Assembly (NCBI RefSeq): GCF_000024425.1
Contig: NC_013946.1
Span: 496,001 to 560,000, forward strand
Direction: 5' to 3'
DNA length: 64,000 nucleotides
Source: Meiothermus ruber DSM 1279
GTDB lineage: Bacteria; Deinococcota; Deinococci; Deinococcales; Thermaceae
A program made the position numbers and the translations under genes. Numbering within the stretch: the stretch's first letter is position 1; each line of letters begins with the position of its first letter. Under the pieces are notes generated by a model that ran no database searches, had not been told where the DNA came from, and saw only the letters and a list, made by a program, of their open reading frames with translations. Of this stretch, positions 1 to 64,000 are shown one piece after another.

Positions 1-247
1 TGACCCAGAGGTAAGGGGTGTAGAAGCGTACCTCCATAAGCCGGTTGGCGTGGTGCGAGGGGTTCAGCACCGCCCGCACTACGAAGAGGCCCATCTCGTG
101 GGCCTCCTTCTCCGAGGGAACCACCCCGTAGTGACGCAACAACTGGCCCTCACTGAGGGCCAGGTCGCAGCGTATGGTGGTACGGATGCGCTCGAGGATC
201 TCCCGGCGCTCACTTCCCCGTAGCGGCGTCTTGACCTGGAACAACAA
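1..247 (-). CDS. Partial unknown protein, N-terminal part (runs off window)
   Basis: About 82 residues of a reading frame that continues beyond base 1. The only in-frame start after the preceding TGA is TTG at 247 (or the next TTG at 244). It overlaps the end of the VirB10-like gene by 38 bases, and AGGTGG lies a few bases before the TTG, so it looks translationally coupled. The translation is soluble and charged, with the run SEGQLLRHYGVVPSEKEAHE. I do not recognise a family. By position it is likely another component of the conjugation apparatus, but that is inference. Confidence 0.55.
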   Translation of the reverse strand, partial: MLFQVKTPLRGSERREILERIRTTIRCDLALSEGQLLRHYGVVPSEKEAHEMGLFVVRAVLNPSHHANRLMEVRFYTPYLWV

Positions 248-1958
248 GGATCACCACCTCCGTTCCTTTCTCGGCCTGGGCGACCCGTACTACCGCCTTC
301 TTGTCCTGCTGAAGGGCAAACAGGTTGGCCAGGCTTCCGGCCATGAATAGTTCGAGGGGGGGCGTTTGCGAGGACTGCGCCACACCCCCGCCCGGCAGCA
401 CAGTCACGCTCTTGGCCTGGGAGGCGGCGGTGACGTAATCGCTCACCCCGCGCAACGACCCCCGGATCAGGTCGGCGGCGATGGAGGGGGCTTCCTCACG
501 CACTTTAGCTGCCACCCCTAGCGTCCCCTCGGCGTCGAGGAGGGTTGCGCTGACCGCGTACTCCCGGCCATCCTTGATGACCCGGGTGAGCTTCCCCTTG
601 AGGCGGCGGGTCTCATCCAGAGTGACCTCCCCCACCCAGGTCGAGCCGTCCTCGGCGTCTATCGCTACTGCCCCCGGCGTCCCCTCGGCGATGAGCACCC
701 CCACCCCCAGGCGGCCCTTGAGGCGGGTGCCCAGGGTGTAGGGAGCCGCTGGAGGGGTGGCCGCAGCCGCCGGGGCGGAGGGCTGGGCCGGAGGGAAAGC
801 CGGGGCCTGCGCCGGGAAGCCCGGCACCGAGGAGGGCGCAGCCGCGCTTGGAGGCGTCCCCACCGGGGCCTGGGCCTGGGGCCCTCCCACCAGGTAGAAG
901 CTACCGCCCTGCCCGCCCTGGCCTTCCACCGAGCGCACCGCGAAGGTGGATTGGGTTTCCTTCTTGAGGGTCAGGCCGCCGCCGGGGGCGTTGCTGGCGC
1001 TGGCAGAGGCGGACGGCACCGGCTGGCCTTGCAGGCTCGCCGCCACATCCTCGGCCACGCTCCCGGTGATGGGGCGGGAGGAGGGCCCGGAGGCGGATGG
1101 AGCCGCCGGACGGCTCAGGGTGAGGGGCTGCGCTCCCTGGCTCCCCCCACCCGTGTAAAGGGTGAGGGGCTGGGACGACGCAGGGGTGGCGGTGTTGGTG
1201 TTGGAGCCGGTGGTGGGTGCGGTGGTGCTACCACCGGATGCAGGCTGTACCGCCCCAGGGCTGGCGGCGTAGAGGGTGAGAGGCTGGGGCGGGGCCGGTT
1301 GCGTTACGCCGCCGGTGGTTGAAGTACCCGTCGGAGGGGTGGAAGCCGGATACCCTGAAGGAGGGGGTGGCACCTCAGAGTAGCCCGAGGGAGGCGGGGG
1401 CACGCTGGAGGAGTCCGAGGCGGACGACTGAGCGTTCCCCTGAGCGTTCCCCGGCTCGCTTCCGGGAGCGGTGGGGCTGTCCTGGGCAGCGGTGCTCCCG
1501 GCCTGGGTCTGGGTGGTTTCCGGTGCGGAGGGAGCCTCTGGAGCGGGGGTCGGTTTGGGTGCGGTTGCCACCGGCAGCGGCAGGCCGCCCTGGGCGGCCT
1601 TGGTCTCCCGGGTGGAGAGGGCAAACCACAGGGAGGTGGCTACCACCAGGCCCAGAAAGCCCACCGCAATCTGCTTGGGGCGGGAGGGCACCCACTCCCC
1701 GGTGAGCTCGTCGTAGCGATCCAGCAGCCGGTGCTTGAGGGAGAGGAAGAAGCTACGTCGTGCCACCGCCCGGGCGGTCTCCTCTTCCGGGGTGGGCAGG
1801 TCGTCGAAGAGCACCCCCGACTCGAGCAGATCCGCCAGTTCAGGATTCTCTTTACGCAAGCGGAGCAGCAGTTCGTCGAAGGCCGGGTCGGTGGGCGGAG
1901 GGACTGGATTTTTCAGCGCAGCCTCCACCTGCTTTTTTACCTCTGGGTCAAGGCGCAT
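210..1958 (-). CDS. VirB10/TrbI-like conjugation channel protein
   Basis: 582 residues with the layout of VirB10-type proteins: a short cytoplasmic N-terminus (1-105), one membrane segment (about 108-124), a very long Pro/Ser/Thr/Gly-rich periplasmic linker (about 125-405) with repeats such as QPLTLY, then a folded C-terminal domain beginning LGTRLKGRLGVGVL. In the family this protein spans the envelope and links the inner-membrane ATPases to the outer pore. It is transcribed away from the VirB2-VirB6 genes. The start ATG has TATAAT eight bases upstream, suggesting a leaderless mRNA. The linker is unusually long and repetitive. The assignment rests on topology, the weak C-terminal resemblance and the context; another periplasmic scaffold is possible. 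Confidence 0.6.
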   Translation of the reverse strand: MRLDPEVKKQVEAALKNPVPPPTDPAFDELLLRLRKENPELADLLESGVLFDDLPTPEEETARAVARRSFFLSLKHRLLDRYDELTGEWVPSRPKQIAVGFLGLVVATSLWFALSTRETKAAQGGLPLPVATAPKPTPAPEAPSAPETTQTQAGSTAAQDSPTAPGSEPGNAQGNAQSSASDSSSVPPPPSGYSEVPPPPSGYPASTPPTGTSTTGGVTQPAPPQPLTLYAASPGAVQPASGGSTTAPTTGSNTNTATPASSQPLTLYTGGGSQGAQPLTLSRPAAPSASGPSSRPITGSVAEDVAASLQGQPVPSASASASNAPGGGLTLKKETQSTFAVRSVEGQGGQGGSFYLVGGPQAQAPVGTPPSAAAPSSVPGFPAQAPAFPPAQPSAPAAAATPPAAPYTLGTRLKGRLGVGVLIAEGTPGAVAIDAEDGSTWVGEVTLDETRRLKGKLTRVIKDGREYAVSATLLDAEGTLGVAAKVREEAPSIAADLIRGSLRGVSDYVTAASQAKSVTVLPGGGVAQSSQTPPLELFMAGSLANLFALQQDKKAVVRVAQAEKGTEVVILVVPGQDAATGK

Positions 1959-2012
1959 ATGGTAATATTATATTGCCCACAATGGGTAATAAAAAATCGT
2001 TGAGGTGAGAGA
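1959..2012. promoter_or_regulatory. Divergent promoter between VirB10-like gene and VirB2-VirB6 operon
   Basis: Only 54 bases separate the two divergent genes. The minus strand shows TATAAT eight bases before ATG 1958. The plus strand carries GGTAATATTATATTGC (1961-1976), followed by the near-palindrome TTGCCCA-CAA-TGGGTAA and then GAGGTGAGAGAATG as ribosome site and start for VirB2. The near-palindrome lies where it could repress both promoters. A 14-of-16 match to the 16-mer recurs before the SLH porin gene. Confidence 0.55.
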
Positions 2013-2354
2013 ATGCACAAAGCGGCGATTTTGGCTAAACGGTTGGCGGCTCTGCCGGAGGTTCGCGGGTTGCTGATGGGGTTGGTGCTGGTGGGGATGG
2101 GCAACGTGGCCCACGCCCAGGCTGAACAAGCGTTCAACAACCTGACCATCGCCATCTGCAACATCTACAATGCGCTGCGCGGCCCTTTTGGCCTGGCGCT
2201 GGTGGTCATCATGTTCGCCATCGGCGGCATCAGCTTGATGATCGGCGGGAAAAAGGCCGTGCCGATCATGATCGGGGCGGCTATCGGCGGGGTGATCCTG
2301 GCGGCGGCCCCTTCGTTTGCGCGGATTTTCGTTTCCGGTACGGGCTGCGCCTGA
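2013..2354 (+). CDS. VirB2/TrbC-like major pilin
   Basis: 113 residues with the classic VirB2 plan: an N-terminal signal sequence ending near AHAQA (about residue 36), then a short mature chain with two hydrophobic helices (about 57-76 and 82-100) separated by a GGKK turn. Family members polymerise into the conjugative pilus after cleavage. It is the first gene of the operon, has a good ribosome site (GAGGTGAGAG), and its stop overlaps the next start (TGATG). Length and position immediately before VirB3 and VirB4 support the call. Confidence 0.8.
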   Translation: MHKAAILAKRLAALPEVRGLLMGLVLVGMGNVAHAQAEQAFNNLTIAICNIYNALRGPFGLALVVIMFAIGGISLMIGGKKAVPIMIGAAIGGVILAAAPSFARIFVSGTGCA

Positions 2355-2662
2355 TGCGTCGTCGGGTGTACCGCCTCTACCAGCCCATCACCATCGTGGG
2401 GCTGGAACTCTGGCAACTCCCGGTCATCGGGCTGGGGTTCGTGATCGGCCTGCGCCTCATGGAAGGGGTGCATCCGGCGGCAGGGCTCCTCTCGGGGGCC
2501 CTGACCGGCTACCTGGCGCTGACAGCGGCGGAGAAGCTGCGGGAGCGCTACCCGGGTGCTTCGCTTTTGCATGAGGCGCTGTGGCTCACGCAGAGCGACC
2601 GCTATACGCCGGGAAAGGATCAGGAGACCACACCGCTGTTGATTCGCAATGACCACGAATAG
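2354..2662 (+). CDS. VirB3-like inner-membrane protein
   Basis: 102 residues. The N-terminus is short and basic (MRRRVYRLYQP), followed by a long hydrophobic stretch (about 13-60) that can hold two membrane segments, then a charged tail. VirB3 proteins are small, poorly conserved and nearly always lie between VirB2 and VirB4, as here. In the family it sits at the inner membrane and partners VirB4. Its start overlaps the VirB2 stop by one base and its end overlaps VirB4 by 14 bases. The call is mainly positional and topological. Confidence 0.65.
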   Translation: MRRRVYRLYQPITIVGLELWQLPVIGLGFVIGLRLMEGVHPAAGLLSGALTGYLALTAAEKLRERYPGASLLHEALWLTQSDRYTPGKDQETTPLLIRNDHE

Positions 2663-5186
2663 TCCTACCAGTTTGCTCAACCGGCCTCGGGAGCGTTCGC
2701 TCACCGAGGAGTTTCCGTATTGGGAGATCCACGACGGGGCGATGTTTCTTGAGGATGGGCGGTGCGAGGTGGGGGTGGAGTTGTTGCTCCGCCCCACCCT
2801 GCTCCTATCCCAGAACGAGCTCGAGGGCCTCCTCTACATGGTGCGGAGCGTGCTCAGGAACGGGGTGCCACAGGGGGCACGAGCCCGGCTGGTGGTGGAG
2901 GCGGCCCCGGCTCCCCAGGAAACCGTGGAGGCGTATGGGAGGGCCTTCGACCCATCCCACCCTACCGCCCGCTTCTTGCAGAACGAACGCTACAGGTTCT
3001 GGAGCGATTTGTGGGCCAGAGGGCAGGTGATGACCCGGCGGGCCTTCCTTACCGTGCTCTACGGCAACAAGCGCCCCCGGCGGCTGCCGTTTGGCAAGGC
3101 TGAGCTGGCCGAGCGGGTCAAGGAGGGGGGCAAGATCCGCGAGCGAATCCGCATGATTGCCAAGGGGCGGGGGGTGGCGGTGCAGGAGATGGACTCGCAG
3201 GAGGTCTTCGGCCTGGCCTACCGCTACCTCAACCCCGGGATGCGGCAGGCCGGGGTGCCCCGCTACCGCCCCACCTGGCAGCGCTACCCCCGCAGTGCGG
3301 TGGAGAAGATACCGGGGCTCAGGCCCCCCACCCTGCGCACCCAACTGGTGCGGAGCGAGGTGGACAACTCCCACCGCGACGCCCTCTACATCGGGGGAAA
3401 GTGGGCCAGCATGTTCACCCTCTACACCATCCCCGACGAGACCTATACCGAGATGGGGGACGTGCTGGCCCTGGCCGGAGGGGGGGAGTTCTACCTGGTG
3501 GTGGATGTCTACCACGAGCCCTACGAGAAGGCCCTGAAGGCGCTCAAGGCGCGGGCCAGGCGGTTCTACGCCGCCAGCGCCAACACCGAGACCTACGTTG
3601 ATCCCAACATCCTGGTCGGGCAGCGGGAGACCGAGGGGGCCATCCAGCACATCTCCCAGACGGGCGACCACGTGTACCGGGTGGGGGTAGCCCTGATCCT
3701 GATCGAAAAGGAGCGGGAGGCCCTGGAGCGCCGGGCGAGTCAGGTGGTGGGGCGGCTGTCGGAAATCCCCGGCAACCCTTTCCGGCAGCTCAAGAACGGC
3801 CTCTTCGAGCCCTGGAAGAGCCGGGCCCCGTTTAGCGGGGGGATGAGCGACGAGGTGGTGAGCCTGCTGGAATCCAACGCCGCCGACCTGATCCCCCTCA
3901 CCGGGGCCTGGAAGGGGCACGAGAAGCCGGTGGCGCTCTTCCACAACCGCTTCCTCTCCCTCACCCGCATAGACCCCTTTACCCCTACCACCAACAACTG
4001 GAACGGGATTATTGCGGGCGGATCGGGCTCGGGGAAGACCTTTTTCACACAATACATTCTTTCCGAACTGCTGCGCCGCAACGAGGTGGACGTGGTGATC
4101 CTCGACCGGGGACGCAACTACGAGGCGCTGGTGGAGGCCTTTGAAGGGGCCTTCATTGACATCCGCCCCGGCGGGGAGACGGCGGTCAATATGTTCGACC
4201 TGGACGAGGGCGAACACACCCCCAGCCCGGAGAAGCTCCAGGACGTGCTGCGCTTTTTGCGGGCCATCCTCCCGGCGGGGGACGACCGCACCGAGGAGGC
4301 GGTGGAGAACGCCATCCTGGAAGCGGCCATCGAGCAGACCTACAAGCGGGCCAGCCCCGACCTGCCCCAGCCGGACGGCACGTACCGCAAGGTCTACCAG
4401 GGGGCCCGACTCTCTGACCTGGTGCAAACCCTGGTGCTGCTGGACGAGGTGGGCAGCCGCCCGGCCTCTCCCTCGGAGAAGGAAGTCGCCCGCAAGCTGG
4501 CCTTGCGGCTTCAGTCCTGGGTAGGTGACAGCCCCAAGGGGCAGTTCCTTGACCGGCCTACCAGCGTCCCCCTGGCCCGGGCGCGGGTGGTGTGCTACGA
4601 GCTCGAGGGCCTGAAGGACGACCTGGAGGTGATCGGCACGCTCCTGATCGCCGACCTGGTGTGGAAGCGGGCCAAGAAGGGGCAGGGGCGGCGGGTGCTG
4701 GTGGTGCTGGACGAGGCCTGGAAAGTATTTCAAAGCCCGTATGCCTCGCAACTGATCGAGGAGCTCTACCGGCGCTTCCGCTTTCTGGGCGGGGGCATCT
4801 GGAGCATCACCCAGAGCCTCGCAGACTTCGCCGGGGAGGGCCCCAAAGCGCTTTTGCAGAACACCAGCTTCCACTTCCTGCTGCGCCTTTCGGGCAGCGA
4901 TGCCGAGCACGCGGTGATGCGCGACGTGCTGGGGATGCCCGACCGGGCCATTGCGGTACACGCCAGGCTGACCGGGGTCAAGGGGGTGTATTCGGAAGGC
5001 CTGGCCTGGATTCGCACCGGCGAGGGCCGGGAGGGCGAGGTGATTGTGGTGCGGCCCAACCCGGTGGACTACTGGATGTTCACCACGGACAAGGGCGAGG
5101 TGGCGCGGCGGCGGGCGGCGGTGCAGCGCTACGGCGACGTGATCCGGGCGGTGCGGGCGCTGGCCTATGGGGAGGAGAAAACATGA
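2649..5186 (+). CDS. virB4: VirB4-family T4SS ATPase
   Basis: 845 residues, the normal size for VirB4/TrbE ATPases that power pilus assembly and DNA transfer at the inner membrane. The C-terminal RecA-like domain has Walker A GGSGSGKTFF at about 456-465, followed by ILDRGRNYEALVEAF, and Walker B VLVVLDEAWKVF at about 682-693. A later ITQSLADFA segment corresponds to the conserved motif after Walker B. The N-terminal half is the usual variable VirB4 domain. Translation is coupled with both neighbours: it overlaps VirB3 and ends in ATGA with the next gene. This is the clearest marker of a type IV secretion system in the window. Confidence 0.93.
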   Translation: MTTNSPTSLLNRPRERSLTEEFPYWEIHDGAMFLEDGRCEVGVELLLRPTLLLSQNELEGLLYMVRSVLRNGVPQGARARLVVEAAPAPQETVEAYGRAFDPSHPTARFLQNERYRFWSDLWARGQVMTRRAFLTVLYGNKRPRRLPFGKAELAERVKEGGKIRERIRMIAKGRGVAVQEMDSQEVFGLAYRYLNPGMRQAGVPRYRPTWQRYPRSAVEKIPGLRPPTLRTQLVRSEVDNSHRDALYIGGKWASMFTLYTIPDETYTEMGDVLALAGGGEFYLVVDVYHEPYEKALKALKARARRFYAASANTETYVDPNILVGQRETEGAIQHISQTGDHVYRVGVALILIEKEREALERRASQVVGRLSEIPGNPFRQLKNGLFEPWKSRAPFSGGMSDEVVSLLESNAADLIPLTGAWKGHEKPVALFHNRFLSLTRIDPFTPTTNNWNGIIAGGSGSGKTFFTQYILSELLRRNEVDVVILDRGRNYEALVEAFEGAFIDIRPGGETAVNMFDLDEGEHTPSPEKLQDVLRFLRAILPAGDDRTEEAVENAILEAAIEQTYKRASPDLPQPDGTYRKVYQGARLSDLVQTLVLLDEVGSRPASPSEKEVARKLALRLQSWVGDSPKGQFLDRPTSVPLARARVVCYELEGLKDDLEVIGTLLIADLVWKRAKKGQGRRVLVVLDEAWKVFQSPYASQLIEELYRRFRFLGGGIWSITQSLADFAGEGPKALLQNTSFHFLLRLSGSDAEHAVMRDVLGMPDRAIAVHARLTGVKGVYSEGLAWIRTGEGREGEVIVVRPNPVDYWMFTTDKGEVARRRAAVQRYGDVIRAVRALAYGEEKT

Positions 5187-6553
5187 GAAGGCTGTTTTTG
5201 AACCTGCTTTTCCTTCTTCCGGGGATGGGGCTGGCGCAGAACTACTACATTGACCTCTCCCCGACCCCGGTGAGCGTGGCACCGGGGAAAAGCGCCAAGT
5301 CCACCCTGGCGGTGCTGTCGGAGGGCTTCACCGGCACGCTCGCCATCGGGATCACCGGCCTGCCTGCCGGGGTGACCTACAGCCCCACCAGCATCACCGT
5401 GAGCGACCCCCGGAAAAACGCCACGGTGGAGGTGGTGTTCACGGCAGCGGCCAACACCCCGAGCGGCTCGAGCCCGGCCCGGCTTACGGTGGGGGCAAAG
5501 ACCATCTTCTTCAGCGTGGTGGTAGATCCGGCGGCGGAGCCGCCCTCGCAGAACCCACCGGCCCTGGAGGCCCTGTGGAACCAGGTGCAGCAGTGGGGCA
5601 GCACCGCCTGCGCCACCGTCAATGCTTTCAGCCTGGAGAGCGTGCGCTGGGTATGCACCCTCTACCGCACGCTGGATCGGGCGGTGGGGATGTGGGATGA
5701 GGTACGGCAAGACTTTGACATGCTCAAGCGAGAGGGCTTCATTACCGGGGTGAGCTACCTGGTCAACGGGCTGGGGGCGGAGATGGGGCTGGCCAGGGGC
5801 AACGTCGAGGCGGATCAACTCGAGCAGGATTTCCTTGCCATCAGGCGCAGCTACCGTCAGATGGTGGCGAAGGTGTCCAACTGGATGACCCGGGTGCGGG
5901 AAAAACAGGTGGACGCCATCAGGAACAACCCCTACCCCAACGGCAGCCCCTCGTGGTGGGCGGTGGAGGCCATCAAGCTCAACCCCAACCTGCTGATGGC
6001 CGAGCTCGGCAGCCTGCAACGGAAGGAGCAGCTTCTCCAGCTACGAACCAAGGTAGAGGCCAACAACGCCGCAGCGGAGAAGCAGGTGGAAGCCGCCACC
6101 AACCAGACCCAGGATGACCTGGCCAAGGCGCTCCAGGTGACCAACCCCCTGCCTTCGCAGGAGGGGGAGGCCGAGCAGGTGGTGCGGCGGGCGCGGGAGG
6201 CCAACTCCACCCGGGAGGTGCTGGAGATCCTGGTGGACGCCCAGGCCAAGATCATGCGGCAGAACCTCACCAACACCCAGGACGTGGTGGGGGCGGTGCG
6301 GCAGAGCGCCGCCCAGCAGGCCTACACCACACGGCAAATCGCCAACCTGATTGAGATTGAGCTCGAGCGTCGCGCCGACGAGATCGAATCCTGGAAAGCC
6401 GAGGTTGAGCGCACGATGGCCCAGGTCAGCGAGGAAGCCGAGAGCCAGACCGCCAACCTGCGGATGCTGGCAACCCTCTCCCGCACGGTGGCCTGCCCGG
6501 ATGGGGTGCTGGGGCCGGGGGCGGATGGGAACATCACCTGCTTGCGTCCATAG
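5183..6553 (+). CDS. Exported coiled-coil protein in VirB5 position
   Basis: 456 residues starting at the ATG of an ATGA overlap with virB4. A signal peptide (about 1-18, ending GLAQ) is followed by an Ig-like/BACON-type beta domain (about 22-115: PTPVSVAPGKSAKSTLAV, LPAGVTYSPTSITV), then a long alpha-helical region rich in E, Q, R and A (about 125-440) predicted to form coiled coils. VirB5 proteins are secreted helical pilus-tip adhesins that follow VirB4, so the position fits. The beta domain at the front is not usual for VirB5 and may bind a partner or surface. Function inferred from place and shape only. Confidence 0.5.
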   Translation: MRRLFLNLLFLLPGMGLAQNYYIDLSPTPVSVAPGKSAKSTLAVLSEGFTGTLAIGITGLPAGVTYSPTSITVSDPRKNATVEVVFTAAANTPSGSSPARLTVGAKTIFFSVVVDPAAEPPSQNPPALEALWNQVQQWGSTACATVNAFSLESVRWVCTLYRTLDRAVGMWDEVRQDFDMLKREGFITGVSYLVNGLGAEMGLARGNVEADQLEQDFLAIRRSYRQMVAKVSNWMTRVREKQVDAIRNNPYPNGSPSWWAVEAIKLNPNLLMAELGSLQRKEQLLQLRTKVEANNAAAEKQVEAATNQTQDDLAKALQVTNPLPSQEGEAEQVVRRAREANSTREVLEILVDAQAKIMRQNLTNTQDVVGAVRQSAAQQAYTTRQIANLIEIELERRADEIESWKAEVERTMAQVSEEAESQTANLRMLATLSRTVACPDGVLGPGADGNITCLRP

Positions 6554-6563
6554 GAGGGCTTTT

Positions 6564-8021
6564 GTGCGCTGGATTCCTGTTCTGTTGACCCTGGTGCTGC
6601 TGCTGGTGAGCGGGCCGGCCCTGGCCGAGCAGCCGCAGGTGCCGCCCCCCAGCGGCACGGCACAGCAGCAAAACCTGCTTCAGACCGTCTTCGACATCTC
6701 GCGCTGGCTCAACAGCATCAGCCGCGACATAGCCCGGCTGGAACGGGGGATTTCCGCCCTGGCACTGGCCCTGGTGATGCTGGGCTTCGTCTACGGCATC
6801 GTGCAGGGCATCCTGGGCGGAGGCCTGGAGGCCATCAAGGGGGCCTTCGTGCGGCTGGCGGTGGCAGGGCTGATGCTCTCGCTGTGGACGAGCGGGTTCG
6901 TGGGGAACACCCTGGATGCGGCCATGACCGCAGCGCGGGAGCGGGGCACCGACTCGGTGGCGGCTACCCTGTCCGATGCGGGGGATAGCCTCGATGCGCT
7001 GGCGATGCGGGTGGTACCCTTCATGGGTGCGGTGGGGGCGGTCAAGGTAATGACCGCGAAAACCGCCGAGAATGCGGCCAAGAACGCTACGACCCGATCC
7101 GTCGCCTCGGGCACCAGCGCGGGCTCGTCCAAGGTGCTGCAATACCTCAACTGGGCCACGCTGCTGCTCATTCCGCTGATGCTGTTTTTCTTCATCCTGA
7201 TCGTGGTGGCCTCGTTCACGGTGGAGGTGGGGGTGGCGCTGTTCCCGCTGGCGGCGGCGCTGCTGGTCTTCCCCAAGGGCTCGGCGGCAGACTGGTTTGG
7301 CAAGTGGGTGGCGGCCATGATGGGGGCCCTGCTCATCGTGGTTCTGCTGCCGGTGGGGTTCAAGGCGGCGGTGGAGATCGGTATCAACCGCCCGGTCAAC
7401 CAGGTCAACGCCTACGTGGATCAGGCAGTGGATCGGCTGGAAGCGGTCAAGGAGAAAAGCGAGGATGCGCTGGAGCAGGCCAAGCAGTCCCAAAAGTGCC
7501 TTATTGTCGATCCCTTCTGTGCGCTGGAGGCCAAGTTCGATGCGGTACGCACCGACCTGAGCCTGGCCTTGCAGGCCTTGCAGACGGTGATCACGGCCTG
7601 GCTGCTGGGGATCATCCTGCTGCTGGCAGGGATGGCGGCGGCGGCCTACATCCTGTTCAACGTCGAGCGGGTGGCGATGAGCTTCGTCGGGGGCTTCGTT
7701 GCTACCGGCGTGCGCCAGATGCTCGGCACCTCGAGCCTGGGCGGACGGATCTACGCCGGGCGTGCAGGGGGCGGTGGAGGAGCCGGTACGGAGCGTACCG
7801 TTGTACTGCCAGGAGAACGGGCCCTGCCCGCCGGTGGAAGCCCTGGGGCCCTGCCCGCCGGAGGCGGATCGCTGCCCCGCCCGGCGGCCTACGAGATGCA
7901 GCCCTATTCTTCTTCTATCCAGCGCTACGGGGATGACGTGATTGAGGGCGAGTGGAGGCCGGTGCGGGAACTGCCCAACCCCTCGCCACGGGGTCTGCCT
8001 CCAGCGTCCAGCGATAGCTAA
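6564..8021 (+). CDS. VirB6/TrbL-like polytopic membrane protein
   Basis: 485 residues from GTG 6564, chosen because TAGGAGGG lies six bases upstream; the open frame reaches further back only through the previous gene. A signal-like hydrophobic start (ending ALAEQ) is followed by at least six hydrophobic segments, among them ALALALVMLGFVYGIVQGIL, LLLIPLMLFFFILIVVASF and LLGIILLLAGMAAAAYILF. VirB6 and TrbL proteins form the inner-membrane part of the DNA channel. The two cysteines in SQKCLIVDPFCALEA lie between membrane segments. The C-terminal 90 residues are Gly/Pro-rich and presumably disordered. Family assigned by topology and operon place. Confidence 0.65.
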   Translation: MRWIPVLLTLVLLLVSGPALAEQPQVPPPSGTAQQQNLLQTVFDISRWLNSISRDIARLERGISALALALVMLGFVYGIVQGILGGGLEAIKGAFVRLAVAGLMLSLWTSGFVGNTLDAAMTAARERGTDSVAATLSDAGDSLDALAMRVVPFMGAVGAVKVMTAKTAENAAKNATTRSVASGTSAGSSKVLQYLNWATLLLIPLMLFFFILIVVASFTVEVGVALFPLAAALLVFPKGSAADWFGKWVAAMMGALLIVVLLPVGFKAAVEIGINRPVNQVNAYVDQAVDRLEAVKEKSEDALEQAKQSQKCLIVDPFCALEAKFDAVRTDLSLALQALQTVITAWLLGIILLLAGMAAAAYILFNVERVAMSFVGGFVATGVRQMLGTSSLGGRIYAGRAGGGGGAGTERTVVLPGERALPAGGSPGALPAGGGSLPRPAAYEMQPYSSSIQRYGDDVIEGEWRPVRELPNPSPRGLPPASSDS

Positions 8022-8033
8022 CGTGAGGGAGAT

Positions 8034-8258
8034 ATGTTGAACGTATCGGACTTGATCGAAGGAAAGCAACTGGTAGGACGTTGGTTCACCCACCAGAACC
8101 ACGACTGCGTGGTGCGGGCGGTGGAGGCGGTGCTGGAGAGCCCGGGCCGGGCCGGTAAGGAGGTGGGCCTGTGGCAGCTTGAGGTGGATGGACGGGTGCT
8201 CGAGCGGGTCTACGGCACCCTGGATGCGGCCACCCGGAGGTTGGCGGAGCGGCTATGA
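8034..8258 (+). CDS. Small conserved-operon protein, unknown
   Basis: 74 residues, soluble, preceded by GTGAGGGAGAT and ending in an ATGA overlap with the coupling-protein gene. It has a compact alternating pattern (GRWFTHQNHDCVVRAVEAVL, then WQLEVDGRVLERVYGTLD). No family recognised. Tight coupling suggests it is made together with the coupling protein and could be its small partner, but nothing in the sequence proves that. Confidence 0.6.
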   Translation: MLNVSDLIEGKQLVGRWFTHQNHDCVVRAVEAVLESPGRAGKEVGLWQLEVDGRVLERVYGTLDAATRRLAERL

Positions 8259-10540
8259 GCGTGACCCGGCGGCAGTCGTTGCTCGAAGTGCCCACCTCCC
8301 AGAAGCTCCTGCGGTTTCTGGGAGGTCTGGTAATGCTCTCCACCCTGGCCCTGGCCTTCGGGGTTGGATGGCAGGCCGCGCTGGAGGTGGCCCAGGGGAT
8401 GCTGCGGGCGGGGTGGGGAGCCGCGCTGAAGGCGTCGAGCCCTGCCGAGCTGATCCTGCGCTGCTACGGTGACCTGACCGGCAACTGCACGGAGGTCATG
8501 AACGGCCTGTGGCAGAAGGCCCTGCCCCTGGACACCCTGCGGATGGTGGTGGCCGGGGGGTTTGTCCTGGGGATGATCCCCTTCCTGATCCGCCCGCACC
8601 GCCCGCGCAAGCTGCCGGGGCAGGGGCGGTGGGCCAGCGCCAGCGACCTGAAGGGTTACTTAGGGGAGGGCACCGGCTGGTACGGGCTGTTCGAGGGGAA
8701 GCCGCTCAGGGTGCCCTCGATGGAGCGGCGCACCGGGACGCTGGTGGTGGGCAAGCCCGGCGGGGGCAAAACGACCGGCTACTACCAGCCCAACTTGCTG
8801 CTCGACGCGCGGGACGGCTGGAGCGCCATCGTTTTCGATCTCAAGTGGCCCGACGAGGGCGGGCTGATGGAGGCGATACGCTACTACAGCCACTTCGGGC
8901 GGGCGGTGTATGCCTACACGCCCTTCGCGCCGGGCTCGGCCCGCATTGCCCTGCTGGAAGGTGCGGAGAACCCCCAGGAAGCCAGCAACATCGCGGACAT
9001 CATCGTGCCCCGCCTGGCCGACGGGGGGGCGGAGTTCTACGCCAACCTCGAGCGGATGCTCCTGGCCGGGTTGATATGGGTGGAGGGGCAGGAAGGGCGC
9101 TACTCCCTGCGGCACATCCTCGAACTGTTGCGCCAGGGCAAGGAGGAGATCAAAGCCTACGCCGAAGTCCGCCCACATCTGAAGGACCGGATCGGAGCGG
9201 TCATGCAGACCCGCGAGGACATCATCGCCGGGGTGGTGGCAGGGCTGGCAGGCAGGCTGGCCCTCTTCGAGAACGACCATTTGGATCGCTCGAGCCTGCC
9301 GGGTGCAGGGGCGGTGCCCTGGCCTCGCCTGTTCAGCGAGCCCAGCCTGCTTTACATCGGCATCCCCCAGGAGCACCTGGAAGGGGGCAAGGCCACGGCC
9401 CTCTTGTGGCTGGTCAAGCGCATCCTGGACCGGGAAATCCACCGGGCTGCTGCCCGGAACGGGGGGACGCTTAAAGCGCTCACCTCGGTCTACCTCGACG
9501 AGTTCACCGCCTTCGGCAAGCTCCCCGGCATCGAGGACAACCTCAAGACCATGCGCAGCAGGGGAGCGGCCTTCCACGTGAGCGTGCAGAACCTGGCCAA
9601 CGGGCGCTCGGTATATGGGCGGGATGTGTGGGAGAGCATCCAGGGGACGTTCGGGCAGCAGGTGTATCTGCTCGAGCGCCTCTCGGAGGAAGACCGCAAA
9701 TGGCTGGCCCGGACGCTGGGGTACGAGACCGTGGTGGGATACTCCAGAAGCGCCTCCAAAATGGGCTTCCTCTCGGGCAGCGAGGGGGAGGGCGAGCGCG
9801 AGGAGGCCCGCTTCCTGCTTTCCGCCGAGGAGATGCGGGAGGTGAAGAAAGGCGAGACGGTGGTGATCCTGGACGGCAAGCCGCCGGTGCGCACCTACCT
9901 GGGGGGGATGTGGGAGAAAAAACACCCCCTGCATGGGCTCTACGAGAAGGCCCGGAAGGCTGTCCCGGCAGTGCGGGCGGGAGCCGCCCGGGACAGGGCC
10001 TACGCCGAACCCCAGCCCCGGCCTGCTTCCTCTTCCGTGGAAGAGCGCCAGCCTGAGCCTGAACGCCAGCCCGTCGAGCTCCAGCCAGAGGAGCGTTCTC
10101 TGGTGCAGGAGGCCAGCGATCCCCGCAGCCTGGAAGCCTACATCCGGCGACTGGCCTCCACCCTGCCGGTCTTCCAGCGCTACTACCACAAGAAGACCAC
10201 CACCGGGATTCGCTTCGTGCTGCCCGCGGGCTTCCCCCCACCCGAGACGGCCTGGGTGCGGGAGGGCTGGATCGAGGTGCGGGGCAAAGAGGAACTCTCG
10301 GTCAACCTCACCAGCAAGGGCCTGGAGACCCTGGAAAAGACCTTCGTGGCGGCCCTGGTGCGCTGGTGCCGGGTGCGGGAGTGGGCCCGGCGGCAGAACC
10401 AGGAACGCCAAAGCCTGCTCTATATGAGCGAGGAGGAAGCCGAGACCGTGCTCAGGGAGTACGCCAAACAACTTCCCACGGAAGGGGGGCGGGTGAGGGT
10501 CGAGATTTCATTGGAGGCGTTGGGCGATGCAAGGGCTTGA
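8255..10540 (+). CDS. TraG/VirD4-type coupling protein
   Basis: 761 residues. Two N-terminal membrane segments (about 16-36 and 95-113) are followed by the hexameric ATPase domain: Walker A VVGKPGGGKTTG at about 163-174, IVFDLKWPDE, Walker B VYLDEFTAFGKLPG at about 411-424, then the SVQNLANGRSVYG segment expected in TraG/TraD/VirD4 proteins. In the family it recruits the relaxase-DNA complex to the secretion channel. The last 200 residues are Glu/Pro-rich and then form an extra folded region (FQRYYHKKTTTGIRFVLP) not usual in VirD4, possibly the substrate-recognition part. Overlaps both neighbours. Confidence 0.9.
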   Translation: MSVTRRQSLLEVPTSQKLLRFLGGLVMLSTLALAFGVGWQAALEVAQGMLRAGWGAALKASSPAELILRCYGDLTGNCTEVMNGLWQKALPLDTLRMVVAGGFVLGMIPFLIRPHRPRKLPGQGRWASASDLKGYLGEGTGWYGLFEGKPLRVPSMERRTGTLVVGKPGGGKTTGYYQPNLLLDARDGWSAIVFDLKWPDEGGLMEAIRYYSHFGRAVYAYTPFAPGSARIALLEGAENPQEASNIADIIVPRLADGGAEFYANLERMLLAGLIWVEGQEGRYSLRHILELLRQGKEEIKAYAEVRPHLKDRIGAVMQTREDIIAGVVAGLAGRLALFENDHLDRSSLPGAGAVPWPRLFSEPSLLYIGIPQEHLEGGKATALLWLVKRILDREIHRAAARNGGTLKALTSVYLDEFTAFGKLPGIEDNLKTMRSRGAAFHVSVQNLANGRSVYGRDVWESIQGTFGQQVYLLERLSEEDRKWLARTLGYETVVGYSRSASKMGFLSGSEGEGEREEARFLLSAEEMREVKKGETVVILDGKPPVRTYLGGMWEKKHPLHGLYEKARKAVPAVRAGAARDRAYAEPQPRPASSSVEERQPEPERQPVELQPEERSLVQEASDPRSLEAYIRRLASTLPVFQRYYHKKTTTGIRFVLPAGFPPPETAWVREGWIEVRGKEELSVNLTSKGLETLEKTFVAALVRWCRVREWARRQNQERQSLLYMSEEEAETVLREYAKQLPTEGGRVRVEISLEALGDARA

Positions 10541-10739
10541 GGCGCAGGCGTTCTGGCAGATGCTCGAGCACGCTACCTGGGTGGTGTGGGACAGGCAGCG
10601 GCGGCACTGCTTCGTCTGGCTTCCCGGCGAAGGTGGCCGAGTGTTCCGATACGAGGGGGCTCGAGCCGTGCAGGTGGCTGAGGGAGAAGAAGCGGTGCGG
10701 ATGGGCCGGGCAATGGGGGTAGAGGATGTTGCGGCTTAG
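10527..10739 (+). CDS. Small unknown protein
   Basis: 70 residues, overlapping the end of the coupling-protein gene by 14 bases and the start of the next gene by 14. It is Trp/Arg-rich (TWVVWDRQRRHCFVWLPG) and shaped like a small beta fold. It has the same pattern of a Trp-flanked strand and a closing helix as the 74-residue protein at 8034, though I cannot show homology. No family recognised. Confidence 0.55.
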   Translation: MQGLEAQAFWQMLEHATWVVWDRQRRHCFVWLPGEGGRVFRYEGARAVQVAEGEEAVRMGRAMGVEDVAA

Positions 10740-11217
10740 CTTAACGGTGCTGTTTCTCCTAAGCTCTCTGGCGGTTGCCGAGACGAGCCTTTCGGAAGCC
10801 GAGGTGACCCGGCTGATCGCTGCTGCTCGCAGCGAGGTGCTGCTGGAGATGGCGGTCTTCGACGACCGCTCAATAGCCGAGGGCTACCGGGTGGCGGTGG
10901 CGGAGCGGGGGGCCAGGGGCTACATCCTCACCCGGGGGGACACCGCCGAGATCGGGGCCTCTTACCTCCCCTGGGCTTCCATCCTCCAGGGGACGGGGGC
11001 AAGATTGATAGCCTACACACGTGGCGACTACGCCGTGGTGGATCGCCGGGTGGCGCTGATCCGTGAGGTGCGGATGGGGTTGCCGGTCTACCGGCTGGAG
11101 GAGAACCCTGCCCAGGTAGCCGCCCTGGTGCGGCAGTTCGTGGACGCCTACGCGGTGGGCCGCCCCTACCGCATTGACGGGCTGGTGCAGCGCCTCGGCG
11201 CACGGTTTTTGAGGTGA
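10726..11217 (+). CDS. Exported protein resembling a degenerate phospholipase-D fold
   Basis: 163 residues with a clear signal peptide (about 1-18, LLSSLAVAE). The body follows the order of a half PLD domain: a helix-strand pair (ARSEVLLEMAVFDDRSIAEG), a helix ending AERGARGYIL, then TRGDYAVVDRRVALI where active PLD enzymes have HxK...D. The histidine and lysine are missing, so catalysis of the PLD type is not expected. Exported and coupled by GTGA to the next gene. PLD-like is my inference from the pattern; a database profile was not run. Confidence 0.55.
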   Translation: MLRLSLTVLFLLSSLAVAETSLSEAEVTRLIAAARSEVLLEMAVFDDRSIAEGYRVAVAERGARGYILTRGDTAEIGASYLPWASILQGTGARLIAYTRGDYAVVDRRVALIREVRMGLPVYRLEENPAQVAALVRQFVDAYAVGRPYRIDGLVQRLGARFLR

Positions 11218-11546
11218 GTATGGAGCGATTTGTACGCATTGCAGGTTGGGTCGGGGTGATCGTGGGGCTCTCGGGCGTGGTGCCGGGGGCGTTTCTCCTG
11301 CGGGGGAGCATGATCGAGTTCGGCATGGTGCTCTTGCTGCTGGGGGTGCTGGTGCTCTGGCAGGCCGCTGCTTTGGAGGAGCTACGGGCTACCCGAGCGG
11401 CGCTATCCCGGATGGTGCTGCTGATGCAGCGGATGAGCTCGAACGACGCAACCCAGATATCCGGCTACCGCATGGTTCCGGGAGATGTGACCGGCAGCTA
11501 CGGGATAGTGGCGGAAGAGGAGAACGATGCTGCTGCAAACCGGTAG
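11214..11546 (+). CDS. Small membrane protein, unknown
   Basis: 110 residues from GTG 11214 (an ATG at 11220 is an equally good start). Two hydrophobic helices (about 7-28 and 34-52) are followed by a helical basic linker and a polar tail (MSSNDATQISGYRMVPGDVT). The end overlaps the HD-GYP gene by 20 bases. Such small two-helix proteins are common accessory parts of conjugation operons. No family recognised. Confidence 0.55.
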   Translation: MSMERFVRIAGWVGVIVGLSGVVPGAFLLRGSMIEFGMVLLLLGVLVLWQAAALEELRATRAALSRMVLLMQRMSSNDATQISGYRMVPGDVTGSYGIVAEEENDAAANR

Positions 11547-12078
11547 GGGCTACATCATCCCTCAAGGAGAGATCACCCTGGAAAACTGCGGCCACTCCGA
11601 GCGGCTGCTGTGGTTGGCTTCCTGGGCGGCGACCCGCTTCGGCCTGTGGGGCGAGTTCGTAGACGCGGCACAGATTCACGACGCGGGCAAGCTGTACCTG
11701 CCCCGCTACGACCTGCTGCGGCGTCCGCTCAAGGCGTCCGAACTGGAGGTGCTGCGCTCTCACGTCGCCCTGTCCTGGCAACATGCCTCGAAGAACGGAT
11801 ACAGCCGGACGGCGCAGGACGTAGCCCTGATGCATCACGAGCGCTGGGACGGGAAAGGGTACATCCTCGGAAGGGGAAAAGAGGAAATCCCCCTTTCCGC
11901 GCGGGTCATGGCGGTGCTGGACGCCTACGATGCCATGCGATCCGGGCGGCCTTACCGGGAGGCATTGAGCCCGGTGGAGGCCCGCCGTGAAATCCGGCAG
12001 GGGGCCGGGACGCAATTTGACCCTCAAATAGCGGGGCTGTTCCTGGAGTACCTGGAGGTGGAATGGCCCGACTGCTAG
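11527..12078 (+). CDS. HD-GYP/HD-domain phosphohydrolase
   Basis: 183 residues, nearly only the catalytic domain. The metal motifs are in order: HSERLLWLA (first His, about 23), HDAGKLYLP (about 51-59), [10 protein letters not shown] (about 107), [19 protein letters not shown] (about 130-148) and GTQFDP near the end. HD-GYP proteins hydrolyse cyclic di-GMP or related nucleotides. Here the protein lacks a receiver or membrane domain and is fused into the conjugation operon by overlaps on both sides, so it may set a local nucleotide signal for pilus assembly. The GYP loop reads DGKGY. Confidence 0.75.
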
Positions 12079-12530
12079 CCCTGTTGGTTCTGGCCTCGTG
12101 CTCGTGGGGGCTGGCTTGCGGTCGCATCCCCCCTGACCTGGCGGGGTGGGCGGCCTACTACGCCAGGGGGTACGGGCTGGACCCGGATTTGCTCGTCGCC
12201 CTGGTGTGGGTGGAGAGCCGCTTCTGCCCGGATGCGGTCTCTCCCGACGGGGCGGTGGGGCTGGGGCAGATTATGCCCGCGACGGGCAGGGCGATTGGCA
12301 TCTCGAGGGAGCGGCTTTCGCACCCCCAGTGGAACCTGTGGGGAGCGGCGCGGCACCTGCGGCAGCTATGGGACAGCTTCCGGGACTGGCGGCTGGCGCT
12401 GGCGGCCTACAACGCCGGGTCGGGGGCGGTGCGTAGGTACAGGGGCATTCCTCCCTACCCCGAGACGCAGAAGTATGTGAGGGACGTGCTATGGGTGTAC
12501 CGGTGGTTGAAGCAGAACAGAAAAGCCTAG
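12063..12530 (+). CDS. VirB1-like lytic transglycosylase
   Basis: 155 residues with a signal peptide (about 1-17, possible lipobox-like SWGLAC) and a single SLT domain: catalytic Glu in VWVESRF (about 51), then [25 protein letters not shown] and [13 protein letters not shown]. These enzymes cut peptidoglycan to let the secretion channel through the wall. It overlaps the HD-GYP gene by 16 bases and the ATPase gene by 40 bases. The motifs are complete, so it should be active in the periplasm. Confidence 0.85.
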
Positions 12531-13459
12531 TGCGGGTACACGAGCGCTTCCCCGAGGAGTTCGCCCGCCTGATGGAACGCCTGCCGCCGTGGGTGCGGGT
12601 GGAGGTGGAGGGGCACCGGGACAGCCTGGACGAGATCGTGCTGGATCTGGGCAAGCCCCTCATCTACACCGCAGCGGATCAGGTCTACGTCCTGGAGGGG
12701 CGCACGGTGAGCAAGGACGACCTCTCCTACCTGACCCACCGGCTGGGGGGGTTCAAGGAGAACAACCGGGCGGGCCTGGAGGGCACCCTGCACCGCATTT
12801 CCCGCATCCAGGACGCCTATGGGGAGACGGTAGGGGTGACCATCCGCATCGGGCGCTTCGTGATGGGGGTGGCCGAGGCCCTGCGGCCCTGGCTCGAGCA
12901 GACCGGCTCCCTGCTGGTGGTGGGGCCGCCCCGCACCGGCAAGACCACCCTGCTGCGGGACATCGTGCGTATCCTGGCCGGGCGCTACGGGCCACGGGTG
13001 GCGGTGGTGGACACCAGCAACGAGATCGGGGGGGACGGCAAGCTCACCCACCCCGGCATCTCCCCTGCCCGGCGCTTGCAGGTGCCCGACCCGCCCTCCA
13101 AGAACCAGGGCTGGGTCATCTACCAGGCCATCGCCAACCACTCACCCGAGGTGGTGGTGGCCGACGAAATCGGCTACAACGAGGACGTTTTCCAGTGCCT
13201 TACCGCGAGCCGCCGGGGGGTGCGGGTGGTGGCCACCGCCCACGGCGAGACCATCCTGGACCTGCTGGAGAACCCGGTGCTGCTGCCCATTTTGGGCGAC
13301 CCGGTGGAGGGGAAGCGCAGAAGCCGCCCGTCCTTCGCCATGTGCCTGGAGGTGCGGGGCAAGGGGAAGTTCGTGCTGTACCCCGACTTTGCCGAGGCCC
13401 TGGACACCCTGCTCGCGGGAGGTGAACCCGAGGGCTTGCGACTGGGGAGGTGGGATTGA
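12491..13459 (+). CDS. SpoIIIAA/Ycf45-type AAA ATPase in VirB11 position
   Basis: 322 residues. The start ATG has GAGGGA six bases upstream; GTG 12530, directly at the previous stop, is an alternative. Walker [16 protein letters not shown] lies at about 141-155, followed by [14 protein letters not shown], then [15 protein letters not shown] (Walker B, about 218) and [11 protein letters not shown]. The N-terminal half has the [13 protein letters not shown] and [11 protein letters not shown] pattern seen in SpoIIIAA/Ycf45 proteins rather than the N-terminal domain of VirB11. SpoIIIAA is itself distantly related to the type II/IV secretion ATPases, so it probably acts as the third ATPase of this channel. 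Confidence 0.8.
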
Positions 13460-15087
13460 TGCGATGGATGCTGGCCGTTTTCATTCTTCTGGGGTTGGGG
13501 TCTGCTTTGGCCCAGGACCCGCGCTACCCCGAGACCACGCGCTATCTGGTGAGCGCACCGGACTACCGGCTGGACCGACTCACCCTGCTCAAGTGGCCCT
13601 TCATAGAGGTCATCCGGGCCGACCGCTGGAAGGAGCACCAGGCCGCGAAGGAGGGGGGCAAACCGGCGGTGGCCCACGAGTGGCGCTTGCCGATGAGCGA
13701 CCTCGCCACCACCCAGGAGGTGGCCCGCGACCTACGGAGGGCCTGGCAGAGGTTCGAGGAGCGCTACTACTGGCACGCCATCACCCGGCTCAACAACCCC
13801 GCGCTCTACGCGGTGTACTGCTGGGCCGGGCTCAAGGGGCCTGACCTCAACCCGCCTCTGCCGGAGGTGCGGGTGGACACGCCCTCGGGGATTGTGCCTC
13901 AGGGGTTTGATCCCGGCCTGGGGTGGCCGCAGCCCGCCGCCCAGGGCCAGCACATGCTGGATGCCTACTGGCCCATTCCGCAGCTAGACAACGAGGAGTT
14001 TTGCGACGACCTCAGCCTGCAAATCCTGCCCCTGATGTACGTCCCCGGCTTCTGCATTGACATTGACGCTATCGGCTTCTCCTGGTGCACGCCGGGGTAC
14101 GAGGGGGGTGAGCCCCTGTGGTTCAACGACGCCGAGGCGCAGAAGCGGGTCTCGGACGGCATCGCCCACGCGGTGAGCGCCTACTACCCGGACTACCAGA
14201 AGGATGTGCTCACCGCGTTGCGGCCTCGAGTACCCACCGACCTGTCTAACCCCACAAAGCTCAGGGTCTTTGCCCCCATGCCCTGGCAGGCGCACGTCCT
14301 CGAGGGGGGCGCGGTGGTGACGCCGGTGATGCGAACGCTGGACGGGCTCACCCCCCAGAACCTCGTGAGCGAGGCCCAGGGCATCGTGAGCACCTTACGG
14401 CAAGCCCTGCCCCGCCTCCCGGAGGCCGAACGGCTGGCGGGGACGGCGTACTACTACCAGGCGGTGCGAGGCCTGGCCCGGCTGCCCTTCCTGGCCCCGG
14501 TGAGCAACCAGCTTTCCGGGCTGATCGGCGGGATGGACGAGCAGGTGATGGAGCGGGCCCTGCTGGCCCTGGCCGCCGCCGACGAGGGGAGCAAGCTGGT
14601 CGGACGTGACCTCTTCATCAACAGCAAGAACGCCCCGGGGGCCTGGCGGCTGGAGGAGCTCAAGCGGTGGTTCCCCCCTTCCAATCCCTACATCTACGAG
14701 CGCTTCGGCTACCTGAGCTTCTTCCAGGTGTGGAACCGGGCCGAGGTGAGCACGGTGCCGGACTTCCGTGCCGACCGCAATCCGCTGGGGGTGGCAGCCT
14801 CCCTGGGGATGCGGGCCCTTTTCTACTGGTGGGTGCCGGTGCGGATCAAGGTCAGCCTGCTGCCCACCCCGCCCTTCATCTCCCTCTCGGGGGCGCTGGA
14901 CTGGCCCCGGCCCATCCCGGTAGCGCCCTACGTGCTCCCCTTCGCAGGCGAGCGCACCTATTGGGGCTGGGTGAGCGTGCCCGAGGGCTACGAGATTCCC
15001 AGGGTCAGGGGAACGCCGGGGCTGGGGGTGAGCGGGGTCAGCATCCCCGGCTTCGGGCCGGAGGTCTACAACATCCTGCTGAGGTGA
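13459..15087 (+). CDS. Large exported protein, unknown
   Basis: 542 residues from the ATG of a TGATG overlap; a GTG nine bases earlier is possible. A signal peptide (about 1-20, ending SALAQ) precedes a Trp/Tyr/Pro-rich body. Paired cysteines lie in VYCWAG, FCDD, FCIDID and SWCTPGY (about residues 110-205), which suggests disulphides in the periplasm. No membrane helices beyond the signal and no ATPase motif. Size and place near the pore genes suggest an outer-membrane or periplasmic core component such as a TraU- or VirB9-like part, but no family signature is visible. Confidence 0.6.
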   Translation: MRWMLAVFILLGLGSALAQDPRYPETTRYLVSAPDYRLDRLTLLKWPFIEVIRADRWKEHQAAKEGGKPAVAHEWRLPMSDLATTQEVARDLRRAWQRFEERYYWHAITRLNNPALYAVYCWAGLKGPDLNPPLPEVRVDTPSGIVPQGFDPGLGWPQPAAQGQHMLDAYWPIPQLDNEEFCDDLSLQILPLMYVPGFCIDIDAIGFSWCTPGYEGGEPLWFNDAEAQKRVSDGIAHAVSAYYPDYQKDVLTALRPRVPTDLSNPTKLRVFAPMPWQAHVLEGGAVVTPVMRTLDGLTPQNLVSEAQGIVSTLRQALPRLPEAERLAGTAYYYQAVRGLARLPFLAPVSNQLSGLIGGMDEQVMERALLALAAADEGSKLVGRDLFINSKNAPGAWRLEELKRWFPPSNPYIYERFGYLSFFQVWNRAEVSTVPDFRADRNPLGVAASLGMRALFYWWVPVRIKVSLLPTPPFISLSGALDWPRPIPVAPYVLPFAGERTYWGWVSVPEGYEIPRVRGTPGLGVSGVSIPGFGPEVYNILLR

Positions 15088-15090
15088 ACG

Positions 15091-15681
15091 ATGCGCTGGA
15101 TCTACCTACCCGTGCTCTGCCTCTTCCTCGGAGGAGGAAGTCTGGCGATTGATGCGAAGGACTTCAAGACCGCCTACGACCTGTTGCGGAACGGGCTGTG
15201 CAGCCTCAAGATCACCTGCCTGCTGCCAAAGGACATGATCTACCCGGCAGACTGGCAGAACGACGTGGAGGCCCGGCTGTCGCGCTCGAGGGAGGTGCTC
15301 CTGATCGGGGACGTGCAGTCGTTGCAGCCGGTCATCGGCTACCTGGACGGCTGGCTCAGAACCAGCGACCCCACCCGCAAGCAGAACCGCCCGCAGATCT
15401 TCGCCGTCGTGCCGCAGGAGCAGATGGTGTGGTTCCGGGGGTGGACGACGAACCCCGAGCTCGCCAGCTTCGTGAAGGTGGTGGCAAGCAGCAACGAGAA
15501 CGAGCCGCTGGGGGTGGTGGGGCGCACCGGGCTGCCCCTGGTGATCCTGGATAACCAGGCGGTCTATATGCCCACCTGGTGGCAGCTTGAGGGCCCGACG
15601 TTGCGCCAGGTGCTCACCTGGGGGCGGTTGCTGGTGGATCAGATCAGGTCGGCCAACCAGCGCAGGGGGGAGGTCAAGTGA
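15091..15681 (+). CDS. Exported protein, possible degenerate PLD-like fold
   Basis: 196 residues with a signal peptide (about 1-18). Two cysteines occur early (GLCSLKITCLL). The body has RSREVLLIGDV, RPQIFAVVP and GVVGRTGLPLVILDNQAVYM, a strand-helix order like the exported proteins at 10726, 15678 and 16948, ending in an ILD/VVD-type strand where PLD enzymes keep HxK...D. Catalytic residues are absent. Follows the previous gene after three bases and overlaps the next by four. Shared fold is an inference. Confidence 0.55.
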   Translation: MRWIYLPVLCLFLGGGSLAIDAKDFKTAYDLLRNGLCSLKITCLLPKDMIYPADWQNDVEARLSRSREVLLIGDVQSLQPVIGYLDGWLRTSDPTRKQNRPQIFAVVPQEQMVWFRGWTTNPELASFVKVVASSNENEPLGVVGRTGLPLVILDNQAVYMPTWWQLEGPTLRQVLTWGRLLVDQIRSANQRRGEVK

Positions 15682-16079
15682 GGCTGCTCGCACTGCTTCT
15701 TCTTCTGGGGATGGGGCTGGCCCAGCAGCAACAGCAGATCCTCTTCCAGACCCCCAGTCTTGCCCAGGCGGTGGGATGGGTAGGCAGCGTAGGGGGGCAA
15801 GACGCCCTGGTGATCGGCGACCTGCCCGACCCCGCCTTTGCCCGTGTCCTGCCCAGCCGGACTCGAGTCCTGGTGAGCGGGAGCCTGCCGGGGTGGGTGC
15901 GTACCGGGATGGAGGTGCGCTATCTCAAGGGCTTGCGGGGCCGGGGAATGCTCCTGATTGACCGGAGGTACTTTGTGGTGAACAGCAAGGGTTTGTGGAC
16001 GGTACTCGCCAGCCCGGAGATCGGGATGCAGGTGGCGTACTACCTCGAGCAACTCTGGAATCTGGGAGGCCGCACATGA
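15678..16079 (+). CDS. Small exported protein, possible degenerate PLD-like fold
   Basis: 133 residues from GTG in a GTGA overlap. A signal peptide (about 1-15) is followed by a Gln run and a small alpha/beta domain: QDALVIGDLPDPAFARVL, TRVLVSGSLP and RGMLLIDRRYFVVNSKG. The last strand matches in shape the place of HxK...D in PLD domains but lacks the His and Lys. It is coupled on both sides. No recognised family. Confidence 0.55.
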   Translation: MRLLALLLLLGMGLAQQQQQILFQTPSLAQAVGWVGSVGGQDALVIGDLPDPAFARVLPSRTRVLVSGSLPGWVRTGMEVRYLKGLRGRGMLLIDRRYFVVNSKGLWTVLASPEIGMQVAYYLEQLWNLGGRT

Positions 16080-16951
16080 GACGTCTGGCATTGGCGGCGG
16101 TGGCTTTCTGGGGGCTGGGGTGGGCCTGCACCCTCAGCATCGAGACCAATCCCCAGGGCGGGGTGACCGGCCCCACAACCGTGACGATCACCGTGCGGGC
16201 CGGGGCCACAGCGGAACGACTCACCCTGTCGCTGAAGCAGGAGGGCCGGTGGGGGGATTGGGTCACTTCCTGGCAATGGAGCCAGACCAGCACGGGCAGC
16301 GTGAGCCTGCCGGTGAACTTTTCCATGAACGGTCAGTACATCCTGACCGCCAGCGCCGACCTGTGCGGCCAGCCGGCCATCGCCCAGAGCCGTTTCACGG
16401 TGATGATCCCCTGGACAATCGGGGGTGGGGCGCTGGGCTGGTTGCTGTGGCGGGAGGCGGAGGCCACCAACTACATCAAGGGGTTGGCCAACGACGTGAA
16501 CGGGGGCCAGCCCATGTTCATCGAGGGCCTGGTCACCGGCCTGGCCGAGCCGGTGCGGGCCATCTTGCGGGATTACCTGGTGAAGGGCTACCTCAACCGG
16601 GATCAGCGCTACCCCCCGGCGTGCTCGGGCCTCTGCTACGCCATTGCGCCGGTGCAGATGCGGCTCTATGCGGTGCAGGGGGTGGGCGGGCTGTTCCAGC
16701 AGGGATGGGCCGGGCTGGGCCTCTACGGCGGCCTGCGGGACAGCCGCTCCTATGAGCTCGGGACGAAAGGGGTCGCCGGGGTGCTCATCGTGCGGGGCTA
16801 CCGGCACGACTACATCCTGCTGTCGGCCCGGGGCGATTTCAGCGATGCGGAGATCACGGTGGTGGAGATGCCCAAGGGGGGCAGTGAGCTTTTCCGCAAG
16901 GCGCTTTCCCTCAACGCCTTGCAGCAGGGGGCGCGGGAGGTGATGCCATGA
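16076..16951 (+). CDS. Exported protein with central membrane anchor, unknown
   Basis: 291 residues from the ATG of an ATGA overlap. A signal sequence (about 1-18, GLGWAC; the cysteine is not in a canonical lipobox) is followed by an Ig-like beta domain (about 20-115: IETNPQGGVTGPTTVTITV), a hydrophobic segment (about 113-124, WTIGGGALGWLLW) and an alpha/beta region with two cysteines (PPACSGLCYAI). The beta domain resembles the one in the exported protein at 5183. Likely a structural part of the secretion apparatus. Confidence 0.5.
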   Translation: MRRLALAAVAFWGLGWACTLSIETNPQGGVTGPTTVTITVRAGATAERLTLSLKQEGRWGDWVTSWQWSQTSTGSVSLPVNFSMNGQYILTASADLCGQPAIAQSRFTVMIPWTIGGGALGWLLWREAEATNYIKGLANDVNGGQPMFIEGLVTGLAEPVRAILRDYLVKGYLNRDQRYPPACSGLCYAIAPVQMRLYAVQGVGGLFQQGWAGLGLYGGLRDSRSYELGTKGVAGVLIVRGYRHDYILLSARGDFSDAEITVVEMPKGGSELFRKALSLNALQQGAREVMP

Positions 16952-18162
16952 GAGGATGGTGGTTGATCCCGCTGCTGGGGGTGGGCCTGGCCCAGACCAC
17001 CGGCGGCAGCCTGAACGACCTGGCCGGACTGAGGGGCGTGCTGAACGCACCGGGGGAACTGCACCTGGTGGTGCCCCAGATCACCCCCTGGGCGCTCAGG
17101 CTGCGGGAGTGGCGTACCGCCGGGGCCACGACCTTCTACATCCCCCAGGAGGAGGCCCGCAAATACTGCGGCAGCGCCAATGTCCCCATCCGGGTACTCC
17201 CCGGCAGCGTGAAGCAGCCGGTGGGCTTCATCGTGGGACAGGGGGGAAGCCTGGAGGGCATCGCCCTGCGGGGGTTGGGGCTCATATACGATCCAGGGTG
17301 GGCCGAGAACGACCACATCGCCCTGTGGATGGGCCTCTCGGGGCCGAGGACGGGGCGCACCTGGGTAGAGGGAAGCTGGACGGGCAGCCTCAGCGCACGG
17401 GTGGAGTTCCAGGTCACCGAGCGCTACCTGGGCGACCCCCAGAGCGGCAGCTACCTGTTCAACCACGTCTGGAACGGCCAGGTACAGGACGTGCGGGCGC
17501 AGGGGTATGACCCCTACCGCATCTACAACGGGGAGACCCTCTCTTTGGTGGAGGGGAGCGGGACGGTGCGGGGGGATTGCACGCTGCGCTCCATCACTAC
17601 CACGGTGGAGGTGGGGGTGGACACCAGCCGGACAGGGCGGTACACCGGCACGCTGGGCAACAACCACACCTTCAGCTTCGACCCCGGCACGGGGACGGAG
17701 ACCTTCCGCTCGGTGGAGTACGCCGCCACTTGCGGGTGGTTCGGTTGCGGCTGGCGGGGGTACTACATCTACGACCTGCAAGGCCGCTACCGGGGGAGCG
17801 GTTCGGGGACGCAGTGCGGGTGGAACTGGTGCACCGAGGCCAGCATCTCTCCCCGACTGTTCGAGATCCGCAAGACGGGCGAGGAGGTCACCGCCCGCAT
17901 CCGGCCCTGGCTCGAGCGCACCGTGTGGCAGCCCCAGGGCACCTTCCCGGTGGAGCCGGGGGGCTTTGTGCGGGTGAACGGGACGGCCTACCAGATTCCG
18001 GGGCTGGAGGGTTACGGCAGGAGGCCTCAGGGAGTGGGCATCGAGTGGATGCGGGGGGAGCCCTACGTGAGCTACCTGGCCCAGGCCAGCGGCATCATGG
18101 GCGGCGAGGTCTACCGGGGGCAGGTGGTGGACTTGCAGGAATATTGTACAAAAATGAGGTAA
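16948..18162 (+). CDS. Exported multi-domain protein, unknown
   Basis: 404 residues, coupled by ATGA to the previous gene. A signal peptide (about 1-15, GVGLAQ) is followed by an alpha/beta region (about 28-110: ELHLVVPQITPWALRL, PIRVLPGSV) similar in plan to the other PLD-like exported proteins. A beta-rich, Gly/Tyr/Thr-rich C-terminal part (about 130-340) has cysteines in TCGWFGCGWRGYY and QCGWNWC. Possibly a surface-exposed adhesin or pilus accessory. It is the last gene of the long operon before the separately promoted SLH porin. Confidence 0.5.
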   Translation: MRGWWLIPLLGVGLAQTTGGSLNDLAGLRGVLNAPGELHLVVPQITPWALRLREWRTAGATTFYIPQEEARKYCGSANVPIRVLPGSVKQPVGFIVGQGGSLEGIALRGLGLIYDPGWAENDHIALWMGLSGPRTGRTWVEGSWTGSLSARVEFQVTERYLGDPQSGSYLFNHVWNGQVQDVRAQGYDPYRIYNGETLSLVEGSGTVRGDCTLRSITTTVEVGVDTSRTGRYTGTLGNNHTFSFDPGTGTETFRSVEYAATCGWFGCGWRGYYIYDLQGRYRGSGSGTQCGWNWCTEASISPRLFEIRKTGEEVTARIRPWLERTVWQPQGTFPVEPGGFVRVNGTAYQIPGLEGYGRRPQGVGIEWMRGEPYVSYLAQASGIMGGEVYRGQVVDLQEYCTKMR

Positions 18163-18174
18163 TATGTTATTGCT
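18158..18174 (+). promoter_or_regulatory. Leaderless promoter of the SLH porin gene
   Basis: GGTAATATGTTATTGC directly precedes ATG 18175. It matches GGTAATATTATATTGC at 1961-1976 in 14 of 16 positions, and GTAACATATTGC at 63193 is close. No usable ribosome site lies between, so the transcript is probably leaderless. Confidence 0.5.
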
Positions 18175-19575
18175 ATGCCTTTGCGAGAAAAACGTTGGTT
18201 GTTGGCAAAAACCGCTGTTTCTGTTTGGAGTGCCAGTCTAGGGCTGGCCCTGGCGCAGCAGGCCCCCTTCAAGGATGTTCCTCCCACCCTGGAGGACATC
18301 CGTTTTCTTTACCAGAAGGGCATCGTGCAGGGCTACCCCGACGGCACGTTCAGGGGGAGGGAGTACATGACCCGCTACCAGGTTGCCGCCATGCTCTACC
18401 GCACGTACCTGGCCTTCGCCGACGACGTGGCGCGGCGGGTACGGGAGGCGCTGAACCAGGACGCCCAGGCCCGGCTGGAGGAGGCCCTGGCCGCCATCGA
18501 GGACTTGCGGGAGGGCCTGCGGATTGTGCAGGAGGCGATGGGGGACTACCCCGAGGTCAAGGCCAACCTGGAGGAGACCCGCAAGAACGTGGAGGGGCTG
18601 GCGGAGGAACTGGCTCAGGTGTCCAGCCAGATGGTGACCCGGGAGGAGATTGGCGAGATCATCGGCTCGGTAGGAGCTCTGGAGAACCTCATCAAGCGGG
18701 GCGAGGATGGGCTGCGGGCCCTGACCGCCCGGGTGAACGCCCTGGAGCAGGTGGTGCGCGACCTCGAGCAGCGCTCCCAGGCCGCCCAGGGGGAGTTGAA
18801 CAAGAAAGTCTTCGACCTTGGCGGACGGGTGGACGCCCTGGAGAAGCAGGGGAAGAGCCGTCCGAAGCTCACCGTGGGGGGTTCGGTCGGACTCTCGAAC
18901 GGCGAGCCGGACGGGGAGGTGTTCGTCCGGGGTGAGGCGAACGGCGTCCGGCTGGACGGTCGGCTGACCTCGGACGGGGTGCAGGTGCGGGCTGAACAGG
19001 GCGGCCTCACCCTCGAGCACCGCGCCCAGGGCGGGCTGTCGGAGAGCCGGGCCGGGTATCGGCTGTTCGAGGGGGTGGCCCTGGGGCTGGAGTTGGGGTA
19101 CGGCGACTCGGCCTTCGGGGTGGTGCGGATCGTGCACGAGCCGGACGGGGGCCTGATCCCCGGCGTGGTGGCGGAGGCCGGGGTGGGGGCCGGGTTTCAC
19201 GAGGGCAACCTCTCCCGCAACCTGCTGTTTGTCCGGGCGGGCTACCGCTTCGGGGCGGTGACCCCCAGCGTGGGCTACTACCGTTACCAGGGGGAGGAGC
19301 CCTACAGCCTGCTGGAAGGGCGGCTGGACTGGGGGGCCGACTTCGGCAGCCTCGGGGGGTACTACCGGCTGGTGGCCTTCCCCGGAAGCGGAAACAGGGG
19401 CAGCGAGTGGGGGGTGCGCTTCACCTCGAGCTCCAACCCCTTCGTGGAACTCGGGGTGCGGGGTACGGAAGGGCTGGTGGCCGGTGAGCCGGGCAGCTTC
19501 AGCTTCCGCTACCAGAACGCCACGGCCAGCCGGACGGACTTCACGGTGCGGGTGGGGTACAGGCTGGAGTTCTAG
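18175..19575 (+). CDS. SLH-domain outer-membrane porin (SlpA-like)
   Basis: 466 residues. A signal peptide (about 1-29, LGLALAQ) is followed by one SLH domain (about 30-80: FKDVPPTLEDIRFLYQKG, GYPDGTFRGREYMTRYQVA), a long coiled coil (about 85-235) and a C-terminal beta-barrel-like region of alternating strands ending in YRLEF, an aromatic-terminated OMP end. This is the plan of the Deinococcus-Thermus SlpA-type envelope proteins that tie the outer membrane to the cell wall through the SLH domain. It has its own promoter after the secretion operon. It may form the outer pore for the conjugation channel or modify the host surface; both are inference. Confidence 0.85.
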   Translation: MPLREKRWLLAKTAVSVWSASLGLALAQQAPFKDVPPTLEDIRFLYQKGIVQGYPDGTFRGREYMTRYQVAAMLYRTYLAFADDVARRVREALNQDAQARLEEALAAIEDLREGLRIVQEAMGDYPEVKANLEETRKNVEGLAEELAQVSSQMVTREEIGEIIGSVGALENLIKRGEDGLRALTARVNALEQVVRDLEQRSQAAQGELNKKVFDLGGRVDALEKQGKSRPKLTVGGSVGLSNGEPDGEVFVRGEANGVRLDGRLTSDGVQVRAEQGGLTLEHRAQGGLSESRAGYRLFEGVALGLELGYGDSAFGVVRIVHEPDGGLIPGVVAEAGVGAGFHEGNLSRNLLFVRAGYRFGAVTPSVGYYRYQGEEPYSLLEGRLDWGADFGSLGGYYRLVAFPGSGNRGSEWGVRFTSSSNPFVELGVRGTEGLVAGEPGSFSFRYQNATASRTDFTVRVGYRLEF

Positions 19576-19584
19576 GAGGCAGCG

Positions 19585-20211
19585 GTGAAAAAGTCTGTGC
19601 TTCTCGGGGGGGCCTTGCTGGCCCTCTTGGTCTCTGGATGCGACGTGATCTCAGGGGTGGCCGGGGAGTTCCAGCCTGCCGCCCTGGTGGAGGTGACGGG
19701 GGCGCTCGAGGGGGCCTGTGTCCGACTCGAGGCCATCAAGGACAACCGGACGGCGGGAAGCTGGACGGGCTGTACGGAGCCGTACAGCTTCCGGGTGGAC
19801 CTGCCGGACGGGGCGATCATCCTGGTCGGACAGGCCGGACGGGATGGGCTGGTCTACCAGGAGGGCCGGACGGAGGCCAGTCTGAAGAAGGGTGGACGGA
19901 CAGCCCTGGCCCTCTCCCGCAAGCGGGTGAGCGTAGAAGTCACGGCGGCCTGGCTCGACCCGGCGAAGGGCGGTCTGGCCGAGGCGTGGATGCTGCCCCA
20001 GGAGGCGGTGGGGGTGCCCACCTACGCCGACCCCCCGCCAGCGAGCCTGGAAGGGCGGGTGCTGGTGGCCCGTGAAGTGGTGGCCCAGGGATGGGCCACC
20101 CTCTCCGTGCCCACCGGACGGGACGTGGCCTTCCGGCTGGTGCAGGGAGAGGCGCAAGGGATCACGAGGGTCAGCCGCCTGGAGGCGGACGGGAAGGTGG
20201 TGGTGCTGTGA
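19585..20211 (+). CDS. Lipoprotein, unknown
   Basis: 208 residues from GTG 19585 with GGAGGCAGC just upstream. The signal ends in the lipobox LVSGC (Cys at about 19), so the protein should be lipid-anchored. The body is beta-rich (VEVTGALEGACVRLEAI, YSFRVDLPDGAIILVG), resembling carboxypeptidase-regulatory-like or lipoprotein barrel folds without a clear match. It follows the SLH porin by nine bases and overlaps the next gene (GTGA), so it is likely co-expressed with the porin. Confidence 0.65.
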   Translation: MKKSVLLGGALLALLVSGCDVISGVAGEFQPAALVEVTGALEGACVRLEAIKDNRTAGSWTGCTEPYSFRVDLPDGAIILVGQAGRDGLVYQEGRTEASLKKGGRTALALSRKRVSVEVTAAWLDPAKGGLAEAWMLPQEAVGVPTYADPPPASLEGRVLVAREVVAQGWATLSVPTGRDVAFRLVQGEAQGITRVSRLEADGKVVVL

Positions 20212-20603
20212 AGGAGGAACAGGAGCGGATAGAGGCGGGCAAGCGAGTCCCGGTCCTGGTTGTACGGACGAGCGAATGGACGCTGTGGGTACTGGCGGGC
20301 CTGGTCTACCTGGGGTATGTGGTGATGGCGGCGATGGAAGCGCCCACCCTGCCGGTGACCGTGGGGCTGGCCCTGCTGCCCGCCCTGCGGTTGCTGCCGG
20401 ACAGGATGCTCATTGGGGTAGGGATCGGCGTGGGCTGGTTCCTGGGCGGGCTCGCCCTCACCCTGAGCGCGTACACCCTGGTCGGCCTGTTGCTGGCCTC
20501 GCAACTGCTGGCCCTGGCCGCTGGCCGGAGCGAACGGTGGGGCTGGATCATCGGGATGGTGGTGGGCTATGTGGCTGGAATCTGGTGGGGGGTGTCCCGA
20601 TAG
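20208..20603 (+). CDS. Small polytopic membrane protein
   Basis: 131 residues from GTG in a GTGA overlap. After a charged 20-residue head there are about four membrane segments (VLAGLVYLGYVVMAAM, VGLALLPALRLL, GIGVGWFLGGLALTL, IIGMVVGYVAGIWWG). No family recognised. Its stop codon lies inside the loop of a perfect inverted repeat (20589-20611) that opens the GGACA repeat field. Confidence 0.6.
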   Translation: MKEEQERIEAGKRVPVLVVRTSEWTLWVLAGLVYLGYVVMAAMEAPTLPVTVGLALLPALRLLPDRMLIGVGIGVGWFLGGLALTLSAYTLVGLLLASQLLALAAGRSERWGWIIGMVVGYVAGIWWGVSR

Positions 20604-20993
20604 GACACCCCGGACAGGTCAGGGTGGACACCCTGGAGGACAGGTCGGGGCTGGACACCCGAAACTGCTGAAATGTGCCTATGTATTACAGACTTCCCCA
20701 CCCCCCGGACACCCCCTGTCCAAACCGCTTGAGGACGAGAAAAATCACAGATGGCGGTGAGTCGAAAATGTCCAGCGAAGATAGCGAAAAAGACGTGCAG
20801 GCGAGAGAAAAAGGCGCTGAACCCCCTGTGATGGACAGGGTGGAGGGACAGGATGGACACCCCCTGGACACCCCCCCTGTCCTGTCCGTGGACACCCCTG
20901 AAGGACAGGGTGGACAGGGTAGGGACAGGGTGGAGGGACAGGGTGGGACACCCCCAAAGGACAGGGTGGACACCCCCCTGTCCGGCAAGACCC
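20589..20993. repeat. GGACA/TGTCC repeat field (possible origin, centromere or operator)
   Basis: The region opens with a perfect inverted repeat with 9-bp arms GGGGTGTCC and GGACACCCC around CGATA (20589-20611). A near-identical pair follows, GGACAGGTC then TGGACACCC, at 20612-20633 and again at 20638-20660. Many more GGACAGGG, TGGACACCCC and CCTGTCC elements run to about 20993. They extend into the 5' part of the next gene, where they encode low-complexity protein. Irregular spacing excludes CRISPR. Dense short repeats of both orientations beside a DNA-associated-looking gene suggest a protein-binding array. Confidence 0.65.
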
Positions 20994-22222
20994 GGACACG
21001 CTGGAAGGAGGCGTACCGGAAGGTGTTTGGGGGGGTGGATGGCCTCTTCGAGGCGCGGGTGCGCCGGGCGATGGGCTTGATGGAGCGGGGTGAGGCCAGG
21101 AGCCGGGTGGAGGCGCTGGAAGCGGTGCGTCCCTGGAACCCGGACCATGAGTTCGACCCCCCGGTCCTGGGGCCGGGCGGCAGGCCGGTAGAGGCGGGGC
21201 GCATCCTGCCCCCGTCACCGGACGAGGAAGGGGAGCCAGGGGGCAAGACTGCCCCCATGAGCGAGGGGGAGGCACAGCCGGACAGGCCTGCTTCCTCTTC
21301 CGAGGACACTCGAGCGAATCGAGTGAGGATTGAAACCGAGGAAACTCAGAACCGCAGCCGGGCGAAGTGGCACGAGGCCTACCGGACGGTGTTCGGGGAG
21401 GAGCCGGACGGCCCGCTGGCCGAGGCCCGCATCCGGGCCGCCCTGAACTTCTATGACCCCGGACGCTCGGTCGGACGGCGGAAGGCCCTCGAGGCCGTTC
21501 GGGCGTCCGAGGAGGAGGCCGCCGGACGGACGAGGGAGGCCGGACGGGTCCTGGGGCCGAACGCCAGGGTGGGGACGCTGGACGGACTGGACGAGGCAGA
21601 TTCCCTTCGGGACGGCGGGGCCGTACGCCCGGCACGCCCAGAGGACGGCTCCCTCGGGGATGAAGAACCGGAACCCTCCCTCGAGGCAGCTTCCCTCCGG
21701 GAGCGGCAAATGCCGGTACGCCGAGAGGACGCGCTGACCCTGGGGGCAGCCCTGATGAAGATTGGCCGCCTCGAGGCTGAGGTGGAGGAACTGCGCCGGG
21801 CGGTGGCCCGGCTGGAGGAAGGCCTGCACCGAACCGAGACCCGGCTGGGGGGGTTGAGGCCGGGGCTGAAGGCCTTCCGGGACTCCCTGAGGGAGGTGCG
21901 GGAGGCGGTGCTGAGGCTGGGCTCGAGGGTGGACGGGCTGGCGGCTCCTCTCGCTTCCGAGGAAAAATCCCTCCCCCCCGGCAAGAAGGTAGATTCCCTT
22001 CGGGGCCGGCAGACGCCGGTACACCTGAGGGAACTGAGGGAACTGCGGGCGAGGATGGACGAGGAGCGCGGGCGGATCCTGCTCGAGGTGGAGAACCGGC
22101 TGGAGGAGGCCGAGGAGCTCATGCGGCGCTCGACGGAGAGCCGCATCGCGGCGCTGGAGTCGTGGGTGCGGCGGGTGAGCCGGTATCTTGGAATGGGTAA
22201 GAAAGGAGGACTGTTCAGATGA
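20768..22222 (+). CDS. Coiled-coil protein with duplicated domain, possible repeat-binding protein
   Basis: 484 residues from ATG 20768; an earlier in-frame ATG at 20675 would add 31 odd residues over the repeat field. Residues about 25-75 are low complexity, coded by the GGACA repeats. Then two related segments follow, TRWKEAYRKVFGGVDGLFEA...ALEAVRPW (about 76-123) and AKWHEAYRTVFGEEPDGPLAEA...ALEAVRAS (about 198-247), each like a small helical DNA-binding domain. The last 170 residues form a long coiled coil. Coded with many GGACGG hexamers, unlike most neighbours. A plasmid partition or replication role is an inference from the repeats and the duplicated domain. Confidence 0.6.
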   Translation: MSSEDSEKDVQAREKGAEPPVMDRVEGQDGHPLDTPPVLSVDTPEGQGGQGRDRVEGQGGTPPKDRVDTPLSGKTRTRWKEAYRKVFGGVDGLFEARVRRAMGLMERGEARSRVEALEAVRPWNPDHEFDPPVLGPGGRPVEAGRILPPSPDEEGEPGGKTAPMSEGEAQPDRPASSSEDTRANRVRIETEETQNRSRAKWHEAYRTVFGEEPDGPLAEARIRAALNFYDPGRSVGRRKALEAVRASEEEAAGRTREAGRVLGPNARVGTLDGLDEADSLRDGGAVRPARPEDGSLGDEEPEPSLEAASLRERQMPVRREDALTLGAALMKIGRLEAEVEELRRAVARLEEGLHRTETRLGGLRPGLKAFRDSLREVREAVLRLGSRVDGLAAPLASEEKSLPPGKKVDSLRGRQTPVHLRELRELRARMDEERGRILLEVENRLEEAEELMRRSTESRIAALESWVRRVSRYLGMGKKGGLFR

Positions 22223-22371
22223 CCCTCGAGCACGTCGCTTTAGTCTGGCAGAACGGGGTGGGCTTCGGCTTCAAGGCCGGGGTGGGGGTGGGAATTGCGG
22301 TGGGTCTGCTGCTGGCCTGGCTGTGGCTGGCCTGGCTGTGGCGGTGGGTGCGTTCGCAGGCCGGGCGCTGA
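22219..22371 (+). CDS. 50-residue membrane protein
   Basis: Starts at the ATG of an ATGA overlap with the coiled-coil gene. It has one strongly hydrophobic helix of Gly/Val/Ala then Leu/Trp (about 17-43, VGIAVGLLLAWLWLAWLW) and ends WRWVRSQAGR. The overlap and the compact helix make translation likely. No family recognised. Confidence 0.5.
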   Translation: MTLEHVALVWQNGVGFGFKAGVGVGIAVGLLLAWLWLAWLWRWVRSQAGR

Positions 22372-22572
22372 ACGACGCGGGCCTCCTCGGGGACAGGGAT
22401 GCCCAGCCAGACCTTGGGGTGGACGAACTGAGCCCCGGGCACGGCCAGCCGGGTGGTGAAGGAGGGGTGGACCCAGGCAAGCCCCTCGAGCAGTTCCCCG
22501 AAGCCAGCCTGGATGGGGCTCACTGACCACCCCGGGTGACAGACGCCTTTCCTCCCGCCCGCCGTAGGAGTG
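22372..22572. other. Gap with possible minus-strand gene remnant
   Basis: No convincing complete gene. On the minus strand a short open stretch reads GELLEGLAWVHPSFTTRLAV and VHPKVWLGIPVPEEAR, which looks protein-like, but it then runs into the antisense of the 50-residue membrane gene. It could be a truncated coding remnant. Confidence 0.3.
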
Positions 22573-23043
22573 TCAACGCGGCTTGAACCTCACTCGGGTG
22601 AAGCCTAGAGTCTCGCTGTCGAAGGAGTAGCCCCGGCTCAGGTCAGCCTCCGGCTGGCTAGGATCAGCGAACGTCATCAGATCAATCAACGGCTCTAAAG
22701 TTCGGTCTAGCAAGACCGTCAAGCCCAGCCACTCCTCCCGCGCTCGCTCGAAGGCTGCACGATCGAGCAGGAGTTGCTCGAGTTCCATCACCCCTGCCCG
22801 CAGTCGGACCAGGTCCTTTAGGTAGCGCAGGTAGGCCTCATCCATGGGTTCCACTGGTCGAGCGGCAAGACCCAACAGCAGGGCATTGACTTGTCCGTTC
22901 AGCTCCGAGACAGCCTGGGTTACTGCGGCCGCGAGCTCGAGGCCTCCTGGGCCAGGCTCCCGAGCCAGACGGCTCAGCGCTTCGGCTGCCTCGAGTAGGC
23001 TCCCCCGCAGCAACTCTAGATCAGGATCAGACATGGGCTGCAT
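22573..23043 (-). CDS. Helical protein, unknown
   Basis: 156 residues from ATG 23043; a second ATG at 23034 is equally possible. TATACT lies six bases upstream of the first ATG, indicating a leaderless mRNA. The protein is almost all alpha-helical and acidic (LLRGSLLEAAEALSRLAREP, VRLRAGVMELEQLLLDRAAFE), with a short beta-like tail (FDSETLGFTRVRFKP). No family recognised. It is transcribed divergently from the VWA lipoprotein gene. Confidence 0.6.
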   Translation of the reverse strand: MQPMSDPDLELLRGSLLEAAEALSRLAREPGPGGLELAAAVTQAVSELNGQVNALLLGLAARPVEPMDEAYLRYLKDLVRLRAGVMELEQLLLDRAAFERAREEWLGLTVLLDRTLEPLIDLMTFADPSQPEADLSRGYSFDSETLGFTRVRFKPR

Positions 23044-23132
23044 GTTGCCAGTATAGACCTGGGACCTTTGCATACCGCCCAGCAGGTCATCCAAACATCC
23101 TTGGTCTAGTTCTTACTGTTAGACTTAAGTCC
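23044..23132. promoter_or_regulatory. Divergent promoters, unknown helical gene and VWA lipoprotein gene
   Basis: Minus strand: TATACT six bases before ATG 23043. Plus strand: TAGACT at 23120-23125, seven bases before ATG 23133, with a TTGGTC further upstream at poor spacing. Both genes therefore look leaderless. Confidence 0.5.
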
Positions 23133-24635
23133 ATGAACAAGGTTCGTTTTTTGTTAGCGTTAACTGCATTGCTATCAGCTTGTTCTGTCAGTCCCAGCAA
23201 GGTGAATCTTGGTCAGGAACGACCCGACCCTGATGCTGTCACTGTTCAGTTCGATCCCATAGGAGGTACGGCTGGGGGTGTAAGCGCACAGGGGATCGAC
23301 ATCAGCCTATGCGTCTTCACCCTGAATTATCCGCACCAGTCGGGGTACAATCCTACCGAAGTCAAAGCCGATGCCATCGGTCGATGCCCGCCCAGCAGTG
23401 AGCCCTTCCTCCTCACAGCGTTCCTGGAGCTAGAACGCAACCAGGGCGGGGTCTGGACCAAGGTTGCCACCGGCCCCCGGGTCCGTAAGGAGGTGGGAGC
23501 GGCAGGTGCGACCTGGAGGCAGTACGAGCTGGTCGTTGTGGCCACTTGCCGTGACGGAGTCTACCGAAGCAAGCTCAACATCGAGGCGGTCAACCCTGAT
23601 GGCGGGGTGATCGCGATTCCGCTAGCACGGCGGTACTCCAACGAGCGCAATGTTCAGTGCAGACCCCGCGCAGTATCGTTGGTGGTCGATGATACCGGCT
23701 CAATGGGCAGCGTCATCGGAGCGGTCAAGGCTTCCCTCGCCGGGTATATAAATAGCATCCCTGAGGACGAGTACACCCTGTGGAACCTGATCACCTTCAA
23801 AGACGACGTCAGGGTCCTGGGCACCACCACCGACCGCAACGCCATCCTTGGTTGGGTAAATGGCCTCTACGCCTGGGGTGGCGATGACTGTCCCGAGAAC
23901 GTGCTAGGCGGAATCAGCTCGGGGATCTTGGCCCTTTGGCCTTATGTGGACCACACTCGAGATCTGGTGGTAATCACCGACGCCTCAGCCCAGCCCGGCG
24001 ACGTGAGCGGGATCCTCGCGGTGGCCAAGCTCAACAATGTCCGGGTGAACGTGCTGCTCTCAGGGGATTGTGGTCTCCCGCCCGCTTCGGTATCCAGCCG
24101 GGCAGGCATTGGCGTTCAGAGCGTGAGCACAACGGCGCTTTCTAGCCAGGTCGTGCTCAAGCGCATCGCCGAGGAAACCGGGGGCAAGTACTTCTACCTC
24201 CCCGGCGGAAGCCAGTCCGATTTCGAGTATGCCCTGGGTGAAATCTTCAACAACATCCGGGACACCGACCCTTCCACGGTAGACCGTGAGCCCCCCAGTG
24301 TTACCGTGAGCGTTACCCCATCTACCCTCTGGCCACCCAACCACAAGCTGGTCGAGGTCAAGCCTGCTGTAAGTGCCAGCGACAACCTCGACCCTACCCC
24401 AAGGGTGGAGCTGGTCGGGGTGAAGGTAAGCGAGCCCGACGACGGCCAGGGCGACGGGAACACCGCTGATGACGTGCAGATCACCACTAACGGCCGGATC
24501 TTCGTGCGGGCCGAGCGCAGCGCCCAGGGCAACCGCCGCGTCTACACAGTCACGTACCGGGCCACCGACGCCAGCGGGAACACTGGCTACGGCTCGGCCG
24601 ACGTGGTGGTACCCCATGACCGCTCCGGAAAGTAG
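23133..24635 (+). CDS. VWA-domain lipoprotein
   Basis: 500 residues. The lipobox LLSAC (Cys at about 17) gives a lipid-anchored protein. After a beta-rich N-terminal domain there is a von Willebrand factor A domain (about 180-380) with the MIDAS motif DDTGSMGS, a later ITDASAQPGD segment and TGGKYFYLP. The tail has Ig/cadherin-like beta domains (PPSVTVSVTPSTLWPPNHKL, YRATDASGNTGYGSADVVV). VWA proteins bind metal-dependent ligands; with the lipid anchor a surface binding role fits. It is followed by a perfect GC-rich hairpin that probably ends transcription. Confidence 0.8.
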   Translation: MNKVRFLLALTALLSACSVSPSKVNLGQERPDPDAVTVQFDPIGGTAGGVSAQGIDISLCVFTLNYPHQSGYNPTEVKADAIGRCPPSSEPFLLTAFLELERNQGGVWTKVATGPRVRKEVGAAGATWRQYELVVVATCRDGVYRSKLNIEAVNPDGGVIAIPLARRYSNERNVQCRPRAVSLVVDDTGSMGSVIGAVKASLAGYINSIPEDEYTLWNLITFKDDVRVLGTTTDRNAILGWVNGLYAWGGDDCPENVLGGISSGILALWPYVDHTRDLVVITDASAQPGDVSGILAVAKLNNVRVNVLLSGDCGLPPASVSSRAGIGVQSVSTTALSSQVVLKRIAEETGGKYFYLPGGSQSDFEYALGEIFNNIRDTDPSTVDREPPSVTVSVTPSTLWPPNHKLVEVKPAVSASDNLDPTPRVELVGVKVSEPDDGQGDGNTADDVQITTNGRIFVRAERSAQGNRRVYTVTYRATDASGNTGYGSADVVVPHDRSGK

Positions 24636-24636
24636 G

Positions 24637-24843
24637 CTACTGAAGGTTCGCAACGCCGGGCGGGTCCGCCCGGCGTTGCCGGCTGCGGAGAACTCGACGC
24701 TTCTCCAAGGGCCAGGGCGCCCGTATGAGGATGCGCCTGCCGTCGTATATCTGTTGGCGGTAGACGTCGGACCCTGCGTAAGCGCGCTGACCGGAACGGA
24801 GGTATGCGGGCCTTAAAAACACGACCGCGGCCATACATAACAC
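24637..24843 (-). CDS. Possible small protein (weak)
   Basis: 68-codon frame reading VVFLRPAYLRSGQRAYAGSD, VYRQQIYDGRRILIRAPWPL and EKRRVLRSR. The middle looks protein-like, but its last codons lie in the hairpin at 24650-24679 and no ribosome site or promoter is evident. It may equally be chance in an intergenic region. Confidence 0.25.
   Translation of the reverse strand: MLCMAAVVFLRPAYLRSGQRAYAGSDVYRQQIYDGRRILIRAPWPLEKRRVLRSRQRRADPPGVANLQ
24650..24679 (+). terminator. GC-rich hairpin after the VWA gene
   Basis: Perfect inverted repeat with 13-bp arms CAACGCCGGGCGG and CCGCCCGGCGTTG. No T-run follows, so it may stop or protect the mRNA end rather than act as a classical intrinsic terminator. 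Confidence 0.6.
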
Positions 24844-24855
24844 CTAGACACCTAA

Positions 24856-24871
24856 CCCCCCTTGCGGGGGG
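24856..24871. terminator. CCCCCC-TTGC-GGGGGG hairpin
   Basis: A six-pair pure GC stem in the otherwise gene-poor stretch 24680-24950. It lies upstream of the sigma-like gene and could insulate it. The rest of this gap shows no convincing gene apart from the weak minus-strand frame. Confidence 0.4.
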
Positions 24872-24939
24872 CTTCGGTGCAGGAAGTAAAACCATCAGCA
24901 CTCGGCTGTGGCAGCCTTCGCAGGCGTCCTCAGTATGTC

Positions 24940-24986
24940 ACTTCTTATTGCCGTTATCAAGTATTATATTCCCAGGAGGTAAAGCC
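24940..24986 (+). promoter_or_regulatory. Promoter and strong ribosome site of the sigma-like gene (type A of a shared set)
   Basis: AT-rich TATTATATT about 18 bases before the ATG, followed by AGGAGGTAAAGCC. Nearly the same ribosome site and spacing precede the genes at 26182 (AGGAGGTAAAA) and 42793 (AGGAGGTAAAACC). All three genes also end in related terminators. Confidence 0.55.
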
Positions 24987-25706
24987 ATGTACGACAGCAT
25001 CCGGCTGATGGTCGGCGGCCTCGGGCTTTTGTCGCGGGAGATGGTCATGCGGAACTACATCGCTTACAAGCACGGGGATGGCCAGGCTTTCGAGGCCCTG
25101 GTGGCGCACTACGGCTACCTGGCGTTCGAGAAGGCTTTCCGGCTGTTCCACCGCCTCGGCGACGAGGCCCGTGACCTGGCCCAGGAGCTTTTGTGTGAAG
25201 TGGTGGAGGTGCTCTCGAAACCGCTTCCCTCCGGCTCCAAGAACCTCACCTTCTGGGTGAACGTGGCCCTCGACCGCAAGGTCCGGGAGCGGCTGACCCA
25301 GGACGGCGTGGGCACGTACCGCGAGAACCGGCTTCTCAAGAAGCTGGTGGCGGTGCGGCTGGAGCTGGAAGGGGAAAAGGGACGCGCCCCCACCCACCCC
25401 GAGCTGGCGCAGGCCCTCGGGGTCGATGAGGAGACCCTCGAGCGCCTTCTCGCTGTGGAGGAGGCAAACCGCATTCTCAGCCTATCGGCTCCACACCCGG
25501 AGACCGGCACACGGCTGGAGGAGATGGTTGCGTCAACCGAAGAGGAAGACGTGCTCGAGGAGCTTGAGGAAGCCCTGGAGAAAGCCCGACTGGGGCTGAA
25601 GGCTGAGGAACTCTCTACCCTCGACCGCTTCCTGGCGGGAGAGGAAGTCTCCCAGGCCAATCTGGACGCCCTGGCGGCGACGCTCAAGGCCCGCATGGTC
25701 GCATAG
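24987..25706 (+). CDS. Sigma-70-like transcription factor
   Basis: 239 residues from ATG 24987, chosen for the perfect AGGAGG six bases before it. Residues about 28-110 look like sigma region 2 (GDGQAFEALVAHYGYLAFEK, LGDEARDLAQELLCEVVEVL). Residues about 120-165 look like region 3 (EGEKGRAPTHPELAQALGVD). The C-terminal 60 residues are a Glu-rich helix and a short helical end (LSTLDRFLAGEEVSQANLDA) that may be a worn region 4. It could be an element-coded sigma or anti-sigma-like regulator. Its own promoter type is shared with two other genes in the window, which hints at a small regulon. Confidence 0.6.
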   Translation: MYDSIRLMVGGLGLLSREMVMRNYIAYKHGDGQAFEALVAHYGYLAFEKAFRLFHRLGDEARDLAQELLCEVVEVLSKPLPSGSKNLTFWVNVALDRKVRERLTQDGVGTYRENRLLKKLVAVRLELEGEKGRAPTHPELAQALGVDEETLERLLAVEEANRILSLSAPHPETGTRLEEMVASTEEEDVLEELEEALEKARLGLKAEELSTLDRFLAGEEVSQANLDALAATLKARMVA

Positions 25707-25722
25707 CAGGCAAGCCTTTTTG

Positions 25723-25762
25723 CCTTCCGAGGATCATCCCTGTCCTTGGAAGGTTCTTTTTT
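25723..25762 (+). terminator. Intrinsic terminator after the sigma-like gene
   Basis: Stem CCTTCCGAGGA pairing with TCCTTGGAAGG around a nine-base loop, followed by TTCTTTTTT. Related in sequence and layout to the terminators at 26416 and 43981. Confidence 0.85.
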
Positions 25763-25772
25763 GGGCCGGTGG

Positions 25773-26033
25773 CTAGTTCATCGGGCCGCGCTCGCGGAAG
25801 TAAGCCCCGTTGCTGTCCCATACCGGCACCAGACGCCCGTTGAGACACCCCTCGAGGAACTCGAGCATCCGTGGGGCAGTCTGGCATTCGATAACCACCG
25901 TATCGCCTGAAACATCAAGCAGAGGCTCTTCCCCGAGTGACGCAGCCATGTGGCGCAGAAAGCAGGCCAGGTCCTCCGGGTGATCGGTGTCAACGAAGCG
26001 AACTCGGGTTCCTTCGTGAATTGCTTTAGGCAT
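25773..26033 (-). CDS. Small unknown protein
   Basis: 86 residues, soluble, acidic, with an alpha/beta pattern (RVRFVDTDHPEDLACFLRHM, PLLDVSGDTVVIECQTAPRM). It lies convergent to the sigma-like gene. Its 5' leader holds two hairpins (26056-26104). No family recognised. Confidence 0.6.
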   Translation of the reverse strand: MPKAIHEGTRVRFVDTDHPEDLACFLRHMAASLGEEPLLDVSGDTVVIECQTAPRMLEFLEGCLNGRLVPVWDSNGAYFRERGPMN

Positions 26034-26055
26034 AGCTCCATCTTAACGCAAAATG

Positions 26056-26104
26056 GCCGGGAAAGCCCGGCGCATCTGCGGTCAGGAGGGGAAAAGGCTT
26101 CCCC
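26056..26104. other. Two hairpins in the leader of the small minus-strand gene
   Basis: GCCGGG-AAAG-CCCGGC at 26056-26071 and GGGGAA-AAGGC-TTCCCC at 26088-26104. The second is followed on the plus strand by a T-rich run. They lie in the divergent region between 26033 and 26182 and may insulate the two genes or regulate the minus-strand one. Confidence 0.4.
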
Positions 26105-26139
26105 TTCCACTTTTTATGGTACTCGAGGGGGATTGAAGC

Positions 26140-26181
26140 GGTCAAGATTGAACAATACAATATTGTCGTCAGGAGGTAAAA
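26140..26181 (+). promoter_or_regulatory. Promoter and ribosome site (type B of a shared set)
   Basis: TACAATATTGTC, containing the palindrome ACAATATTGT, then AGGAGGTAAAA before ATG 26182. Same ribosome site as the sigma-like gene and the gene at 42793. Confidence 0.5.
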
Positions 26182-26397
26182 ATGGAAAAGGTTTTTGTCT
26201 GTCCAGATCTGCGCACCGGCGAGAAGCTTGCGGAGTTGCTCTACCTGGGCTTCAAAACAGGTGGACTCGTCGAATGGGAAGGAGACCAGGGTTGGCTCAA
26301 GCCCGCCTATAGGATCACTTTCCGCAGTGAAGCCCTTCAACGGGGTTTTGTGGAGTTTGTGAGGGCTCTCTTCCCTTCGGTCGTCATCCTTGACTGA
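26182..26397 (+). CDS. Small unknown protein
   Basis: 71 residues with a plausible small alpha/beta fold (KVFVCPDLRTGEKLAELLYL, YRITFRSEALQRGFVEFVRA). It is flanked by the shared promoter/ribosome-site type and the shared terminator type. No family recognised. Comparable in size and shape to single-domain phage or plasmid accessory proteins. Confidence 0.6.
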   Translation: MEKVFVCPDLRTGEKLAELLYLGFKTGGLVEWEGDQGWLKPAYRITFRSEALQRGFVEFVRALFPSVVILD

Positions 26398-26415
26398 CCC
26401 TTCCGTCCTTCTTTG

Positions 26416-26455
26416 CCTTCTGGGGATCGTCCTTTTCCTCAGGGGGTTCTTTTTT
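26416..26455 (+). terminator. Intrinsic terminator (second of the related set)
   Basis: CCTTCTGGGGA pairs, with some G-T pairs, with TCCTCAGGGGG, followed by TTCTTTTTT. Same plan and tail as at 25723. Confidence 0.8.
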
Positions 26456-26457
26456 GC

Positions 26458-26958
26458 CTAGCGCAGCAGGCGTGGGTCGAGGAAGAGCGGCTGGGGCTGG
26501 CCGACCCTCACCTCGGGCATCGCGGGGTGGCGGGGGTTGAGCAGCAGGTTGAACTCGCTGGGGACCACCGCCGAGGGGACACGCAGGGCCAGGGAGCGCA
26601 GGCTCAGGGCCCACTCGCTGCCCAGCCTCTGGGTGGACTCGGGGTAGGGCTCGGGCAACTGCCGCCAGTCGGGGGGCAGTTCGCTCAGCTCCTCGACGTG
26701 GGGATCGGGGATCTCCACCTCGATGGCCACGAACGCGGCCAGGTGAGCCCGGTCGTCCACGTGAACCAGCACCTCCAGGATGCCGGTGGAGAGGTGTTCG
26801 GCCAGGTACACCACCGGGACGATCCCCTTCGGGACGCTCTGCGAGCGTACACCCAGGGGGACCCCGAGGCGGTTCCAGCGTCCGGGGCTCTTGGCTGCCC
26901 CTTCCCCGGTGAAGGCGGTGTGGGCGTAGCTGCGCGAGGCGATGCGCCAGGCCCTCAC
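26458..26958 (-). CDS. RES-domain toxin
   Basis: 166 residues. The RES family pattern is seen: conserved Arg at the start (RAWRIA), AAKSPGRWNRLGVPLGV, VVYLAEHLSTGILEVLVHVD, and Ser/Asn near the C-terminus (VPSEFNLLLNPRHPAM). RES toxins degrade NAD+ when freed from their Xre-type antitoxin. The start GTG overlaps the antitoxin stop (GTGA), the usual arrangement with the antitoxin first. Confidence 0.8.
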   Translation of the reverse strand: MRAWRIASRSYAHTAFTGEGAAKSPGRWNRLGVPLGVRSQSVPKGIVPVVYLAEHLSTGILEVLVHVDDRAHLAAFVAIEVEIPDPHVEELSELPPDWRQLPEPYPESTQRLGSEWALSLRSLALRVPSAVVPSEFNLLLNPRHPAMPEVRVGQPQPLFLDPRLLR

Positions 26959-27353
26959 GTCACCAGGCCGTCCTCCAGGCGGCCCAGGAGGTGCTCCACC
27001 GCCTGGAAGCCAGGTTCAGTGTCCAGGTACGCGAGGGGGCTCGAGCCGTGCAGGAACACCTTGGGGCTGTTCATCCAGGAGGCCGCCAGCTGGGGCGAGC
27101 CGAAGAGCTCCTCGGCACGGCGCAGCAGGTAGATCACCCGGTACAGGCGGTTGGACTGCTCCCGGTTCAGGCGTCCCAGGCCCTTGTAGCGGTGGACGCT
27201 GCTGCGGGGGATGCCGGCGGCTTCCAGCACGTCGTGCTGGCTGAGGCCGTAGTGCCGGGCCACCTCGGTGATGAGTTCGACCGGCAACCCCTCCCGGACG
27301 CTCGCCACGTCAGTGGGTGAGCCGTCGAAGCGGAGGGGGAGCACTGTTCCCAT
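26955..27353 (-). CDS. Xre/MbcA/ParS-type antitoxin
   Basis: 132 residues from ATG 27353. An ATG at 27362 overlaps the -10 box, so the downstream one is preferred and would be leaderless. A helix-turn-helix segment (YGLSQHDVLEAAGIPRSSVH) is followed by the MbcA/ParS C-terminal domain (NRLYRVIYLLRRAEELFGSP, ASWMNSPKVFLHGSSPLAYL, DTEPGFQAVEHLLGRLEDG). It neutralises the RES toxin and should repress its own promoter at the palindrome over its start. Confidence 0.85.
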   Translation of the reverse strand: MGTVLPLRFDGSPTDVASVREGLPVELITEVARHYGLSQHDVLEAAGIPRSSVHRYKGLGRLNREQSNRLYRVIYLLRRAEELFGSPQLAASWMNSPKVFLHGSSPLAYLDTEPGFQAVEHLLGRLEDGLVT

Positions 27354-27389
27354 ATGGGACATTATGGCGTTCCACCTTGAACAAGTCAA
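27348..27389 (-). promoter_or_regulatory. Promoter and operator of the Xre-RES pair
   Basis: On the minus strand TTGACT (27389-27384), 17 bases, CATAAT (27366-27361), then ATG 27353. The perfect 12-bp palindrome TCCCATATGGGA (27348-27359) covers the transcription and translation start, the place for autorepression. Confidence 0.65.
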
Positions 27390-27575
27390 CGCTCCAGCCC
27401 CAGCCTCCTCGCCGCCCGCAGGGTGCGGGGGGCCTGGGAGAGATCGGCCTCGAGGTAGTCCCGCCCCCGGCGGAAGCGGGCGTCTTCCCCGTAGCGCTTC
27501 GCCAGCACCCGGAAGTAGTCCGCGCTGAAGTGCAGGAAGGCGGTGGCCGCCTCCCCATCGAAAGACAACCAACCC
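27386..27575 (-). pseudogene. Truncated C-terminal gene fragment
   Basis: Open frame reading DGEAATAFLHFSADYFRVLA, KRYGEDARFRRGRDYLEADL and APRTLRAARRLGLER, clearly protein-like, but its 5' end dissolves into the omega-RNA region at about 27575. Most likely the 3' end of a gene cut by insertion of the IscB element. Family not recognised. Confidence 0.5.
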
Positions 27576-27579
27576 GTAA

Positions 27580-27902
27580 GTCCTGACTGCGCGGCGCACA
27601 GGCAGGTCGTAGACCCCATGGCTGAAGCCAGGGGCTTGGAGCCCGTCTATGACGAGGCCAAGCGATGGAGCCCATGGACAAGGCGCTGATGTCGCTACGT
27701 TGCGAACAGGTTCAAGACCCACTCCGGGGTGCTTCCCCAGCCCCGGACCCTGGCAGTCCCGGTTGCAGACAAGCTTTGGGGTGTGCGCGAAACGGATCGG
27801 GACGTGCACCGGTTCGCAACATGGCCGAGGGGAGCGGTACGGGAGCGTCCGCCCATATCCGTCACCAGCCCCGTAAGGGGTCCCGAAAGGGAAGGAGAAA
27901 AC
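27580..27902 (+). ncRNA. IscB-associated omega RNA region
   Basis: Non-coding, GC-rich stretch directly before the IscB start, the place of the omega RNA in IscB loci. GTTGCGAAC (about 27699) and GTTCGCAAC (about 27813) form a perfect 9-bp long-range stem. Between them is GGGGTGCTTCCCCAGCCCCGG, here read as two short GC stems, resembling the core of known omega RNAs. CCCCATGGCTGAAGCCAGGGG near 27614 is another hairpin. The guide would come from DNA just left of the element. Boundaries are estimates. Confidence 0.55.
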
Positions 27903-28139
27903 ATGGTTTTCGTGCTGGACAAAAGAAAAAAGCCGCTCATGCCTTGCAGCGAGAAGCGTGCTCGGTTCCTGCTCACCCGAGGCCGGGCGTTTGTAGTTCT
28001 ACCTATATTGTTAAGAGTCCCGAGTCATCTAAATTCGAGGCTATGCTGGAAGTTAACCGCCGATGCAACAGCATCGAAGAGCTCAGGCATGACCCTGAGC
28101 TTCTTGATAGTCCAGTCGGTCGTGTTTTTCCGGGCGTGA
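27903..28139 (+). pseudogene. iscB: IscB remnant (PLMP domain only)
   Basis: The first 32 codons read MVFVLDKRKKPLMPCSEKRA then RFLLTRGRAFVV, the N-terminal PLMP domain that defines IscB, the ancestor of Cas9. From about base 27998 the translation turns into unrelated sequence and stops at 28139. The RuvC, bridge-helix and HNH parts are all missing. An omega-RNA-like region lies directly upstream and AAGGAG precedes the ATG. The break coincides with the left edge of the FAD/ABC/P450 cluster, so a deletion probably joined the two. Confidence 0.8.
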
Positions 28140-29443
28140 ATCATTCACTCCGGGCGGTTCGCCCCGACCTACCCCCAACTTCAGCAGATATCGTGATTAT
28201 TGGAGGCGGGATTATTGGCAGCGGCATAGCCTGCCACCTCTGGCACGTACCCAGCCTGCGGCGCCGGATGATCCTGCTGGAGAAACACTCCTTCCTCGCT
28301 GGGCAGTTCTTCCAGGCCATGAACGCCACCGGGCAAAGGGTCATGCGCAGCCCCTACGAGCACCACATCGCCCCGGACGGCGACATGCAGATGCTAGACT
28401 TCGCTCGTCTTCACCTCGACCAGTTGACGTCGCTCGAGCGCGAGCAGGTCTGGCTGGGCCTCTCGGGCCAGCGCGCCGTAGTCCCGCTCGACGTGTTCAT
28501 CGGCCACTCGACCCACATGATCGGGGTACATCAGCTCCGCAAGATCGCCTACCGCGCGCGGGTAATCTCGGTTAGACCTGACCCGGGGCGGGACGGATAT
28601 CTGATCGCTACCGCCGAGGGGCCGGTCATCCGGGCCAAGACAGTCATCCTGGCAGCGGGCAACCGCGAGGCTGTGTGGCCGCAGGTTTTCTCGGAGGCTG
28701 CCCGCCGCTATCCCGCGCAGGTGTGTTCGGTATACGCGAAGCCAGCGCTCAACCCGGGCCAGACGATCGCCGTCGTCGGTAGTGGGCTCAGCGCGGCCCA
28801 CACCATCCTCCGGGCGCTCGAGGCCGGAGCACGGCCCGTGTGGATCCTACGCCGCGAGGAGCGTTACCGGTGTGCCGATTTCGACACGGCTTATTTCCGA
28901 ACGGAGGGTATTGCGCGGTTCCGGCGGCTGCCTAGCCTGGCCCGGAAGGTCGGTACGTTGCTGGAGGAATCCCGTGGCAGCATCATGCTGGAGTTCCTGC
29001 CGCGGCTGGGCAGCCTAGAAGAAGCGGGCGTCTTACGGGTTCACCGTCATGCCACGGTGTTGGCTGTCCGAGCATCAGCCAGCGGCCGCCTCGAACTCAA
29101 CCTGTCATCGGGCGCCGATGAGCATGTGGACTTGGTGATTTTGGCGACCGGCCTATCCCCTGACACGCAGCTTCTGCCGGATGAGGTCGAGCTCCTCGCC
29201 GATCGTTACCCGGTCCTGGAGGACGGCACGCTTGAGGTCAGCGGCCACCCAGGCCTCTTCGCAGCCGGGCCACTGGCCTCTTTGACGCTTGGTCCCGCCG
29301 CCAAGAACGTGGATGGGGCTAGGCTGGCCGCACAAGTGATCATCCCGGCACTCATCGAAAAATTCAGTGGCAGCCGTCCAGCTTCCTTCACGGTTCGGGG
29401 GAATTTCGCCGTCAGTTTCCCGCTGAAGGCAGGTGTGCGATGA
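28043..29443 (+). CDS. FAD-dependent oxidoreductase (monooxygenase-like)
   Basis: 466 residues from ATG 28043; there is no good ribosome site, so the start is tentative. A first dinucleotide-binding motif VIIGGGIIGSGIACHL lies at about 52-67, and a second TIAVVGSGLSAAHTIL at about 240. VILATGLSPDTQLLPD lies near the C-terminus. The two-Rossmann plan is that of flavin monooxygenases such as ornithine/lysine N-hydroxylases and related reductases. It begins the metabolic cluster and ends with an ATGA overlap. Substrate unknown. Confidence 0.75.
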   Translation: MLEVNRRCNSIEELRHDPELLDSPVGRVFPGVNHSLRAVRPDLPPTSADIVIIGGGIIGSGIACHLWHVPSLRRRMILLEKHSFLAGQFFQAMNATGQRVMRSPYEHHIAPDGDMQMLDFARLHLDQLTSLEREQVWLGLSGQRAVVPLDVFIGHSTHMIGVHQLRKIAYRARVISVRPDPGRDGYLIATAEGPVIRAKTVILAAGNREAVWPQVFSEAARRYPAQVCSVYAKPALNPGQTIAVVGSGLSAAHTILRALEAGARPVWILRREERYRCADFDTAYFRTEGIARFRRLPSLARKVGTLLEESRGSIMLEFLPRLGSLEEAGVLRVHRHATVLAVRASASGRLELNLSSGADEHVDLVILATGLSPDTQLLPDEVELLADRYPVLEDGTLEVSGHPGLFAAGPLASLTLGPAAKNVDGARLAAQVIIPALIEKFSGSRPASFTVRGNFAVSFPLKAGVR

Positions 29444-29901
29444 CCCAGCACCGGTCAGGCGCTTACTACCTCCCCGAGGAAGAGTTGGAGCGCGCCATGG
29501 TACTCATGCGCTACGGAACGTCCGAGCTCCACGCGGTCTTCGGGCTCTGCCACGTCGCCCAGGATCTGACCGCACAGCTGTGCTGGATCGAACGCGCAAG
29601 CCATAGCGAGCGGGCTGCTGAGCTGTTGGAGGATCTGGAGGCAGAGGGGCAGCGCGAGGCCGACAGCCTGATCCAGCTCTTGAAGTCCGCAATCTGTGAG
29701 GAATGGGGCTACTGCAGGCGCCGTGTGACGGATGGGCTCGGCGATCCCCGCCGCCTGGTTCAAGAGCTTTTCCGCCTCATTTACAACTACTTATGCTTAG
29801 ACGAAAAGGGGGTGAGAGCCGTAGATCGATCTTGGGTACTCCTGGCAGCGGTAGTGCTTGCGAGATCAGACTTGGGAAAACTCTGCCGCTGTGCGGGTTG
29901 A
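29440..29901 (+). CDS. Unknown helical protein in the metabolic cluster
   Basis: 153 residues, coupled by ATGA to the FAD enzyme. Mostly helical (EEELERAMVLMRYGTSELHA, AAELLEDLEAEGQREADSLI), with cysteines in FGLCHVA, QLCWIER, AICEEWGYC, YLCLDE and KLCRCAG. No family recognised. The seven cysteines are unusual for this GC-rich thermophile; a metal site is possible. Confidence 0.6.
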   Translation: MTQHRSGAYYLPEEELERAMVLMRYGTSELHAVFGLCHVAQDLTAQLCWIERASHSERAAELLEDLEAEGQREADSLIQLLKSAICEEWGYCRRRVTDGLGDPRRLVQELFRLIYNYLCLDEKGVRAVDRSWVLLAAVVLARSDLGKLCRCAG

Positions 29902-29947
29902 GAGGAGTTAGGGTCTAGGTTTCCTTGCAGACACGACGGAGGGAAAG

Positions 29948-30604
29948 ATGCTGAGGTCGAAGGACTTGCACATGGCGGCTACCATCGACATGGAGAGCCG
30001 CACCATCATGGTCTCAGGGGCGATTGATGTCAACCGGGTCACTATCGTCATGCGGGTGCCGATCCCGGAGCCCGGGGAATACACGCTGGTCAAGGCGGAG
30101 ACCAACCTGACCGATGAGCCCTGGCTGTGCTGGCAGATCACCCTCGGAGAAGGGGTTTCGCTCCCGCTGCAAAACCCTACGAATCTGCTGCTTTCGCGCC
30201 AATTCCGCAAGGCCAAGTACCTGGCGGACCGGGGCGCGATCCTTTTCTGGGATGGCGAGGTCCGTCCGGGCGACGCCATCTTCAAGATGGCGCGGCTGAA
30301 CATCTCCGGCAACTACATGATCCTGTCGCATAACCGCGGGGGGTTAACCGACGGCATCTTTGACGAAGACGAGGACGAGTCCGACGATACCGGGCTTGAG
30401 CAGGACACCCCGCGGATCGACCTGCCCGGGGCCTTGGACCGCTACTACGAGCACATCACGAGGCACGGCTTCGGTGACGATCTGCCCAAGATTGAGGTCG
30501 AAACACCGGTAAGGATCGTGCAGCCTGGGGAAATCGACATCCTCTCCTTCACGAACCTCCCCCAAGCCCATTCGGGCGGCATCCGGCCGCGGGAGCGAGC
30601 CTGA
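29948..30604 (+). CDS. Unknown protein in the metabolic cluster
   Basis: 218 residues. The N-terminal 130 residues are beta-rich (MESRTIMVSGAIDVNRVTIV, GEYTLVKAETNLTDEPWLCW), followed by an acidic run (FDEDEDESDDTG) and a tail (RIDLPGALDRYYEHITRHGF). AGGGAAAG precedes the ATG. No family recognised. It closes the first transcription unit of the cluster, before the terminator at 30627. Confidence 0.6.
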   Translation: MLRSKDLHMAATIDMESRTIMVSGAIDVNRVTIVMRVPIPEPGEYTLVKAETNLTDEPWLCWQITLGEGVSLPLQNPTNLLLSRQFRKAKYLADRGAILFWDGEVRPGDAIFKMARLNISGNYMILSHNRGGLTDGIFDEDEDESDDTGLEQDTPRIDLPGALDRYYEHITRHGFGDDLPKIEVETPVRIVQPGEIDILSFTNLPQAHSGGIRPRERA

Positions 30605-30626
30605 AGGAGTGCTGGTGCCGTTCAGA

Positions 30627-30650
30627 GGAGGCCTTATGGCCTCCGCTTTT
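30627..30650 (+). terminator. Terminator inside the metabolic cluster
   Basis: GGAGGCC-TTAT-GGCCTCC followed by GCTTTT. It separates the FAD oxidoreductase unit (28043-30604) from the exporter/P450 unit (30668-36881). Confidence 0.7.
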
Positions 30651-30667
30651 GTAGGATCAGCCGGCTT

Positions 30668-31654
30668 ATGATTGTCCTGGAGGGGGTTTCCAAACGCTAC
30701 CGGGTGCTCGAGCCCGGGCGTGGCCTCGGGGGCTTCGTGCGGAGCCTGGTGAAGCCGCGTTACCGGGAAATTACCGCCCTGGACAACATCAGCCTCACCG
30801 TCCCGCAGGGGCAGGTGGTCGGCTACATCGGACCCAACGGGGCAGGCAAGTCCACAACCATCAAGATCATCGCGGGGATCGTCCGCCCCTCGGCGGGTCG
30901 GGTTGTTGTGGCGGGCCGAGACCCGTTCCGCCAGCGCACCGCCCACCAGCTGGAACTCGGGGTGGTGATGGGCCACCGCACCCGGCTTTTCTGGGACCTG
31001 CCGGTGCTGGAGTCGCTCCGCTACCACGCCAAGGTGTATCGCCTCAGCCAGAGTGGATTGGATCAGCGCATCGGTGCCATGGCCCGGCAATTCGGCATCG
31101 AGGGGTTGCTCTCGCAGCCGGTACGCCAGCTGAGCCTTGGACAGCGCGTCCGGTGCGACTTGGCCCTCGCCTTCCTCCACCACCCCAGGGTGCTCCTGCT
31201 CGATGAGCCTACCATCGGCCTGGACTTCGACAGCAAGGCGTTGCTGCGGTCCGCTATCCGTCAGGTGGCCTCTGATCTACAGACGACCGTCATCCTGACG
31301 TCGCACGACTTGGACGATGTTGAAGCCTTGAGCGATCGTATCGTCCTGCTCGACGAGGGCCGAGTCCTCTACGACGGAACCCTCCGACAACTCCGAGCCC
31401 AGCACGGCGTACTCCCCGAGCTCCGGCTAAGGCTCGAAGCCGGGGCGGATCAGGTGCGCGCTTGGCTTGAGGGGCTGGGCGGAGTACGGGAGGTCTACAC
31501 CCACGACGGCTGGGTGTGCGTCGCCCATGAGGGGGGAGGAGCCCCTGCGGCTGTGCTTGCGCGCCTTCTTCCACAAACCCCGGTCAGGGAGATGACCACC
31601 CACGAACCCTCGATCGAGGAGGTACTCCGGCGGGTCTACCGGGGAGCAAGGTAG
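30668..31654 (+). CDS. ABC-2 exporter ATPase
   Basis: 328 residues. Walker A GPNGAGKST lies at about 55-63, the signature LSLGQRVRCDLALAF at about 158, Walker B VLLLDEPTIGLD at about 177-188 and the switch His in LTSHDLDD. The N-terminus (KRYRVLEPGRGLGGFVRSL) and LSLGQ are typical of the subgroup that works with two separate ABC-2 permeases, as seen in viologen- and drug-type exporters. The two permeases follow directly. It likely powers export of the cluster's product or gives resistance. Confidence 0.9.
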   Translation: MIVLEGVSKRYRVLEPGRGLGGFVRSLVKPRYREITALDNISLTVPQGQVVGYIGPNGAGKSTTIKIIAGIVRPSAGRVVVAGRDPFRQRTAHQLELGVVMGHRTRLFWDLPVLESLRYHAKVYRLSQSGLDQRIGAMARQFGIEGLLSQPVRQLSLGQRVRCDLALAFLHHPRVLLLDEPTIGLDFDSKALLRSAIRQVASDLQTTVILTSHDLDDVEALSDRIVLLDEGRVLYDGTLRQLRAQHGVLPELRLRLEAGADQVRAWLEGLGGVREVYTHDGWVCVAHEGGGAPAAVLARLLPQTPVREMTTHEPSIEEVLRRVYRGAR

Positions 31655-31656
31655 AG

Positions 31657-32448
31657 ATGATCCCTTATACCGCCAACCTCCGTGTCGGATTTCAGCTGGC
31701 CCTCGCATACCGTAGAGCGGCCGCGGTCTGGGTCGTCGGAGAGCTGGCGCTCCTGGTGGCATTTTACTTTTTGTGGCGCGCGGTTTTCCTTTCCGTACCC
31801 GCAGGGTCATTTGCGGATCGGGACTTCGCTGCTTTCTACTTGTACTTATTGACCGCGCGACTCGCAGCGCGATTCACCGGCGGGCCTGCCTGGGGGTTCT
31901 TTGCCCAGCGCGTCCGTGTGGGAACCGTTGTGTACGACTTGGTACAGCCGGTCGAACTGGAGTATGCCCTCCTAGCCCGGTGGTTAGGGCAGAAGGCCGG
32001 ACAGTTGGTCATGGCGCTGCCGGCCTACGCCACCGCAGCGTTCGTCTCCGGGGCCTGGAGCGCTGGCGAGTGGCGGTTGGGGTGGTTCTTCCTGAGCCTG
32101 GTGGTGGGTTTTGCCTGTGCCTACTTTTTCGAGTTCTTGATGAGCCTCTCGGCTTTCTACACTAGCGCGCAGCAGGGGATCAACGAAGCCAAGGCCCTGG
32201 TCGTGGCGCTCCTGAGCGGGGCATTTTTCCCCATTGACCTGCTGCCGGATCGCTACGCCCTTCTAGCCAGTCTGCTGCCTTTCCAGGCCTTTATCTACCT
32301 TCCTGCGCGCATGCTGCAGCCGTCCATGCCGGAGAGCGAGATCTTCCGCGGACTGGCGGTGCAGCTGTTCTGGCTCCTGGTGCTTGCTGCAAGCTCCCGC
32401 TTCCTCCTCGGACGAGTACGCCAGCGGTTCAACGTGCAAGGAGGATAA
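31657..32448 (+). CDS. ABC-2 permease, first subunit
   Basis: 263 residues with six hydrophobic segments, among them VGELALLVAFYFLWRAVFL, FFLSLVVGFACAYFFEFLM and LAVQLFWLLVLAASSRFLL. It begins two bases after the ATPase gene and its stop is followed at once by the second permease. The NEAKALVVALLSGAFFPIDL segment matches the ABC-2 permease core. Pairs with the next gene as a heterodimer. Confidence 0.85.
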   Translation: MIPYTANLRVGFQLALAYRRAAAVWVVGELALLVAFYFLWRAVFLSVPAGSFADRDFAAFYLYLLTARLAARFTGGPAWGFFAQRVRVGTVVYDLVQPVELEYALLARWLGQKAGQLVMALPAYATAAFVSGAWSAGEWRLGWFFLSLVVGFACAYFFEFLMSLSAFYTSAQQGINEAKALVVALLSGAFFPIDLLPDRYALLASLLPFQAFIYLPARMLQPSMPESEIFRGLAVQLFWLLVLAASSRFLLGRVRQRFNVQGG

Positions 32449-33246
32449 ATGACCCACTACCTCGCCCTCGCGCTGGCCGCCCTGAGGCTGCAATTCGCGA
32501 CCTGGAAGCAGTACCGGGTGGACTATACCGCTGGCGTGCTCACCGTGCTCCTGGAGCAGGCCCTGACCCTGGTGCTTTTCTCCGTCATCTTCACACACGT
32601 GCCGCAAGTCCGCGGCTGGACCTTCCCCGAGATGCTCGTGCTTTACGGGTTGAACCGAATGGCGCTCGGCCTTGCCGACACTCTGGGGGAGAGCCTATGG
32701 TGGGTCGGCAGCTACGCCCAGGACGGCAGCCTGCTGCTCTACAAGCTCCGTCCGCTCGGGGTACTCTTCCAGCTCCTCACTGAGCGGATCCACTTCGAGC
32801 GGATTTCAGGATGCCTGACCGGGCTGATCCTGGTCCTCCATGGAGCGTCCGCGGCCGGGGTGGAATGGACTGCCGGTAAGGTTGCCACGGTCCTCTTATT
32901 TGTTCTCCTGGGCGCGTTCATCTATCTCGGGCTCATGATCCTGGGGGCTGCCGTAGCCATGCGGGTCATCGGCAGTTTGGACGCCATCACGACCTTGTGG
33001 AGCTTAACCGAGTTCGCCAAGTACCCGCTTCCCATCTTCGGTCGAACCGGGGCCTTTCTCCTGACGTTCGTCGTCCCGCTGGCGCTGACCGGCTATGTTC
33101 CTGCCGCTCTCCTGCTCGACGAGCACACACGCACAGCAGGCACCATCGCCCTTGCCGAGGCTTTGGTCGCTGCCGGCGCGTTCTTCGGCTTGTGCCTGCT
33201 GGCGTGGTCGTGGGCCCTCCGCGCTTATGAGGGGACTGGGAACTGA
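32449..33246 (+). CDS. ABC-2 permease, second subunit
   Basis: 265 residues, six hydrophobic segments (VLTVLLEQALTLVLFSVIF, VATVLLFVLLGAFIYLGLMI, LTFVVPLALTGYVPAALLL). Begins directly after the first permease stop with AAGGAGG upstream. The closing TFVVPLALTGYVPA segment is typical of this permease group. Together with the previous two genes it forms a complete exporter. Confidence 0.85.
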   Translation: MTHYLALALAALRLQFATWKQYRVDYTAGVLTVLLEQALTLVLFSVIFTHVPQVRGWTFPEMLVLYGLNRMALGLADTLGESLWWVGSYAQDGSLLLYKLRPLGVLFQLLTERIHFERISGCLTGLILVLHGASAAGVEWTAGKVATVLLFVLLGAFIYLGLMILGAAVAMRVIGSLDAITTLWSLTEFAKYPLPIFGRTGAFLLTFVVPLALTGYVPAALLLDEHTRTAGTIALAEALVAAGAFFGLCLLAWSWALRAYEGTGN

Positions 33247-33281
33247 GAGCCAACCTGCGGCGATAGCGGTGGGGGTGCTTA

Positions 33282-34256
33282 ATGGGCATGAGGTATCGCA
33301 AGGTCGGTAAGTGGGGCCTTCAGGTCTCCGAGATCGCCCTGGGTGCCTGGGCCAGCTTCGGAGATTGCGTGAAGGATGTGGGCGAGGTCAAGAAGATCGT
33401 GTGTCTGGCCTACGAGTCCGGCGTCAACTTCTTCGATAACGCGGACACCTATGCGAACGGATGCGCTGAAGAACTCATGGGCAGCGTGCTCGCCGAGTAC
33501 CCACGCAGCACCCTCGTCCTCGCCTCGAAGGCGGGATGGCCTGTGTCCGGGTGTCCCAATAGCCAGGGCCTCTCCCGCAAGCACCTGCGCGCCTCTCTGC
33601 AGGCCAGCCTTCAAAGGCTACGAACGGATTATCTGGATATCTACTTTGCTCACCGCCACGACCCGGATGTACCCCTCGAGGAGATTGTCACGACCATGAG
33701 CGCGTTCGTTGATCAGGGGCTTATCCTCTACTGGGGAACCAGCGAGTGGCCTGTCGCACGGCTGGCGGGTGCATGCGAGTTTGCCAGGGCGAATGGGCTG
33801 CATCCACCTATCTGCGAGCAGGTTGACTACTCGATCCTTTACAGGAAGCGGTGGGAAAACACCCTGGCGCCGGAGGCGGAGCCGCTCGGATTGGGCTTGA
33901 TGGCCACGAGCCCGTTGGCGATGGGGGTGCTCACCGGGAAGTACGACGACGGGATCCCCCCCGGTAGCCGGTTGGCCCGGCATAAGGTGCTGAAGGAAGC
34001 TCTGCTGACGCCTCACAACCTCGCTCGTGTGCGGGAATTGGCGGCGGTCGCTGCCGAGCACGGAATGACCCGGGCTCAGCTCGCGCTAGCTTGGGTTTTG
34101 CGACGCAAGGAGCTTTCATGCGCCATCGTGGGAGCCACCGGGATAGGGCAGCTTCAGGAAAACCTTGGTGCGGCCGGGGTAGTGCTCGCACCCGAGGCCG
34201 TGGCACAGATCGAGCGGATTATAGGTGGCAAAAGCTCAACCGCGAGCACCACTTGA
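33282..34256 (+). CDS. Aldo-keto reductase
   Basis: 324 residues; ATG 33288 is an alternative start. The AKR barrel is complete: GAWASFG, catalytic Asp/Tyr in FFDNADTYANGCAEELMG (about 48-65), Lys in VLASKAGW, His in YFAHRHDPDVPLEE, and SCAIVGATGIGQLQENLGA for the NADPH phosphate. It is closest in pattern to the potassium-channel beta-subunit/YghZ subgroup. NAD(P)H-dependent reduction of a carbonyl is expected. Substrate unknown; it sits between the exporter and the nucleotidyltransferase. Confidence 0.88.
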   Translation: MGMRYRKVGKWGLQVSEIALGAWASFGDCVKDVGEVKKIVCLAYESGVNFFDNADTYANGCAEELMGSVLAEYPRSTLVLASKAGWPVSGCPNSQGLSRKHLRASLQASLQRLRTDYLDIYFAHRHDPDVPLEEIVTTMSAFVDQGLILYWGTSEWPVARLAGACEFARANGLHPPICEQVDYSILYRKRWENTLAPEAEPLGLGLMATSPLAMGVLTGKYDDGIPPGSRLARHKVLKEALLTPHNLARVRELAAVAAEHGMTRAQLALAWVLRRKELSCAIVGATGIGQLQENLGAAGVVLAPEAVAQIERIIGGKSSTASTT

Positions 34257-34289
34257 CCACCTACTGTCCTTATCGGAGTTGGCGACGGT

Positions 34290-35117
34290 ATGCACGCACG
34301 GGACAAACCTCTCCCGATCCTCCGAGCAACTACCCGCCGGGAACGCCTCGAGAGGGCCCGGCACATCGCAGATTGGATCCTGGGCCATTACTCGGACGCG
34401 GTTGTGGCCATCGGAATCTATGGGTCCACCGCACGGGGCTCCGACGAGCCCTACTCCGACCTGGAGATGTCGGTCCTCATGCGAAGCTCACCCACCCCCG
34501 GCAGGGACGAGCGCTACGTGCAAGGGCTCAAAATCAGCGTCGAATTCCACACCGTGGGGTCGGTCTACCGGCGCCTGCAGCGGGTAGACCTGACCTGGCC
34601 CTTGTGCGTAGACCAGTTTGTCTCGGTCTTATCCCTGTACGACCCGGAGGGGCACTGGCCCAAGCTAAAGCTGCTCGTTGATCAGCTGCCGTCCGGATCG
34701 TTCGTGCAAGCCATTCGCGAGGGGATCGTGGGGGAATTGTTGGAGAACTTCGCCAAGCTGGAGAATGCCCGAAAACGCGACGACGCCCCTGCAATGCGAT
34801 GGATCGCCTGGAACCTCGCGTGGGATGTGGCCATGATCTCCGCCCTCATGAACCGGGCATACTTCACCTCTTGGTCGCGCACACCCGACGAGATCCTCCG
34901 ACTGCCGTCGCTGCTGCCCGCGGTTAAGAGCCTCGTGGAGAAGTTCCGCAACGGCGATCTGCGCAGCGCCAAGGGGCTCCATCGTTGTTGCGAAGCCGCA
35001 GTGAGGGGGGTTGTGCAACATGTGGCAACCCTTGGCGTCCACGTCCAAGTCGAACCGTCCCTGGCAGGACCTCCCCGGGAGCAGATCGGGGGAGGTGGGC
35101 CCGGATCGAAACGATAA
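34290..35117 (+). CDS. Kanamycin-nucleotidyltransferase-like enzyme
   Basis: 275 residues. The match to aminoglycoside 4'-nucleotidyltransferase runs along the chain: VAIGIYGSTARGSDEPYSDL (nucleotidyltransferase motif with the metal Asp/Glu, about 40-59), KISVEFHTV, WPLCVDQFVSVLSLYDPEG, and the helical C-terminal domain (AIREGIVGELLENFAKLENA). The family adenylylates kanamycin-type antibiotics. Within an exporter/P450 cluster it could protect the producer or modify a product. Overlaps no neighbour. Confidence 0.8.
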   Translation: MHARDKPLPILRATTRRERLERARHIADWILGHYSDAVVAIGIYGSTARGSDEPYSDLEMSVLMRSSPTPGRDERYVQGLKISVEFHTVGSVYRRLQRVDLTWPLCVDQFVSVLSLYDPEGHWPKLKLLVDQLPSGSFVQAIREGIVGELLENFAKLENARKRDDAPAMRWIAWNLAWDVAMISALMNRAYFTSWSRTPDEILRLPSLLPAVKSLVEKFRNGDLRSAKGLHRCCEAAVRGVVQHVATLGVHVQVEPSLAGPPREQIGGGGPGSKR

Positions 35118-35135
35118 GCGTTGTGGAGGAGGAGG

Positions 35136-35630
35136 ATGGCTAATAAGGACACCCGAACACTCGAGGAAAGGATAGAGGAACTACAGGCGGTGGTGACGAA
35201 GCTCTTCGTCCAAATGGATGCCCAGCGTATTGGAGGTCCGGGGAATGCCGGTGCTGCTGATGGCGGCGAGTTGCCGGACTTTGGCCCTTGGATGGACACG
35301 ACATGTTGCTACGCCAGGGTCATCGCCCTTCGGACCGACCTCCAGGGTCGCTTCCAGTTTGCCACACTTAAACTGCTGCACGACTGCTCTGATGAGCGCC
35401 GACCTGCCTGGAGAGAGGGCGCCATCTTCGACCTGCGCAACCCGGCCTGGGAGGCTGAACTGAAGCGAGCCCAGAACTATGACCTGCTGGTTGGTGTAAG
35501 GGTTCTTCCGGACGGACGAGTCGTCGGGATCGAACTGGCACGCCCTAACAAGAAACCCCGGGCCTCGACGCCCGGCGTTTCCCAGTTGCGAGCGGAAAGG
35601 GCACCAAAAGTGGACAAGGAGGCTCCGTAA
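35136..35630 (+). CDS. Small unknown protein in the metabolic cluster
   Basis: 164 residues from ATG 35136, preceded by GAGGAGGAGG. A short coiled coil (TLEERIEELQAVVTKLFVQM) is followed by a beta-rich domain (YARVIALRTDLQGRFQFATL, YDLLVGVRVLPDGRVVGIEL) and a basic tail. No family recognised. Lies between the nucleotidyltransferase and the P450 genes in the same direction. Confidence 0.6.
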   Translation: MANKDTRTLEERIEELQAVVTKLFVQMDAQRIGGPGNAGAADGGELPDFGPWMDTTCCYARVIALRTDLQGRFQFATLKLLHDCSDERRPAWREGAIFDLRNPAWEAELKRAQNYDLLVGVRVLPDGRVVGIELARPNKKPRASTPGVSQLRAERAPKVDKEAP

Positions 35631-35639
35631 CTTTAGAAG

Positions 35640-36881
35640 GTGGTGAAGTCCAGAGCTATGCCCCCAACGGCCCCAGTCCCACCCTTTGACCCCCTGTCGC
35701 CGGAGGTCCTTGCCGACCCCTATCCAGCGTACGCGCGCCTGCGTATGTCGGACCCTGTGCACTGGGGGATTCCCCACACGCGCGCCGGAGCGTGGTATGT
35801 ATTCCGCCACGCCGACATCGCGAGCCTCCTCAGGGATCCGCGGTTGTCGCGACGACGACCGGCTACTGGGAGGGGAGTCCCCTCTGGAAGACCCATTTCC
35901 GAGCCATACCGTGGCTTTTTGCGGATGATGGCTCAACAGGTGGGATTTCAGAATACTGTTGGTCACGCTCGTCTGCGGGCGGTGATGGGGCCGCTTTTGT
36001 CTCCGCGTGCAGTCGCTGGTGTAGTCCCGCGAGTCGAGTGGGTCGCCCGCAAGCTGCTACAGGACATCGAGGACCAGCATTCCATGGATGTACTCAACGA
36101 GTATGCTCTTCCGCTGGTACTCAGGGTGTTGGCGGAATTGCAGGGCGTTCCGGAGAGTTCGTTCGAGGAGTTGCGCGCCTGGATCGGGGTGATCTCCAGT
36201 GTGAGCTCTTCCTCTCCCAAGGAAGAGCTTCTAAGAGCCAACCGGGCGGTGGCCGAGTATGGCCAGCTGGTAGAAGGACTCGCGGGGGAGGCTGGGGGGA
36301 GCCCCCAGGGAACCGTGCTGGCTGGCATGTTAGCTGCGCGGGAATTAGGACAGGTCAGCCAAACAGAATTCGTCGCGAACCTGCTGGCCTTGCTCGACGC
36401 TGGTACCCAGACCACCGCTGACTTCATTACGAACAGCGTGTTGGTACTCTTGAGCCACCAGGACCAGCTCAAGCTTCTCAGGGAGGACCCGCAGTTGCTG
36501 GGCTACGCAGTCCAGGAACTCTTGCGCTTCGAAAGCCCAGTGCAGATCGTTGGCCGCTGGGCAACTGAGAGCTTCGTTTTTCAGGGTAAAGGGATCGAGC
36601 GGGGCCAAGTCGTGTACCTAGTCCTGGGCTCGGCTAACCGTGATCCCAGCTGGGTGAGCGATCCGGACCGGCTTGACTTAAAAAGGAAGCTGGACCGTAC
36701 AGCAGCCTTTGGCGGAGGAACCCACTATTGCCTAGGTGCCCCGCTAGCCCGCCTGATAGGGGGAAAAGCTCTAGAGATTCTTCTACAGTGGAAAGGCAGC
36801 TTGTCTTTGCAGACCAGCAGGCTTATATGGCGGCCCGCGTTCGGGTTTCGTGGGCTTACTGAGCTGAGGGTATCATGGTAA
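35640..36881 (+). CDS. Cytochrome P450
   Basis: 413 residues from GTG 35640; ATG 35658 (MPPTAPVPPFDPLSP) may be the true start. Heme loop FGGGTHYCLGAPLAR with the ligand Cys at about 363; ExxR in ELLRFESP; I-helix AGTQTT, where the usual acidic residue before the Thr is Gln. Soluble bacterial class, needing a ferredoxin partner not coded here. In the cluster it would hydroxylate or otherwise oxidise a small molecule. The gene has lower GC and different codon use from the conjugation genes, supporting transfer. Confidence 0.92.
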   Translation: MVKSRAMPPTAPVPPFDPLSPEVLADPYPAYARLRMSDPVHWGIPHTRAGAWYVFRHADIASLLRDPRLSRRRPATGRGVPSGRPISEPYRGFLRMMAQQVGFQNTVGHARLRAVMGPLLSPRAVAGVVPRVEWVARKLLQDIEDQHSMDVLNEYALPLVLRVLAELQGVPESSFEELRAWIGVISSVSSSSPKEELLRANRAVAEYGQLVEGLAGEAGGSPQGTVLAGMLAARELGQVSQTEFVANLLALLDAGTQTTADFITNSVLVLLSHQDQLKLLREDPQLLGYAVQELLRFESPVQIVGRWATESFVFQGKGIERGQVVYLVLGSANRDPSWVSDPDRLDLKRKLDRTAAFGGGTHYCLGAPLARLIGGKALEILLQWKGSLSLQTSRLIWRPAFGFRGLTELRVSW

Positions 36882-37006
36882 TGGCAGCATGCGTATTTCA
36901 GAAGATTCGAGCCACACTTTTCGTCGGAAGCCGAGCCGGTGATTCAGTAACTCACCTTACGCGGCAAAGCTGAGAGACTGTCGTAAAAGTCCGCTATACT
37001 TGAAGG

Positions 37007-37432
37007 GTGGCTTCTACACGGAGATCTTACCCCAGCGACCTGTCGGACGCGGAGTGGGCCATCCTGGAGCCGTTGATCCCCGCCCCCAAGCCCGGTGGCC
37101 GACCCGCAAAGGTGCCGAGGAGGGAGATCGTCAGCGCCATACTTTACGTCCTGGAAAACGGCATCAAGTGGCGGGCCATGCCCCATGACTTACCCCACTG
37201 GTCTACGGTCTACCACTACTTCCGCAAGTGGCAGAAGGAGGGGGTCTGGGAGCGGGTGGCCCAGGCCCTGGTCCGGTGGGATCGGGAGCGAGAAGGAAGG
37301 CAGGCTTGCCCCAGCGCTCTTGTCATGGATAGTCAGTCCGTCAAGACCACGGAAAAAGGGGGCCCCGGGGACACGACGGGGCGAAGAAGGTCAAAGGGAG
37401 AAAGCGGCAGAACACGGGGGGCCGTCTCTTGA
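37007..37432 (+). pseudogene. IS5-family transposase, N-terminal frame (copy 1)
   Basis: 141 codons. The DUF4096-type N-terminal domain is seen (YPSDLSDAEWAILEPLIPAP, NGIKWRAMPHDLPHWSTVYH), then DSQSVKTTEKGG. The catalytic remainder lies in another frame, reached in the intact copy by slippage at a run of A then G near 37350. Here the second frame is cut by the 218-bp insert, and nine bases of coding sequence are missing, so the transposase is dead. Confidence 0.8.
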
Positions 37433-37433
37433 A

Positions 37434-37651
37434 CGGAAGGGGTGTGGGGCGGCAGTCCCCGACCAGACCGCAGTTCGGTTGGTCGGGGAAGGATAGCCCC
37501 GCCAGGACAAAGTCCTGTATACTGTTTTTGTAGGTCGTCCCCGGAACGGGGATGCGCGTAAAGGGAGCCGCAGGCGAGTGTCCTACACACGTTTGAGCCT
37601 GTGAGGATGGTCGCGCGAAACTCCAACCAAAGTTGGTTGCGAGTAGTTCAT
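37434..37651. repeat. 218-bp structured insert in the IS5-family transposase
   Basis: Absent from copy 2, so the borders are exact within a base or two. It holds several hairpins: CCCGACCA...TGGTCGGG (near 37460), AGGAC-AAA-GTCCT, TCCCCG-GAA-CGGGGA and AACCAA-AG-TTGGTT near its right end. No terminal inverted repeats, no target duplication and no gene. This fits a non-autonomous IS200/IS605-type insertion better than a classical MITE. Confidence 0.65.
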
Positions 37652-38060
37652 GGCCTTTGTCCACCCGGCCAATGAGCACGACAAGTGGGGTGGGCAGGCG
37701 TTGCTTTTGGGGATGGACCTCTCCTTGTGGCCCCGGGTGGGCAAGCTCTTTGTGGACTGGGGCTACCGGGGTTTGCGGGAGGTGGCTAGGGGGCTGGGAC
37801 TGGAGCTGGAGGTGGTGGCCCGTCCTTACGCGGGGGTGCGGGGGGTCTGGGTGCGGGAGGGGGAGGAGGTGCCGGAGATCCCGCGGGAGGGTGGGTTCAA
37901 GCCCCTGCCCAAGCGGTGGGTGGTGGAGCGGACCTTTGCCTGGATGGGGCGAAACCGACGGCTGGGGAAAGATTACGAGTACCCCCCTGAGGTAACGGAA
38001 GCCTGGATGTATTTAGGCATGATACGCTTGCTGGTGAAGCGGCTGGCCAGGGCCGCTTAA
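37650..38060 (+). pseudogene. IS5-family transposase, C-terminal frame (copy 1)
   Basis: 136 codons with the DDE C-terminal half: HPANEHDKWGGQALL, KLFVDWGYRG, then KRWVVERTFAWMGRNRRLGK with the catalytic Glu. It is separated from its N-terminal half by the 218-bp insert. An ATG formed at the insert junction opens the frame, but the product lacks the first Asp region and cannot transpose. Confidence 0.8.
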
Positions 38061-38112
38061 GCTGGAGGAGGGGACTTTTACAACAGTTTCTGAAATGGCA
38101 TAGATTGAAAAG

Positions 38113-39214
38113 GTGAATCCCCAGCCCCTGGATTTGTACACCGATTACTTGTTGAGCAGCTTTGGAGCGGCGACGGCCACAGGATTGTCGCGGATGGTGG
38201 ATGGAGCCATAAGCCACGACCAGATCACCCGCATGCTGGGGGGAGATTGACAAGGCTCGGTGCAGTTGTGGCGCAAGGTCAAAGCCACGGTGCGAAAGAT
38301 ACAGCGTGAGGAAGGGGTGCTGATTCTGGATGATAGCATTTTGGAGAAACCCTACACGGACGAGAACGATATAGTGGCCTGGCAATAGCAAAGAGCGGAT
38401 GGTCAAGGGGATCAACTTTGTGAGCCTGTTGTATCACAGCCAGGGGCTGACCTTGCCGGTAGGCTACGTGCTGGTGGAGAAGACGGAAGTCTATGTAGAT
38501 CAGAAAAGTGGCCAGCGCAAACGCCGCAGCCAGGTGAGCAAGAATGAACACGCCCGCTACCTGCTGCAAACCGCAGTGCATAACCAGATTCCCTTCCAGC
38601 ACGTGCTCAACGACGTCTGGCTTGCCTCGGCGGCGAACATGCGATTTATCGTGCTGGACATGAAGAAGCACTTTGTGATGCCGCTCAAAAGCAATCGCAA
38701 GGTAGCGCCAGGTTATCGGCACCGCCGGTATGCGCTGTGCGCACCCCCTATGAGCCAAGAACAACAGCAAAGGGGTCAATGGACAGGAGTGGAGGGTCTG
38801 GACTACCAAGACCCCACCCCCCGGCAGGTATATCTGGAAGGGGTTCCCTTCCCCCTGCTGCGGGTTCGGCAAGTCTTCACCCACGAAGATGGGAGCCAGG
38901 GGGTGTTGTATTTGTGTAGCAGCGATACCACCCTGGACTTTGAACGGATGATCGAGCTCTATCAAAAACGATGGGAGATCGAGCGCTTTCATCAATCCAT
39001 CCGACAAAACGCTGCCCTGGCCAAGTCGCCTACCAAGACCCTGACCACCCAGGCCAACCATTTCTTTGCGGCTATGTGGGCCTTTGTCAAGCTGGAACTC
39101 CTCTCCCACCAGACCCAAATCAACTACTTCGCCCTCAAGGCCAAGCTCTATCTGGTTGCCAGTCGGGCTGCTTTTCAGGAACTACAGCAGATCAAAGCTC
39201 AACTGACCGCGTAA
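38113..39214 (+). pseudogene. IS701/IS4-like transposase, broken
   Basis: The start is GTG 38113 (NPQPLDLYTDYLLSSFGAAT). A TGA interrupts the frame at about 38248 after MLGGD. It resumes as QREEGVLILDDSILEKPY with the catalytic DD, breaks again at a TAG near 38386 and a frameshift, and continues from 38399 as MVKGINFVSLLYHSQGL to the end, with the catalytic Glu in YQKRWEIERFHQSIRQN. It has at least two lesions, so it is inactive. Confidence 0.8.
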
Positions 39215-39230
39215 GGTATACCTTCGTTTG

Positions 39231-39409
39231 CTACCGCATAGCCCCACCCCAGCCATTCTGAGGAGGACATGACTGCGAACCAGATTGTGGGCTAGGATGA
39301 GGAGGTTTATCCGGGCTACGAGGCCCCCGAAGCTCTTGCTCTCTACTTGGCGAAGCCGGAAAGACCTGACCAGGACGCCAAAGCGCACCTCTATCCAGTT
39401 TCTCCCCAT
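39231..39409 (-). pseudogene. IS982-family transposase remnant
   Basis: About 60 codons of the C-terminal end: NWIEVRFGVLVRSFRLRQVE then SFGGLVARINLLILAHNLVR, matching the closing region of IS982 transposases. It is cut on the right at about 39410 and on the left by the end of the IS701/IS4-like element. No other part is present. Confidence 0.55.
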
Positions 39410-39532
39410 CCACTCCCTCCACCTAGCGGAACCCCCGGTCCCCCAGGACCGGGCCCAAGCCCGAATCTTCCACCCGGCCCCGGGCCCAGATCTCCCCGGT
39501 GTTGCCCGGCAGGACGCCCCAGCGCACGGGGT
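39410..39532. other. Non-coding spacer with GC hairpin
   Basis: Contains CCCGGTCC-CCCA-GGACCGGG (39434-39453), then GC-rich sequence up to the SLOG gene. No gene seen. Confidence 0.4.
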
Positions 39533-40060
39533 ATGAAAACCTATGCTGGGGTAGGAAGCAGGCGTGCGCCCGAGGATGTGCTAAAGCTGATGGGGAAGAT
39601 TGCCCGGCGGCTGGCGGAGCGGGGCTGGGCGCTGCGAACGGGTGGGGCAGAAGGGGCTGACCGGGCGTTTGAGCGGGGGGCCCGTGCGGGCGGTGGAGCA
39701 GTTGAGGTGTTTCTGCCGTGGCCGGGATACAACGGCTACCGGGAAGGGGCGCTGAAAGCCCCGAGCCCGGAGGCGGTGCGGCTGGCGGCAGCATTGCATC
39801 CGGCCTGGGGGCGTCTGTCACCGGCGGTACAGCGGTTGATGGCCCGGAACTCCCACCAGATCTTGGGGCTCGACCTGAACGACCCGGTGGCCTTCGTCCT
39901 CTGCTGGACACCGGACGGGGCCGAGTCGGAGCAAGAATGCGGGCCGGAAACTGGTGGCACGGGGCAGGCGATCCGGCTGGCCTCGAGGTGGGGCGTGCCC
40001 GTGGTCAACCTCAAAAGAGAGGACGCGTTGGAGAAAATAGCTCGGCTGGTCAAGGGTTGA
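39533..40060 (+). CDS. SLOG-superfamily nucleotide-binding protein
   Basis: 175 residues from ATG 39533. The N-terminus KTYAGVGSRRAPEDVLKLMG and LRTGGAEGADRAFERGAR are the paired motifs of the DprA/Smf/LOG (SLOG) fold that binds nucleotides or nucleotide-derived signals. LPWPGYNGYREGALKAP and the AIRLASRWGVPVVNL end agree with a phage-type branch of this fold. Members occur in phage and plasmid accessory regions and in defence modules. Exact ligand unknown. First gene of the hairpin-punctuated accessory array. Confidence 0.75.
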   Translation: MKTYAGVGSRRAPEDVLKLMGKIARRLAERGWALRTGGAEGADRAFERGARAGGGAVEVFLPWPGYNGYREGALKAPSPEAVRLAAALHPAWGRLSPAVQRLMARNSHQILGLDLNDPVAFVLCWTPDGAESEQECGPETGGTGQAIRLASRWGVPVVNLKREDALEKIARLVKG

Positions 40061-40064
40061 ACCA

Positions 40065-40086
40065 GGGGGCGGCAGGAGCCGCCCCC
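40065..40086 (+). terminator. Intergenic GC hairpin, copy 1 of 8
   Basis: GGGGGCGGC-AGGA-GCCGCCCCC, preceded by ACCA at the end of the SLOG gene and followed at once by the next start. Confidence 0.75.
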
Positions 40087-40097
40087 CTCCGGTGGGC

Positions 40098-40319
40098 ATG
40101 AAAACGCTAGCGATCACCATCGGGGTATTCAGGAATCAGGTCTACGCCTACCGGCTGCGACAGGGCGAGGTGGGACAGGTGCACCTCGAGCTTGGCCTCA
40201 AGCAGGGGCAGAAGGTGTGGGAGTGGCGGCCCTGGAAGGAGGGGAGCCTGGACGAGATGCGCACGCTGTACCAGACCCTCCAGAGCCACGACCGGGGGCG
40301 GTGGCTGAAGGTGGAGTAG
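40098..40319 (+). CDS. Small unknown protein
   Basis: 73 residues from ATG 40098; GTG 40092 is possible. A beta-rich little domain (LAITIGVFRNQVYAYRLRQG, VHLELGLKQGQKVWEW) with a closing helix. The gene is separated from the SLOG gene by the first hairpin copy. No family recognised. Confidence 0.55.
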   Translation: MKTLAITIGVFRNQVYAYRLRQGEVGQVHLELGLKQGQKVWEWRPWKEGSLDEMRTLYQTLQSHDRGRWLKVE

Positions 40320-40329
40320 TGTTACATGG

Positions 40330-40341
40330 TATGATAAAGCC
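40330..40341 (+). promoter_or_regulatory. -10 box of the VapB-like gene
   Basis: TATGAT (40330-40335) is six bases before ATG 40342, so the antitoxin mRNA is probably leaderless. ATGG and CCAT around it form a short imperfect palindrome that could be an operator. Confidence 0.45.
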
Positions 40342-40563
40342 ATGCGAACCACCATCTACCTGCCCGATGACCTCGCCCGGGTGGTGGAGGCGTACCTGAA
40401 GGAGCACCCCCAGACCAACCTCTCGGCCCTGGTGCAGGAAGCGCTGGAGGCCCGGTTGCGCCGCAACCCGGCGGCCCTTTTGGAGCTGGCCGGGGTCGTC
40501 GAGAAGGCCTCGGTAAACGCCGGGGAGGGGGCTGAGGACCGCCTGTACCGCCAGGAGCGATGA
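40342..40563 (+). CDS. Ribbon-helix-helix antitoxin (VapB-like)
   Basis: 73 residues. The N-terminus MRTTIYLPDDLARVVEAYL with NLSALVQEALEARL is a ribbon-helix-helix DNA-binding domain. The C-terminal 25 residues are acidic and flexible, as in antitoxins. It overlaps the PIN toxin gene by four bases (ATGA). It should bind and silence the toxin and repress its own promoter. Confidence 0.82.
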   Translation: MRTTIYLPDDLARVVEAYLKEHPQTNLSALVQEALEARLRRNPAALLELAGVVEKASVNAGEGAEDRLYRQER

Positions 40564-40973
40564 CCCCGCAGAGGCTGGTTCTGGACGCGGGGCCGCTGAT
40601 CGCGCTCTTCCACGCCGCCGACCCTGACCACGAGGCGGCGGTGCGCGGGTTCCGCGCGCTGGCGGAGGGGAATAGCCGCCTGATCACCCCCCTGCCGGTG
40701 GTGTTCGAGGTGTACAAGTGGCTGCTCTTCGAGGGGGGTGCGGCGGTGGCCCGGCGGGCCCTGGAACGGATGGTGGAGGCGTTGGAGGTCGTTCCGCTCG
40801 GGCTGGAAGACCTCGAGGCCATCCGGGTGCTGCTGGCCTCGAGGCCGGAGTGGAGGGGCACCCTGGAGGACGCGGGCGTGGTGCTCCTGGCCCTGCGGTC
40901 CAAAGCCCAGGTGTGGACGCTGAACTACCGCGACCTGGGGGTGTTCAGGGAGCTGCAGTTCTGGGCGGGCTGA
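40560..40973 (+). CDS. PIN-domain toxin (VapC-like)
   Basis: 137 residues. PIN motifs in order: LVLDAGPLIALF (first Asp), DHEAAV, TPLPVVFEVYKWL (Glu), LEDAGVVLLALRSKAQVWTL (Asp region). Metal-dependent ribonuclease expected, cutting RNA when free of the antitoxin. The pair is placed between the accessory array and the TnpB element and ends in a hairpin at 40972. Confidence 0.85.
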   Translation: MTPQRLVLDAGPLIALFHAADPDHEAAVRGFRALAEGNSRLITPLPVVFEVYKWLLFEGGAAVARRALERMVEALEVVPLGLEDLEAIRVLLASRPEWRGTLEDAGVVLLALRSKAQVWTLNYRDLGVFRELQFWAG

Positions 40974-40991
40974 GGGGGCTTCTTGCCCCTC
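40972..40991 (+). terminator. Terminator after the PIN toxin
   Basis: GAGGGG(G)C-TTCTT-GCCCCTC directly at the stop codon. The TTCTTGCCCC half recalls the inverted repeats at 45776-47683. Confidence 0.55.
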
Positions 40992-41148
40992 GACCCCTCG
41001 CCCTGACAGGGAGGCGCGAACAGTTGGCAAATAGCGCACATTACTTCACCTCAACGCTCGCACGCCTCCGCCTCCCGCCACCTCACCTCAACGAGCTCCC
41101 ACAAAGCGAAAGCCACGAACCGGTATACTCTCTCACAGGAGGCGCCAG

Positions 41149-42732
41149 GTGAAGGCCAGGCCTGAAGTCGCGCGCAAGTGTAGCTCGCAGAGGGCGAAGG
41201 CCTTCACCGGAGTCCAGGCTCTTCTCGTCTTTCCCTCTGAAGAAGACCGCAAGGCCGTCCTGGACCTCATGCGACGCTTCTCCGCTGGGGTACGTTACGC
41301 CTACAACCGTCTTTTAGAAGGGAAGGACCGGGACAAACTCAAACGGCAAAACAGTCCTCTGTCCGTCCTCTTCGGTCTGAACACCCGCTACGCCGATGAC
41401 GCGATCTTGAAGGCCCAGGCCGTCCTGGACTCCGCCAGGGAACTGGGAGAGGATCCCCGGAAGGTCGTCTTCGGGGGTAGAAAAGCTTTTGAACAATTAA
41501 AGCGCAGGCACCTCTCAGGTAAGCCCCTGGAGGAACTCCAGCGGGAGTGGAAGGAGAGGCGGCAGGGCCTCCTCTACTCCCGTGGGGACCAGACCAAGGG
41601 GGGCAACCTGAACCTGAGGCTCCTCGTCAAGGACGGAGCCTTGCGGCTCCGGATCAACCTCGCAGACGGAAGCTACGCCCACGCCCTGGTCAGGACGAGG
41701 CACCCCAACCTGAACGCCCTGGTGGAGAGGGTCTACGCCTCCCTTCCCTACAACGTGGAGCTCTCCTTGCGGGAGGGGAAGGTCTACGCCCACTTTACCT
41801 GGCAGGAGAAGCTTCCCGCTCTCCTTCACACCAGGAAAAGCGGCGTTCTGGCGATAGACATCAACGCCGACCCCTACCACCTGGCCCTGGCGGTGGTGAG
41901 CCCTGATGGAAACCTCAGGAAGCACCTCGCTCTCTCCCTGGAGGAGGTGGACCGGGCAGAGAACAGGGGAACCAAGGAACTCCTCCTCTGGAAGGTGGCC
42001 CACGAGGTCGTCTCCCTGGCCGAGGAGCACCGGGTAGCCGTCGCTACCGAACGCCTAAAATACCTTCCCAAAGGGAGGAGGGGGGACGGGTCCGGGCGAG
42101 CGTTCCGCAGGAAAGCCCACCGCTTCGCCTACGCTTCCCTCCTCCGGAAGATCCACTCCCTGGCGAGAAAGAGGGGCGTGGAGGTGGTGGAGGTAAACCC
42201 CCAGGACACCTCCACCATCGGGATGCTCAAGTACGCCCCCCTCCTCTCCCTCTCCAAGGACACATCTGCCGCTTACGTCATCGGGAGGCGGGCGTTGGGG
42301 TTTGAGGAGAAGATTCCCGGGGGGTACGAAAAGCTCCTTCAGGACGAGGGCTTCAGGGCCCACGTCGAAAACTTCTACGCTTCCAGGGCGCATGAACTCC
42401 GCGCGAAGAAGGCCGCCGAGCCCAATCCTTACCTGAAGCGCAGGCTTTCCCGCCAGATCGGGAAGACCGAGCGCCACCGATCTTTGTTTTCAAGCTTTCA
42501 GGGCTCTTCAGGGAGCCGGGAGGGGTCAACCGGTGGAAGGAACCCCCATGGCGCCCATCCCTGGCGGGTGCTGAGGGCAGGCACTTTCCTTCCCCTTCTC
42601 GGGCGCGAGGTGCCGAGGGACCTCTCTCCCCTCAAGCCCATCCTCTTCGGGGGATCGTGGAAGGGGTGGAAGGGAAGCCGAGGTCCCCATCCTGGTGGGG
42701 GGCCGGAGTGCGCTAATGTGCACTTTGGTTGA
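41149..42732 (+). CDS. TnpB-like RNA-guided nuclease / IS605 OrfB
   Basis: 527 residues from GTG 41149, with AGGAGG seven bases upstream and TATACT about 24 bases upstream. The RuvC core is recognisable: first Asp in GVLAIDINADPYHLALAVV (about 230), Glu in VAVATERLKYLPKG (about 300), then VEVVEVNPQDTSTIGMLKYA and the last Asp in SKDTSAAYVIGRRAL (about 373). The usual CxxC zinc finger between the last two motifs is missing. The last 75 codons are Pro/Gly-rich and probably overlap the guide-RNA (reRNA) region rather than code a domain. No TnpA is nearby. Confidence 0.78.
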   Translation: MKARPEVARKCSSQRAKAFTGVQALLVFPSEEDRKAVLDLMRRFSAGVRYAYNRLLEGKDRDKLKRQNSPLSVLFGLNTRYADDAILKAQAVLDSARELGEDPRKVVFGGRKAFEQLKRRHLSGKPLEELQREWKERRQGLLYSRGDQTKGGNLNLRLLVKDGALRLRINLADGSYAHALVRTRHPNLNALVERVYASLPYNVELSLREGKVYAHFTWQEKLPALLHTRKSGVLAIDINADPYHLALAVVSPDGNLRKHLALSLEEVDRAENRGTKELLLWKVAHEVVSLAEEHRVAVATERLKYLPKGRRGDGSGRAFRRKAHRFAYASLLRKIHSLARKRGVEVVEVNPQDTSTIGMLKYAPLLSLSKDTSAAYVIGRRALGFEEKIPGGYEKLLQDEGFRAHVENFYASRAHELRAKKAAEPNPYLKRRLSRQIGKTERHRSLFSSFQGSSGSREGSTGGRNPHGAHPWRVLRAGTFLPLLGREVPRDLSPLKPILFGGSWKGWKGSRGPHPGGGPECANVHFG

Positions 42733-42744
42733 CCAGGCAAGAGC

Positions 42745-42792
42745 CGCACTGTATTACCTCTCTGTGGTATCCTGTTACCAGGAGGTAAAACC
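42745..42792 (+). promoter_or_regulatory. Promoter and ribosome site (type C of a shared set)
   Basis: TATCCT inside the small palindrome TGGTA-TCCTGT-TACCA, then AGGAGGTAAAACC before ATG 42793. Same ribosome-site type as at 24970 and 26170. Confidence 0.5.
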
Positions 42793-43962
42793 ATGATCAG
42801 CACGGCGATCTGGAGCAGCCGGATTCAGGCGGCTCTGGGGCGTGAGCCTCGGAGCGTACAGGAAGCCCTCGAGGGTTTGAGGGTGGTCCTCAAGGGAGAC
42901 GAGGTGAGCAAGGAGGAGTTCTTCCAGGCCGCACGGGAGGGGGAGCGCTTCGAGCGTTTCTCCCGCGATGACCAGGTTGCCCTCATCGTCTGGGCGGCCC
43001 TGAAGGAGGCCCTGGAGAAAACCCGCAAGCGCCTCGACCAGGAGACTCCCTCCACCCTGGTCGTTCGCAAGGACGACTCGGTGAAGGAGGAGGTCAGGGG
43101 GGTCAAGCCCGTGGGTACGTGGAAAGGCCCGGATCGGGTCTACGACGTGTACCTCTGGGACTTGAAGGACACCTTGCGCAAGGGTGTCCAGGTCAGGCAC
43201 CCCCAGTACGGCAGCGGCTATGTCCAGGCCGTGGAGGGTCACACCACCACGGTCCGATTCGCCTGTGGAACCAAGAAACTCCACACCAGGGCGGTGAGGA
43301 GCATGGTCGTGCGCCGCGACTGGGAGGATCGCCGGGTGGCCGACGCGAAGGGCTGGCTCGAGCGCTTCCTGGCTTCCGCTGAGGAAGTCCGGGGGATGAG
43401 CCGCCTCGAGCGGGAAGATGAGCTCGCGGGCAACCCGCACTTCTCCGAAGGGATTATTTCCGAGGAGGTGCGAGGGTACCTGGAACGCGCAGGCTACCGC
43501 GTAGACCCCCACAATCTGGAGGAACTGGCTTCGCTGGTGGATTCCCTCCCCGCCAGGGAAGAGAAGTTCAAGGAGGGCGTCCTGGGGATCACTATTCTCA
43601 GAACCCGTGACGGCAAGGCTGTCGGCTTCCGCAAGCCTGGCTTGTGGGAGACGAAAGTCGCTCCCGACGCAGAGCAGGAAAGCTTTGCAGCGCTCATCGA
43701 AGCGCAGGGGGCCCACACGGTTTTGGCGGAGATGCTCCAGGGAGAGGGCTGGTCGGTGAGCGAGGTGCGTGCGCACCTGAGCAAGCTGGCCAAGGCTCTT
43801 TCACCGGCTGATGCGAAGCGGCTGTTTGGTCTCTTACAGGAGATCGCCGCCCTCCGCCGGTTGAAGGTGGAGTTGCATCGCGCCGGATTTTCCCCCGTTC
43901 GGGCCGTCGCTTACCGCGACTCGAGCGGGGAGGTCGTCTACACCGCTCCGGTGTACGGCTAA
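42793..43962 (+). CDS. Unknown protein with Tudor-like segment
   Basis: 389 residues. Residues about 132-175 (RKGVQVRHPQYGSGYVQAVE, then TTTVRFACGTKKL) resemble the Tudor-like fold found at the C-terminus of UvrD/PcrA helicases and in CarD-type RNA polymerase binders. The rest is mainly helical and charged (SRLEREDELAGNPHFSEGII, LERAGYRVDPHNLEELASLV). No catalytic motif is visible. A role at DNA or RNA polymerase is an inference. It shares its leader and terminator type with the sigma-like gene. Confidence 0.6.
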   Translation: MISTAIWSSRIQAALGREPRSVQEALEGLRVVLKGDEVSKEEFFQAAREGERFERFSRDDQVALIVWAALKEALEKTRKRLDQETPSTLVVRKDDSVKEEVRGVKPVGTWKGPDRVYDVYLWDLKDTLRKGVQVRHPQYGSGYVQAVEGHTTTVRFACGTKKLHTRAVRSMVVRRDWEDRRVADAKGWLERFLASAEEVRGMSRLEREDELAGNPHFSEGIISEEVRGYLERAGYRVDPHNLEELASLVDSLPAREEKFKEGVLGITILRTRDGKAVGFRKPGLWETKVAPDAEQESFAALIEAQGAHTVLAEMLQGEGWSVSEVRAHLSKLAKALSPADAKRLFGLLQEIAALRRLKVELHRAGFSPVRAVAYRDSSGEVVYTAPVYG

Positions 43963-43980
43963 GGTAAGCGTCCTTTTTCG

Positions 43981-44020
43981 CCTCTCAGAGAAAGTCCTTT
44001 TCTCTGGGGGTTCTTTTTTT
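43981..44020 (+). terminator. Intrinsic terminator (third of the related set)
   Basis: CTCTCAGAGAA pairs with TTCTCTGGGGG (some G-T pairs) and TTCTTTTTTT follows. Same tail as at 25723 and 26416. Confidence 0.82.
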
Positions 44021-44031
44021 ACGGAGGTGCT

Positions 44032-44478
44032 ATGAAGGTTGTCTCGTGTCCCAGGCTCCCCTACCCCAACTTCTGGAACGGGTACGCCTGGTGCGACGTG
44101 GATGTGTACCAACTGGGGTTGCACGTCCTGGTGGTTCTGCGGGATCAGAACGATCACGGGGGTACCAGCGTGACCAACGCCATCGAGATCGTGGCCCGGC
44201 GGGTGCGCGAGCAGATACTGGCCCCCGAGGGGCTGGAGGGCCTCGAGGTGCACTGGGTGGAGTGGAGCCGCACCGACCGAATAGCCAGTACAGTCGTCTT
44301 CCGCAACCCAGAGCGGCTGGAGGGTCCGACCTGGCAGTACCTATCCGCCAAGGAGTTCGAGAAGATTCTGAGCGCCTTCGAGGCCCCGGGCCAGCTCGCG
44401 GCGTGGATCCGGGAGGGGGCGCTCGACCTGGAAGGGTGGGAGGAGTCCAGGGGAGAGCCCCGCAGCCGGGGCAACTGA
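44032..44478 (+). CDS. Unknown protein
   Basis: 148 residues, soluble, with ACGGAGGTGCT before the ATG. Alpha/beta pattern (DVYQLGLHVLVVLRDQNDHG, TNAIEIVARRVREQIL) and an acidic tail (ALDLEGWEESRGEPRSRG). Looks like a small phage/plasmid protein of the VF-type fold; no family recognised. It precedes hairpin copy 2. Confidence 0.55.
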   Translation: MKVVSCPRLPYPNFWNGYAWCDVDVYQLGLHVLVVLRDQNDHGGTSVTNAIEIVARRVREQILAPEGLEGLEVHWVEWSRTDRIASTVVFRNPERLEGPTWQYLSAKEFEKILSAFEAPGQLAAWIREGALDLEGWEESRGEPRSRGN

Positions 44479-44509
44479 GGCGTTTGTTCCGCTGTGAAGG
44501 GGCGAACCA

Positions 44510-44531
44510 GGGGGCGGCAGAAGCCGCCCCC
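44510..44531 (+). terminator. Intergenic GC hairpin, copy 2 of 8
   Basis: GGGGGCGGC-AGAA-GCCGCCCCC followed by TTCTTT and then GAGGAGG for the ArdC-like gene. Confidence 0.75.
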
Positions 44532-44554
44532 CTTCTTTGAGCGAGGAGGTAGCC

Positions 44555-45361
44555 GTGAAAGGCGACACGCTCGTAGAAGGCATCAAAAACCAGATCAAAC
44601 AGCTGGCTGCTGAACTGAAGGAGGGTCGGAGCCAGGGGTTCCTGGCCTTTTTGGAAAAGGCGGGCCGCTTCCACCGCTACAGCGCCCGCAACGTCATGCT
44701 TATCCTCATGCAGCGCCCGGAGGCCACGCTGGTAGCCGGGATCAAGCGCTGGAACGAGCTGGGACGGCGCGTGAAGAAGGGCGAGAAAGGCATCGCCATC
44801 CTCGCGCCCACCCTGAAGCGGGTGGATGTGGTGGATGAGGCCACCGGGGAGGTGCGGGAAGAGCGCAATCTGGTAGGCTTCCACACCACCTACGTCTTCG
44901 ACATTGCGCAAACCGAGGGCGAGCCGCTGGAGCCCCAGGGAGAGGAGATTCCCCAGGGGGCCGCGCTATACGCCCGGCTCAGGGCGGCCTGCCCGGTAGT
45001 GGTAGAGGAGGGATTGCTCCCCGGCGGGGCGCTGGGCAAGGCCGACGGGAAACGGATCGTGCTGGCGGCGGATCAGGGCCACACCCGCAAGGCCGAGACG
45101 CTTTTACACGAGTGGGCGCACGTGCTGCTGCACTTTGGGGGAATAAACCTGCCCCGGGAGGTGGAAGAACTCGAGGCCGAGGCGGTGGCCTACGCGGTGG
45201 GGAAAGAGGTGGGGCTGCCCATGAGCGGCAGTCGGGACTACATCCTGCACTGGCGGGGCACAGTGGAGGGGCTGGAGGCCTCCCTCGAGCGCATTCAGCG
45301 GGCGGCCAGGGAGATCCTGGAAGGCCTCGAGCGGGAGGAACGAGTCCTGGCGGCAGCCTAA
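44555..45361 (+). CDS. ardC: ArdC-like antirestriction / zinc protease-domain protein
   Basis: 268 residues from GTG 44555, with AGGAGG six bases upstream. The N-terminal domain (about 1-110) matches the ArdC single-strand-DNA-binding domain: FLAFLEKAGRFHRYSARNVM, WNELGRRVKKGEKGIAILAP, VGFHTTYVFDIAQT. The C-terminal domain carries HEWAHVLLH (HExxH type, about 182-190) with EAEAVAYAVGKEVG for the third metal ligand. Such proteins protect incoming plasmid DNA from host restriction. Placed between hairpin copies 2 and 3. Confidence 0.85.
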   Translation: MKGDTLVEGIKNQIKQLAAELKEGRSQGFLAFLEKAGRFHRYSARNVMLILMQRPEATLVAGIKRWNELGRRVKKGEKGIAILAPTLKRVDVVDEATGEVREERNLVGFHTTYVFDIAQTEGEPLEPQGEEIPQGAALYARLRAACPVVVEEGLLPGGALGKADGKRIVLAADQGHTRKAETLLHEWAHVLLHFGGINLPREVEELEAEAVAYAVGKEVGLPMSGSRDYILHWRGTVEGLEASLERIQRAAREILEGLEREERVLAAA

Positions 45362-45367
45362 ACCAGG

Positions 45368-45390
45368 GGGCGGCAGAGACCGCCCTTTTT
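45368..45390 (+). terminator. Intergenic GC hairpin, copy 3 of 8
   Basis: GGGCGG-CAGAGA-CCGCCC with a T5 tail, after ACCAGG at the end of ardC. Confidence 0.75.
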
Positions 45391-45409
45391 CCTTTTCCGA
45401 GGCGGATAT

Positions 45410-45544
45410 ATGAAAAAGCGCGTGCGTTTTGCTCGAGGCCATGCCTGGGGAATGGGCCGCAGTACCCAGACCCACGGCGATAAGCGGCAGAAAAGGATGA
45501 AGACTCGGGGAGCTCGGCTTCGGGCGGCCTTGCGAGACGAGTGA
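45410..45544 (+). CDS. 44-residue basic protein
   Basis: Starts at ATG 45410 after CCGAGGCGGATAT and ends just before hairpin copy 4. Very basic (MKKRVRFARGHAWGMGRSTQ, then KRQKRMKTRGARLRAAL). It might bind nucleic acid. The gene is kept as real because hairpins flank it as they do the other array genes. Confidence 0.5.
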   Translation: MKKRVRFARGHAWGMGRSTQTHGDKRQKRMKTRGARLRAALRDE

Positions 45545-45551
45545 GAACCAG

Positions 45552-45571
45552 GGGGCGGCGGGAGCCGCCCC
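45552..45571 (+). terminator. Intergenic GC hairpin, copy 4 of 8
   Basis: GGGGCGGC-GGGA-GCCGCCCC, then CTTCTTT and GGTGAGGTGATC as ribosome site. Confidence 0.75.
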
Positions 45572-45595
45572 GCTTCTTTGGGTGAGGTGATCGCT

Positions 45596-45775
45596 ATGCA
45601 GATCGAACTCAGCGAAAAGGAAGTCAAGGCCCTGCTGGAGCTCCTCAAAGAGCACCTGTACTACGGCTGGATTGAGCAGGACGGGGAGTTCGGGGTGGTC
45701 GCCAGCGGGCGGGCCTCGGCCACGCTCAGGGAGCTCTACCGGCGGCTCAAGGGGGGTCAGGCCAAAGCGGCCTGA
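45596..45775 (+). CDS. Small helical protein
   Basis: 59 residues from ATG 45596, chosen for GAGGTG upstream. Sequence QIELSEKEVKALLELLKEHL then VASGRASATLRELYRRLKG. Two amphipathic helices around a short loop; no family recognised. Its stop is followed at once by the first CTTGCCCC inverted repeat. Confidence 0.55.
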   Translation: MQIELSEKEVKALLELLKEHLYYGWIEQDGEFGVVASGRASATLRELYRRLKGGQAKAA

Positions 45776-45822
45776 TTCTTGCCCCCGTGGAGGTGGGTAT
45801 GGGTTTGGATCTGGGGCAAGAA
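45776..45822. repeat. CTTGCCCC inverted repeat, copy 1
   Basis: Arms TTCTTGCCCC (45776-45785) and GGGGCAAGAA (45813-45822), perfect over 10 bases, 27 apart. The right arm lies in the next coding region. Confidence 0.7.
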
Positions 45823-46194
45823 CGGGCGCGGGCGGTGCGGGCGCTGGACAACCTGCTGGCCCTGATCGAGGAGGCCGAGCGCGACCTCGAGCAGGCCCAG
45901 GCCCGGCTGGAGGGGCTGCTGCCCTTGCGGGTGGTGTGGAAGAAGAAGACCTGTGGCAACGATAAATGCCGCTGCACGCGGGGGGCGCTGCACGGGCCGT
46001 ACCCCTACCTGATCGAGCACAGGGAGGGGAAAAAGATCGAACACTATCTCGGGAAGGGCTGGACGCCGCCTGAAGGAGCCATCGCGCCCGAGCGGTACAA
46101 CGCCCTGATGCAGGACTTCAAGAGCAAAAGAACACGCCTGGAGCGGCTCATGGGGTATCTGGACGAGGCGGTGGAGGTCATGCGCAGGTATTGA
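45799..46194 (+). CDS. DUF6788-like protein with CxC/HGPY motif
   Basis: 131 residues from ATG 45799 (GGAGGT just upstream); GTG 45787 is possible. A helical start (LDNLLALIEEAERDLEQAQA) is followed by KKKTCGNDKCRCTRGALHGP then YPYLIEHREGKKIEHYLG, the cysteine/HGPY core of a small protein family frequent in plasmids and transposons. The three cysteines and His may bind zinc. Function unknown. Confidence 0.65.
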   Translation: MGLDLGQERARAVRALDNLLALIEEAERDLEQAQARLEGLLPLRVVWKKKTCGNDKCRCTRGALHGPYPYLIEHREGKKIEHYLGKGWTPPEGAIAPERYNALMQDFKSKRTRLERLMGYLDEAVEVMRRY

Positions 46195-46195
46195 A

Positions 46196-46239
46196 TCTTG
46201 CCCCCTTTTTGAAAGCAAAGCGCTGCTCAGGGGGCAAGA
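46196..46239. repeat. CTTGCCCC inverted repeat, copy 2
   Basis: Arms TCTTGCCCCC (46196-46205) and GGGGGCAAGA (46230-46239), 24 bases apart, between a stop codon and AAAGGAGG of the next gene. Confidence 0.75.
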
Positions 46240-46255
46240 AGAAAGGAGGAAAACA

Positions 46256-46540
46256 ATGCGACGAATCAATGACCCGGTGATTTTGCGGGACTGCCTGTCC
46301 CGGCTCGCTTCCGGGCCTCTTACCCCGGCCCAGGCCCGGCTGTTGCTGGCCTCGAGGGGTATCCGAGCCCAGCACAAAGCAGTGGAAGCCGCCTTACAGG
46401 ATTTTGGCAGAGTCAGTTTGCCCGTACCGAAGCAATCCAAGCAGCACAAGCCCCGTCTGAAGTCCCTGGACGACCTGCCCCTCACCCCCAGGGAGCGGGA
46501 GATCATGGAGCGCTTGCGGCGGGAACGGGAGCGGCTATGA
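46256..46540 (+). CDS. Small basic helical protein
   Basis: 94 residues with GAAAGGAGGAAAACA before the ATG. The first half looks like a small winged or helical DNA-binding domain (VILRDCLSRLASGPLTPAQA, LLASRGIRAQHKAVEAALQD). The second half is basic and helical (PREREIMERLRRERERL). No family recognised; a DNA-binding accessory role is possible. Confidence 0.55.
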   Translation: MRRINDPVILRDCLSRLASGPLTPAQARLLLASRGIRAQHKAVEAALQDFGRVSLPVPKQSKQHKPRLKSLDDLPLTPREREIMERLRRERERL

Positions 46541-46548
46541 GGAACCAG

Positions 46549-46580
46549 GGGGCGGCAGAGGCCGCCCCACTTCTTTTTTT
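46549..46580 (+). terminator. Intergenic GC hairpin, copy 5 of 8
   Basis: GGGGCGGC-AGAG-GCCGCCCC followed by ACTTCTTTTTTT; the strongest terminator-like copy. Confidence 0.8.
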
Positions 46581-46591
46581 GAGGTGATTGT

Positions 46592-46786
46592 ATGCGTGAG
46601 GAGCTCTGTCCCGAATGCCAGGGCAACGGCTATGTCGAGTACATCGCTGGAAGCTACTACAGCGAATCGTTCGGCAACTACCTGCCGCTAGAGGACGTTG
46701 CGCCGTGCAGAACTTGTAGCGGTACCGGATACGTCGAGGTGGACGATGAAAGCGAAGCGGTTTTTGAAGAAAGTTGGTCGGCTTGA
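46592..46786 (+). CDS. Small DnaJ-type zinc-finger protein
   Basis: 64 residues. Two CxxCxGxG units, CPECQGNGYVEY and CRTCSGTGYVEV, separated by about 30 residues, as in the zinc finger of DnaJ. It lacks a J domain, so it is a free zinc-binding module, perhaps for protein contacts. The 3' end overlaps the next gene by 41 bases. Confidence 0.7.
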   Translation: MREELCPECQGNGYVEYIAGSYYSESFGNYLPLEDVAPCRTCSGTGYVEVDDESEAVFEESWSA

Positions 46787-46973
46787 ACTCTCCTACCTGC
46801 CCGAGGCCCCCGACCACGGCTGGCCGGAACTGGCGGTCGTCCTGGGCAGGCGGGTCATTCCGGTGGCGGTGGGCAGCGAGGCCACGGTGCTCTAGCACCA
46901 CCCCCTGGACGAGGTAGGCTTCCGGGCCCTGGCGGAGCGGTATGCCACGGAAGAGAAGCCGGTATCGGCTTGA
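46746..46973 (+). pseudogene. Small gene with internal amber codon
   Basis: From ATG 46746 the frame reads KRFLKKVGRLELSYLPEAPD, then GWPELAVVLGRRVIPVAVGS and EATVL, then TAG (46893-46895). In the same frame it continues sensibly as HHPLDEVGFRALAERYATEE to TGA 46971-46973, overlapping the start of the next gene. The part after the stop keeps the codon use of a real gene. Either a recent nonsense mutation, a sequencing error, or a 49-residue protein. Confidence 0.55.
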
Positions 46974-47637
46974 GGCCCATCGGTTGTGGGAGGTGCTCGA
47001 GCGGCTCTCCCTCAAGGACGGGCTCTTGCTGTGGGAGGCCCTGGGGGAAGACCCCAGGGACTTTCCTTTAGGGAAAGCGGAGGCGCTGAAGAAGGCGAAA
47101 CAGCGGATTCGGGGGGACAGAATGTCCCCGGGAATCACGCGAAACGAGGGGACAAAATGTCCCGCCCCTTTGCGTGCTGGAGAAAGAAGACCCCTTGCGA
47201 AAAAGGAGAAACGAGGGGACAGAGTGTCCCCTGGAAAAAGAGGAAATCAGGGGACAGAACGTCCCCGTTACCCCGACCCCGCCGGAGCGCTGGCCCAGGA
47301 ACTGGGGGGCTGGCGGGCGGGGCTTTTGTACCGGGCCCGCAAGGAGCAGAACGGGCTGATCCAGAAGCTGGCCCACCAGCACAGGGAAAGTCTGCTGGAG
47401 CTGCTGAACCTGGCCGAGGGGCTGCCCCTGCCGAGGAGAATCCCCACCACCCTGGCCTGGCTGGAGGAGTTTGCCAGGGAGCTCGAGCGCCTGGGCGACG
47501 CCGAGGTGCTGAAGGCGCTGCTCGAGGTGAGGAAGCGAGGCGCGGAGAACCCCCTGAGCTACGCGGCCCGGGTGCTGGCGGCGAGGGGTGTGCAGAAGAA
47601 GGAGGAAGTATGGACACCGACCGGCGAGCAGTTCTGA
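46942..47637 (+). CDS. Replication-initiator-like protein with iterons inside the gene
   Basis: 231 residues. A helical N-terminal part (RYRLEAHRLWEVLERLSLKD, LLLWEALGEDPRDFPLGKAE) is followed by a low-complexity linker (about 56-110) coded by the iteron region, then a helical C-terminal domain (YRARKEQNGLIQKLAHQHRE, RGAENPLSYAARVLAARG) like the helicase-contacting end of lambda O/DnaD-type initiators. A DnaC-like loader gene follows directly. The layout matches phage lambda O, where the origin lies in the initiator gene. The family assignment rests on this layout, not on a strong motif. Confidence 0.6.
   Translation: MPRKRSRYRLEAHRLWEVLERLSLKDGLLLWEALGEDPRDFPLGKAEALKKAKQRIRGDRMSPGITRNEGTKCPAPLRAGERRPLAKKEKRGDRVSPGKRGNQGTERPRYPDPAGALAQELGGWRAGLLYRARKEQNGLIQKLAHQHRESLLELLNLAEGLPLPRRIPTTLAWLEEFARELERLGDAEVLKALLEVRKRGAENPLSYAARVLAARGVQKKEEVWTPTGEQF
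47113..47266. repeat. Four palindromic iterons, candidate replication origin
   Basis: GGGGACA-NNN-TGTCCCC at 47113-47129, 47148-47164 (last base differs), 47215-47231 and 47250-47266 (one base differs). Start-to-start distances are 35, 67 and 35 bases. Each is a 17-bp dyad. Confidence 0.8.
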
Positions 47638-48434
47638 ATCTTGCCCCCTGGCTGGAGGGCCTACGAGTCAAAGGGGGGCAAGAAGTCCCCACCGATCCCG
47701 GCCTGCCCCCCTGCCCCCTATGCGGCGCGGCGGCCCTGGCCGGCTACATCTTCGAGCGGCCCGGCCAGATCGAGCACGACTGCGACTGCCACTACCTCGA
47801 GCCCGAGCGCTACCAGACCGCGCTGCTCAAATCCTGGCGGCGCTACACCGCACCGAAGCTGCTCGCGAAAGACCTCGAGGGCTACCCCCGCTACCGCGAC
47901 TACCTGGAAAAGCCCCTGGACGTGCACGCGGGCAACCGAGCGGCCATCGAGGCAGCACGGGCCTACCGGGGCGGCCTGCTCTACCTGTGGGGGCCTCCGG
48001 GGGTCGGCAAGACCCACCTGGCTTTGCGGCTGGCGGGGCGGCTGGTCGGTGAGGGGCGCTTTGTGCGCTTCCACAGCGAGCTCGACTTCCTGGCCGAGGA
48101 GCGGCTGGCGGCGGCGGGGGAGGGGGCCTTGCCCCAGTACGAGCGGCTCATCCTCGACGACGGGGGCAAGGCCCGAATCAGCCCCTTCAGCGCCGAACGC
48201 CTCTACGCCCTGGTCGAACGCGCCAGCGCGGGCGGGTGCGACCTGATCCTCACCAGCAACCTCTCCCCCGAAGCCTTCGCGGCCCGGCTGGGGGAGGTGG
48301 GCGAGGCGGTGCTCTCGCGGATAAAAGGTAGCGAGGTGGTGGAAGTCAAAGGGCAGGACAGAAGGGACCCGGGGGCGGCTGGAGCCGCCCCACACTCCAC
48401 GGGGGAAAGGAGAAAAGATGAAGATGAACATTGA
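47610..48434 (+). CDS. DnaC/DnaI-like helicase loader ATPase
   Basis: 274 residues from ATG 47610 (GGAGGAAGT upstream). A zinc-binding N-terminus (CPLCG ... HDCDCHY, about 36-63) precedes the AAA+ domain: Walker A LWGPPGVGKTHLALRLAG (about 128-145), Walker B ERLILDDGGKAR, and sensor DLILTSNLSPEAF. DnaC/DnaI proteins load the replicative helicase at origins. Its 3' end runs through hairpin copy 6, so the last 30 residues (from about RRDPGAAGAAP) are probably not conserved. Forms a replication module with the gene before it. Confidence 0.85.
   Translation: MDTDRRAVLNLAPWLEGLRVKGGQEVPTDPGLPPCPLCGAAALAGYIFERPGQIEHDCDCHYLEPERYQTALLKSWRRYTAPKLLAKDLEGYPRYRDYLEKPLDVHAGNRAAIEAARAYRGGLLYLWGPPGVGKTHLALRLAGRLVGEGRFVRFHSELDFLAEERLAAAGEGALPQYERLILDDGGKARISPFSAERLYALVERASAGGCDLILTSNLSPEAFAARLGEVGEAVLSRIKGSEVVEVKGQDRRDPGAAGAAPHSTGERRKDEDEH
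47639..47683. repeat. CTTGCCCC inverted repeat, copy 3
   Basis: Arms TCTTGCCCCC (47639-47648) and GGGGGCAAGA (47674-47683), 25 apart. It lies just after the stop of the initiator-like gene, inside the first codons of the helicase-loader gene. Confidence 0.75.
48372..48391 (+). terminator. Intergenic GC hairpin, copy 6 of 8
   Basis: GGGGCGGC-TGGA-GCCGCCCC before GGGGAAAGGAGAAAAG and the next ATG. No T tail here. Confidence 0.7.
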
Positions 48435-48734
48435 ACCAGTGCTAAAAGACCTGGAAGGAGCCCTGCACGAGCTGGCCGAGGCTCAGATCACCCGCGAGCG
48501 TTACCGGGAGGCTCTCGAGGTCGCCCGGGCCACCGCCCTGCTCTCGGGAGTGATCAACGGCGAGAATAGCGAGGAACGCGAGGCCCAGGCCCGCGTGACC
48601 CTGATTCAGGAGCACGAGAATCTTCGCATCGCAGAGGAGCGGCTGACCTGGGCCCGGGTGCCCGGGTCCGGGCCGAACTCACCCGCGCCCGGTTTGAAGC
48701 GGCCAGAGTCCTGGCCGGAAAGGAGCGGCTATGA
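48418..48734 (+). pseudogene. Small helical gene with 8-bp duplication frameshift
   Basis: Reads MKMNIEPVLKDLEGALHELA, then EHENLRIAEERLTWARV. At that point CCCGGGTG (48653-48660) is repeated as CCCGGGTC (48661-48668). Removing eight bases restores a frame (RAELTRARFEAARVLAGKER L) that ends in TGA 48732-48734 and overlaps the next ATG (ATGA) like the other array genes. The total of 317 bases minus eight is exactly 103 codons. As it stands the frame runs on over the next gene as nonsense-like Arg/Pro sequence. Confidence 0.65.
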
Positions 48735-49159
48735 GCATACTAGGACGCGCCACCGCCCGCGTCCCCGAGGCCCGCGCCCTGCTGGAAGCGCGGGTAGCGC
48801 AGGGCAAAACCACCTACGGAACCACCCTGGACGAAAACCAGGCTCCGCTCGAAACACGGCTCCAGCACGCCCTGGAAGAGGCCCTGGATCTGCTGCAGTA
48901 CCTCGAGTGGGCCCTGGAGAAGGCTCCGGAACCAGGCCGCGCCCAGCTCCAGATGCTGGCCGGACTGGCCGCCCTGACGGTACGGGGTCTGCTCCACCCC
49001 GGGGAGCGCCCGCTCCTGTGCGGGGTCAACGTCTTCAACGAAGCCTACGAGGTCAGCACCCACGTGCTCGACTTGAGCCAGGAGGAAGCAGCCCGCCTGG
49101 AAGGCTTCGACGACCTCATGAACCGGCTGAGGCACCGCCTGGTGGAGGTGATCAATTGA
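48731..49159 (+). CDS. Unknown protein with TYG/EExxDxxQYLE pattern
   Basis: 142 residues. The N-terminal half (TTYGTTLDENQAPLETRLQH, LEEALDLLQYLEWALEK) resembles phage proteins of the MazG/all-alpha pyrophosphatase type with EE...D in one helix. The second half has ALTVRGLLHPGERPLLCGVN and VFNEAYEVSTHVLDLSQ. The fold match is tentative. If correct it would hydrolyse a nucleotide. It ends just before hairpin copy 7. Confidence 0.55.
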   Translation: MSILGRATARVPEARALLEARVAQGKTTYGTTLDENQAPLETRLQHALEEALDLLQYLEWALEKAPEPGRAQLQMLAGLAALTVRGLLHPGERPLLCGVNVFNEAYEVSTHVLDLSQEEAARLEGFDDLMNRLRHRLVEVIN

Positions 49160-49163
49160 CCCG

Positions 49164-49190
49164 GGGGCGGCAGGGGCCGCCCCGTTTTTT
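49164..49190 (+). terminator. Intergenic GC hairpin, copy 7 of 8
   Basis: GGGGCGGC-AGGG-GCCGCCCC followed by GTTTTTTCTT, then CCGAGGTGAACC and the SWIM gene start. Confidence 0.8.
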
Positions 49191-49205
49191 CTTCCGAGGT
49201 GAACC

Positions 49206-49481
49206 ATGAAAAACATCCGCGAACGAGTAGAAGGTTTTCTGAACCGGCTGGAGCGGGCTGAGGGCCTGCTGCTGGAGGGTCGGATTCACCGGGTGGAAGG
49301 ACTCCCGCACACCTACGTGGTGCGGGGGAGCGAAAACTACCTTGTGAATCTCGAGCGCGAGACCTGCACCTGCCCCGACCACGCCAGGGGCCACACCTGC
49401 AAGCACCTGCTGGCGGCGGTGCTGCTGGAGCGGGGAGAGAAGAAAGGGCTGGTTCGGACGCTCAATGAGGCCGCCGCGTGA
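49206..49481 (+). CDS. SWIM zinc-finger protein
   Basis: 91 residues. The zinc motif CTCPDHARGHTCKH (CxC...CxH, about 59-72) with preceding YLVNLERE and following LLAAVLLERGE is a standard SWIM domain. Such small proteins bind DNA or protein partners and often occur beside recombination genes, here the Rad52-like gene. Good ribosome site (CCGAGGTGAACC). Confidence 0.8.
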   Translation: MKNIRERVEGFLNRLERAEGLLLEGRIHRVEGLPHTYVVRGSENYLVNLERETCTCPDHARGHTCKHLLAAVLLERGEKKGLVRTLNEAAA

Positions 49482-49532
49482 ACAACAGGCCATCGAATAC
49501 ATCCCCTTCTGAGCAGGGGAAAAGAGCACCAG

Positions 49533-49565
49533 GGGGTGGCTTCGGCCACCCCTTCACTTTTTTTG
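49533..49565 (+). terminator. Intergenic GC hairpin, copy 8 of 8 (variant)
   Basis: GGGGTGGC-TTCG-GCCACCCC, with compensating changes in both arms, then TTCACTTTTTTTG. The paired change supports a conserved RNA structure. Confidence 0.8.
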
Positions 49566-49578
49566 AAAGGAGTAAATC

Positions 49579-50091
49579 ATGGACAGAATCAGCATCCTGA
49601 CCCAACCCCTCACCACCGACGAGATCGAGTGGAAGATTATCTCGGCCAAGAACGGCCAGACCACCCTGGCCCCCTACATCGACGCACGAGCCGTCATGAG
49701 CCGCCTGGACAAAGCCTTCGGCCCCTTCGGCTGGCAGGTGCGTTACACTCCGGCTCAGGTGGGCAGCGAGCACGGGGTGATCGCCAGCATTACCATCAAA
49801 AACCCGGAAACCGGGGAGTGGGTGGAGAAGCAGGACGGTTCAGGCGCTTCTGACATGGAGCCCTTCAAGGGAGGCATCTCCGGCGCTTTGAAAAGAGCCG
49901 CCACCACCTGGGGCATCGGGCGGGAGCTTTACAGCTACCCCAGGGTGGTTGTGGAGGGGGAGCACAGGTTCATCCCCTTCAAGGTGCTGGAGCGGCTCAA
50001 GGGCTTGCCCAAGGCCGTTGCGGAGGGTAAGCCTCTACCGGAGGTCATCCGGCTCAACACGGAGGGGGAGAGTGTGCGGAAGGGGGGTTGA
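49579..50091 (+). CDS. Rad52/Rad22-family single-strand annealing protein
   Basis: 170 residues; AAAGGAG lies eight bases before the ATG. Family features: the opening EIEWKIISAKNGQTTLAPYI, ARAVMSRLDKAFGPFGWQVR, the SITIKNPETGEWVEKQDGSG hairpin and FKGGISGALKRAATTWGIGR followed by ELYSYPR. These proteins bind single strands and anneal them. DdrA of Deinococcus belongs here. On a conjugative element it may help establish single-stranded incoming DNA. Last gene of the hairpin array. Confidence 0.88.
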   Translation: MDRISILTQPLTTDEIEWKIISAKNGQTTLAPYIDARAVMSRLDKAFGPFGWQVRYTPAQVGSEHGVIASITIKNPETGEWVEKQDGSGASDMEPFKGGISGALKRAATTWGIGRELYSYPRVVVEGEHRFIPFKVLERLKGLPKAVAEGKPLPEVIRLNTEGESVRKGG

Positions 50092-50110
50092 TCACACCCC
50101 CCTCTTCTCT
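50082..50110 (+). terminator. Terminator at the end of the accessory array
   Basis: GGGGGG-TTGATCACA-CCCCCC followed by TCTTCTCT, over the Rad52-like stop codon. Confidence 0.65.
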
Positions 50111-50196
50111 AAGCTGGCAGGGGCACGCTGCTGAGGAAGCCAGTTTTCCCTTCCCTATAAAAGCACAGCTTGCTATACTCTGCACTTGACCGCTCG

Positions 50197-50817
50197 ATGC
50201 CCAGGGCGGCAAAAGCTGCTAAGCGACTGCCTATGATCGACCAAGCACACACCCTCACGCTTAATTGGGAGGGGCCCTTTGCCTGGCCGGGATTCGAGAG
50301 TGTGGCTGGGCTGCCTTCACTTCCCCAAAAACCCGGGGTCTACCTTCAGACCTTCGAATACCAGAACGGCTACCTGATCTACCTCGCCGGGATCACCCGT
50401 CGCCCGGTCTCCGCCCGCTTCAAGGATCACACCCGCAAATACCTCAACGGAGAGTACAACGTACTGGACATCGACGCGGCCCGGCGAGGGGTGCGTAAGG
50501 AGGTTTGGCACGGCTGGGGGTACGCGCGGGCGCACCGGGAGGAGTTCGAGGCGCGCAAGCCGGAGATCCTCGAGGCTGTACACCGACAGCTGGCGGGCTT
50601 TTGCATCTTCGTTGCGGACGTGGGCACTGGCCCTCGAGTCCTCGAGCGCATCGAGGCTGCGGTCATGAACCATCTGTACCGGCAGCCGCCCCCTTTCTGC
50701 GACATTCCCGACAAAGGCATGTACCTGGCTCCCCGCCGACCTTCGGAGGACCCCATCCGGGCCGAGAACGTTTGCAGGGCTCTTCTCCACGGGCTCCCTG
50801 ATTTCGTGGAGGTATAG
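50197..50817 (+). CDS. GIY-YIG-like protein
   Basis: 206 residues from ATG 50197; ATG 50233 (MIDQAHTLTLNW) is a likely alternative. TATACT at 50174-50179 sets a start about 11 bases upstream of the first ATG. PGVYLQTFEYQNGYLIYLAG then ITRRPVSARFKDHTRKYLNG follows the GVY...YxG/R order of GIY-YIG nucleases, with the Arg in RFKDH. The end has LERIEAAVMNHLYRQPPPFC. The nuclease Glu is not certain, so it may be active or only a related fold. First gene of the defence-like island. Confidence 0.55.
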   Translation: MPRAAKAAKRLPMIDQAHTLTLNWEGPFAWPGFESVAGLPSLPQKPGVYLQTFEYQNGYLIYLAGITRRPVSARFKDHTRKYLNGEYNVLDIDAARRGVRKEVWHGWGYARAHREEFEARKPEILEAVHRQLAGFCIFVADVGTGPRVLERIEAAVMNHLYRQPPPFCDIPDKGMYLAPRRPSEDPIRAENVCRALLHGLPDFVEV

Positions 50818-50843
50818 CAGGGGAGGGGGAAGCCCCCCTCCGG

Positions 50844-51107
50844 GTGACCTACAACATCCTGGCCTGCTTAGAGGTGGACGAGAGGAAGCTGGCGCGGGCG
50901 AGGCGGAGGCTGGAGGGGACGGGGTCCAGCCTGCCGGATCAAAAGGGGAGACCCACGGCCAAGCCCACCCTGCGCTGGGTGTTTCAACTCTTTATGTGGG
51001 TCCGCCTGGTGGAGCTGGGGGGCAAGTTGCTGGTCCTCAACCTGGCTTCCCACCACGAGACCGCGGTGCGCCTCCTGGGGGCCGGGCGATATTACCTCCT
51101 GGAGTGA
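50844..51107 (+). pseudogene. IS1634/IS4-type transposase C-terminal remnant
   Basis: 87 codons reading SLPDQKGRPTAKPTLRWVFQ, LFMWVRLVELGGKLLVLNLA and VRLLGAGRYYLLE, the closing part of IS1634-type transposases (PTLRWVFQLF...). The catalytic part is missing. The rest of the element is not seen on either side. Confidence 0.65.
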
Positions 51108-51189
51108 GGGGGGTGCGGAATGTGGGCTAAAGACCTACCACCCCGGCCTGTTTACCGTAACAAACACGGTCAGCCGGGACAGGCAGGTG

Positions 51190-53865
51190 TCATTCGCTAC
51201 TTTTGAAGCTTGATCGGACGCGCTCAGGGCTCAGTTCAGCCGCGGAGGTTTCTACGACGTAAGGAACCTCGAGCGCCTGGAAATGGGCCCTGCCGCTCTC
51301 GATCTTGAGGCGCTCGCTGACGCGCAGCTTAGTCATGTCCTTGCTGCCCTTGGTCTCGCAGATGAAGTAGAGCTTCTCCTGCTCGCCATCTACCATGACC
51401 ACGGCCCAGTCGGGGCGGTACTTGCCGAGCGGGGTGTCCACCTCGAACCAGTCAGGGAGCTTAACGAAGAGCTTCACATCCTCGCGCTTGTCCAGGGCTT
51501 CGGCGAAGCCCCGCTCGACCTCCGACTGGAAGATCACCCCGTCGTAGATGGAATTGCTCACCTCGACGATTTTGTCCAGGTAGCCAATGAGTTCCTTGCT
51601 CTCGAAGAGCATCATGTCGTAGGCCTGTCCCTCGAGCCGTTCGTACTTGATGCCCTCCACCATCAGCTCCCCGAGGGTGTTCCTGATGGCGGCTAGGGCT
51701 AGGTCGATGAACTGTTGGGGGTTCTCCTTGGCATCCGCCAGCCGCCCCGACTCCTTGAGGATGCGGGCCAGGGTGCCGCGAGTCAGCTCGGTCTCGCGCT
51801 GAAGGTAGGCCAGCAGGTCAGGGACGGCGGGGCGGAAGTCCAGGTCTTCGGTGTTGACCCTGACGAGTGCGGTCTCGAGGTCTTCGCCAAGCCGGACGAT
51901 GCGCCCCTTTTCGATGCGGTAGCGCGGGCGCTCGACCTTTGGCATCTCACGGATGGCCTTGGCGGCCCGCTGCACGAGGTCCTCGGTGTCGAACTCCACC
52001 CGGTAGCGGGTGTGGTGCTTGATCCGTTCCCAAAGCGCGCGGAAGTCCTCGTTGAGCTCCCAGCCCTTCTTGAGCTTGAGGGTGCGCCGCTCGCGGCTGT
52101 TTTTGATACGCTCCTGCCCAAAGTCAAGGCCGGTCTCCTCCTCGATTTCGGTCTGCAGGGCCTTAGCGAAGTCCTTGTAGCTCTCGTTGGCGATGACGGT
52201 CAGCCGATTGATCCGGGCGTCGAACGATCGTTCCCCGTTCTCGCGCACCGGCAGGCGCAGGCCCCGCCCGATCTCCTGGCGTTTCTTGACCTCGGAGCGG
52301 GTCTCGTTGAGCGTGCAGATCTGGAACACGTTGGGGTTGTCCCAGCCCTCGCGCAAGGCCGAGTGGCTGAAGATGAAGCGCAAGGGCTCCTCCAGCGACA
52401 ACAGCCGCTCCTTATCGCGCATGATCTTCTCGTAGGCCTCCTCGTCGGCCTGGGTATTGCCCGAGGTGTCCTTCCATCCTGTCTTGTCCTCGGCGAAGTA
52501 GCCCCCGTGCACCTGCTCCACCGGGGGAAGGTTCAAGGAGGCGTAGACCGGGAGTGACGAAAGTTCGTGGTAGGCCTCCTCGAACCAGCGCCGAAACTTG
52601 GCGTCTTCGCCCCGGTAGTTGGCTACCCGGTCGATGAAAAACAGGGACAACACCTTGAGGCGCTGGCCCTCCGGCAGCCGCGCGACGGCGAGTTCCTTGT
52701 TCAGGTGTTCGCGCACGGTTTCTCGGATCTGCGCCCGCATCAGCTCATCGGCGTTGACTCCTTGTTCCTGCCCCTCCTCCAGGCGCACCCCGTTGGCGAA
52801 GCTCACGTACTTGAAGCCCGCGTCGATCTCGTCCACCACGTAGCCCCGGTACAGCTCCCGCCCCCCCGACAGCTCGTAGAGGTCGGAGCCCTGCTTGAGG
52901 GTCACGGATTTGCGCTTGGCGGCACTCCCGTCCCAAACGTCGAGCTCTACCTTAGCGCTGATGCTGCTTTTGGTGGCCTTGACTTCCTTCAGCTTCAGGT
53001 AGGGAACGTTGAAGTTCTCCTCCTCGAGCACCGACGTCACCTCGATCTGCTTGACCAGCCCGAGGTCGTAGGCCCGTACCGGGTCGAGCCGGTAAAGCAG
53101 GTTGTAGGGGTTGCGGTGGGTGGCTGAGTAACGCAGCGTGCAGAGGGGATTCAGGCTCGCCAGGGCTCGTTTCGCCAGGTTGCTCTCGAAGTTCTGCGGC
53201 TCGTCCACGATGACGATCGGGTGCGCCGCCCGGATGAATTCGATGGGGCAGAAGCCCGAAAGCCGGTCATTGGGGAGAAAGATCACGTTGTTGCTCGGTT
53301 TGTTGAAGGCATCAATGTTGATGATAAGGATTTGCAGGGTGTTCTCGGTAGCGAAGGAGCGCAGCCGTGAGACCTGTTTGGAGTCGTAGACCCAGTAGTC
53401 CACCGGCACGTTGCCGTAGAGGGTGTCGAAATGCTCTTTGGTGAGGCGCAGATTCGAGAGCACCCCCTCCCGGATGGCGACGCTGGGCACGGCGACGATG
53501 AACTTCTTGAAGCCGTAGAGGCGGTGCAGCTCGTAGATGGTGCGGAGGTAGACGTAGGTCTTGCCAGTCCCGGTCTCCATCTCTACCGAGAAGTTGAGCG
53601 CGATGCCGCTATCGGGGATTTCGATGGCCTCGAGCCGATCGCTCGGTTCCAGCCCGTTGGCCTCCTGCACCCGGCGGACGTTCTCCAGCAGGGCCTCTGG
53701 GCTGAGCAGCAGCCCGTTGGCGTAGGCGGCGATGCCATATAGTTCGTCGGACTCCATGCCCAGGGTGTAGAGCCCCTCGCTCAAGGGTTGCCCTTCGAAT
53801 ACCCCCGTCACTGCCTGGATGGCCTCGAGCTGGTACTCCTGGTTGCTCTCGAACTTGATCTTCAT
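51190..53865 (-). CDS. res: Type III restriction endonuclease subunit (Res)
   Basis: 891 residues from ATG 53865, two bases after the mod stop. Helicase motif I METGTGKTYVYLRTI (about 96), motif II IVIVDEPQNFES (about 225), FSHSALREGWDNPNVFQICT and QEIGRGLRLPV, and a C-terminal PD-(D/E)xK nuclease: YRPDWAVVMVDGEQEKLYFI then CETKGS (about 815-840). Res moves along DNA with Mod and cuts between two inversely oriented sites. Complete length for the family. Confidence 0.93.
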   Translation of the reverse strand: MKIKFESNQEYQLEAIQAVTGVFEGQPLSEGLYTLGMESDELYGIAAYANGLLLSPEALLENVRRVQEANGLEPSDRLEAIEIPDSGIALNFSVEMETGTGKTYVYLRTIYELHRLYGFKKFIVAVPSVAIREGVLSNLRLTKEHFDTLYGNVPVDYWVYDSKQVSRLRSFATENTLQILIINIDAFNKPSNNVIFLPNDRLSGFCPIEFIRAAHPIVIVDEPQNFESNLAKRALASLNPLCTLRYSATHRNPYNLLYRLDPVRAYDLGLVKQIEVTSVLEEENFNVPYLKLKEVKATKSSISAKVELDVWDGSAAKRKSVTLKQGSDLYELSGGRELYRGYVVDEIDAGFKYVSFANGVRLEEGQEQGVNADELMRAQIRETVREHLNKELAVARLPEGQRLKVLSLFFIDRVANYRGEDAKFRRWFEEAYHELSSLPVYASLNLPPVEQVHGGYFAEDKTGWKDTSGNTQADEEAYEKIMRDKERLLSLEEPLRFIFSHSALREGWDNPNVFQICTLNETRSEVKKRQEIGRGLRLPVRENGERSFDARINRLTVIANESYKDFAKALQTEIEEETGLDFGQERIKNSRERRTLKLKKGWELNEDFRALWERIKHHTRYRVEFDTEDLVQRAAKAIREMPKVERPRYRIEKGRIVRLGEDLETALVRVNTEDLDFRPAVPDLLAYLQRETELTRGTLARILKESGRLADAKENPQQFIDLALAAIRNTLGELMVEGIKYERLEGQAYDMMLFESKELIGYLDKIVEVSNSIYDGVIFQSEVERGFAEALDKREDVKLFVKLPDWFEVDTPLGKYRPDWAVVMVDGEQEKLYFICETKGSKDMTKLRVSERLKIESGRAHFQALEVPYVVETSAAELSPERVRSSFKSSE

Positions 53866-53867
53866 GG

Positions 53868-55757
53868 CTAGGCTGTGCGAAAGCGGATGCCCCGGTCCCG
53901 CATCTCCAGGACGATGTTGGTCTTGAGCGCGTCGTTGCCTGAGAAGGCCACGTCCAGGCACACCACCTGAAGGGGCTTAGGCTCCAAGGCCGTCATCGCC
54001 CGCAAGGTCTCGGCCCGGATGGGCCGCTCGAGGCAGACCAGCAACTGCCCCTCCGCCACCGAGTACACCTTTTGCCCATGGATCTCTTGTTCCCGGATCT
54101 TCGAGGACAGCGGCAGACCGGCCTTGAGCAACAGCTCGAAGAGCACGTCCTCCTGGCTGCGCCCCTCCACGAGGTTGTCTACGAGGCCCTCGAGAGCGCC
54201 TTGAATGTCCTCGGCCTCGCCGTCCCACAGCTTGAAGTTGCTAGTGTCTAAACTAAAGGCCCTGAAGCCTAAATCCTGGCCGTCCGGCTCTAGGAGCTGA
54301 ACTGCTGATTTTTCGTCCCCCGACCTGATGCGCTCCGCCGCTTTTTGTACTCGGCCACGCGTCACACTGCTGATGGTCGGGTAATTGGGGTTGGGGGTGG
54401 GTTCGGGTAGCTGGACAAGAACGAACCTCCGGTCACCTCCGTCCTCCTGGTTCATCTCCAGCACAGCCTGCCCCAGCGTGCCTGACCCCGCGAAGAAATC
54501 GAGGACGATATCCCCGGCATCGGGCTCGGTAGCGAGCTGAAGCAGCCGCTTGAGCAGCCTCACCGGCTTGGGCGTATCGAAGGCGTCGGCGTCCTCCCCG
54601 AACAGCGATTTGAACTCCTTCTTCGCTTCGTCGGTGTGCCCGACATCGGTATGCTCCCACCAAGTATCGGCTACCACGCCAGCGACCTCTGATAGGAAGC
54701 GCTTATAGCGGGGTGTTTCATTCTCTTGGTTCAGCCCCCACCAGACACGATTCTCACTGACGTTGCGTTCATGTACTTCCCTACTGTATGCCCATACCCG
54801 TGTCGGGCTCGGCCATATCTCCTTGCCGGTCTTGGGATGAATGATCGGATAGTAAAGGTTGGGCCTCTGCTCGGAAGTTTTGTTACAGGTGTAGTTATCC
54901 GACATCCACGGTCCCCTGGGGTCATTGTCAGGGTTTTTATAAAGCCGGTTCTGCTCTTCAGTACGCTCCATTCGTTTGAGCGTCGCCACGGCCTTCCCTA
55001 GCTCGTTGAACCGGCGAGACTTCACATAAGAAAGCAGATAGTCATGGGTGTAGGAAAAATCGGTGGTGTCATTCGAGGGAGCATACTTTTTCTGCCAAAG
55101 AATGGTGGCGAGAAAGTTCTCCTCCCCGAAAATCTCATCCATGATCGCCCGGAGATTGTGCAGCTCGTGGTCGTCAATGCTGACGAAAATCACCCCGTCG
55201 TCCCGCAGGAGGCTTCGGGCGAGTTGCAGCCGAGGGTACATCATGGACAGCCACCTGCTATGGATTCGTCCTCCTTCTTCGGGTGTGGTGGTTAGCCTGA
55301 CCCCATCCTCGGATAGCTGGCCGGTAAAGCGGAGGTACTGCCGAATCCCTTCCCGGAAATCGTCGGGGTATACAAAGTCGTTGCCCGTATTGTAGGGCGG
55401 GTCAATGTAGATCATCTTGACCTTGCCGTGGTAGGCCTGTTGTAACAGCTTAAGCACCTCGAGGTTGTCCCCCTCGATGATCACGTTTTCGGTGGTATCA
55501 AAATCTACGGATTGATCCCGCTTAGGTCGCAGGGTTCCCCTACTCGGGATTTGCACTGCGCGGATCGCTTCGGCCTTCCCAGCCCATGACAGCCCGTAGC
55601 GTTCCCGCCCCGTTTCCACCTTCATCCCCAACAATTTCTGGAAGGTCTCGAGGTCGAGTCTTCCCTCTGTGAAGGCCTCGGGGAAGAGTTCGCGGAGGGT
55701 CTCGAGGCGCTCCTCGATCGGGTTCGGTGTGGTGAGGAGAAGCTTGTCGGGTACCAT
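53868..55757 (-). CDS. mod: Type III DNA methyltransferase subunit (Mod)
   Basis: 629 residues. DPPY motif IYIDPPYNTGNDFVY at about 117, SAM-binding DFFAGSGTLGQAVLEM at about 420, so the order is that of beta-class adenine methyltransferases, as usual for type III Mod. The central target-recognition region (about 200-400) has IDDHELHNLRAIMDEIFGEE, then LWQKKYAPSNDTTDFSYTHD. It methylates the recognition sequence and guides Res. The pair is complete and probably active. Confidence 0.93.
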   Translation of the reverse strand: MVPDKLLLTTPNPIEERLETLRELFPEAFTEGRLDLETFQKLLGMKVETGRERYGLSWAGKAEAIRAVQIPSRGTLRPKRDQSVDFDTTENVIIEGDNLEVLKLLQQAYHGKVKMIYIDPPYNTGNDFVYPDDFREGIRQYLRFTGQLSEDGVRLTTTPEEGGRIHSRWLSMMYPRLQLARSLLRDDGVIFVSIDDHELHNLRAIMDEIFGEENFLATILWQKKYAPSNDTTDFSYTHDYLLSYVKSRRFNELGKAVATLKRMERTEEQNRLYKNPDNDPRGPWMSDNYTCNKTSEQRPNLYYPIIHPKTGKEIWPSPTRVWAYSREVHERNVSENRVWWGLNQENETPRYKRFLSEVAGVVADTWWEHTDVGHTDEAKKEFKSLFGEDADAFDTPKPVRLLKRLLQLATEPDAGDIVLDFFAGSGTLGQAVLEMNQEDGGDRRFVLVQLPEPTPNPNYPTISSVTRGRVQKAAERIRSGDEKSAVQLLEPDGQDLGFRAFSLDTSNFKLWDGEAEDIQGALEGLVDNLVEGRSQEDVLFELLLKAGLPLSSKIREQEIHGQKVYSVAEGQLLVCLERPIRAETLRAMTALEPKPLQVVCLDVAFSGNDALKTNIVLEMRDRGIRFRTA

Positions 55758-55940
55758 AACGTAGAGTCAATCATAACTAGCTCGAGGCCATCCCGCACCA
55801 GGTGACGCACTGCGGGCTTTATACTTGGAACACACGCTCTGCACCGAACCGACGATGCCACGCGAGCCCACCTCCTCTCGGGTCAACCTGCTTACAGAGC
55901 ACAGCATGACCTACCGCCTTTGGCGGCCCAGGGTGATGAG
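55758..55940. promoter_or_regulatory. Divergent region between mod and the HipA-like gene
   Basis: A TATACT at 55820-55825 points to the plus strand, about 115 bases before the HipA-like start. No clear -35. No gene seen. Confidence 0.35.
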
Positions 55941-56753
55941 ATGAACTACCCTAAAGCCATCGCCCACAAGGGCCCGGTGGGGTACGGGGCCACTCTGCCG
56001 CAGATTTTCAGCGTGGAGGGGCTAGGTGACTGTCTGGTCAAGTTCGCGCAATCCGATCACGGCCCCAAGGCCCTTGCTAACGAGCTGATTGGGTTCCAGG
56101 TGGCCGACGTGCTGGGCCTGGAACACCCCGAGTGCGGAGTTGTAGAGATCGAGGCGGAGGTGCTGCCCGACGACGGGAAGCTCGAGGTGACGAGCCCCTC
56201 CGGAGACCGCTTCACCTTCCTGCCAGGCCTGGCCTTCTATTCACGGTGGCTCCCCTCGGCGCAACACCCCACCCCAGACGATCTCAACACCCTCGAGCTG
56301 GCGAACCCCCGAATGCTCGCGGGTGTGGTGGTGCTGGACCTGCTGCTCGGGAACTGGGACCGCACCGCAGCCAATCCCAACCTCCTGCTCGAACGGCGCG
56401 GGCAGCGACGCTTGGTCGTGATCGACCTCGGCTTGGCCTTCGGAGGCGGGCTGTGGGAGCTGGGCAACCTACGGGATACGAGCTTCCCGCCGCTGTATGA
56501 CCCGCTCCCGTATGGAGAGGACTTGGACAGACTCCTCCGGACAGTCAACCCCGCCACGGACTTTTCATCCTACCTTGGTAAAATGTCGGAGTTGAGCCGC
56601 CCTCGGCTCGAGTCCATCGTGGGGACAATTCCGTTGGAGTGGGGAATTTCATCCCGCGAGCGCGAGGCTTTGGTAGACTATGTGTGCACCAAAGCCCGGA
56701 ACCTCCCCGCCTATCTCGAGCAACGGCTCCAGAAGCAGGAGTGGTGGCGATGA
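55941..56753 (+). CDS. HipA-like kinase-fold protein
   Basis: 270 residues from ATG 55941. HipA-type kinase features: CLVKFAQSDHGPKALANELI (Lys and Glu of the nucleotide site), ANPRMLAGVVVLDLLLGNWD with the catalytic DxxxxNxD-like RTAANPNLLL, and VIDLGLAFGGG for the metal Asp. It belongs to the stand-alone HipA-like branch that is paired with a DUF3037 protein, as here (ATGA overlap). The pair is widespread in accessory regions and may be a toxin-antitoxin or defence unit. Confidence 0.8.
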   Translation: MNYPKAIAHKGPVGYGATLPQIFSVEGLGDCLVKFAQSDHGPKALANELIGFQVADVLGLEHPECGVVEIEAEVLPDDGKLEVTSPSGDRFTFLPGLAFYSRWLPSAQHPTPDDLNTLELANPRMLAGVVVLDLLLGNWDRTAANPNLLLERRGQRRLVVIDLGLAFGGGLWELGNLRDTSFPPLYDPLPYGEDLDRLLRTVNPATDFSSYLGKMSELSRPRLESIVGTIPLEWGISSREREALVDYVCTKARNLPAYLEQRLQKQEWWR

Positions 56754-57601
56754 AACGGATGCAGGCAACCTACATGGTGATTCGGTACTTACCCGACGTA
56801 CCCCGTGAGGAGTTCGTAAACGTCGGGGTGGTGCTGACCTGCCCCGATGCAGGTTTCCAGAATATTCGCATCTTGGACCATTTCAGCGAGGGCAGCCGTG
56901 CCAAGGCCCTCGGTGGCGACGGCCTTTTCGTTCGGCACGCCCTCACTAAGCTCCACAACATCATCGCCCAGCGGCGCGTGGATGACCTGCTGGGCAAGGA
57001 GGCATCCCCTGACGGCCAGCTCACCCGTGAGGGCATGGCCCTGCTCCAAGAGGTTTTCTGCAACAACATCCGCTTCAGCCCACTACGGACGGCGGTCACG
57101 AGTGACCCGGCAGCCACGCTCGCTCAGCTCTTTAGGGACTACGTGGGGGATCAGCAGCCCCGGCCAGAACCTAGAACGGTCACCCGTACATTGATCCGCA
57201 AGAGAGTCCACGAAGTATTTGTACAGTTCAGGCTCTTCTCCTTAGGGCTTAAAGAGGACTGGCGCTTGCCTCTTCTGACGGAACCCACGGTGGACCTAGC
57301 TTACAAGAACGATGCCTGGCACTTCTTCCAGGCCATCTCCTTTGCAGGCCATGAGCGAGCCGTCAAAACGGCGGTCAACGCGTACCGCCAGACCGCACGG
57401 GATGCCTGGGAATCGGACACGGAAGTCCGGGACGCACAGTTTGTGGCGCTGGTCTACAGGCCCAGCCAGCCGACATCCCAGATACGCAACCTCGAGGAAG
57501 CCCTCAAGCACGACAACATCCAGCTCAGGGACTACCGCGACGCCCCAGAAATCGCCAAGGACATCAAGCGCGACCTCGAGGCCCACCTGCTCATCCGGTA
57601 A
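56750..57601 (+). CDS. DUF3037 protein, partner of the HipA-like kinase
   Basis: 283 residues. The opening ATYMVIRYLPDVPREEFVNV then GVVLTCPD is the DUF3037 signature. The rest is helical with AYKNDAWHFFQAISFAGHER. Coupled to the HipA-like gene by ATGA. The two families co-occur in many bacteria. The function is unknown; the pairing suggests it holds or senses the state of the kinase. Confidence 0.85.
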   Translation: MKRMQATYMVIRYLPDVPREEFVNVGVVLTCPDAGFQNIRILDHFSEGSRAKALGGDGLFVRHALTKLHNIIAQRRVDDLLGKEASPDGQLTREGMALLQEVFCNNIRFSPLRTAVTSDPAATLAQLFRDYVGDQQPRPEPRTVTRTLIRKRVHEVFVQFRLFSLGLKEDWRLPLLTEPTVDLAYKNDAWHFFQAISFAGHERAVKTAVNAYRQTARDAWESDTEVRDAQFVALVYRPSQPTSQIRNLEEALKHDNIQLRDYRDAPEIAKDIKRDLEAHLLIR

Positions 57602-57701
57602 GTCCTCCGGTTGCCCTGGCCTTAGGCATCACAGGAATAAAGCCAATCACGATGTGCAAGTGCCGCTCAGGGCGCGTCCGGGCTTTGCTATCCTGTAGCT
57701 G

Positions 57702-58478
57702 ATGCGATACCCCACGGCTCATTCTTGGACCTTGAAGAAGCTGGAGTTTCTGAAAAGGTACTTGCCTGCATTCGTCAATGCTACAAAAAAGGCGCTCTCT
57801 CGCCACTACGTAGATGGGTTCGCCGGTCCAGGGTACAACCAGCAGAAAGATGGCAGCCTGGTTGAAGGATCGCCTCTGCTGGCCATTCAACATTCCCAGT
57901 TCACTAGCTTCTTTTTCGTGGAAAAAGACCGCCGCTCGTACACTGAGCTCGAGCGGAATCTCCGGAAGCACAACCCTAGCCTTCGCGGTATCCACCTCTA
58001 CCGAGACGATTTCAATCTCCGTGTCGAGGATATCTTGCAGCAGATCCACCCAAGAGCACCTACGCTGTTCTTTTTGGATCCCTTTGGCCTTGAACTCAGG
58101 TGGGCTACTGTCGAGAAAATCGCCAGGCGGGAAAAGGCAGATATCTTTATCCTGATTAGTGGCAGCGGGGCTAACCGTGCCAAGCAAAACCACCCACAAA
58201 CTTTGGACGAGTTCTTCGGGGACGCCTTGTGGCAGGGCTTGCGGCAAAAGCCAGGGCAGTCCTGGTTTGAGGCCTTTACCGAGGCCTACCGTGACCGGAT
58301 GAGGGGGCTAGGACTAGATGGAACCGAACTGGTCACCGTAGCTAGAAATAGCAATAACGCGCCGATGCATGTTCTAGCCTTCCACTCAAAGAACAAAATC
58401 GCTCTGCGGATCGCGAATAGTGTTTTCAATAGTATCGAGACCAATCCTGCTCAACCGGGCTTGCCGTTCGGTGAGTGA
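57702..58478 (+). CDS. tcmP: Three-Cys-motif partner protein (TcmP)
   Basis: 258 residues; TATCCT (57689-57694) seven bases upstream indicates a leaderless start. The family pattern is clear: WTLKKLEFLKRYLPAFVNAT, SRHYVDGFAGPGYNQQKDGS, GSPLLAI, FFFVEKDRRSYTELERN, TLFFLDPFGLE and a helical end. The GFAGPG loop and D/FxE acid resemble Rossmann methyltransferases. TcmP is named for its association with Gp37/Gp68-type proteins, and the partner gene follows tail-to-tail with a 93-base overlap. Confidence 0.88.
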   Translation: MRYPTAHSWTLKKLEFLKRYLPAFVNATKKALSRHYVDGFAGPGYNQQKDGSLVEGSPLLAIQHSQFTSFFFVEKDRRSYTELERNLRKHNPSLRGIHLYRDDFNLRVEDILQQIHPRAPTLFFLDPFGLELRWATVEKIARREKADIFILISGSGANRAKQNHPQTLDEFFGDALWQGLRQKPGQSWFEAFTEAYRDRMRGLGLDGTELVTVARNSNNAPMHVLAFHSKNKIALRIANSVFNSIETNPAQPGLPFGE

Positions 58479-59177
58479 GTCAGTCTGAGGAAATTCGTCC
58501 CAGGTACGGCCATCCAACAACCTGCCCCCACTCTTCGGCGTTCTGCCGCCCCATTGCTTGAAGAAGAAGGGGATTCCAGCTCGCTGGCATTGATCTCGAA
58601 GGGAGCGCACCCAGGTGGGGTCTATGGGGCGGTGATCGGGGCCACTCTCCCCCCCTACGATCACCCAGTGGATGCCGCGCAGGTCTAACTCGAGGGGCCC
58701 CAACAAAGGCTCGCAGGAGAGAAACTTGACCCTGGCCCCGGTCTGACGAAGGAAATCCACCCGTACCGCGTACTTCTGGTTCTCCACCGAGACTCCCATC
58801 CAGACGTTCTCGGGCCACTCGATCAGGGGGTCGAGCTCCAGCAGGCGCGTGTGGCGTTTGGTGAGGATCTGGTAGGTGTGCTGGGGCGTCTCGCGCATCA
58901 CGCGGAAGACCTCCAGCAGGAAGCGCAGGGGCATCTGCTCATGGAACAGATCGCTCATCGAATTGACGAAGACCCGCCTCGGCTTCTTCCAGCGATATGG
59001 TTCTTGTAACCGCTCGGGGTGCAGGGTGAAGCGGAATCCCTGGGGGAAATGCTGGGAGAAGCGCTCAGTTATGCGCTCGGCATAGCAGTGCTTGCACCCT
59101 GGACTGACCTTATTGCATCCGGTGGTAGGGTTCCAGGTGGCATCGGTCCACTCTATTGCGGTGCCGACGTTAGCCAT
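58386..59177 (-). CDS. DUF5131 / phage Gp37-Gp68 three-Cys protein
   Basis: 263 residues. WTDATWNPTTGCNKVSPGCK then HCYAERITERF holds the three-cysteine motif (CxxxxxxCxxC) that is like a radical-SAM cluster site. VFVNSMSDLFHEQMP, YQILTKRHTRL, VWMGVSVENQKY, IVGGESGPDHRPI and FFKQWGG complete the family pattern. Biochemical role unknown; a radical reaction on a nucleotide or tRNA has been suggested by the motif. Convergent with tcmP; the last 93 bases of both genes are shared on opposite strands. Confidence 0.88.
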   Translation of the reverse strand: MANVGTAIEWTDATWNPTTGCNKVSPGCKHCYAERITERFSQHFPQGFRFTLHPERLQEPYRWKKPRRVFVNSMSDLFHEQMPLRFLLEVFRVMRETPQHTYQILTKRHTRLLELDPLIEWPENVWMGVSVENQKYAVRVDFLRQTGARVKFLSCEPLLGPLELDLRGIHWVIVGGESGPDHRPIDPTWVRSLRDQCQRAGIPFFFKQWGGRTPKSGGRLLDGRTWDEFPQTDSLTERQARLSRIGLDTIENTIRDPQSDFVL

Positions 59178-59230
59178 TACGGCGTAACCTTAACACGGAT
59201 AAACCGATATGTCTATGGGCATTAACACAC

Positions 59231-59986
59231 TCAGCTACTCCTCCCACCCAGCACCCGCCGATAACTCTCCCCCACCTGCTCCAGCGAACTCTCGGCGTAG
59301 ATCTGGGTGGTCTTGAGGTCCCGGTGCCCCAGAAACTTCTGAAGCTGCTCCAGGGGCATCCCCCGGTCGAGAAGGATCTGCGCCACCGAGTGCCTGAGCA
59401 GGTGCGGGTAGACCCGCCGCTCGAGGCCCGCCTCCTTGGCGGCGGCCTGGATGAGCTTCTGGACGGCCCGGGGGGAGTAGCGCTGGTGGCGGTTGGACTC
59501 GAAGAGGTAGCCCCGGGTGCGCCCCGCCAGATGAACCCGCAGCTCCTGGGCCAGGGCGGGCAGGATCGGCACGTACCGCACCGAGTCCTTCTTGGCCTTG
59601 TGGACGTAGAGGTGGGGGGCCTCCCCGTCGAGGTGGAGGTCCTGGGCCCGCAGAAAGACGAACTCGCTGACCCGGCACCCGGTGTAGAAGAGCGTCTTCA
59701 ACATCAGGCCGTAGACCGGCTTCCGGGGGTTCAGGCGATACGCCGCTTCCAGCAGGCGGCTCACCGCTTCGGGGGAGAGCCGCTCCACCACCCGGCGGCG
59801 AGCCGGGGGCGGGGCGAGCTCCAGCATCCGGCGCACCCGCTCGACCACATACTTGCTCTGGTCGTAGTCCAGGTGGGCCTTGCGCCAGAGCCGGGCGGTC
59901 TCCCGGATCACCGCGTCCAGTTCAGAGTTCGCTTTCGTTTTCTTACCGCGCACTTCAGCCAGCTTGAGGGGGGTTGCGCTCTCCAT
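59231..59986 (-). CDS. Tyrosine recombinase (XerC/D-like)
   Basis: 251 residues. Catalytic residues in order: Arg in FYTGCRVSEFVFLRAQDL, Lys in VHKAKKDSVRYVP, HxxR in YPHLLRHSVAQILLDRG, the second His in LGHRDLKTTQIYAE, and the Tyr in that segment. The N-terminal SAM-like domain is short and basic. It could resolve plasmid dimers or move the island. It is placed at the edge of the defence-like genes. No direct-repeat attachment pair was found beyond the repeat at 60091. Confidence 0.88.
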   Translation of the reverse strand: MESATPLKLAEVRGKKTKANSELDAVIRETARLWRKAHLDYDQSKYVVERVRRMLELAPPPARRRVVERLSPEAVSRLLEAAYRLNPRKPVYGLMLKTLFYTGCRVSEFVFLRAQDLHLDGEAPHLYVHKAKKDSVRYVPILPALAQELRVHLAGRTRGYLFESNRHQRYSPRAVQKLIQAAAKEAGLERRVYPHLLRHSVAQILLDRGMPLEQLQKFLGHRDLKTTQIYAESSLEQVGESYRRVLGGRSS

Positions 59987-60067
59987 GACCCCCTCAGTCT
60001 AGCCGGAAAAGTTCGCTGTATGGGTATTGAGCGAATAAAGAGCGTGCGGCTGCTGGGTTGAAAATCA

Positions 60068-60088
60068 CCGGGGCGACGACCGCCCCGG
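60068..60088. terminator. GC hairpin upstream of the recombinase gene
   Basis: CCGGGGCG-ACGAC-CGCCCCGG, perfect 8-bp arms, between the divergent recombinase and lipoprotein genes. Confidence 0.5.
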
Positions 60089-60090
60089 GC

Positions 60091-60140
60091 TAGACTGGCG
60101 ATGGTATCGATGTCCAGGTTAGACTGGCGATGGTATCGAT
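60091..60140 (+). repeat. Direct repeat, 21 bp, two copies
   Basis: 60091-60111 and 60120-60140 are identical over 21 bases (beginning TAGACTGGCGATGG, ending GGTATCGAT), start-to-start distance 29. They lie before the lipoprotein start and may be a promoter duplication, an operator pair or a recombination site. Confidence 0.75.
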
Positions 60141-60163
60141 ATTCTCTACACGGGAGGTTATCC

Positions 60164-61870
60164 ATGCAAACCGTACAATCTTCACCTTCACAGCGAACAA
60201 TCTTCTGGCTTTTCGGCGTGGTGTTGACCCTGCTCCTGGCGGCCTGCGGCGGGGGGACCTCCGGCGGCAGCAGCGGCGGCGGCGGTGGAGGAGGTGGGGG
60301 TGGCGGCGGCGGCGGAACCACCCCCTCCTTCACCCTCGCTCTGAACCCCACCAGCCTCACCGTGCAGCAGGGGTCTAGCGGCAGCACCACCCTCACCGTG
60401 ACCCCGCAGAACGGCTTCACCGGGGCGGTGAACCTTGCCCTGGTGGACGGCAGCGGCAACCCCGTTTCGGGGATCAACCTCTCGCCCGCCAGCGTGACCG
60501 TGAGCGGCACCAGCCCGGTGACCCAGAACCTCACCCTGACGGTGGGTTCGAGCGTGGCTACCGGGCCCTACGCCCTGCAGGTCAAGGGCACCTCGGGGAG
60601 CCTGACCCAGCAAGTCGGTCTGAGCCTGACGGTGAGCGCTCCAGGTGGGGGCGGCGGTTCGCCTTCGCAGGTCACCGTAAAGGTTTCAGACCCAAGCGGA
60701 AGCGGATATACGGGATACTATCAGGACTCAAACCAGAATAACTGGCAGCCGCTAAACTTTACGAATAACCAGGCGACTTTCAACGTCAGCGGTTCGCGGT
60801 ACGGGGTGGCCGTGGTATGCGGTAGTAGCGGAAGTGCCGGGTCAACACAATTCGTTTTGGCTACCGTCAGCGAGTCCAACCTCGCTACCGTGAGTTGTTA
60901 TGCCTATGGCGCCCCATCGACGGGACCGACAATTACGGTCACCGTGGACGCCTCACAGATCGCCTCGGTGGTTGCTCCGGGTGATGAAGTCTTTGTGAAC
61001 GACAGTTACCCTTCTTCCACCCTCAACAGCGCACTAAAGTCTACCGTTTCCTACCAGAAAAGCGCTTCTGGAGCAGTGGATCTGGTGGTGCGAATCCGCC
61101 AGGCCAACGGTGGGCCCACAAAAGCGGTCAAGGTGGTACGCAACGTGACCAGCAGCAACCCCACCATCACCTTCGTGCCCTCGGATCTCACCAACGCGCA
61201 AAGCGTCGCCCTCACGAACCCGCCCCCTGCTTCTTTCTCACAGTATGTCGGCTACGGGTACATTACAGCCAGCAACACGGGCATAGCGGATCTGAGGGTA
61301 AGCAACAACAGTTACCTGCCGGTAGCGGGCTTCCAGTCAGGCGATCGATACATCAGCTTCACAGAAGCAGTACAGGGAGATTACTTCACTGACGGGGATG
61401 GCCAACGAGCCATCACCTTCAAGGGTTACTCTACTCCGCCGACCTCGGTGGCCTTCGCAACCCCTTGGTCGACCGGGGCGCTTTCTAGCAATGCAGCCGG
61501 CCTGCCCCAGATCTCTGGTCTGAGCTACCCGGGGGCGATTGCCTATGGAGCGAGCTACTCTACCCCTTCAGGACGATTTTTGAGCGTTTTGGTTTCCTCT
61601 GGCTACCTGGCAGGGGCTACCAGCTTTGATCTGGCCAGCCTTTCACCCCTCTTGAACAGTGTGGGTTATACAGCTCCATCTAACGGCACAAATGCCGTTG
61701 TCGAAGTCTACGCCTTGGTGTCCCCTATGGGACTACGGCGGAGCCTGGAGTTTATCAGTGTTTTTGGTACTCCCGCCTCCTTTTCACTTTTTACGAGCGA
61801 TCTTGATATTCAATCGGTAAACGTCAACAAGAAGTACGTTGTCGGCGGGGGAGCAGTCTCCTTCCCTTAG
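60164..61870 (+). CDS. Lipoprotein with poly-Gly linker and Ig-like domain
   Basis: 568 residues from ATG 60164, with GGGAGGTTATCC upstream. Lipobox LLAAC (Cys at about 28), then a Gly-rich stretch of about 25 residues, an Ig/BACON-like domain (about 55-160: FTLALNPTSLTVQQGSSGST, TVTPQNGFTGAVNLALVDGS) and a large beta-rich C-terminal part. Surface-exposed protein of unknown function. The 5' part is high GC with many CGG/GGC triplets; the later part from about 60680 has lower GC, as if two domains came from different sources. Confidence 0.7.
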   Translation: MQTVQSSPSQRTIFWLFGVVLTLLLAACGGGTSGGSSGGGGGGGGGGGGGGTTPSFTLALNPTSLTVQQGSSGSTTLTVTPQNGFTGAVNLALVDGSGNPVSGINLSPASVTVSGTSPVTQNLTLTVGSSVATGPYALQVKGTSGSLTQQVGLSLTVSAPGGGGGSPSQVTVKVSDPSGSGYTGYYQDSNQNNWQPLNFTNNQATFNVSGSRYGVAVVCGSSGSAGSTQFVLATVSESNLATVSCYAYGAPSTGPTITVTVDASQIASVVAPGDEVFVNDSYPSSTLNSALKSTVSYQKSASGAVDLVVRIRQANGGPTKAVKVVRNVTSSNPTITFVPSDLTNAQSVALTNPPPASFSQYVGYGYITASNTGIADLRVSNNSYLPVAGFQSGDRYISFTEAVQGDYFTDGDGQRAITFKGYSTPPTSVAFATPWSTGALSSNAAGLPQISGLSYPGAIAYGASYSTPSGRFLSVLVSSGYLAGATSFDLASLSPLLNSVGYTAPSNGTNAVVEVYALVSPMGLRRSLEFISVFGTPASFSLFTSDLDIQSVNVNKKYVVGGGAVSFP

Positions 61871-61888
61871 GCGAATGATCGAAAGGAC

Positions 61889-61972
61889 ATGGGCAACCGT
61901 TACAGAGAGACCTACCACGGTAGCCTCTTCGAGGCGGTGGGAGATAACGGCACCATCCGCACCTCCCCCTGA
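61889..61972 (+). CDS. Possible 27-residue peptide
   Basis: ATG 61889 follows AAAGGA and reads MGNRYRETYHGSLFEAVGDN then GTIRTSP. It lies between the lipoprotein stop and a terminator. Short and without a match, so it may be a remnant or chance. Confidence 0.25.
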   Translation: MGNRYRETYHGSLFEAVGDNGTIRTSP

Positions 61973-61989
61973 ATCGGAGATACCCTTAT

Positions 61990-62015
61990 CCCGCCCCGTC
62001 CGCGATGGGGCGGGG
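61990..62015 (+). terminator. Hairpin terminator after the lipoprotein unit
   Basis: CCCGCCCC and GGGGCGGG around GTCCGCGAT, followed by TACTCTT. Confidence 0.65.
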
Positions 62016-62059
62016 TACTCTTACCCGAGGCCCGGCGGGGGTGGGTGCGGCGGATCTAA

Positions 62060-62968
62060 GAAACTGTTGTAAAAGTCCCCTCCTCCAGCTTATGCGGCCC
62101 TGGCCAGCCGCTTCACCAGCAAGCGTATCATGCCTAAATACATCCAGGCTTCCGTTACCTCAGGGTGGTACTCGTAATCTTTCCCCAGCCGTCGGTTTCG
62201 CCCCATCCAGGCAAAGGTCCGCTCCACCACCCACCGCTTGGGCAGGGGCTTGAACCCACCCTCCCGCGGGATCTCCGGCACCTCCTCCCCCTCCCGCACC
62301 CAGACCCCCCGCACCCCCGCGTAAGGACGGGCCACCACCTCCAGCTCCAGTCCCAGCCCCCTAGCCACCTCCCGCAAACCCCGGTAGCCCCAGTCCACAA
62401 AGAGCTTGCGCACCCGGGGCCACAAGGAGAGGTCCATCCCCAAAAGCAACGCCTGCCCACCCCACTTGTCGTGCTCATTGGCCGGGTGGACCAAGGCCTT
62501 CAAGAGACGGCCCCCCGTGTCCGTCAGGATCTGCCGCTTCCTCCCTTTGACCTTCTTCGCCCCGTCGTGTCCCCGGGGCCCCCCTTTTCACTCGTCTTCA
62601 CCGACTGGCTGTCCATGACCAGGGCACTCGGGGAGGCATACCGTCCTCCCCGCTCCCGGTCACGACGGGCCAGAACCTGAGCTACCTTCTCCCAAACCCC
62701 TTCCTTCTGCCACTTGCGGAAGTAGTGGTAGACCGTGGACCAGTGGGGCAAGTCGTGAGGCATGGCCCGCCACTTGATGCCGTTTTCCAGGACGTAAAGT
62801 ATGGCGCTGACGATCTCCCTTCTGGGCACCTTTGCGGGTCGGCCACCGGGCTTGGGGGCAGGGATCAAGGGCTCCAGGATGGCCCACTCCGCGTCCGACA
62901 GGTCGCTGGGGTAAGATCTCCGTGTAGAAGCCACCCTTCAAGCATAGCGGACTTTTACGACAGTCTCT
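62060..62968 (-). mobile_element. IS5-family element, copy 2, uninterrupted
   Basis: 909 bp with terminal repeats GAAACTGTTGTAAAAGTCC and GGACTTTTACGACAGTCTC, flanked by a 3-bp TAA duplication, agreeing with TNA targets of several IS5 subgroups. It lacks the 218-bp insert of copy 1. Confidence 0.92.
62090..62934 (-). CDS. IS5-family transposase in two overlapping frames
   Basis: The first frame (62934 to 62524) codes SYPSDLSDAEWAILEPLIPA to DSQSVKTSEKGGPGDTTG. The second (to 62090) codes HDGAKKVKGRKRQILTDTGG, RLLKALVHPANEHDKWGGQA and the catalytic end KRWVVERTFAWMGRNRRLGK. The frames join at a run of A then G (AAAAGGGGGG) near 62590, the usual site for programmed ribosomal slippage in this family. 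All catalytic parts are present, so this copy may be active. Confidence 0.85.
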
Positions 62969-63017
62969 AACAACTCAACCCCTCATCCACGACTGCTGAG
63001 AACGAAGCTACAGGTCT

Positions 63018-63129
63018 GTTGGGAATGTTGGGAATTTCCTTTTGGAAAAACAAAAACTCCCAACACCAGAAATGCCGTGTAGGACTTGTTATTTATGGCC
63101 TTGTTGGGAATGTTGGGACTGTTGGGAGT
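63018..63129. repeat. 9-bp TGTTGGGA iterons
   Basis: TGTTGGGAA twice in tandem (63018-63035), an inverted copy CTCCCAACA (63058-63066), then three in tandem with exact 9-bp period (63103-63129). AT-rich sequence lies around and after them. Candidate binding array or replication origin upstream of the gene at 63206. Confidence 0.75.
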
Positions 63130-63205
63130 TTTGGAGAGGTACCCCTATAGAAATTCCTCGGAAGAGAAGGTCATACTATATTCCTGTGTGCAGTAACATA
63201 TTGCT

Positions 63206-64000
63206 ATGCGCTGGCAAGTGGCTTTGCTCTCCCTCATCGCGGCTCTGGCATTGCCGGTGGTTGGACTGGTCACGGGCCGGGTAGTGGGAGATTTCTTCCT
63301 CCGTGGAGACCTGATCGGCGCGGTCGGGGCGGCCTTCGGCGTGCTGGTGTACGCCCTGGCGCTGGCCTCCTCCTACTCGCACCTGCGCCACTACTACCGG
63401 GGCTATGAGGCCCAGGGGGTGCGGGCCTCGTGGGCGCTGGCCCTCGCGGTCGAGGTTGCGACCTTTTATATGAGCTTTGCGTATGTGGTCATTCACTCCC
63501 CGTGGGCCTTCTGGGGCAGCCTGATCGGGGCCTTCGTGGTGTTCTGGGGCAACTTCTCCAGCATGTATGAGGCCCGGGTCCAAACGGCCACACTGCGCGC
63601 TTCGTCAAGCGTGGCGTCTTTTCCCGGCGATAGCCGGGTGGTTGACAAAGCCCCTGCAGCGAGCGAGGAGCCTGTAGTCCAGGCACAACCCTTTCGCGCT
63701 GCGGTGGATCCGGTGCAGGAGCGTTCGCAGTACGAAGCCATCCTCGAGACGCTCCTCTCAGCGGAGGCTGTGGAAACCAAGATCAGCCAGGTGAGACAGT
63801 CGGTGCGGGCAGTCCAAACGGCCACGGTTCCACAGAAAGCCAGGAGCGAACCCCTGTCGGAGATTCCGACCCGCACGGAAGAACGTCAACAGGAACCCAC
63901 CCTGCTCCTCTCCGAGGGGGATAAGGAAGTACTCCGTCTGGCGGCGGAGGGGCCAATCGGCCCCTCGGGGATCAGCCGGGCGCTGGGGATCGCCAAGAGT
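63206..64000 (+). CDS. Membrane protein with C-terminal winged-helix start (partial)
   Basis: 265 residues visible, continuing beyond the window. Four hydrophobic segments (about 5-25, 35-55, 75-95, 100-120) are followed by a long Ala/Pro/Gln/Glu-rich linker. From about residue 235 comes LLLSEGDKEVLRLAAEGPIG then PSGISRALGIAKS, the beginning of a winged-helix DNA-binding domain, similar in place to the gamma domain of FtsK-type proteins. The start is preceded by GTAACATATTGCTATGC, like the SLH porin promoter. A membrane-tethered DNA-binding protein is likely. Confidence 0.65.
   Translation, partial: MRWQVALLSLIAALALPVVGLVTGRVVGDFFLRGDLIGAVGAAFGVLVYALALASSYSHLRHYYRGYEAQGVRASWALALAVEVATFYMSFAYVVIHSPWAFWGSLIGAFVVFWGNFSSMYEARVQTATLRASSSVASFPGDSRVVDKAPAASEEPVVQAQPFRAAVDPVQERSQYEAILETLLSAEAVETKISQVRQSVRAVQTATVPQKARSEPLSEIPTRTEERQQEPTLLLSEGDKEVLRLAAEGPIGPSGISRALGIAKS

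Follow-up and report, generated by a model that had tools for sequence, protein, structure and literature searches.

A probable lambda-O-like replication module with an initiator-internal dyad array in an integrated conjugative element of Meiothermus ruber

Results and discussion

Gene content of the locus

In the window, the 64-kb stretch at positions 496001-560000 of the single-contig Meiothermus ruber DSM 1279 genome analysed here, a gene for a 231-residue protein, the probable initiator, carries an array of four dyads in its middle part and is followed by the gene of a DnaC-like AAA+ helicase loader, the start of which overlaps the 3' end of the former by 28 nt (Table 1). A gene for a single-strand annealing protein belongs to the same gene block. 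Furthermore, a T4SS ATPase, a coupling protein and an integrase candidate are found in one segment together with this module, the combination by which integrative and conjugative elements are defined. An initial annotation, made from the sequence alone, had proposed both the loader and the conjugative nature of the element, and the features listed in Table 1 bear out both.

Table 1. Features of the module and of the surrounding element, given as positions in the window
Feature	Position	Strand	Remarks
VirB4/TraC-type conjugation ATPase	2649..5186	+	
VirD4-type coupling protein (T4CP)	8255..10540	+	
Putative initiator gene	46942..47637	+	231 aa; ORF, AlphaFold2, homologues, C-terminal homology
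Predicted third helix (codons 45-61)	47074..47124	+	carries the type-splitting residues 49, 50, 51, 53, 54
Dyad 1	47113..47129	no strand	GGGGACA-GAA-TGTCCCC = GGGGACAGAATGTCCCC; putative initiator-binding iteron
Dyad 2	47148..47164	no strand	GGGGACA-AAA-TGTCCCG = GGGGACAAAATGTCCCG
Spacer between dyads 2 and 3	47165..47214		50 nt, A-rich; G+C ~52%, flanking codons 63-70%; weak candidate for the unwinding region
Dyad 3	47215..47231	no strand	GGGGACA-GAG-TGTCCCC = GGGGACAGAGTGTCCCC
Dyad 4	47250..47266	no strand	GGGGACA-GAA-CGTCCCC = GGGGACAGAACGTCCCC; degenerate or lost in some relatives
DnaC-like AAA+ helicase loader	47610..48434	+	phrog_50 3.9e-17; Pfam IstB_IS21 3e-11
Rad52/Erf-type single-strand annealing protein	49579..50091	+	same gene block, syntenic in relatives
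Tyrosine recombinase, candidate integrase	about 59231..59986	-	PF00589 match

In an alignment of relatives the Walker A and Walker B residues of the loader are conserved, as are four cysteines (C35, C38, C58, C60) located ahead of the Walker A sequence GPPGVGKTH. Assignment of the loader as IstB, the helper of IS21 transposition, was rejected: its score of 49 bits is far from the NCBIfam cut-off of 200, though above the broad Pfam cut-off. An IS21 context was rejected as well, the neighbours being the initiator gene and a small ORF, with no istA transposase gene. Ahead of the initiator, a small ORF at 46753-46896 has a TAG stop where relatives have TGG and may be a shortened gene here.

The gene block around the module is syntenic in the elements of relatives. 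A virB4 gene lies 40-61 kb from the initiator gene, or from a decayed copy or distant homologue of it, on one contig in G008, G022, G023 and Thermus G046 (genomes are given by our own labels, G000 being that of the window). VirB4 and the module therewith co-occur in elements of Meiothermus, Calidithermus-type and Thermus. No tRNA gene was found in the flanking 36 kb. The element at locus L142 (genome G020) has kept the syntenic block, and initiator and loader are both absent from it; therefore, elements of this kind do not invariably depend on the pair.

Several further observations concern the surroundings of the module. The segment 37001-40980, which contains genes for a DDE transposase and a DprA-like protein, is 97-99% identical at the DNA level to elements of other species and of another genus, a similarity well above that of the remaining module, which points to a recent spread. 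The module is flanked by a TnpB-like gene (41149-42732) and, judged by reading, by a PIN-type toxin-antitoxin-like pair (40342-40973), and on the other side by type III restriction-modification and candidate defence genes (51190-55757 and 55920-58478). A tRNA-Gly called by ARAGORN at 41621-41700 lies within the TnpB-like ORF, on the minus strand, and is possibly a false call. Intergenic hairpins with the structure (AACCA)GGGGGCGGC-N4-GCCGCCCC are present at eight positions, 40065, 44510, 45366, 45551, 46548, 48371, 49163 and 49532; behind several of them come a T-rich stretch and a GAGG that resembles a Shine-Dalgarno sequence. The exact hairpin GGGGCGGC-N4-GCCGCCCC has six copies in the genome, all within this block, and similar hairpins occur also between genes of the relatives' elements.

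The dyad array is a repeat at the DNA level

The dyads follow each other in start-to-start steps of 35, 67 and 35 nt and share the consensus GGGGACA-NNN-TGTCCCC, to which two of the four conform perfectly and two with a single mismatch; the number, spacing and mid-gene location given in the initial annotation were thus confirmed. Every other site in the remaining window differs from the dyad by at least two mismatches, and no further copy of GGGGACANNNNGTCCC exists in the whole 3,097,457-bp genome. A REP-like dispersed repeat was ruled out on these grounds, the dyad sites being unique in the genome.

All four dyads fall within codons 58-109, in the part of the ORF that encodes the linker of the protein. 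Since the distances between them are not multiples of three, dyads 1 and 3 share one reading phase and dyads 2 and 4 another, and the encoded peptides are dissimilar (GDRMSP, EGTKCP, GDRVSP and QGTERP for dyads 1 to 4). Two phases and unlike peptides mark the repeat as one of the DNA. When the gene was shuffled among synonymous codons, a family of four similar dyads arose in 4 of 2000 trials, a weak test because protein repeats constrain the shuffle. The conservation of the dyads among the genomes compared below is much stronger evidence against chance.

A 40-bp AT-rich tract like that of lambda was not found at the array, where the linker is mildly A-rich. GC skew has no turning point at 47.1 kb, the position at which a maximum had been anticipated; for an integrated element this is uninformative and speaks neither for nor against an origin.

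The putative initiator combines a shared C-terminal with a distinct N-terminal domain

According to the AlphaFold2 model, the initiator consists of an N-terminal helical domain (residues 1-61), an unstructured linker (62-112) and a C-terminal helical domain (113-215). The linker has a pLDDT of about 30-40, in line with the earlier view that the dyads overlie a low-complexity part of the protein. The models of the N-terminal domain are weak (pLDDT 55 and 65) and contain three predicted helices. Foldseek and VIA-align returned nothing significant with either the full model or the N-terminal one, both of low confidence. For the C-terminal domain, also a low-confidence helical model, a DnaD-like fold was looked for and no significant fold match was obtained. 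Structure prediction, proposed at the outset as a check, thus provided the unstructured linker and the helical domains, and stopped short of a fold assignment.

Sequence searches with the full 231-residue protein gave no Pfam match at E <= 1, RepA_N (PF06970) included, and no PHROG or NCBIfam match; neither PF04492 (Phage_rep_O) nor related HTH models were matched. No relative was detected by tblastn in the phage and plasmid collections or by scanning viral contigs with a profile of the protein, and a search of PDB sequences with the initiator profile gave no relevant match. The C-terminal domain, however, could be aligned to that of HTH-type initiators from other Thermaceae (hhalign probability 94, E 1.4e-7), with a score of 30.6 bits, while none of 1000 shuffles exceeded 11.4 bits. 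By these comparisons the C-terminal domain is not new and the N-terminal domain lies outside the matched families. The initial annotation had considered a new initiator family; this stands for the N-terminal ~60 residues, for which Pfam, PHROGs, NCBIfam and PDB gave no match, and not for the C-terminal domain.

Dyads and a predicted helix change together among relatives

Intact homologues of the initiator (71-80% protein identity) were found in five other Thermaceae genomes, four of them congeneric with M. ruber and one from a different genus, and decayed copies in two further genomes. The relatives found belong to Meiothermus and Calidithermus. In all six genomes with an intact initiator gene it is paired with the loader gene, and in all six genes the position of the dyads and the 35/67/35 spacing are kept, dyad 4 being lost in G007 and G013.

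Two types of dyads can be distinguished. Type A, with the arms GGGGACA/TGTCCCC, is present in G000 and G008, and type B, with the arms CGTGACA/TGTCACA, in G006, G007, G013 and G023. Within any one gene all dyads have the same arm form, except for a variant dyad 4 in G006 and G023. Between G000 and G008 the arms are identical at 55 of 56 positions and the spacers at 68 of 98 (Fisher p = 4.5e-6), whereas for the close relatives G023 and G006 the difference between arms and spacers is not significant. That the arms are far better kept than the spacers within type A indicates that they are under selection at the DNA level.

One could think of hairpins in the initiator mRNA, by which translation is controlled or coupled to that of the loader. 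Indeed, RNA folding of the segment is better than that of shuffled sequences (z = -4.8), though this is expected of any perfect dyads, and arm pair 3 shows a compensatory change from G:C to T:A. Hairpins require pairing within each copy only, yet here the arms match across copies and species; moreover, Rfam had no match across 39-52 kb, and the link between dyad type and certain residues of the protein, described next, points to recognition by a protein. We therefore regard a role at the RNA level as extremely improbable.

Outside the codons of the dyads themselves, the only residues that split strictly by dyad type among these six genes, which represent few lineages, are 49, 50, 51, 53 and 54. 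They are L, K, K, K and Q in type A (LKK.KQ) and R, R, Q, M and H in type B (RRQ.MH), and are located in the predicted third helix (residues 45-61), just ahead of the array. Other parts of the gene behave differently: residues 4-6, 18, 81, 82 and 85 group G000 with G007 and G013, as does, it seems, the spacer that separates dyad 2 from dyad 3. Spacers and N-terminus follow a genealogy other than that of dyad type. Since the helix residues split with the dyad type and the spacers do not, the protein is indicated to bind its own dyads. The simplest reading, drawn from six genes, is that the third helix would read the dyad arms. Judged from this alignment, the putative target sites and the helix presumed to recognise them have shifted in concert from species to species.

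The association could also result from linkage, a short recombination tract having moved the helix codons together with the dyads without any functional coupling, which would be compatible with an origin. The five codons are only 10-27 nt upstream of dyad 1, and mosaicism is seen in the alignment. However, the spacers between the dyads do not share the type split, and the helix residues identical in G000 and G008 are encoded by synonymously differing codons, which a recent single tract does not explain. Linkage appears rather unlikely to us. Taking functional coupling as the preferred reading, one may go a step further and tentatively see in the gene a specificity cassette: an initiator with a novel DNA-binding domain, in which the recognition helix and the four sites switch together, giving rise to new replication-compatibility groups among related conjugative elements, with the rest of the gene being interchangeable. 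We consider this possible, at somewhat less than even odds.

Similar arrays in other initiator genes

The HTH-type initiators which share the homologous C-terminal domain also adjoin related AAA+ loaders, and repeats were found in the linkers of several initiators. A different Meiothermus initiator (L046) has seven copies of the TGTCACCAAATGGTGACA type in its linker (span 676-942), that of L015 two triplets of a 15-nt repeat and that of L050 four repeat copies. Behind the repeats of L046, the short AT-rich repeat TTTAAGTATTAATTC occurs together with an almost identical second copy, which makes for a more lambda-like origin. Several phage loci reached via the loader likewise have dyad families in the upstream gene (L055, L072, L125). 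In the Thermus homologues L016-L020, loader and homologous C-terminal domain are present, but no dyad family was seen.

In addition, viral contigs were scanned by DNA only, with a pair of KGACANNNTGTCM at 35-nt spacing as query. This yielded 15 loci; with a scrambled dyad that kept the base composition there were two. At nine of the loci, judged by reading, the dyads fall into the linker part of HTH/O-like initiator genes. Of four such genes searched, three match PHROGs replication-initiation families, and for the fourth a weak match to HTH_36 was obtained. At six of the 15, the ORF with the dyads precedes a Walker-A ORF, as against 2 of 75 random positions. To control for spacing, the same dyad core was also searched at a distance of 42 nt; of the 50 viral loci obtained, six have the Walker-A-neighbour context (2 of 250 for comparison). 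Therefore, the core recurs in tandem also at other spacings, and the 35-nt spacing alone is not diagnostic. In some of these fifty contigs (L164-L213), with GACA-N3-TGTC dyads 42 nt apart, the linkers read as repeated KDTMS peptides. On the evidence of these loci the GACA-N3-TGTC core is a recurrent putative iteron of O-type initiators, and the scans suggest a widespread iteron type.

These arrays bear on two further explanations. As targets of an HTH-like protein, perfect dyads typically serve as operators, and initiators may autoregulate; accordingly, the protein could mainly be a regulator, with its own operon as the target of repression or activation, the AAA+ neighbour having another role. 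However, the four sites are located in the coding linker, at least 170 nt past the start codon and not at a promoter, a DnaC-like loader always adjoins the gene, the C-terminal domain is of the kind found in HTH-type initiators, and the matching phage arrays sit in O-like initiator genes. A mainly regulatory role is thus very unlikely. Dyad arrays also act as centromeres on mobile elements, so that the array might be a partition or conjugation site (oriT) which by chance lies in an initiator gene. Against this, no partition gene or relaxase was recognised beside the array with Pfam and PHROGs, its neighbours are the loader and the annealing protein, and comparable arrays elsewhere are located in initiator genes; such a function has hardly any probability in our view.

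Proposed function and comparison with known systems

We interpret the locus as the origin/initiator/loader module, of lambda-O-like type, of an integrated conjugative element, with the 231-residue protein as its origin-specific initiator, and assign to this reading a probability of roughly 0.8. It is based on the conservation of the dyads in the five relatives, the shared dyad form and its co-change with residues 49-54, the C-terminal homology, the gene order and the presence of conjugation and recombinase genes. The lambda O/P layout recognised in the initial annotation gains support from the same findings and from the viral scan. The N-terminal domain would bind each dyad as a dimer via the helix 45-61. 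Binding would bend the linker DNA and may open an A-rich stretch in or near the array, while the C-terminal domain would contact both the AAA+ loader encoded next door and the replicative helicase. The loader would then put the host helicase on DNA opened within the array or close to it, and the excised circle would replicate by the theta mode. In its action the module would resemble lambda O/P or pSK41 Rep.

In lambda, four iterons in the middle of gene O (ori-lambda) bind O dimers (PMC7466680, PMC5043065). As in lambda O/P, inverted-repeat iterons are situated mid-gene in the M. ruber module, and the initiator gene is followed by a loader gene. There are also differences: the N-terminal domain has no Phage_rep_O match, the spacing is 35/67/35, an AT-rich tract is missing, the carrier is a conjugative element, and the loader is a DnaC-like AAA+ protein, which lambda P, to our knowledge, is not.

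For the staphylococcal conjugative plasmid pSK41, the part of the published account drawn on here describes a RepA_N-type Rep whose linker, between the N-terminal DNA-binding and the C-terminal domain, is encoded by the origin with its four Rep boxes (PMC5703833). Initiator boxes within the linker part of the gene, on a conjugative element, are common to both systems. The M. ruber protein differs by having no RepA_N match and another box sequence, and by the presence of a loader gene, whereas that part of the pSK41 account mentions no plasmid-encoded helicase loader (PMC5703833). SGI1 is likewise an integrated mobile element with an iteron-based origin and replicates after excision (PMC7433901). 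Its four 17-bp iterons, unlike the dyads here, are direct repeats downstream of rep, its Rep is of plasmid type, and its origin is not internal to the initiator gene.

The closest correspondence in layout, linker repeats plus an AAA+ loader, is with the HTH_36/Phage_rep_O-type initiators of Thermaceae and phages (L046, L015, L050, L147, L157). Some of them share the GACA-N3-TGTC core and the 35-nt spacing, and several from Thermaceae share the C-terminal domain. They possess a winged-helix-like N-terminal domain, for which Pfam matches are mostly weak, in contrast to the ~60 residues with three predicted helices described here. Summarizing, the architecture is already known and the initiator itself is a new variety.

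Conclusion

If our interpretation is true, the conjugative elements of Thermaceae gain a defined replication origin, and a lambda-style module would be shown to serve a conjugative element in the Deinococcota. The sets of type A and type B, both of them small, would also be candidate replicons for vectors in thermophiles. The paired change of helix and putative iterons within one short gene would represent a natural experiment, in which an initiator changed its target and kept its function.
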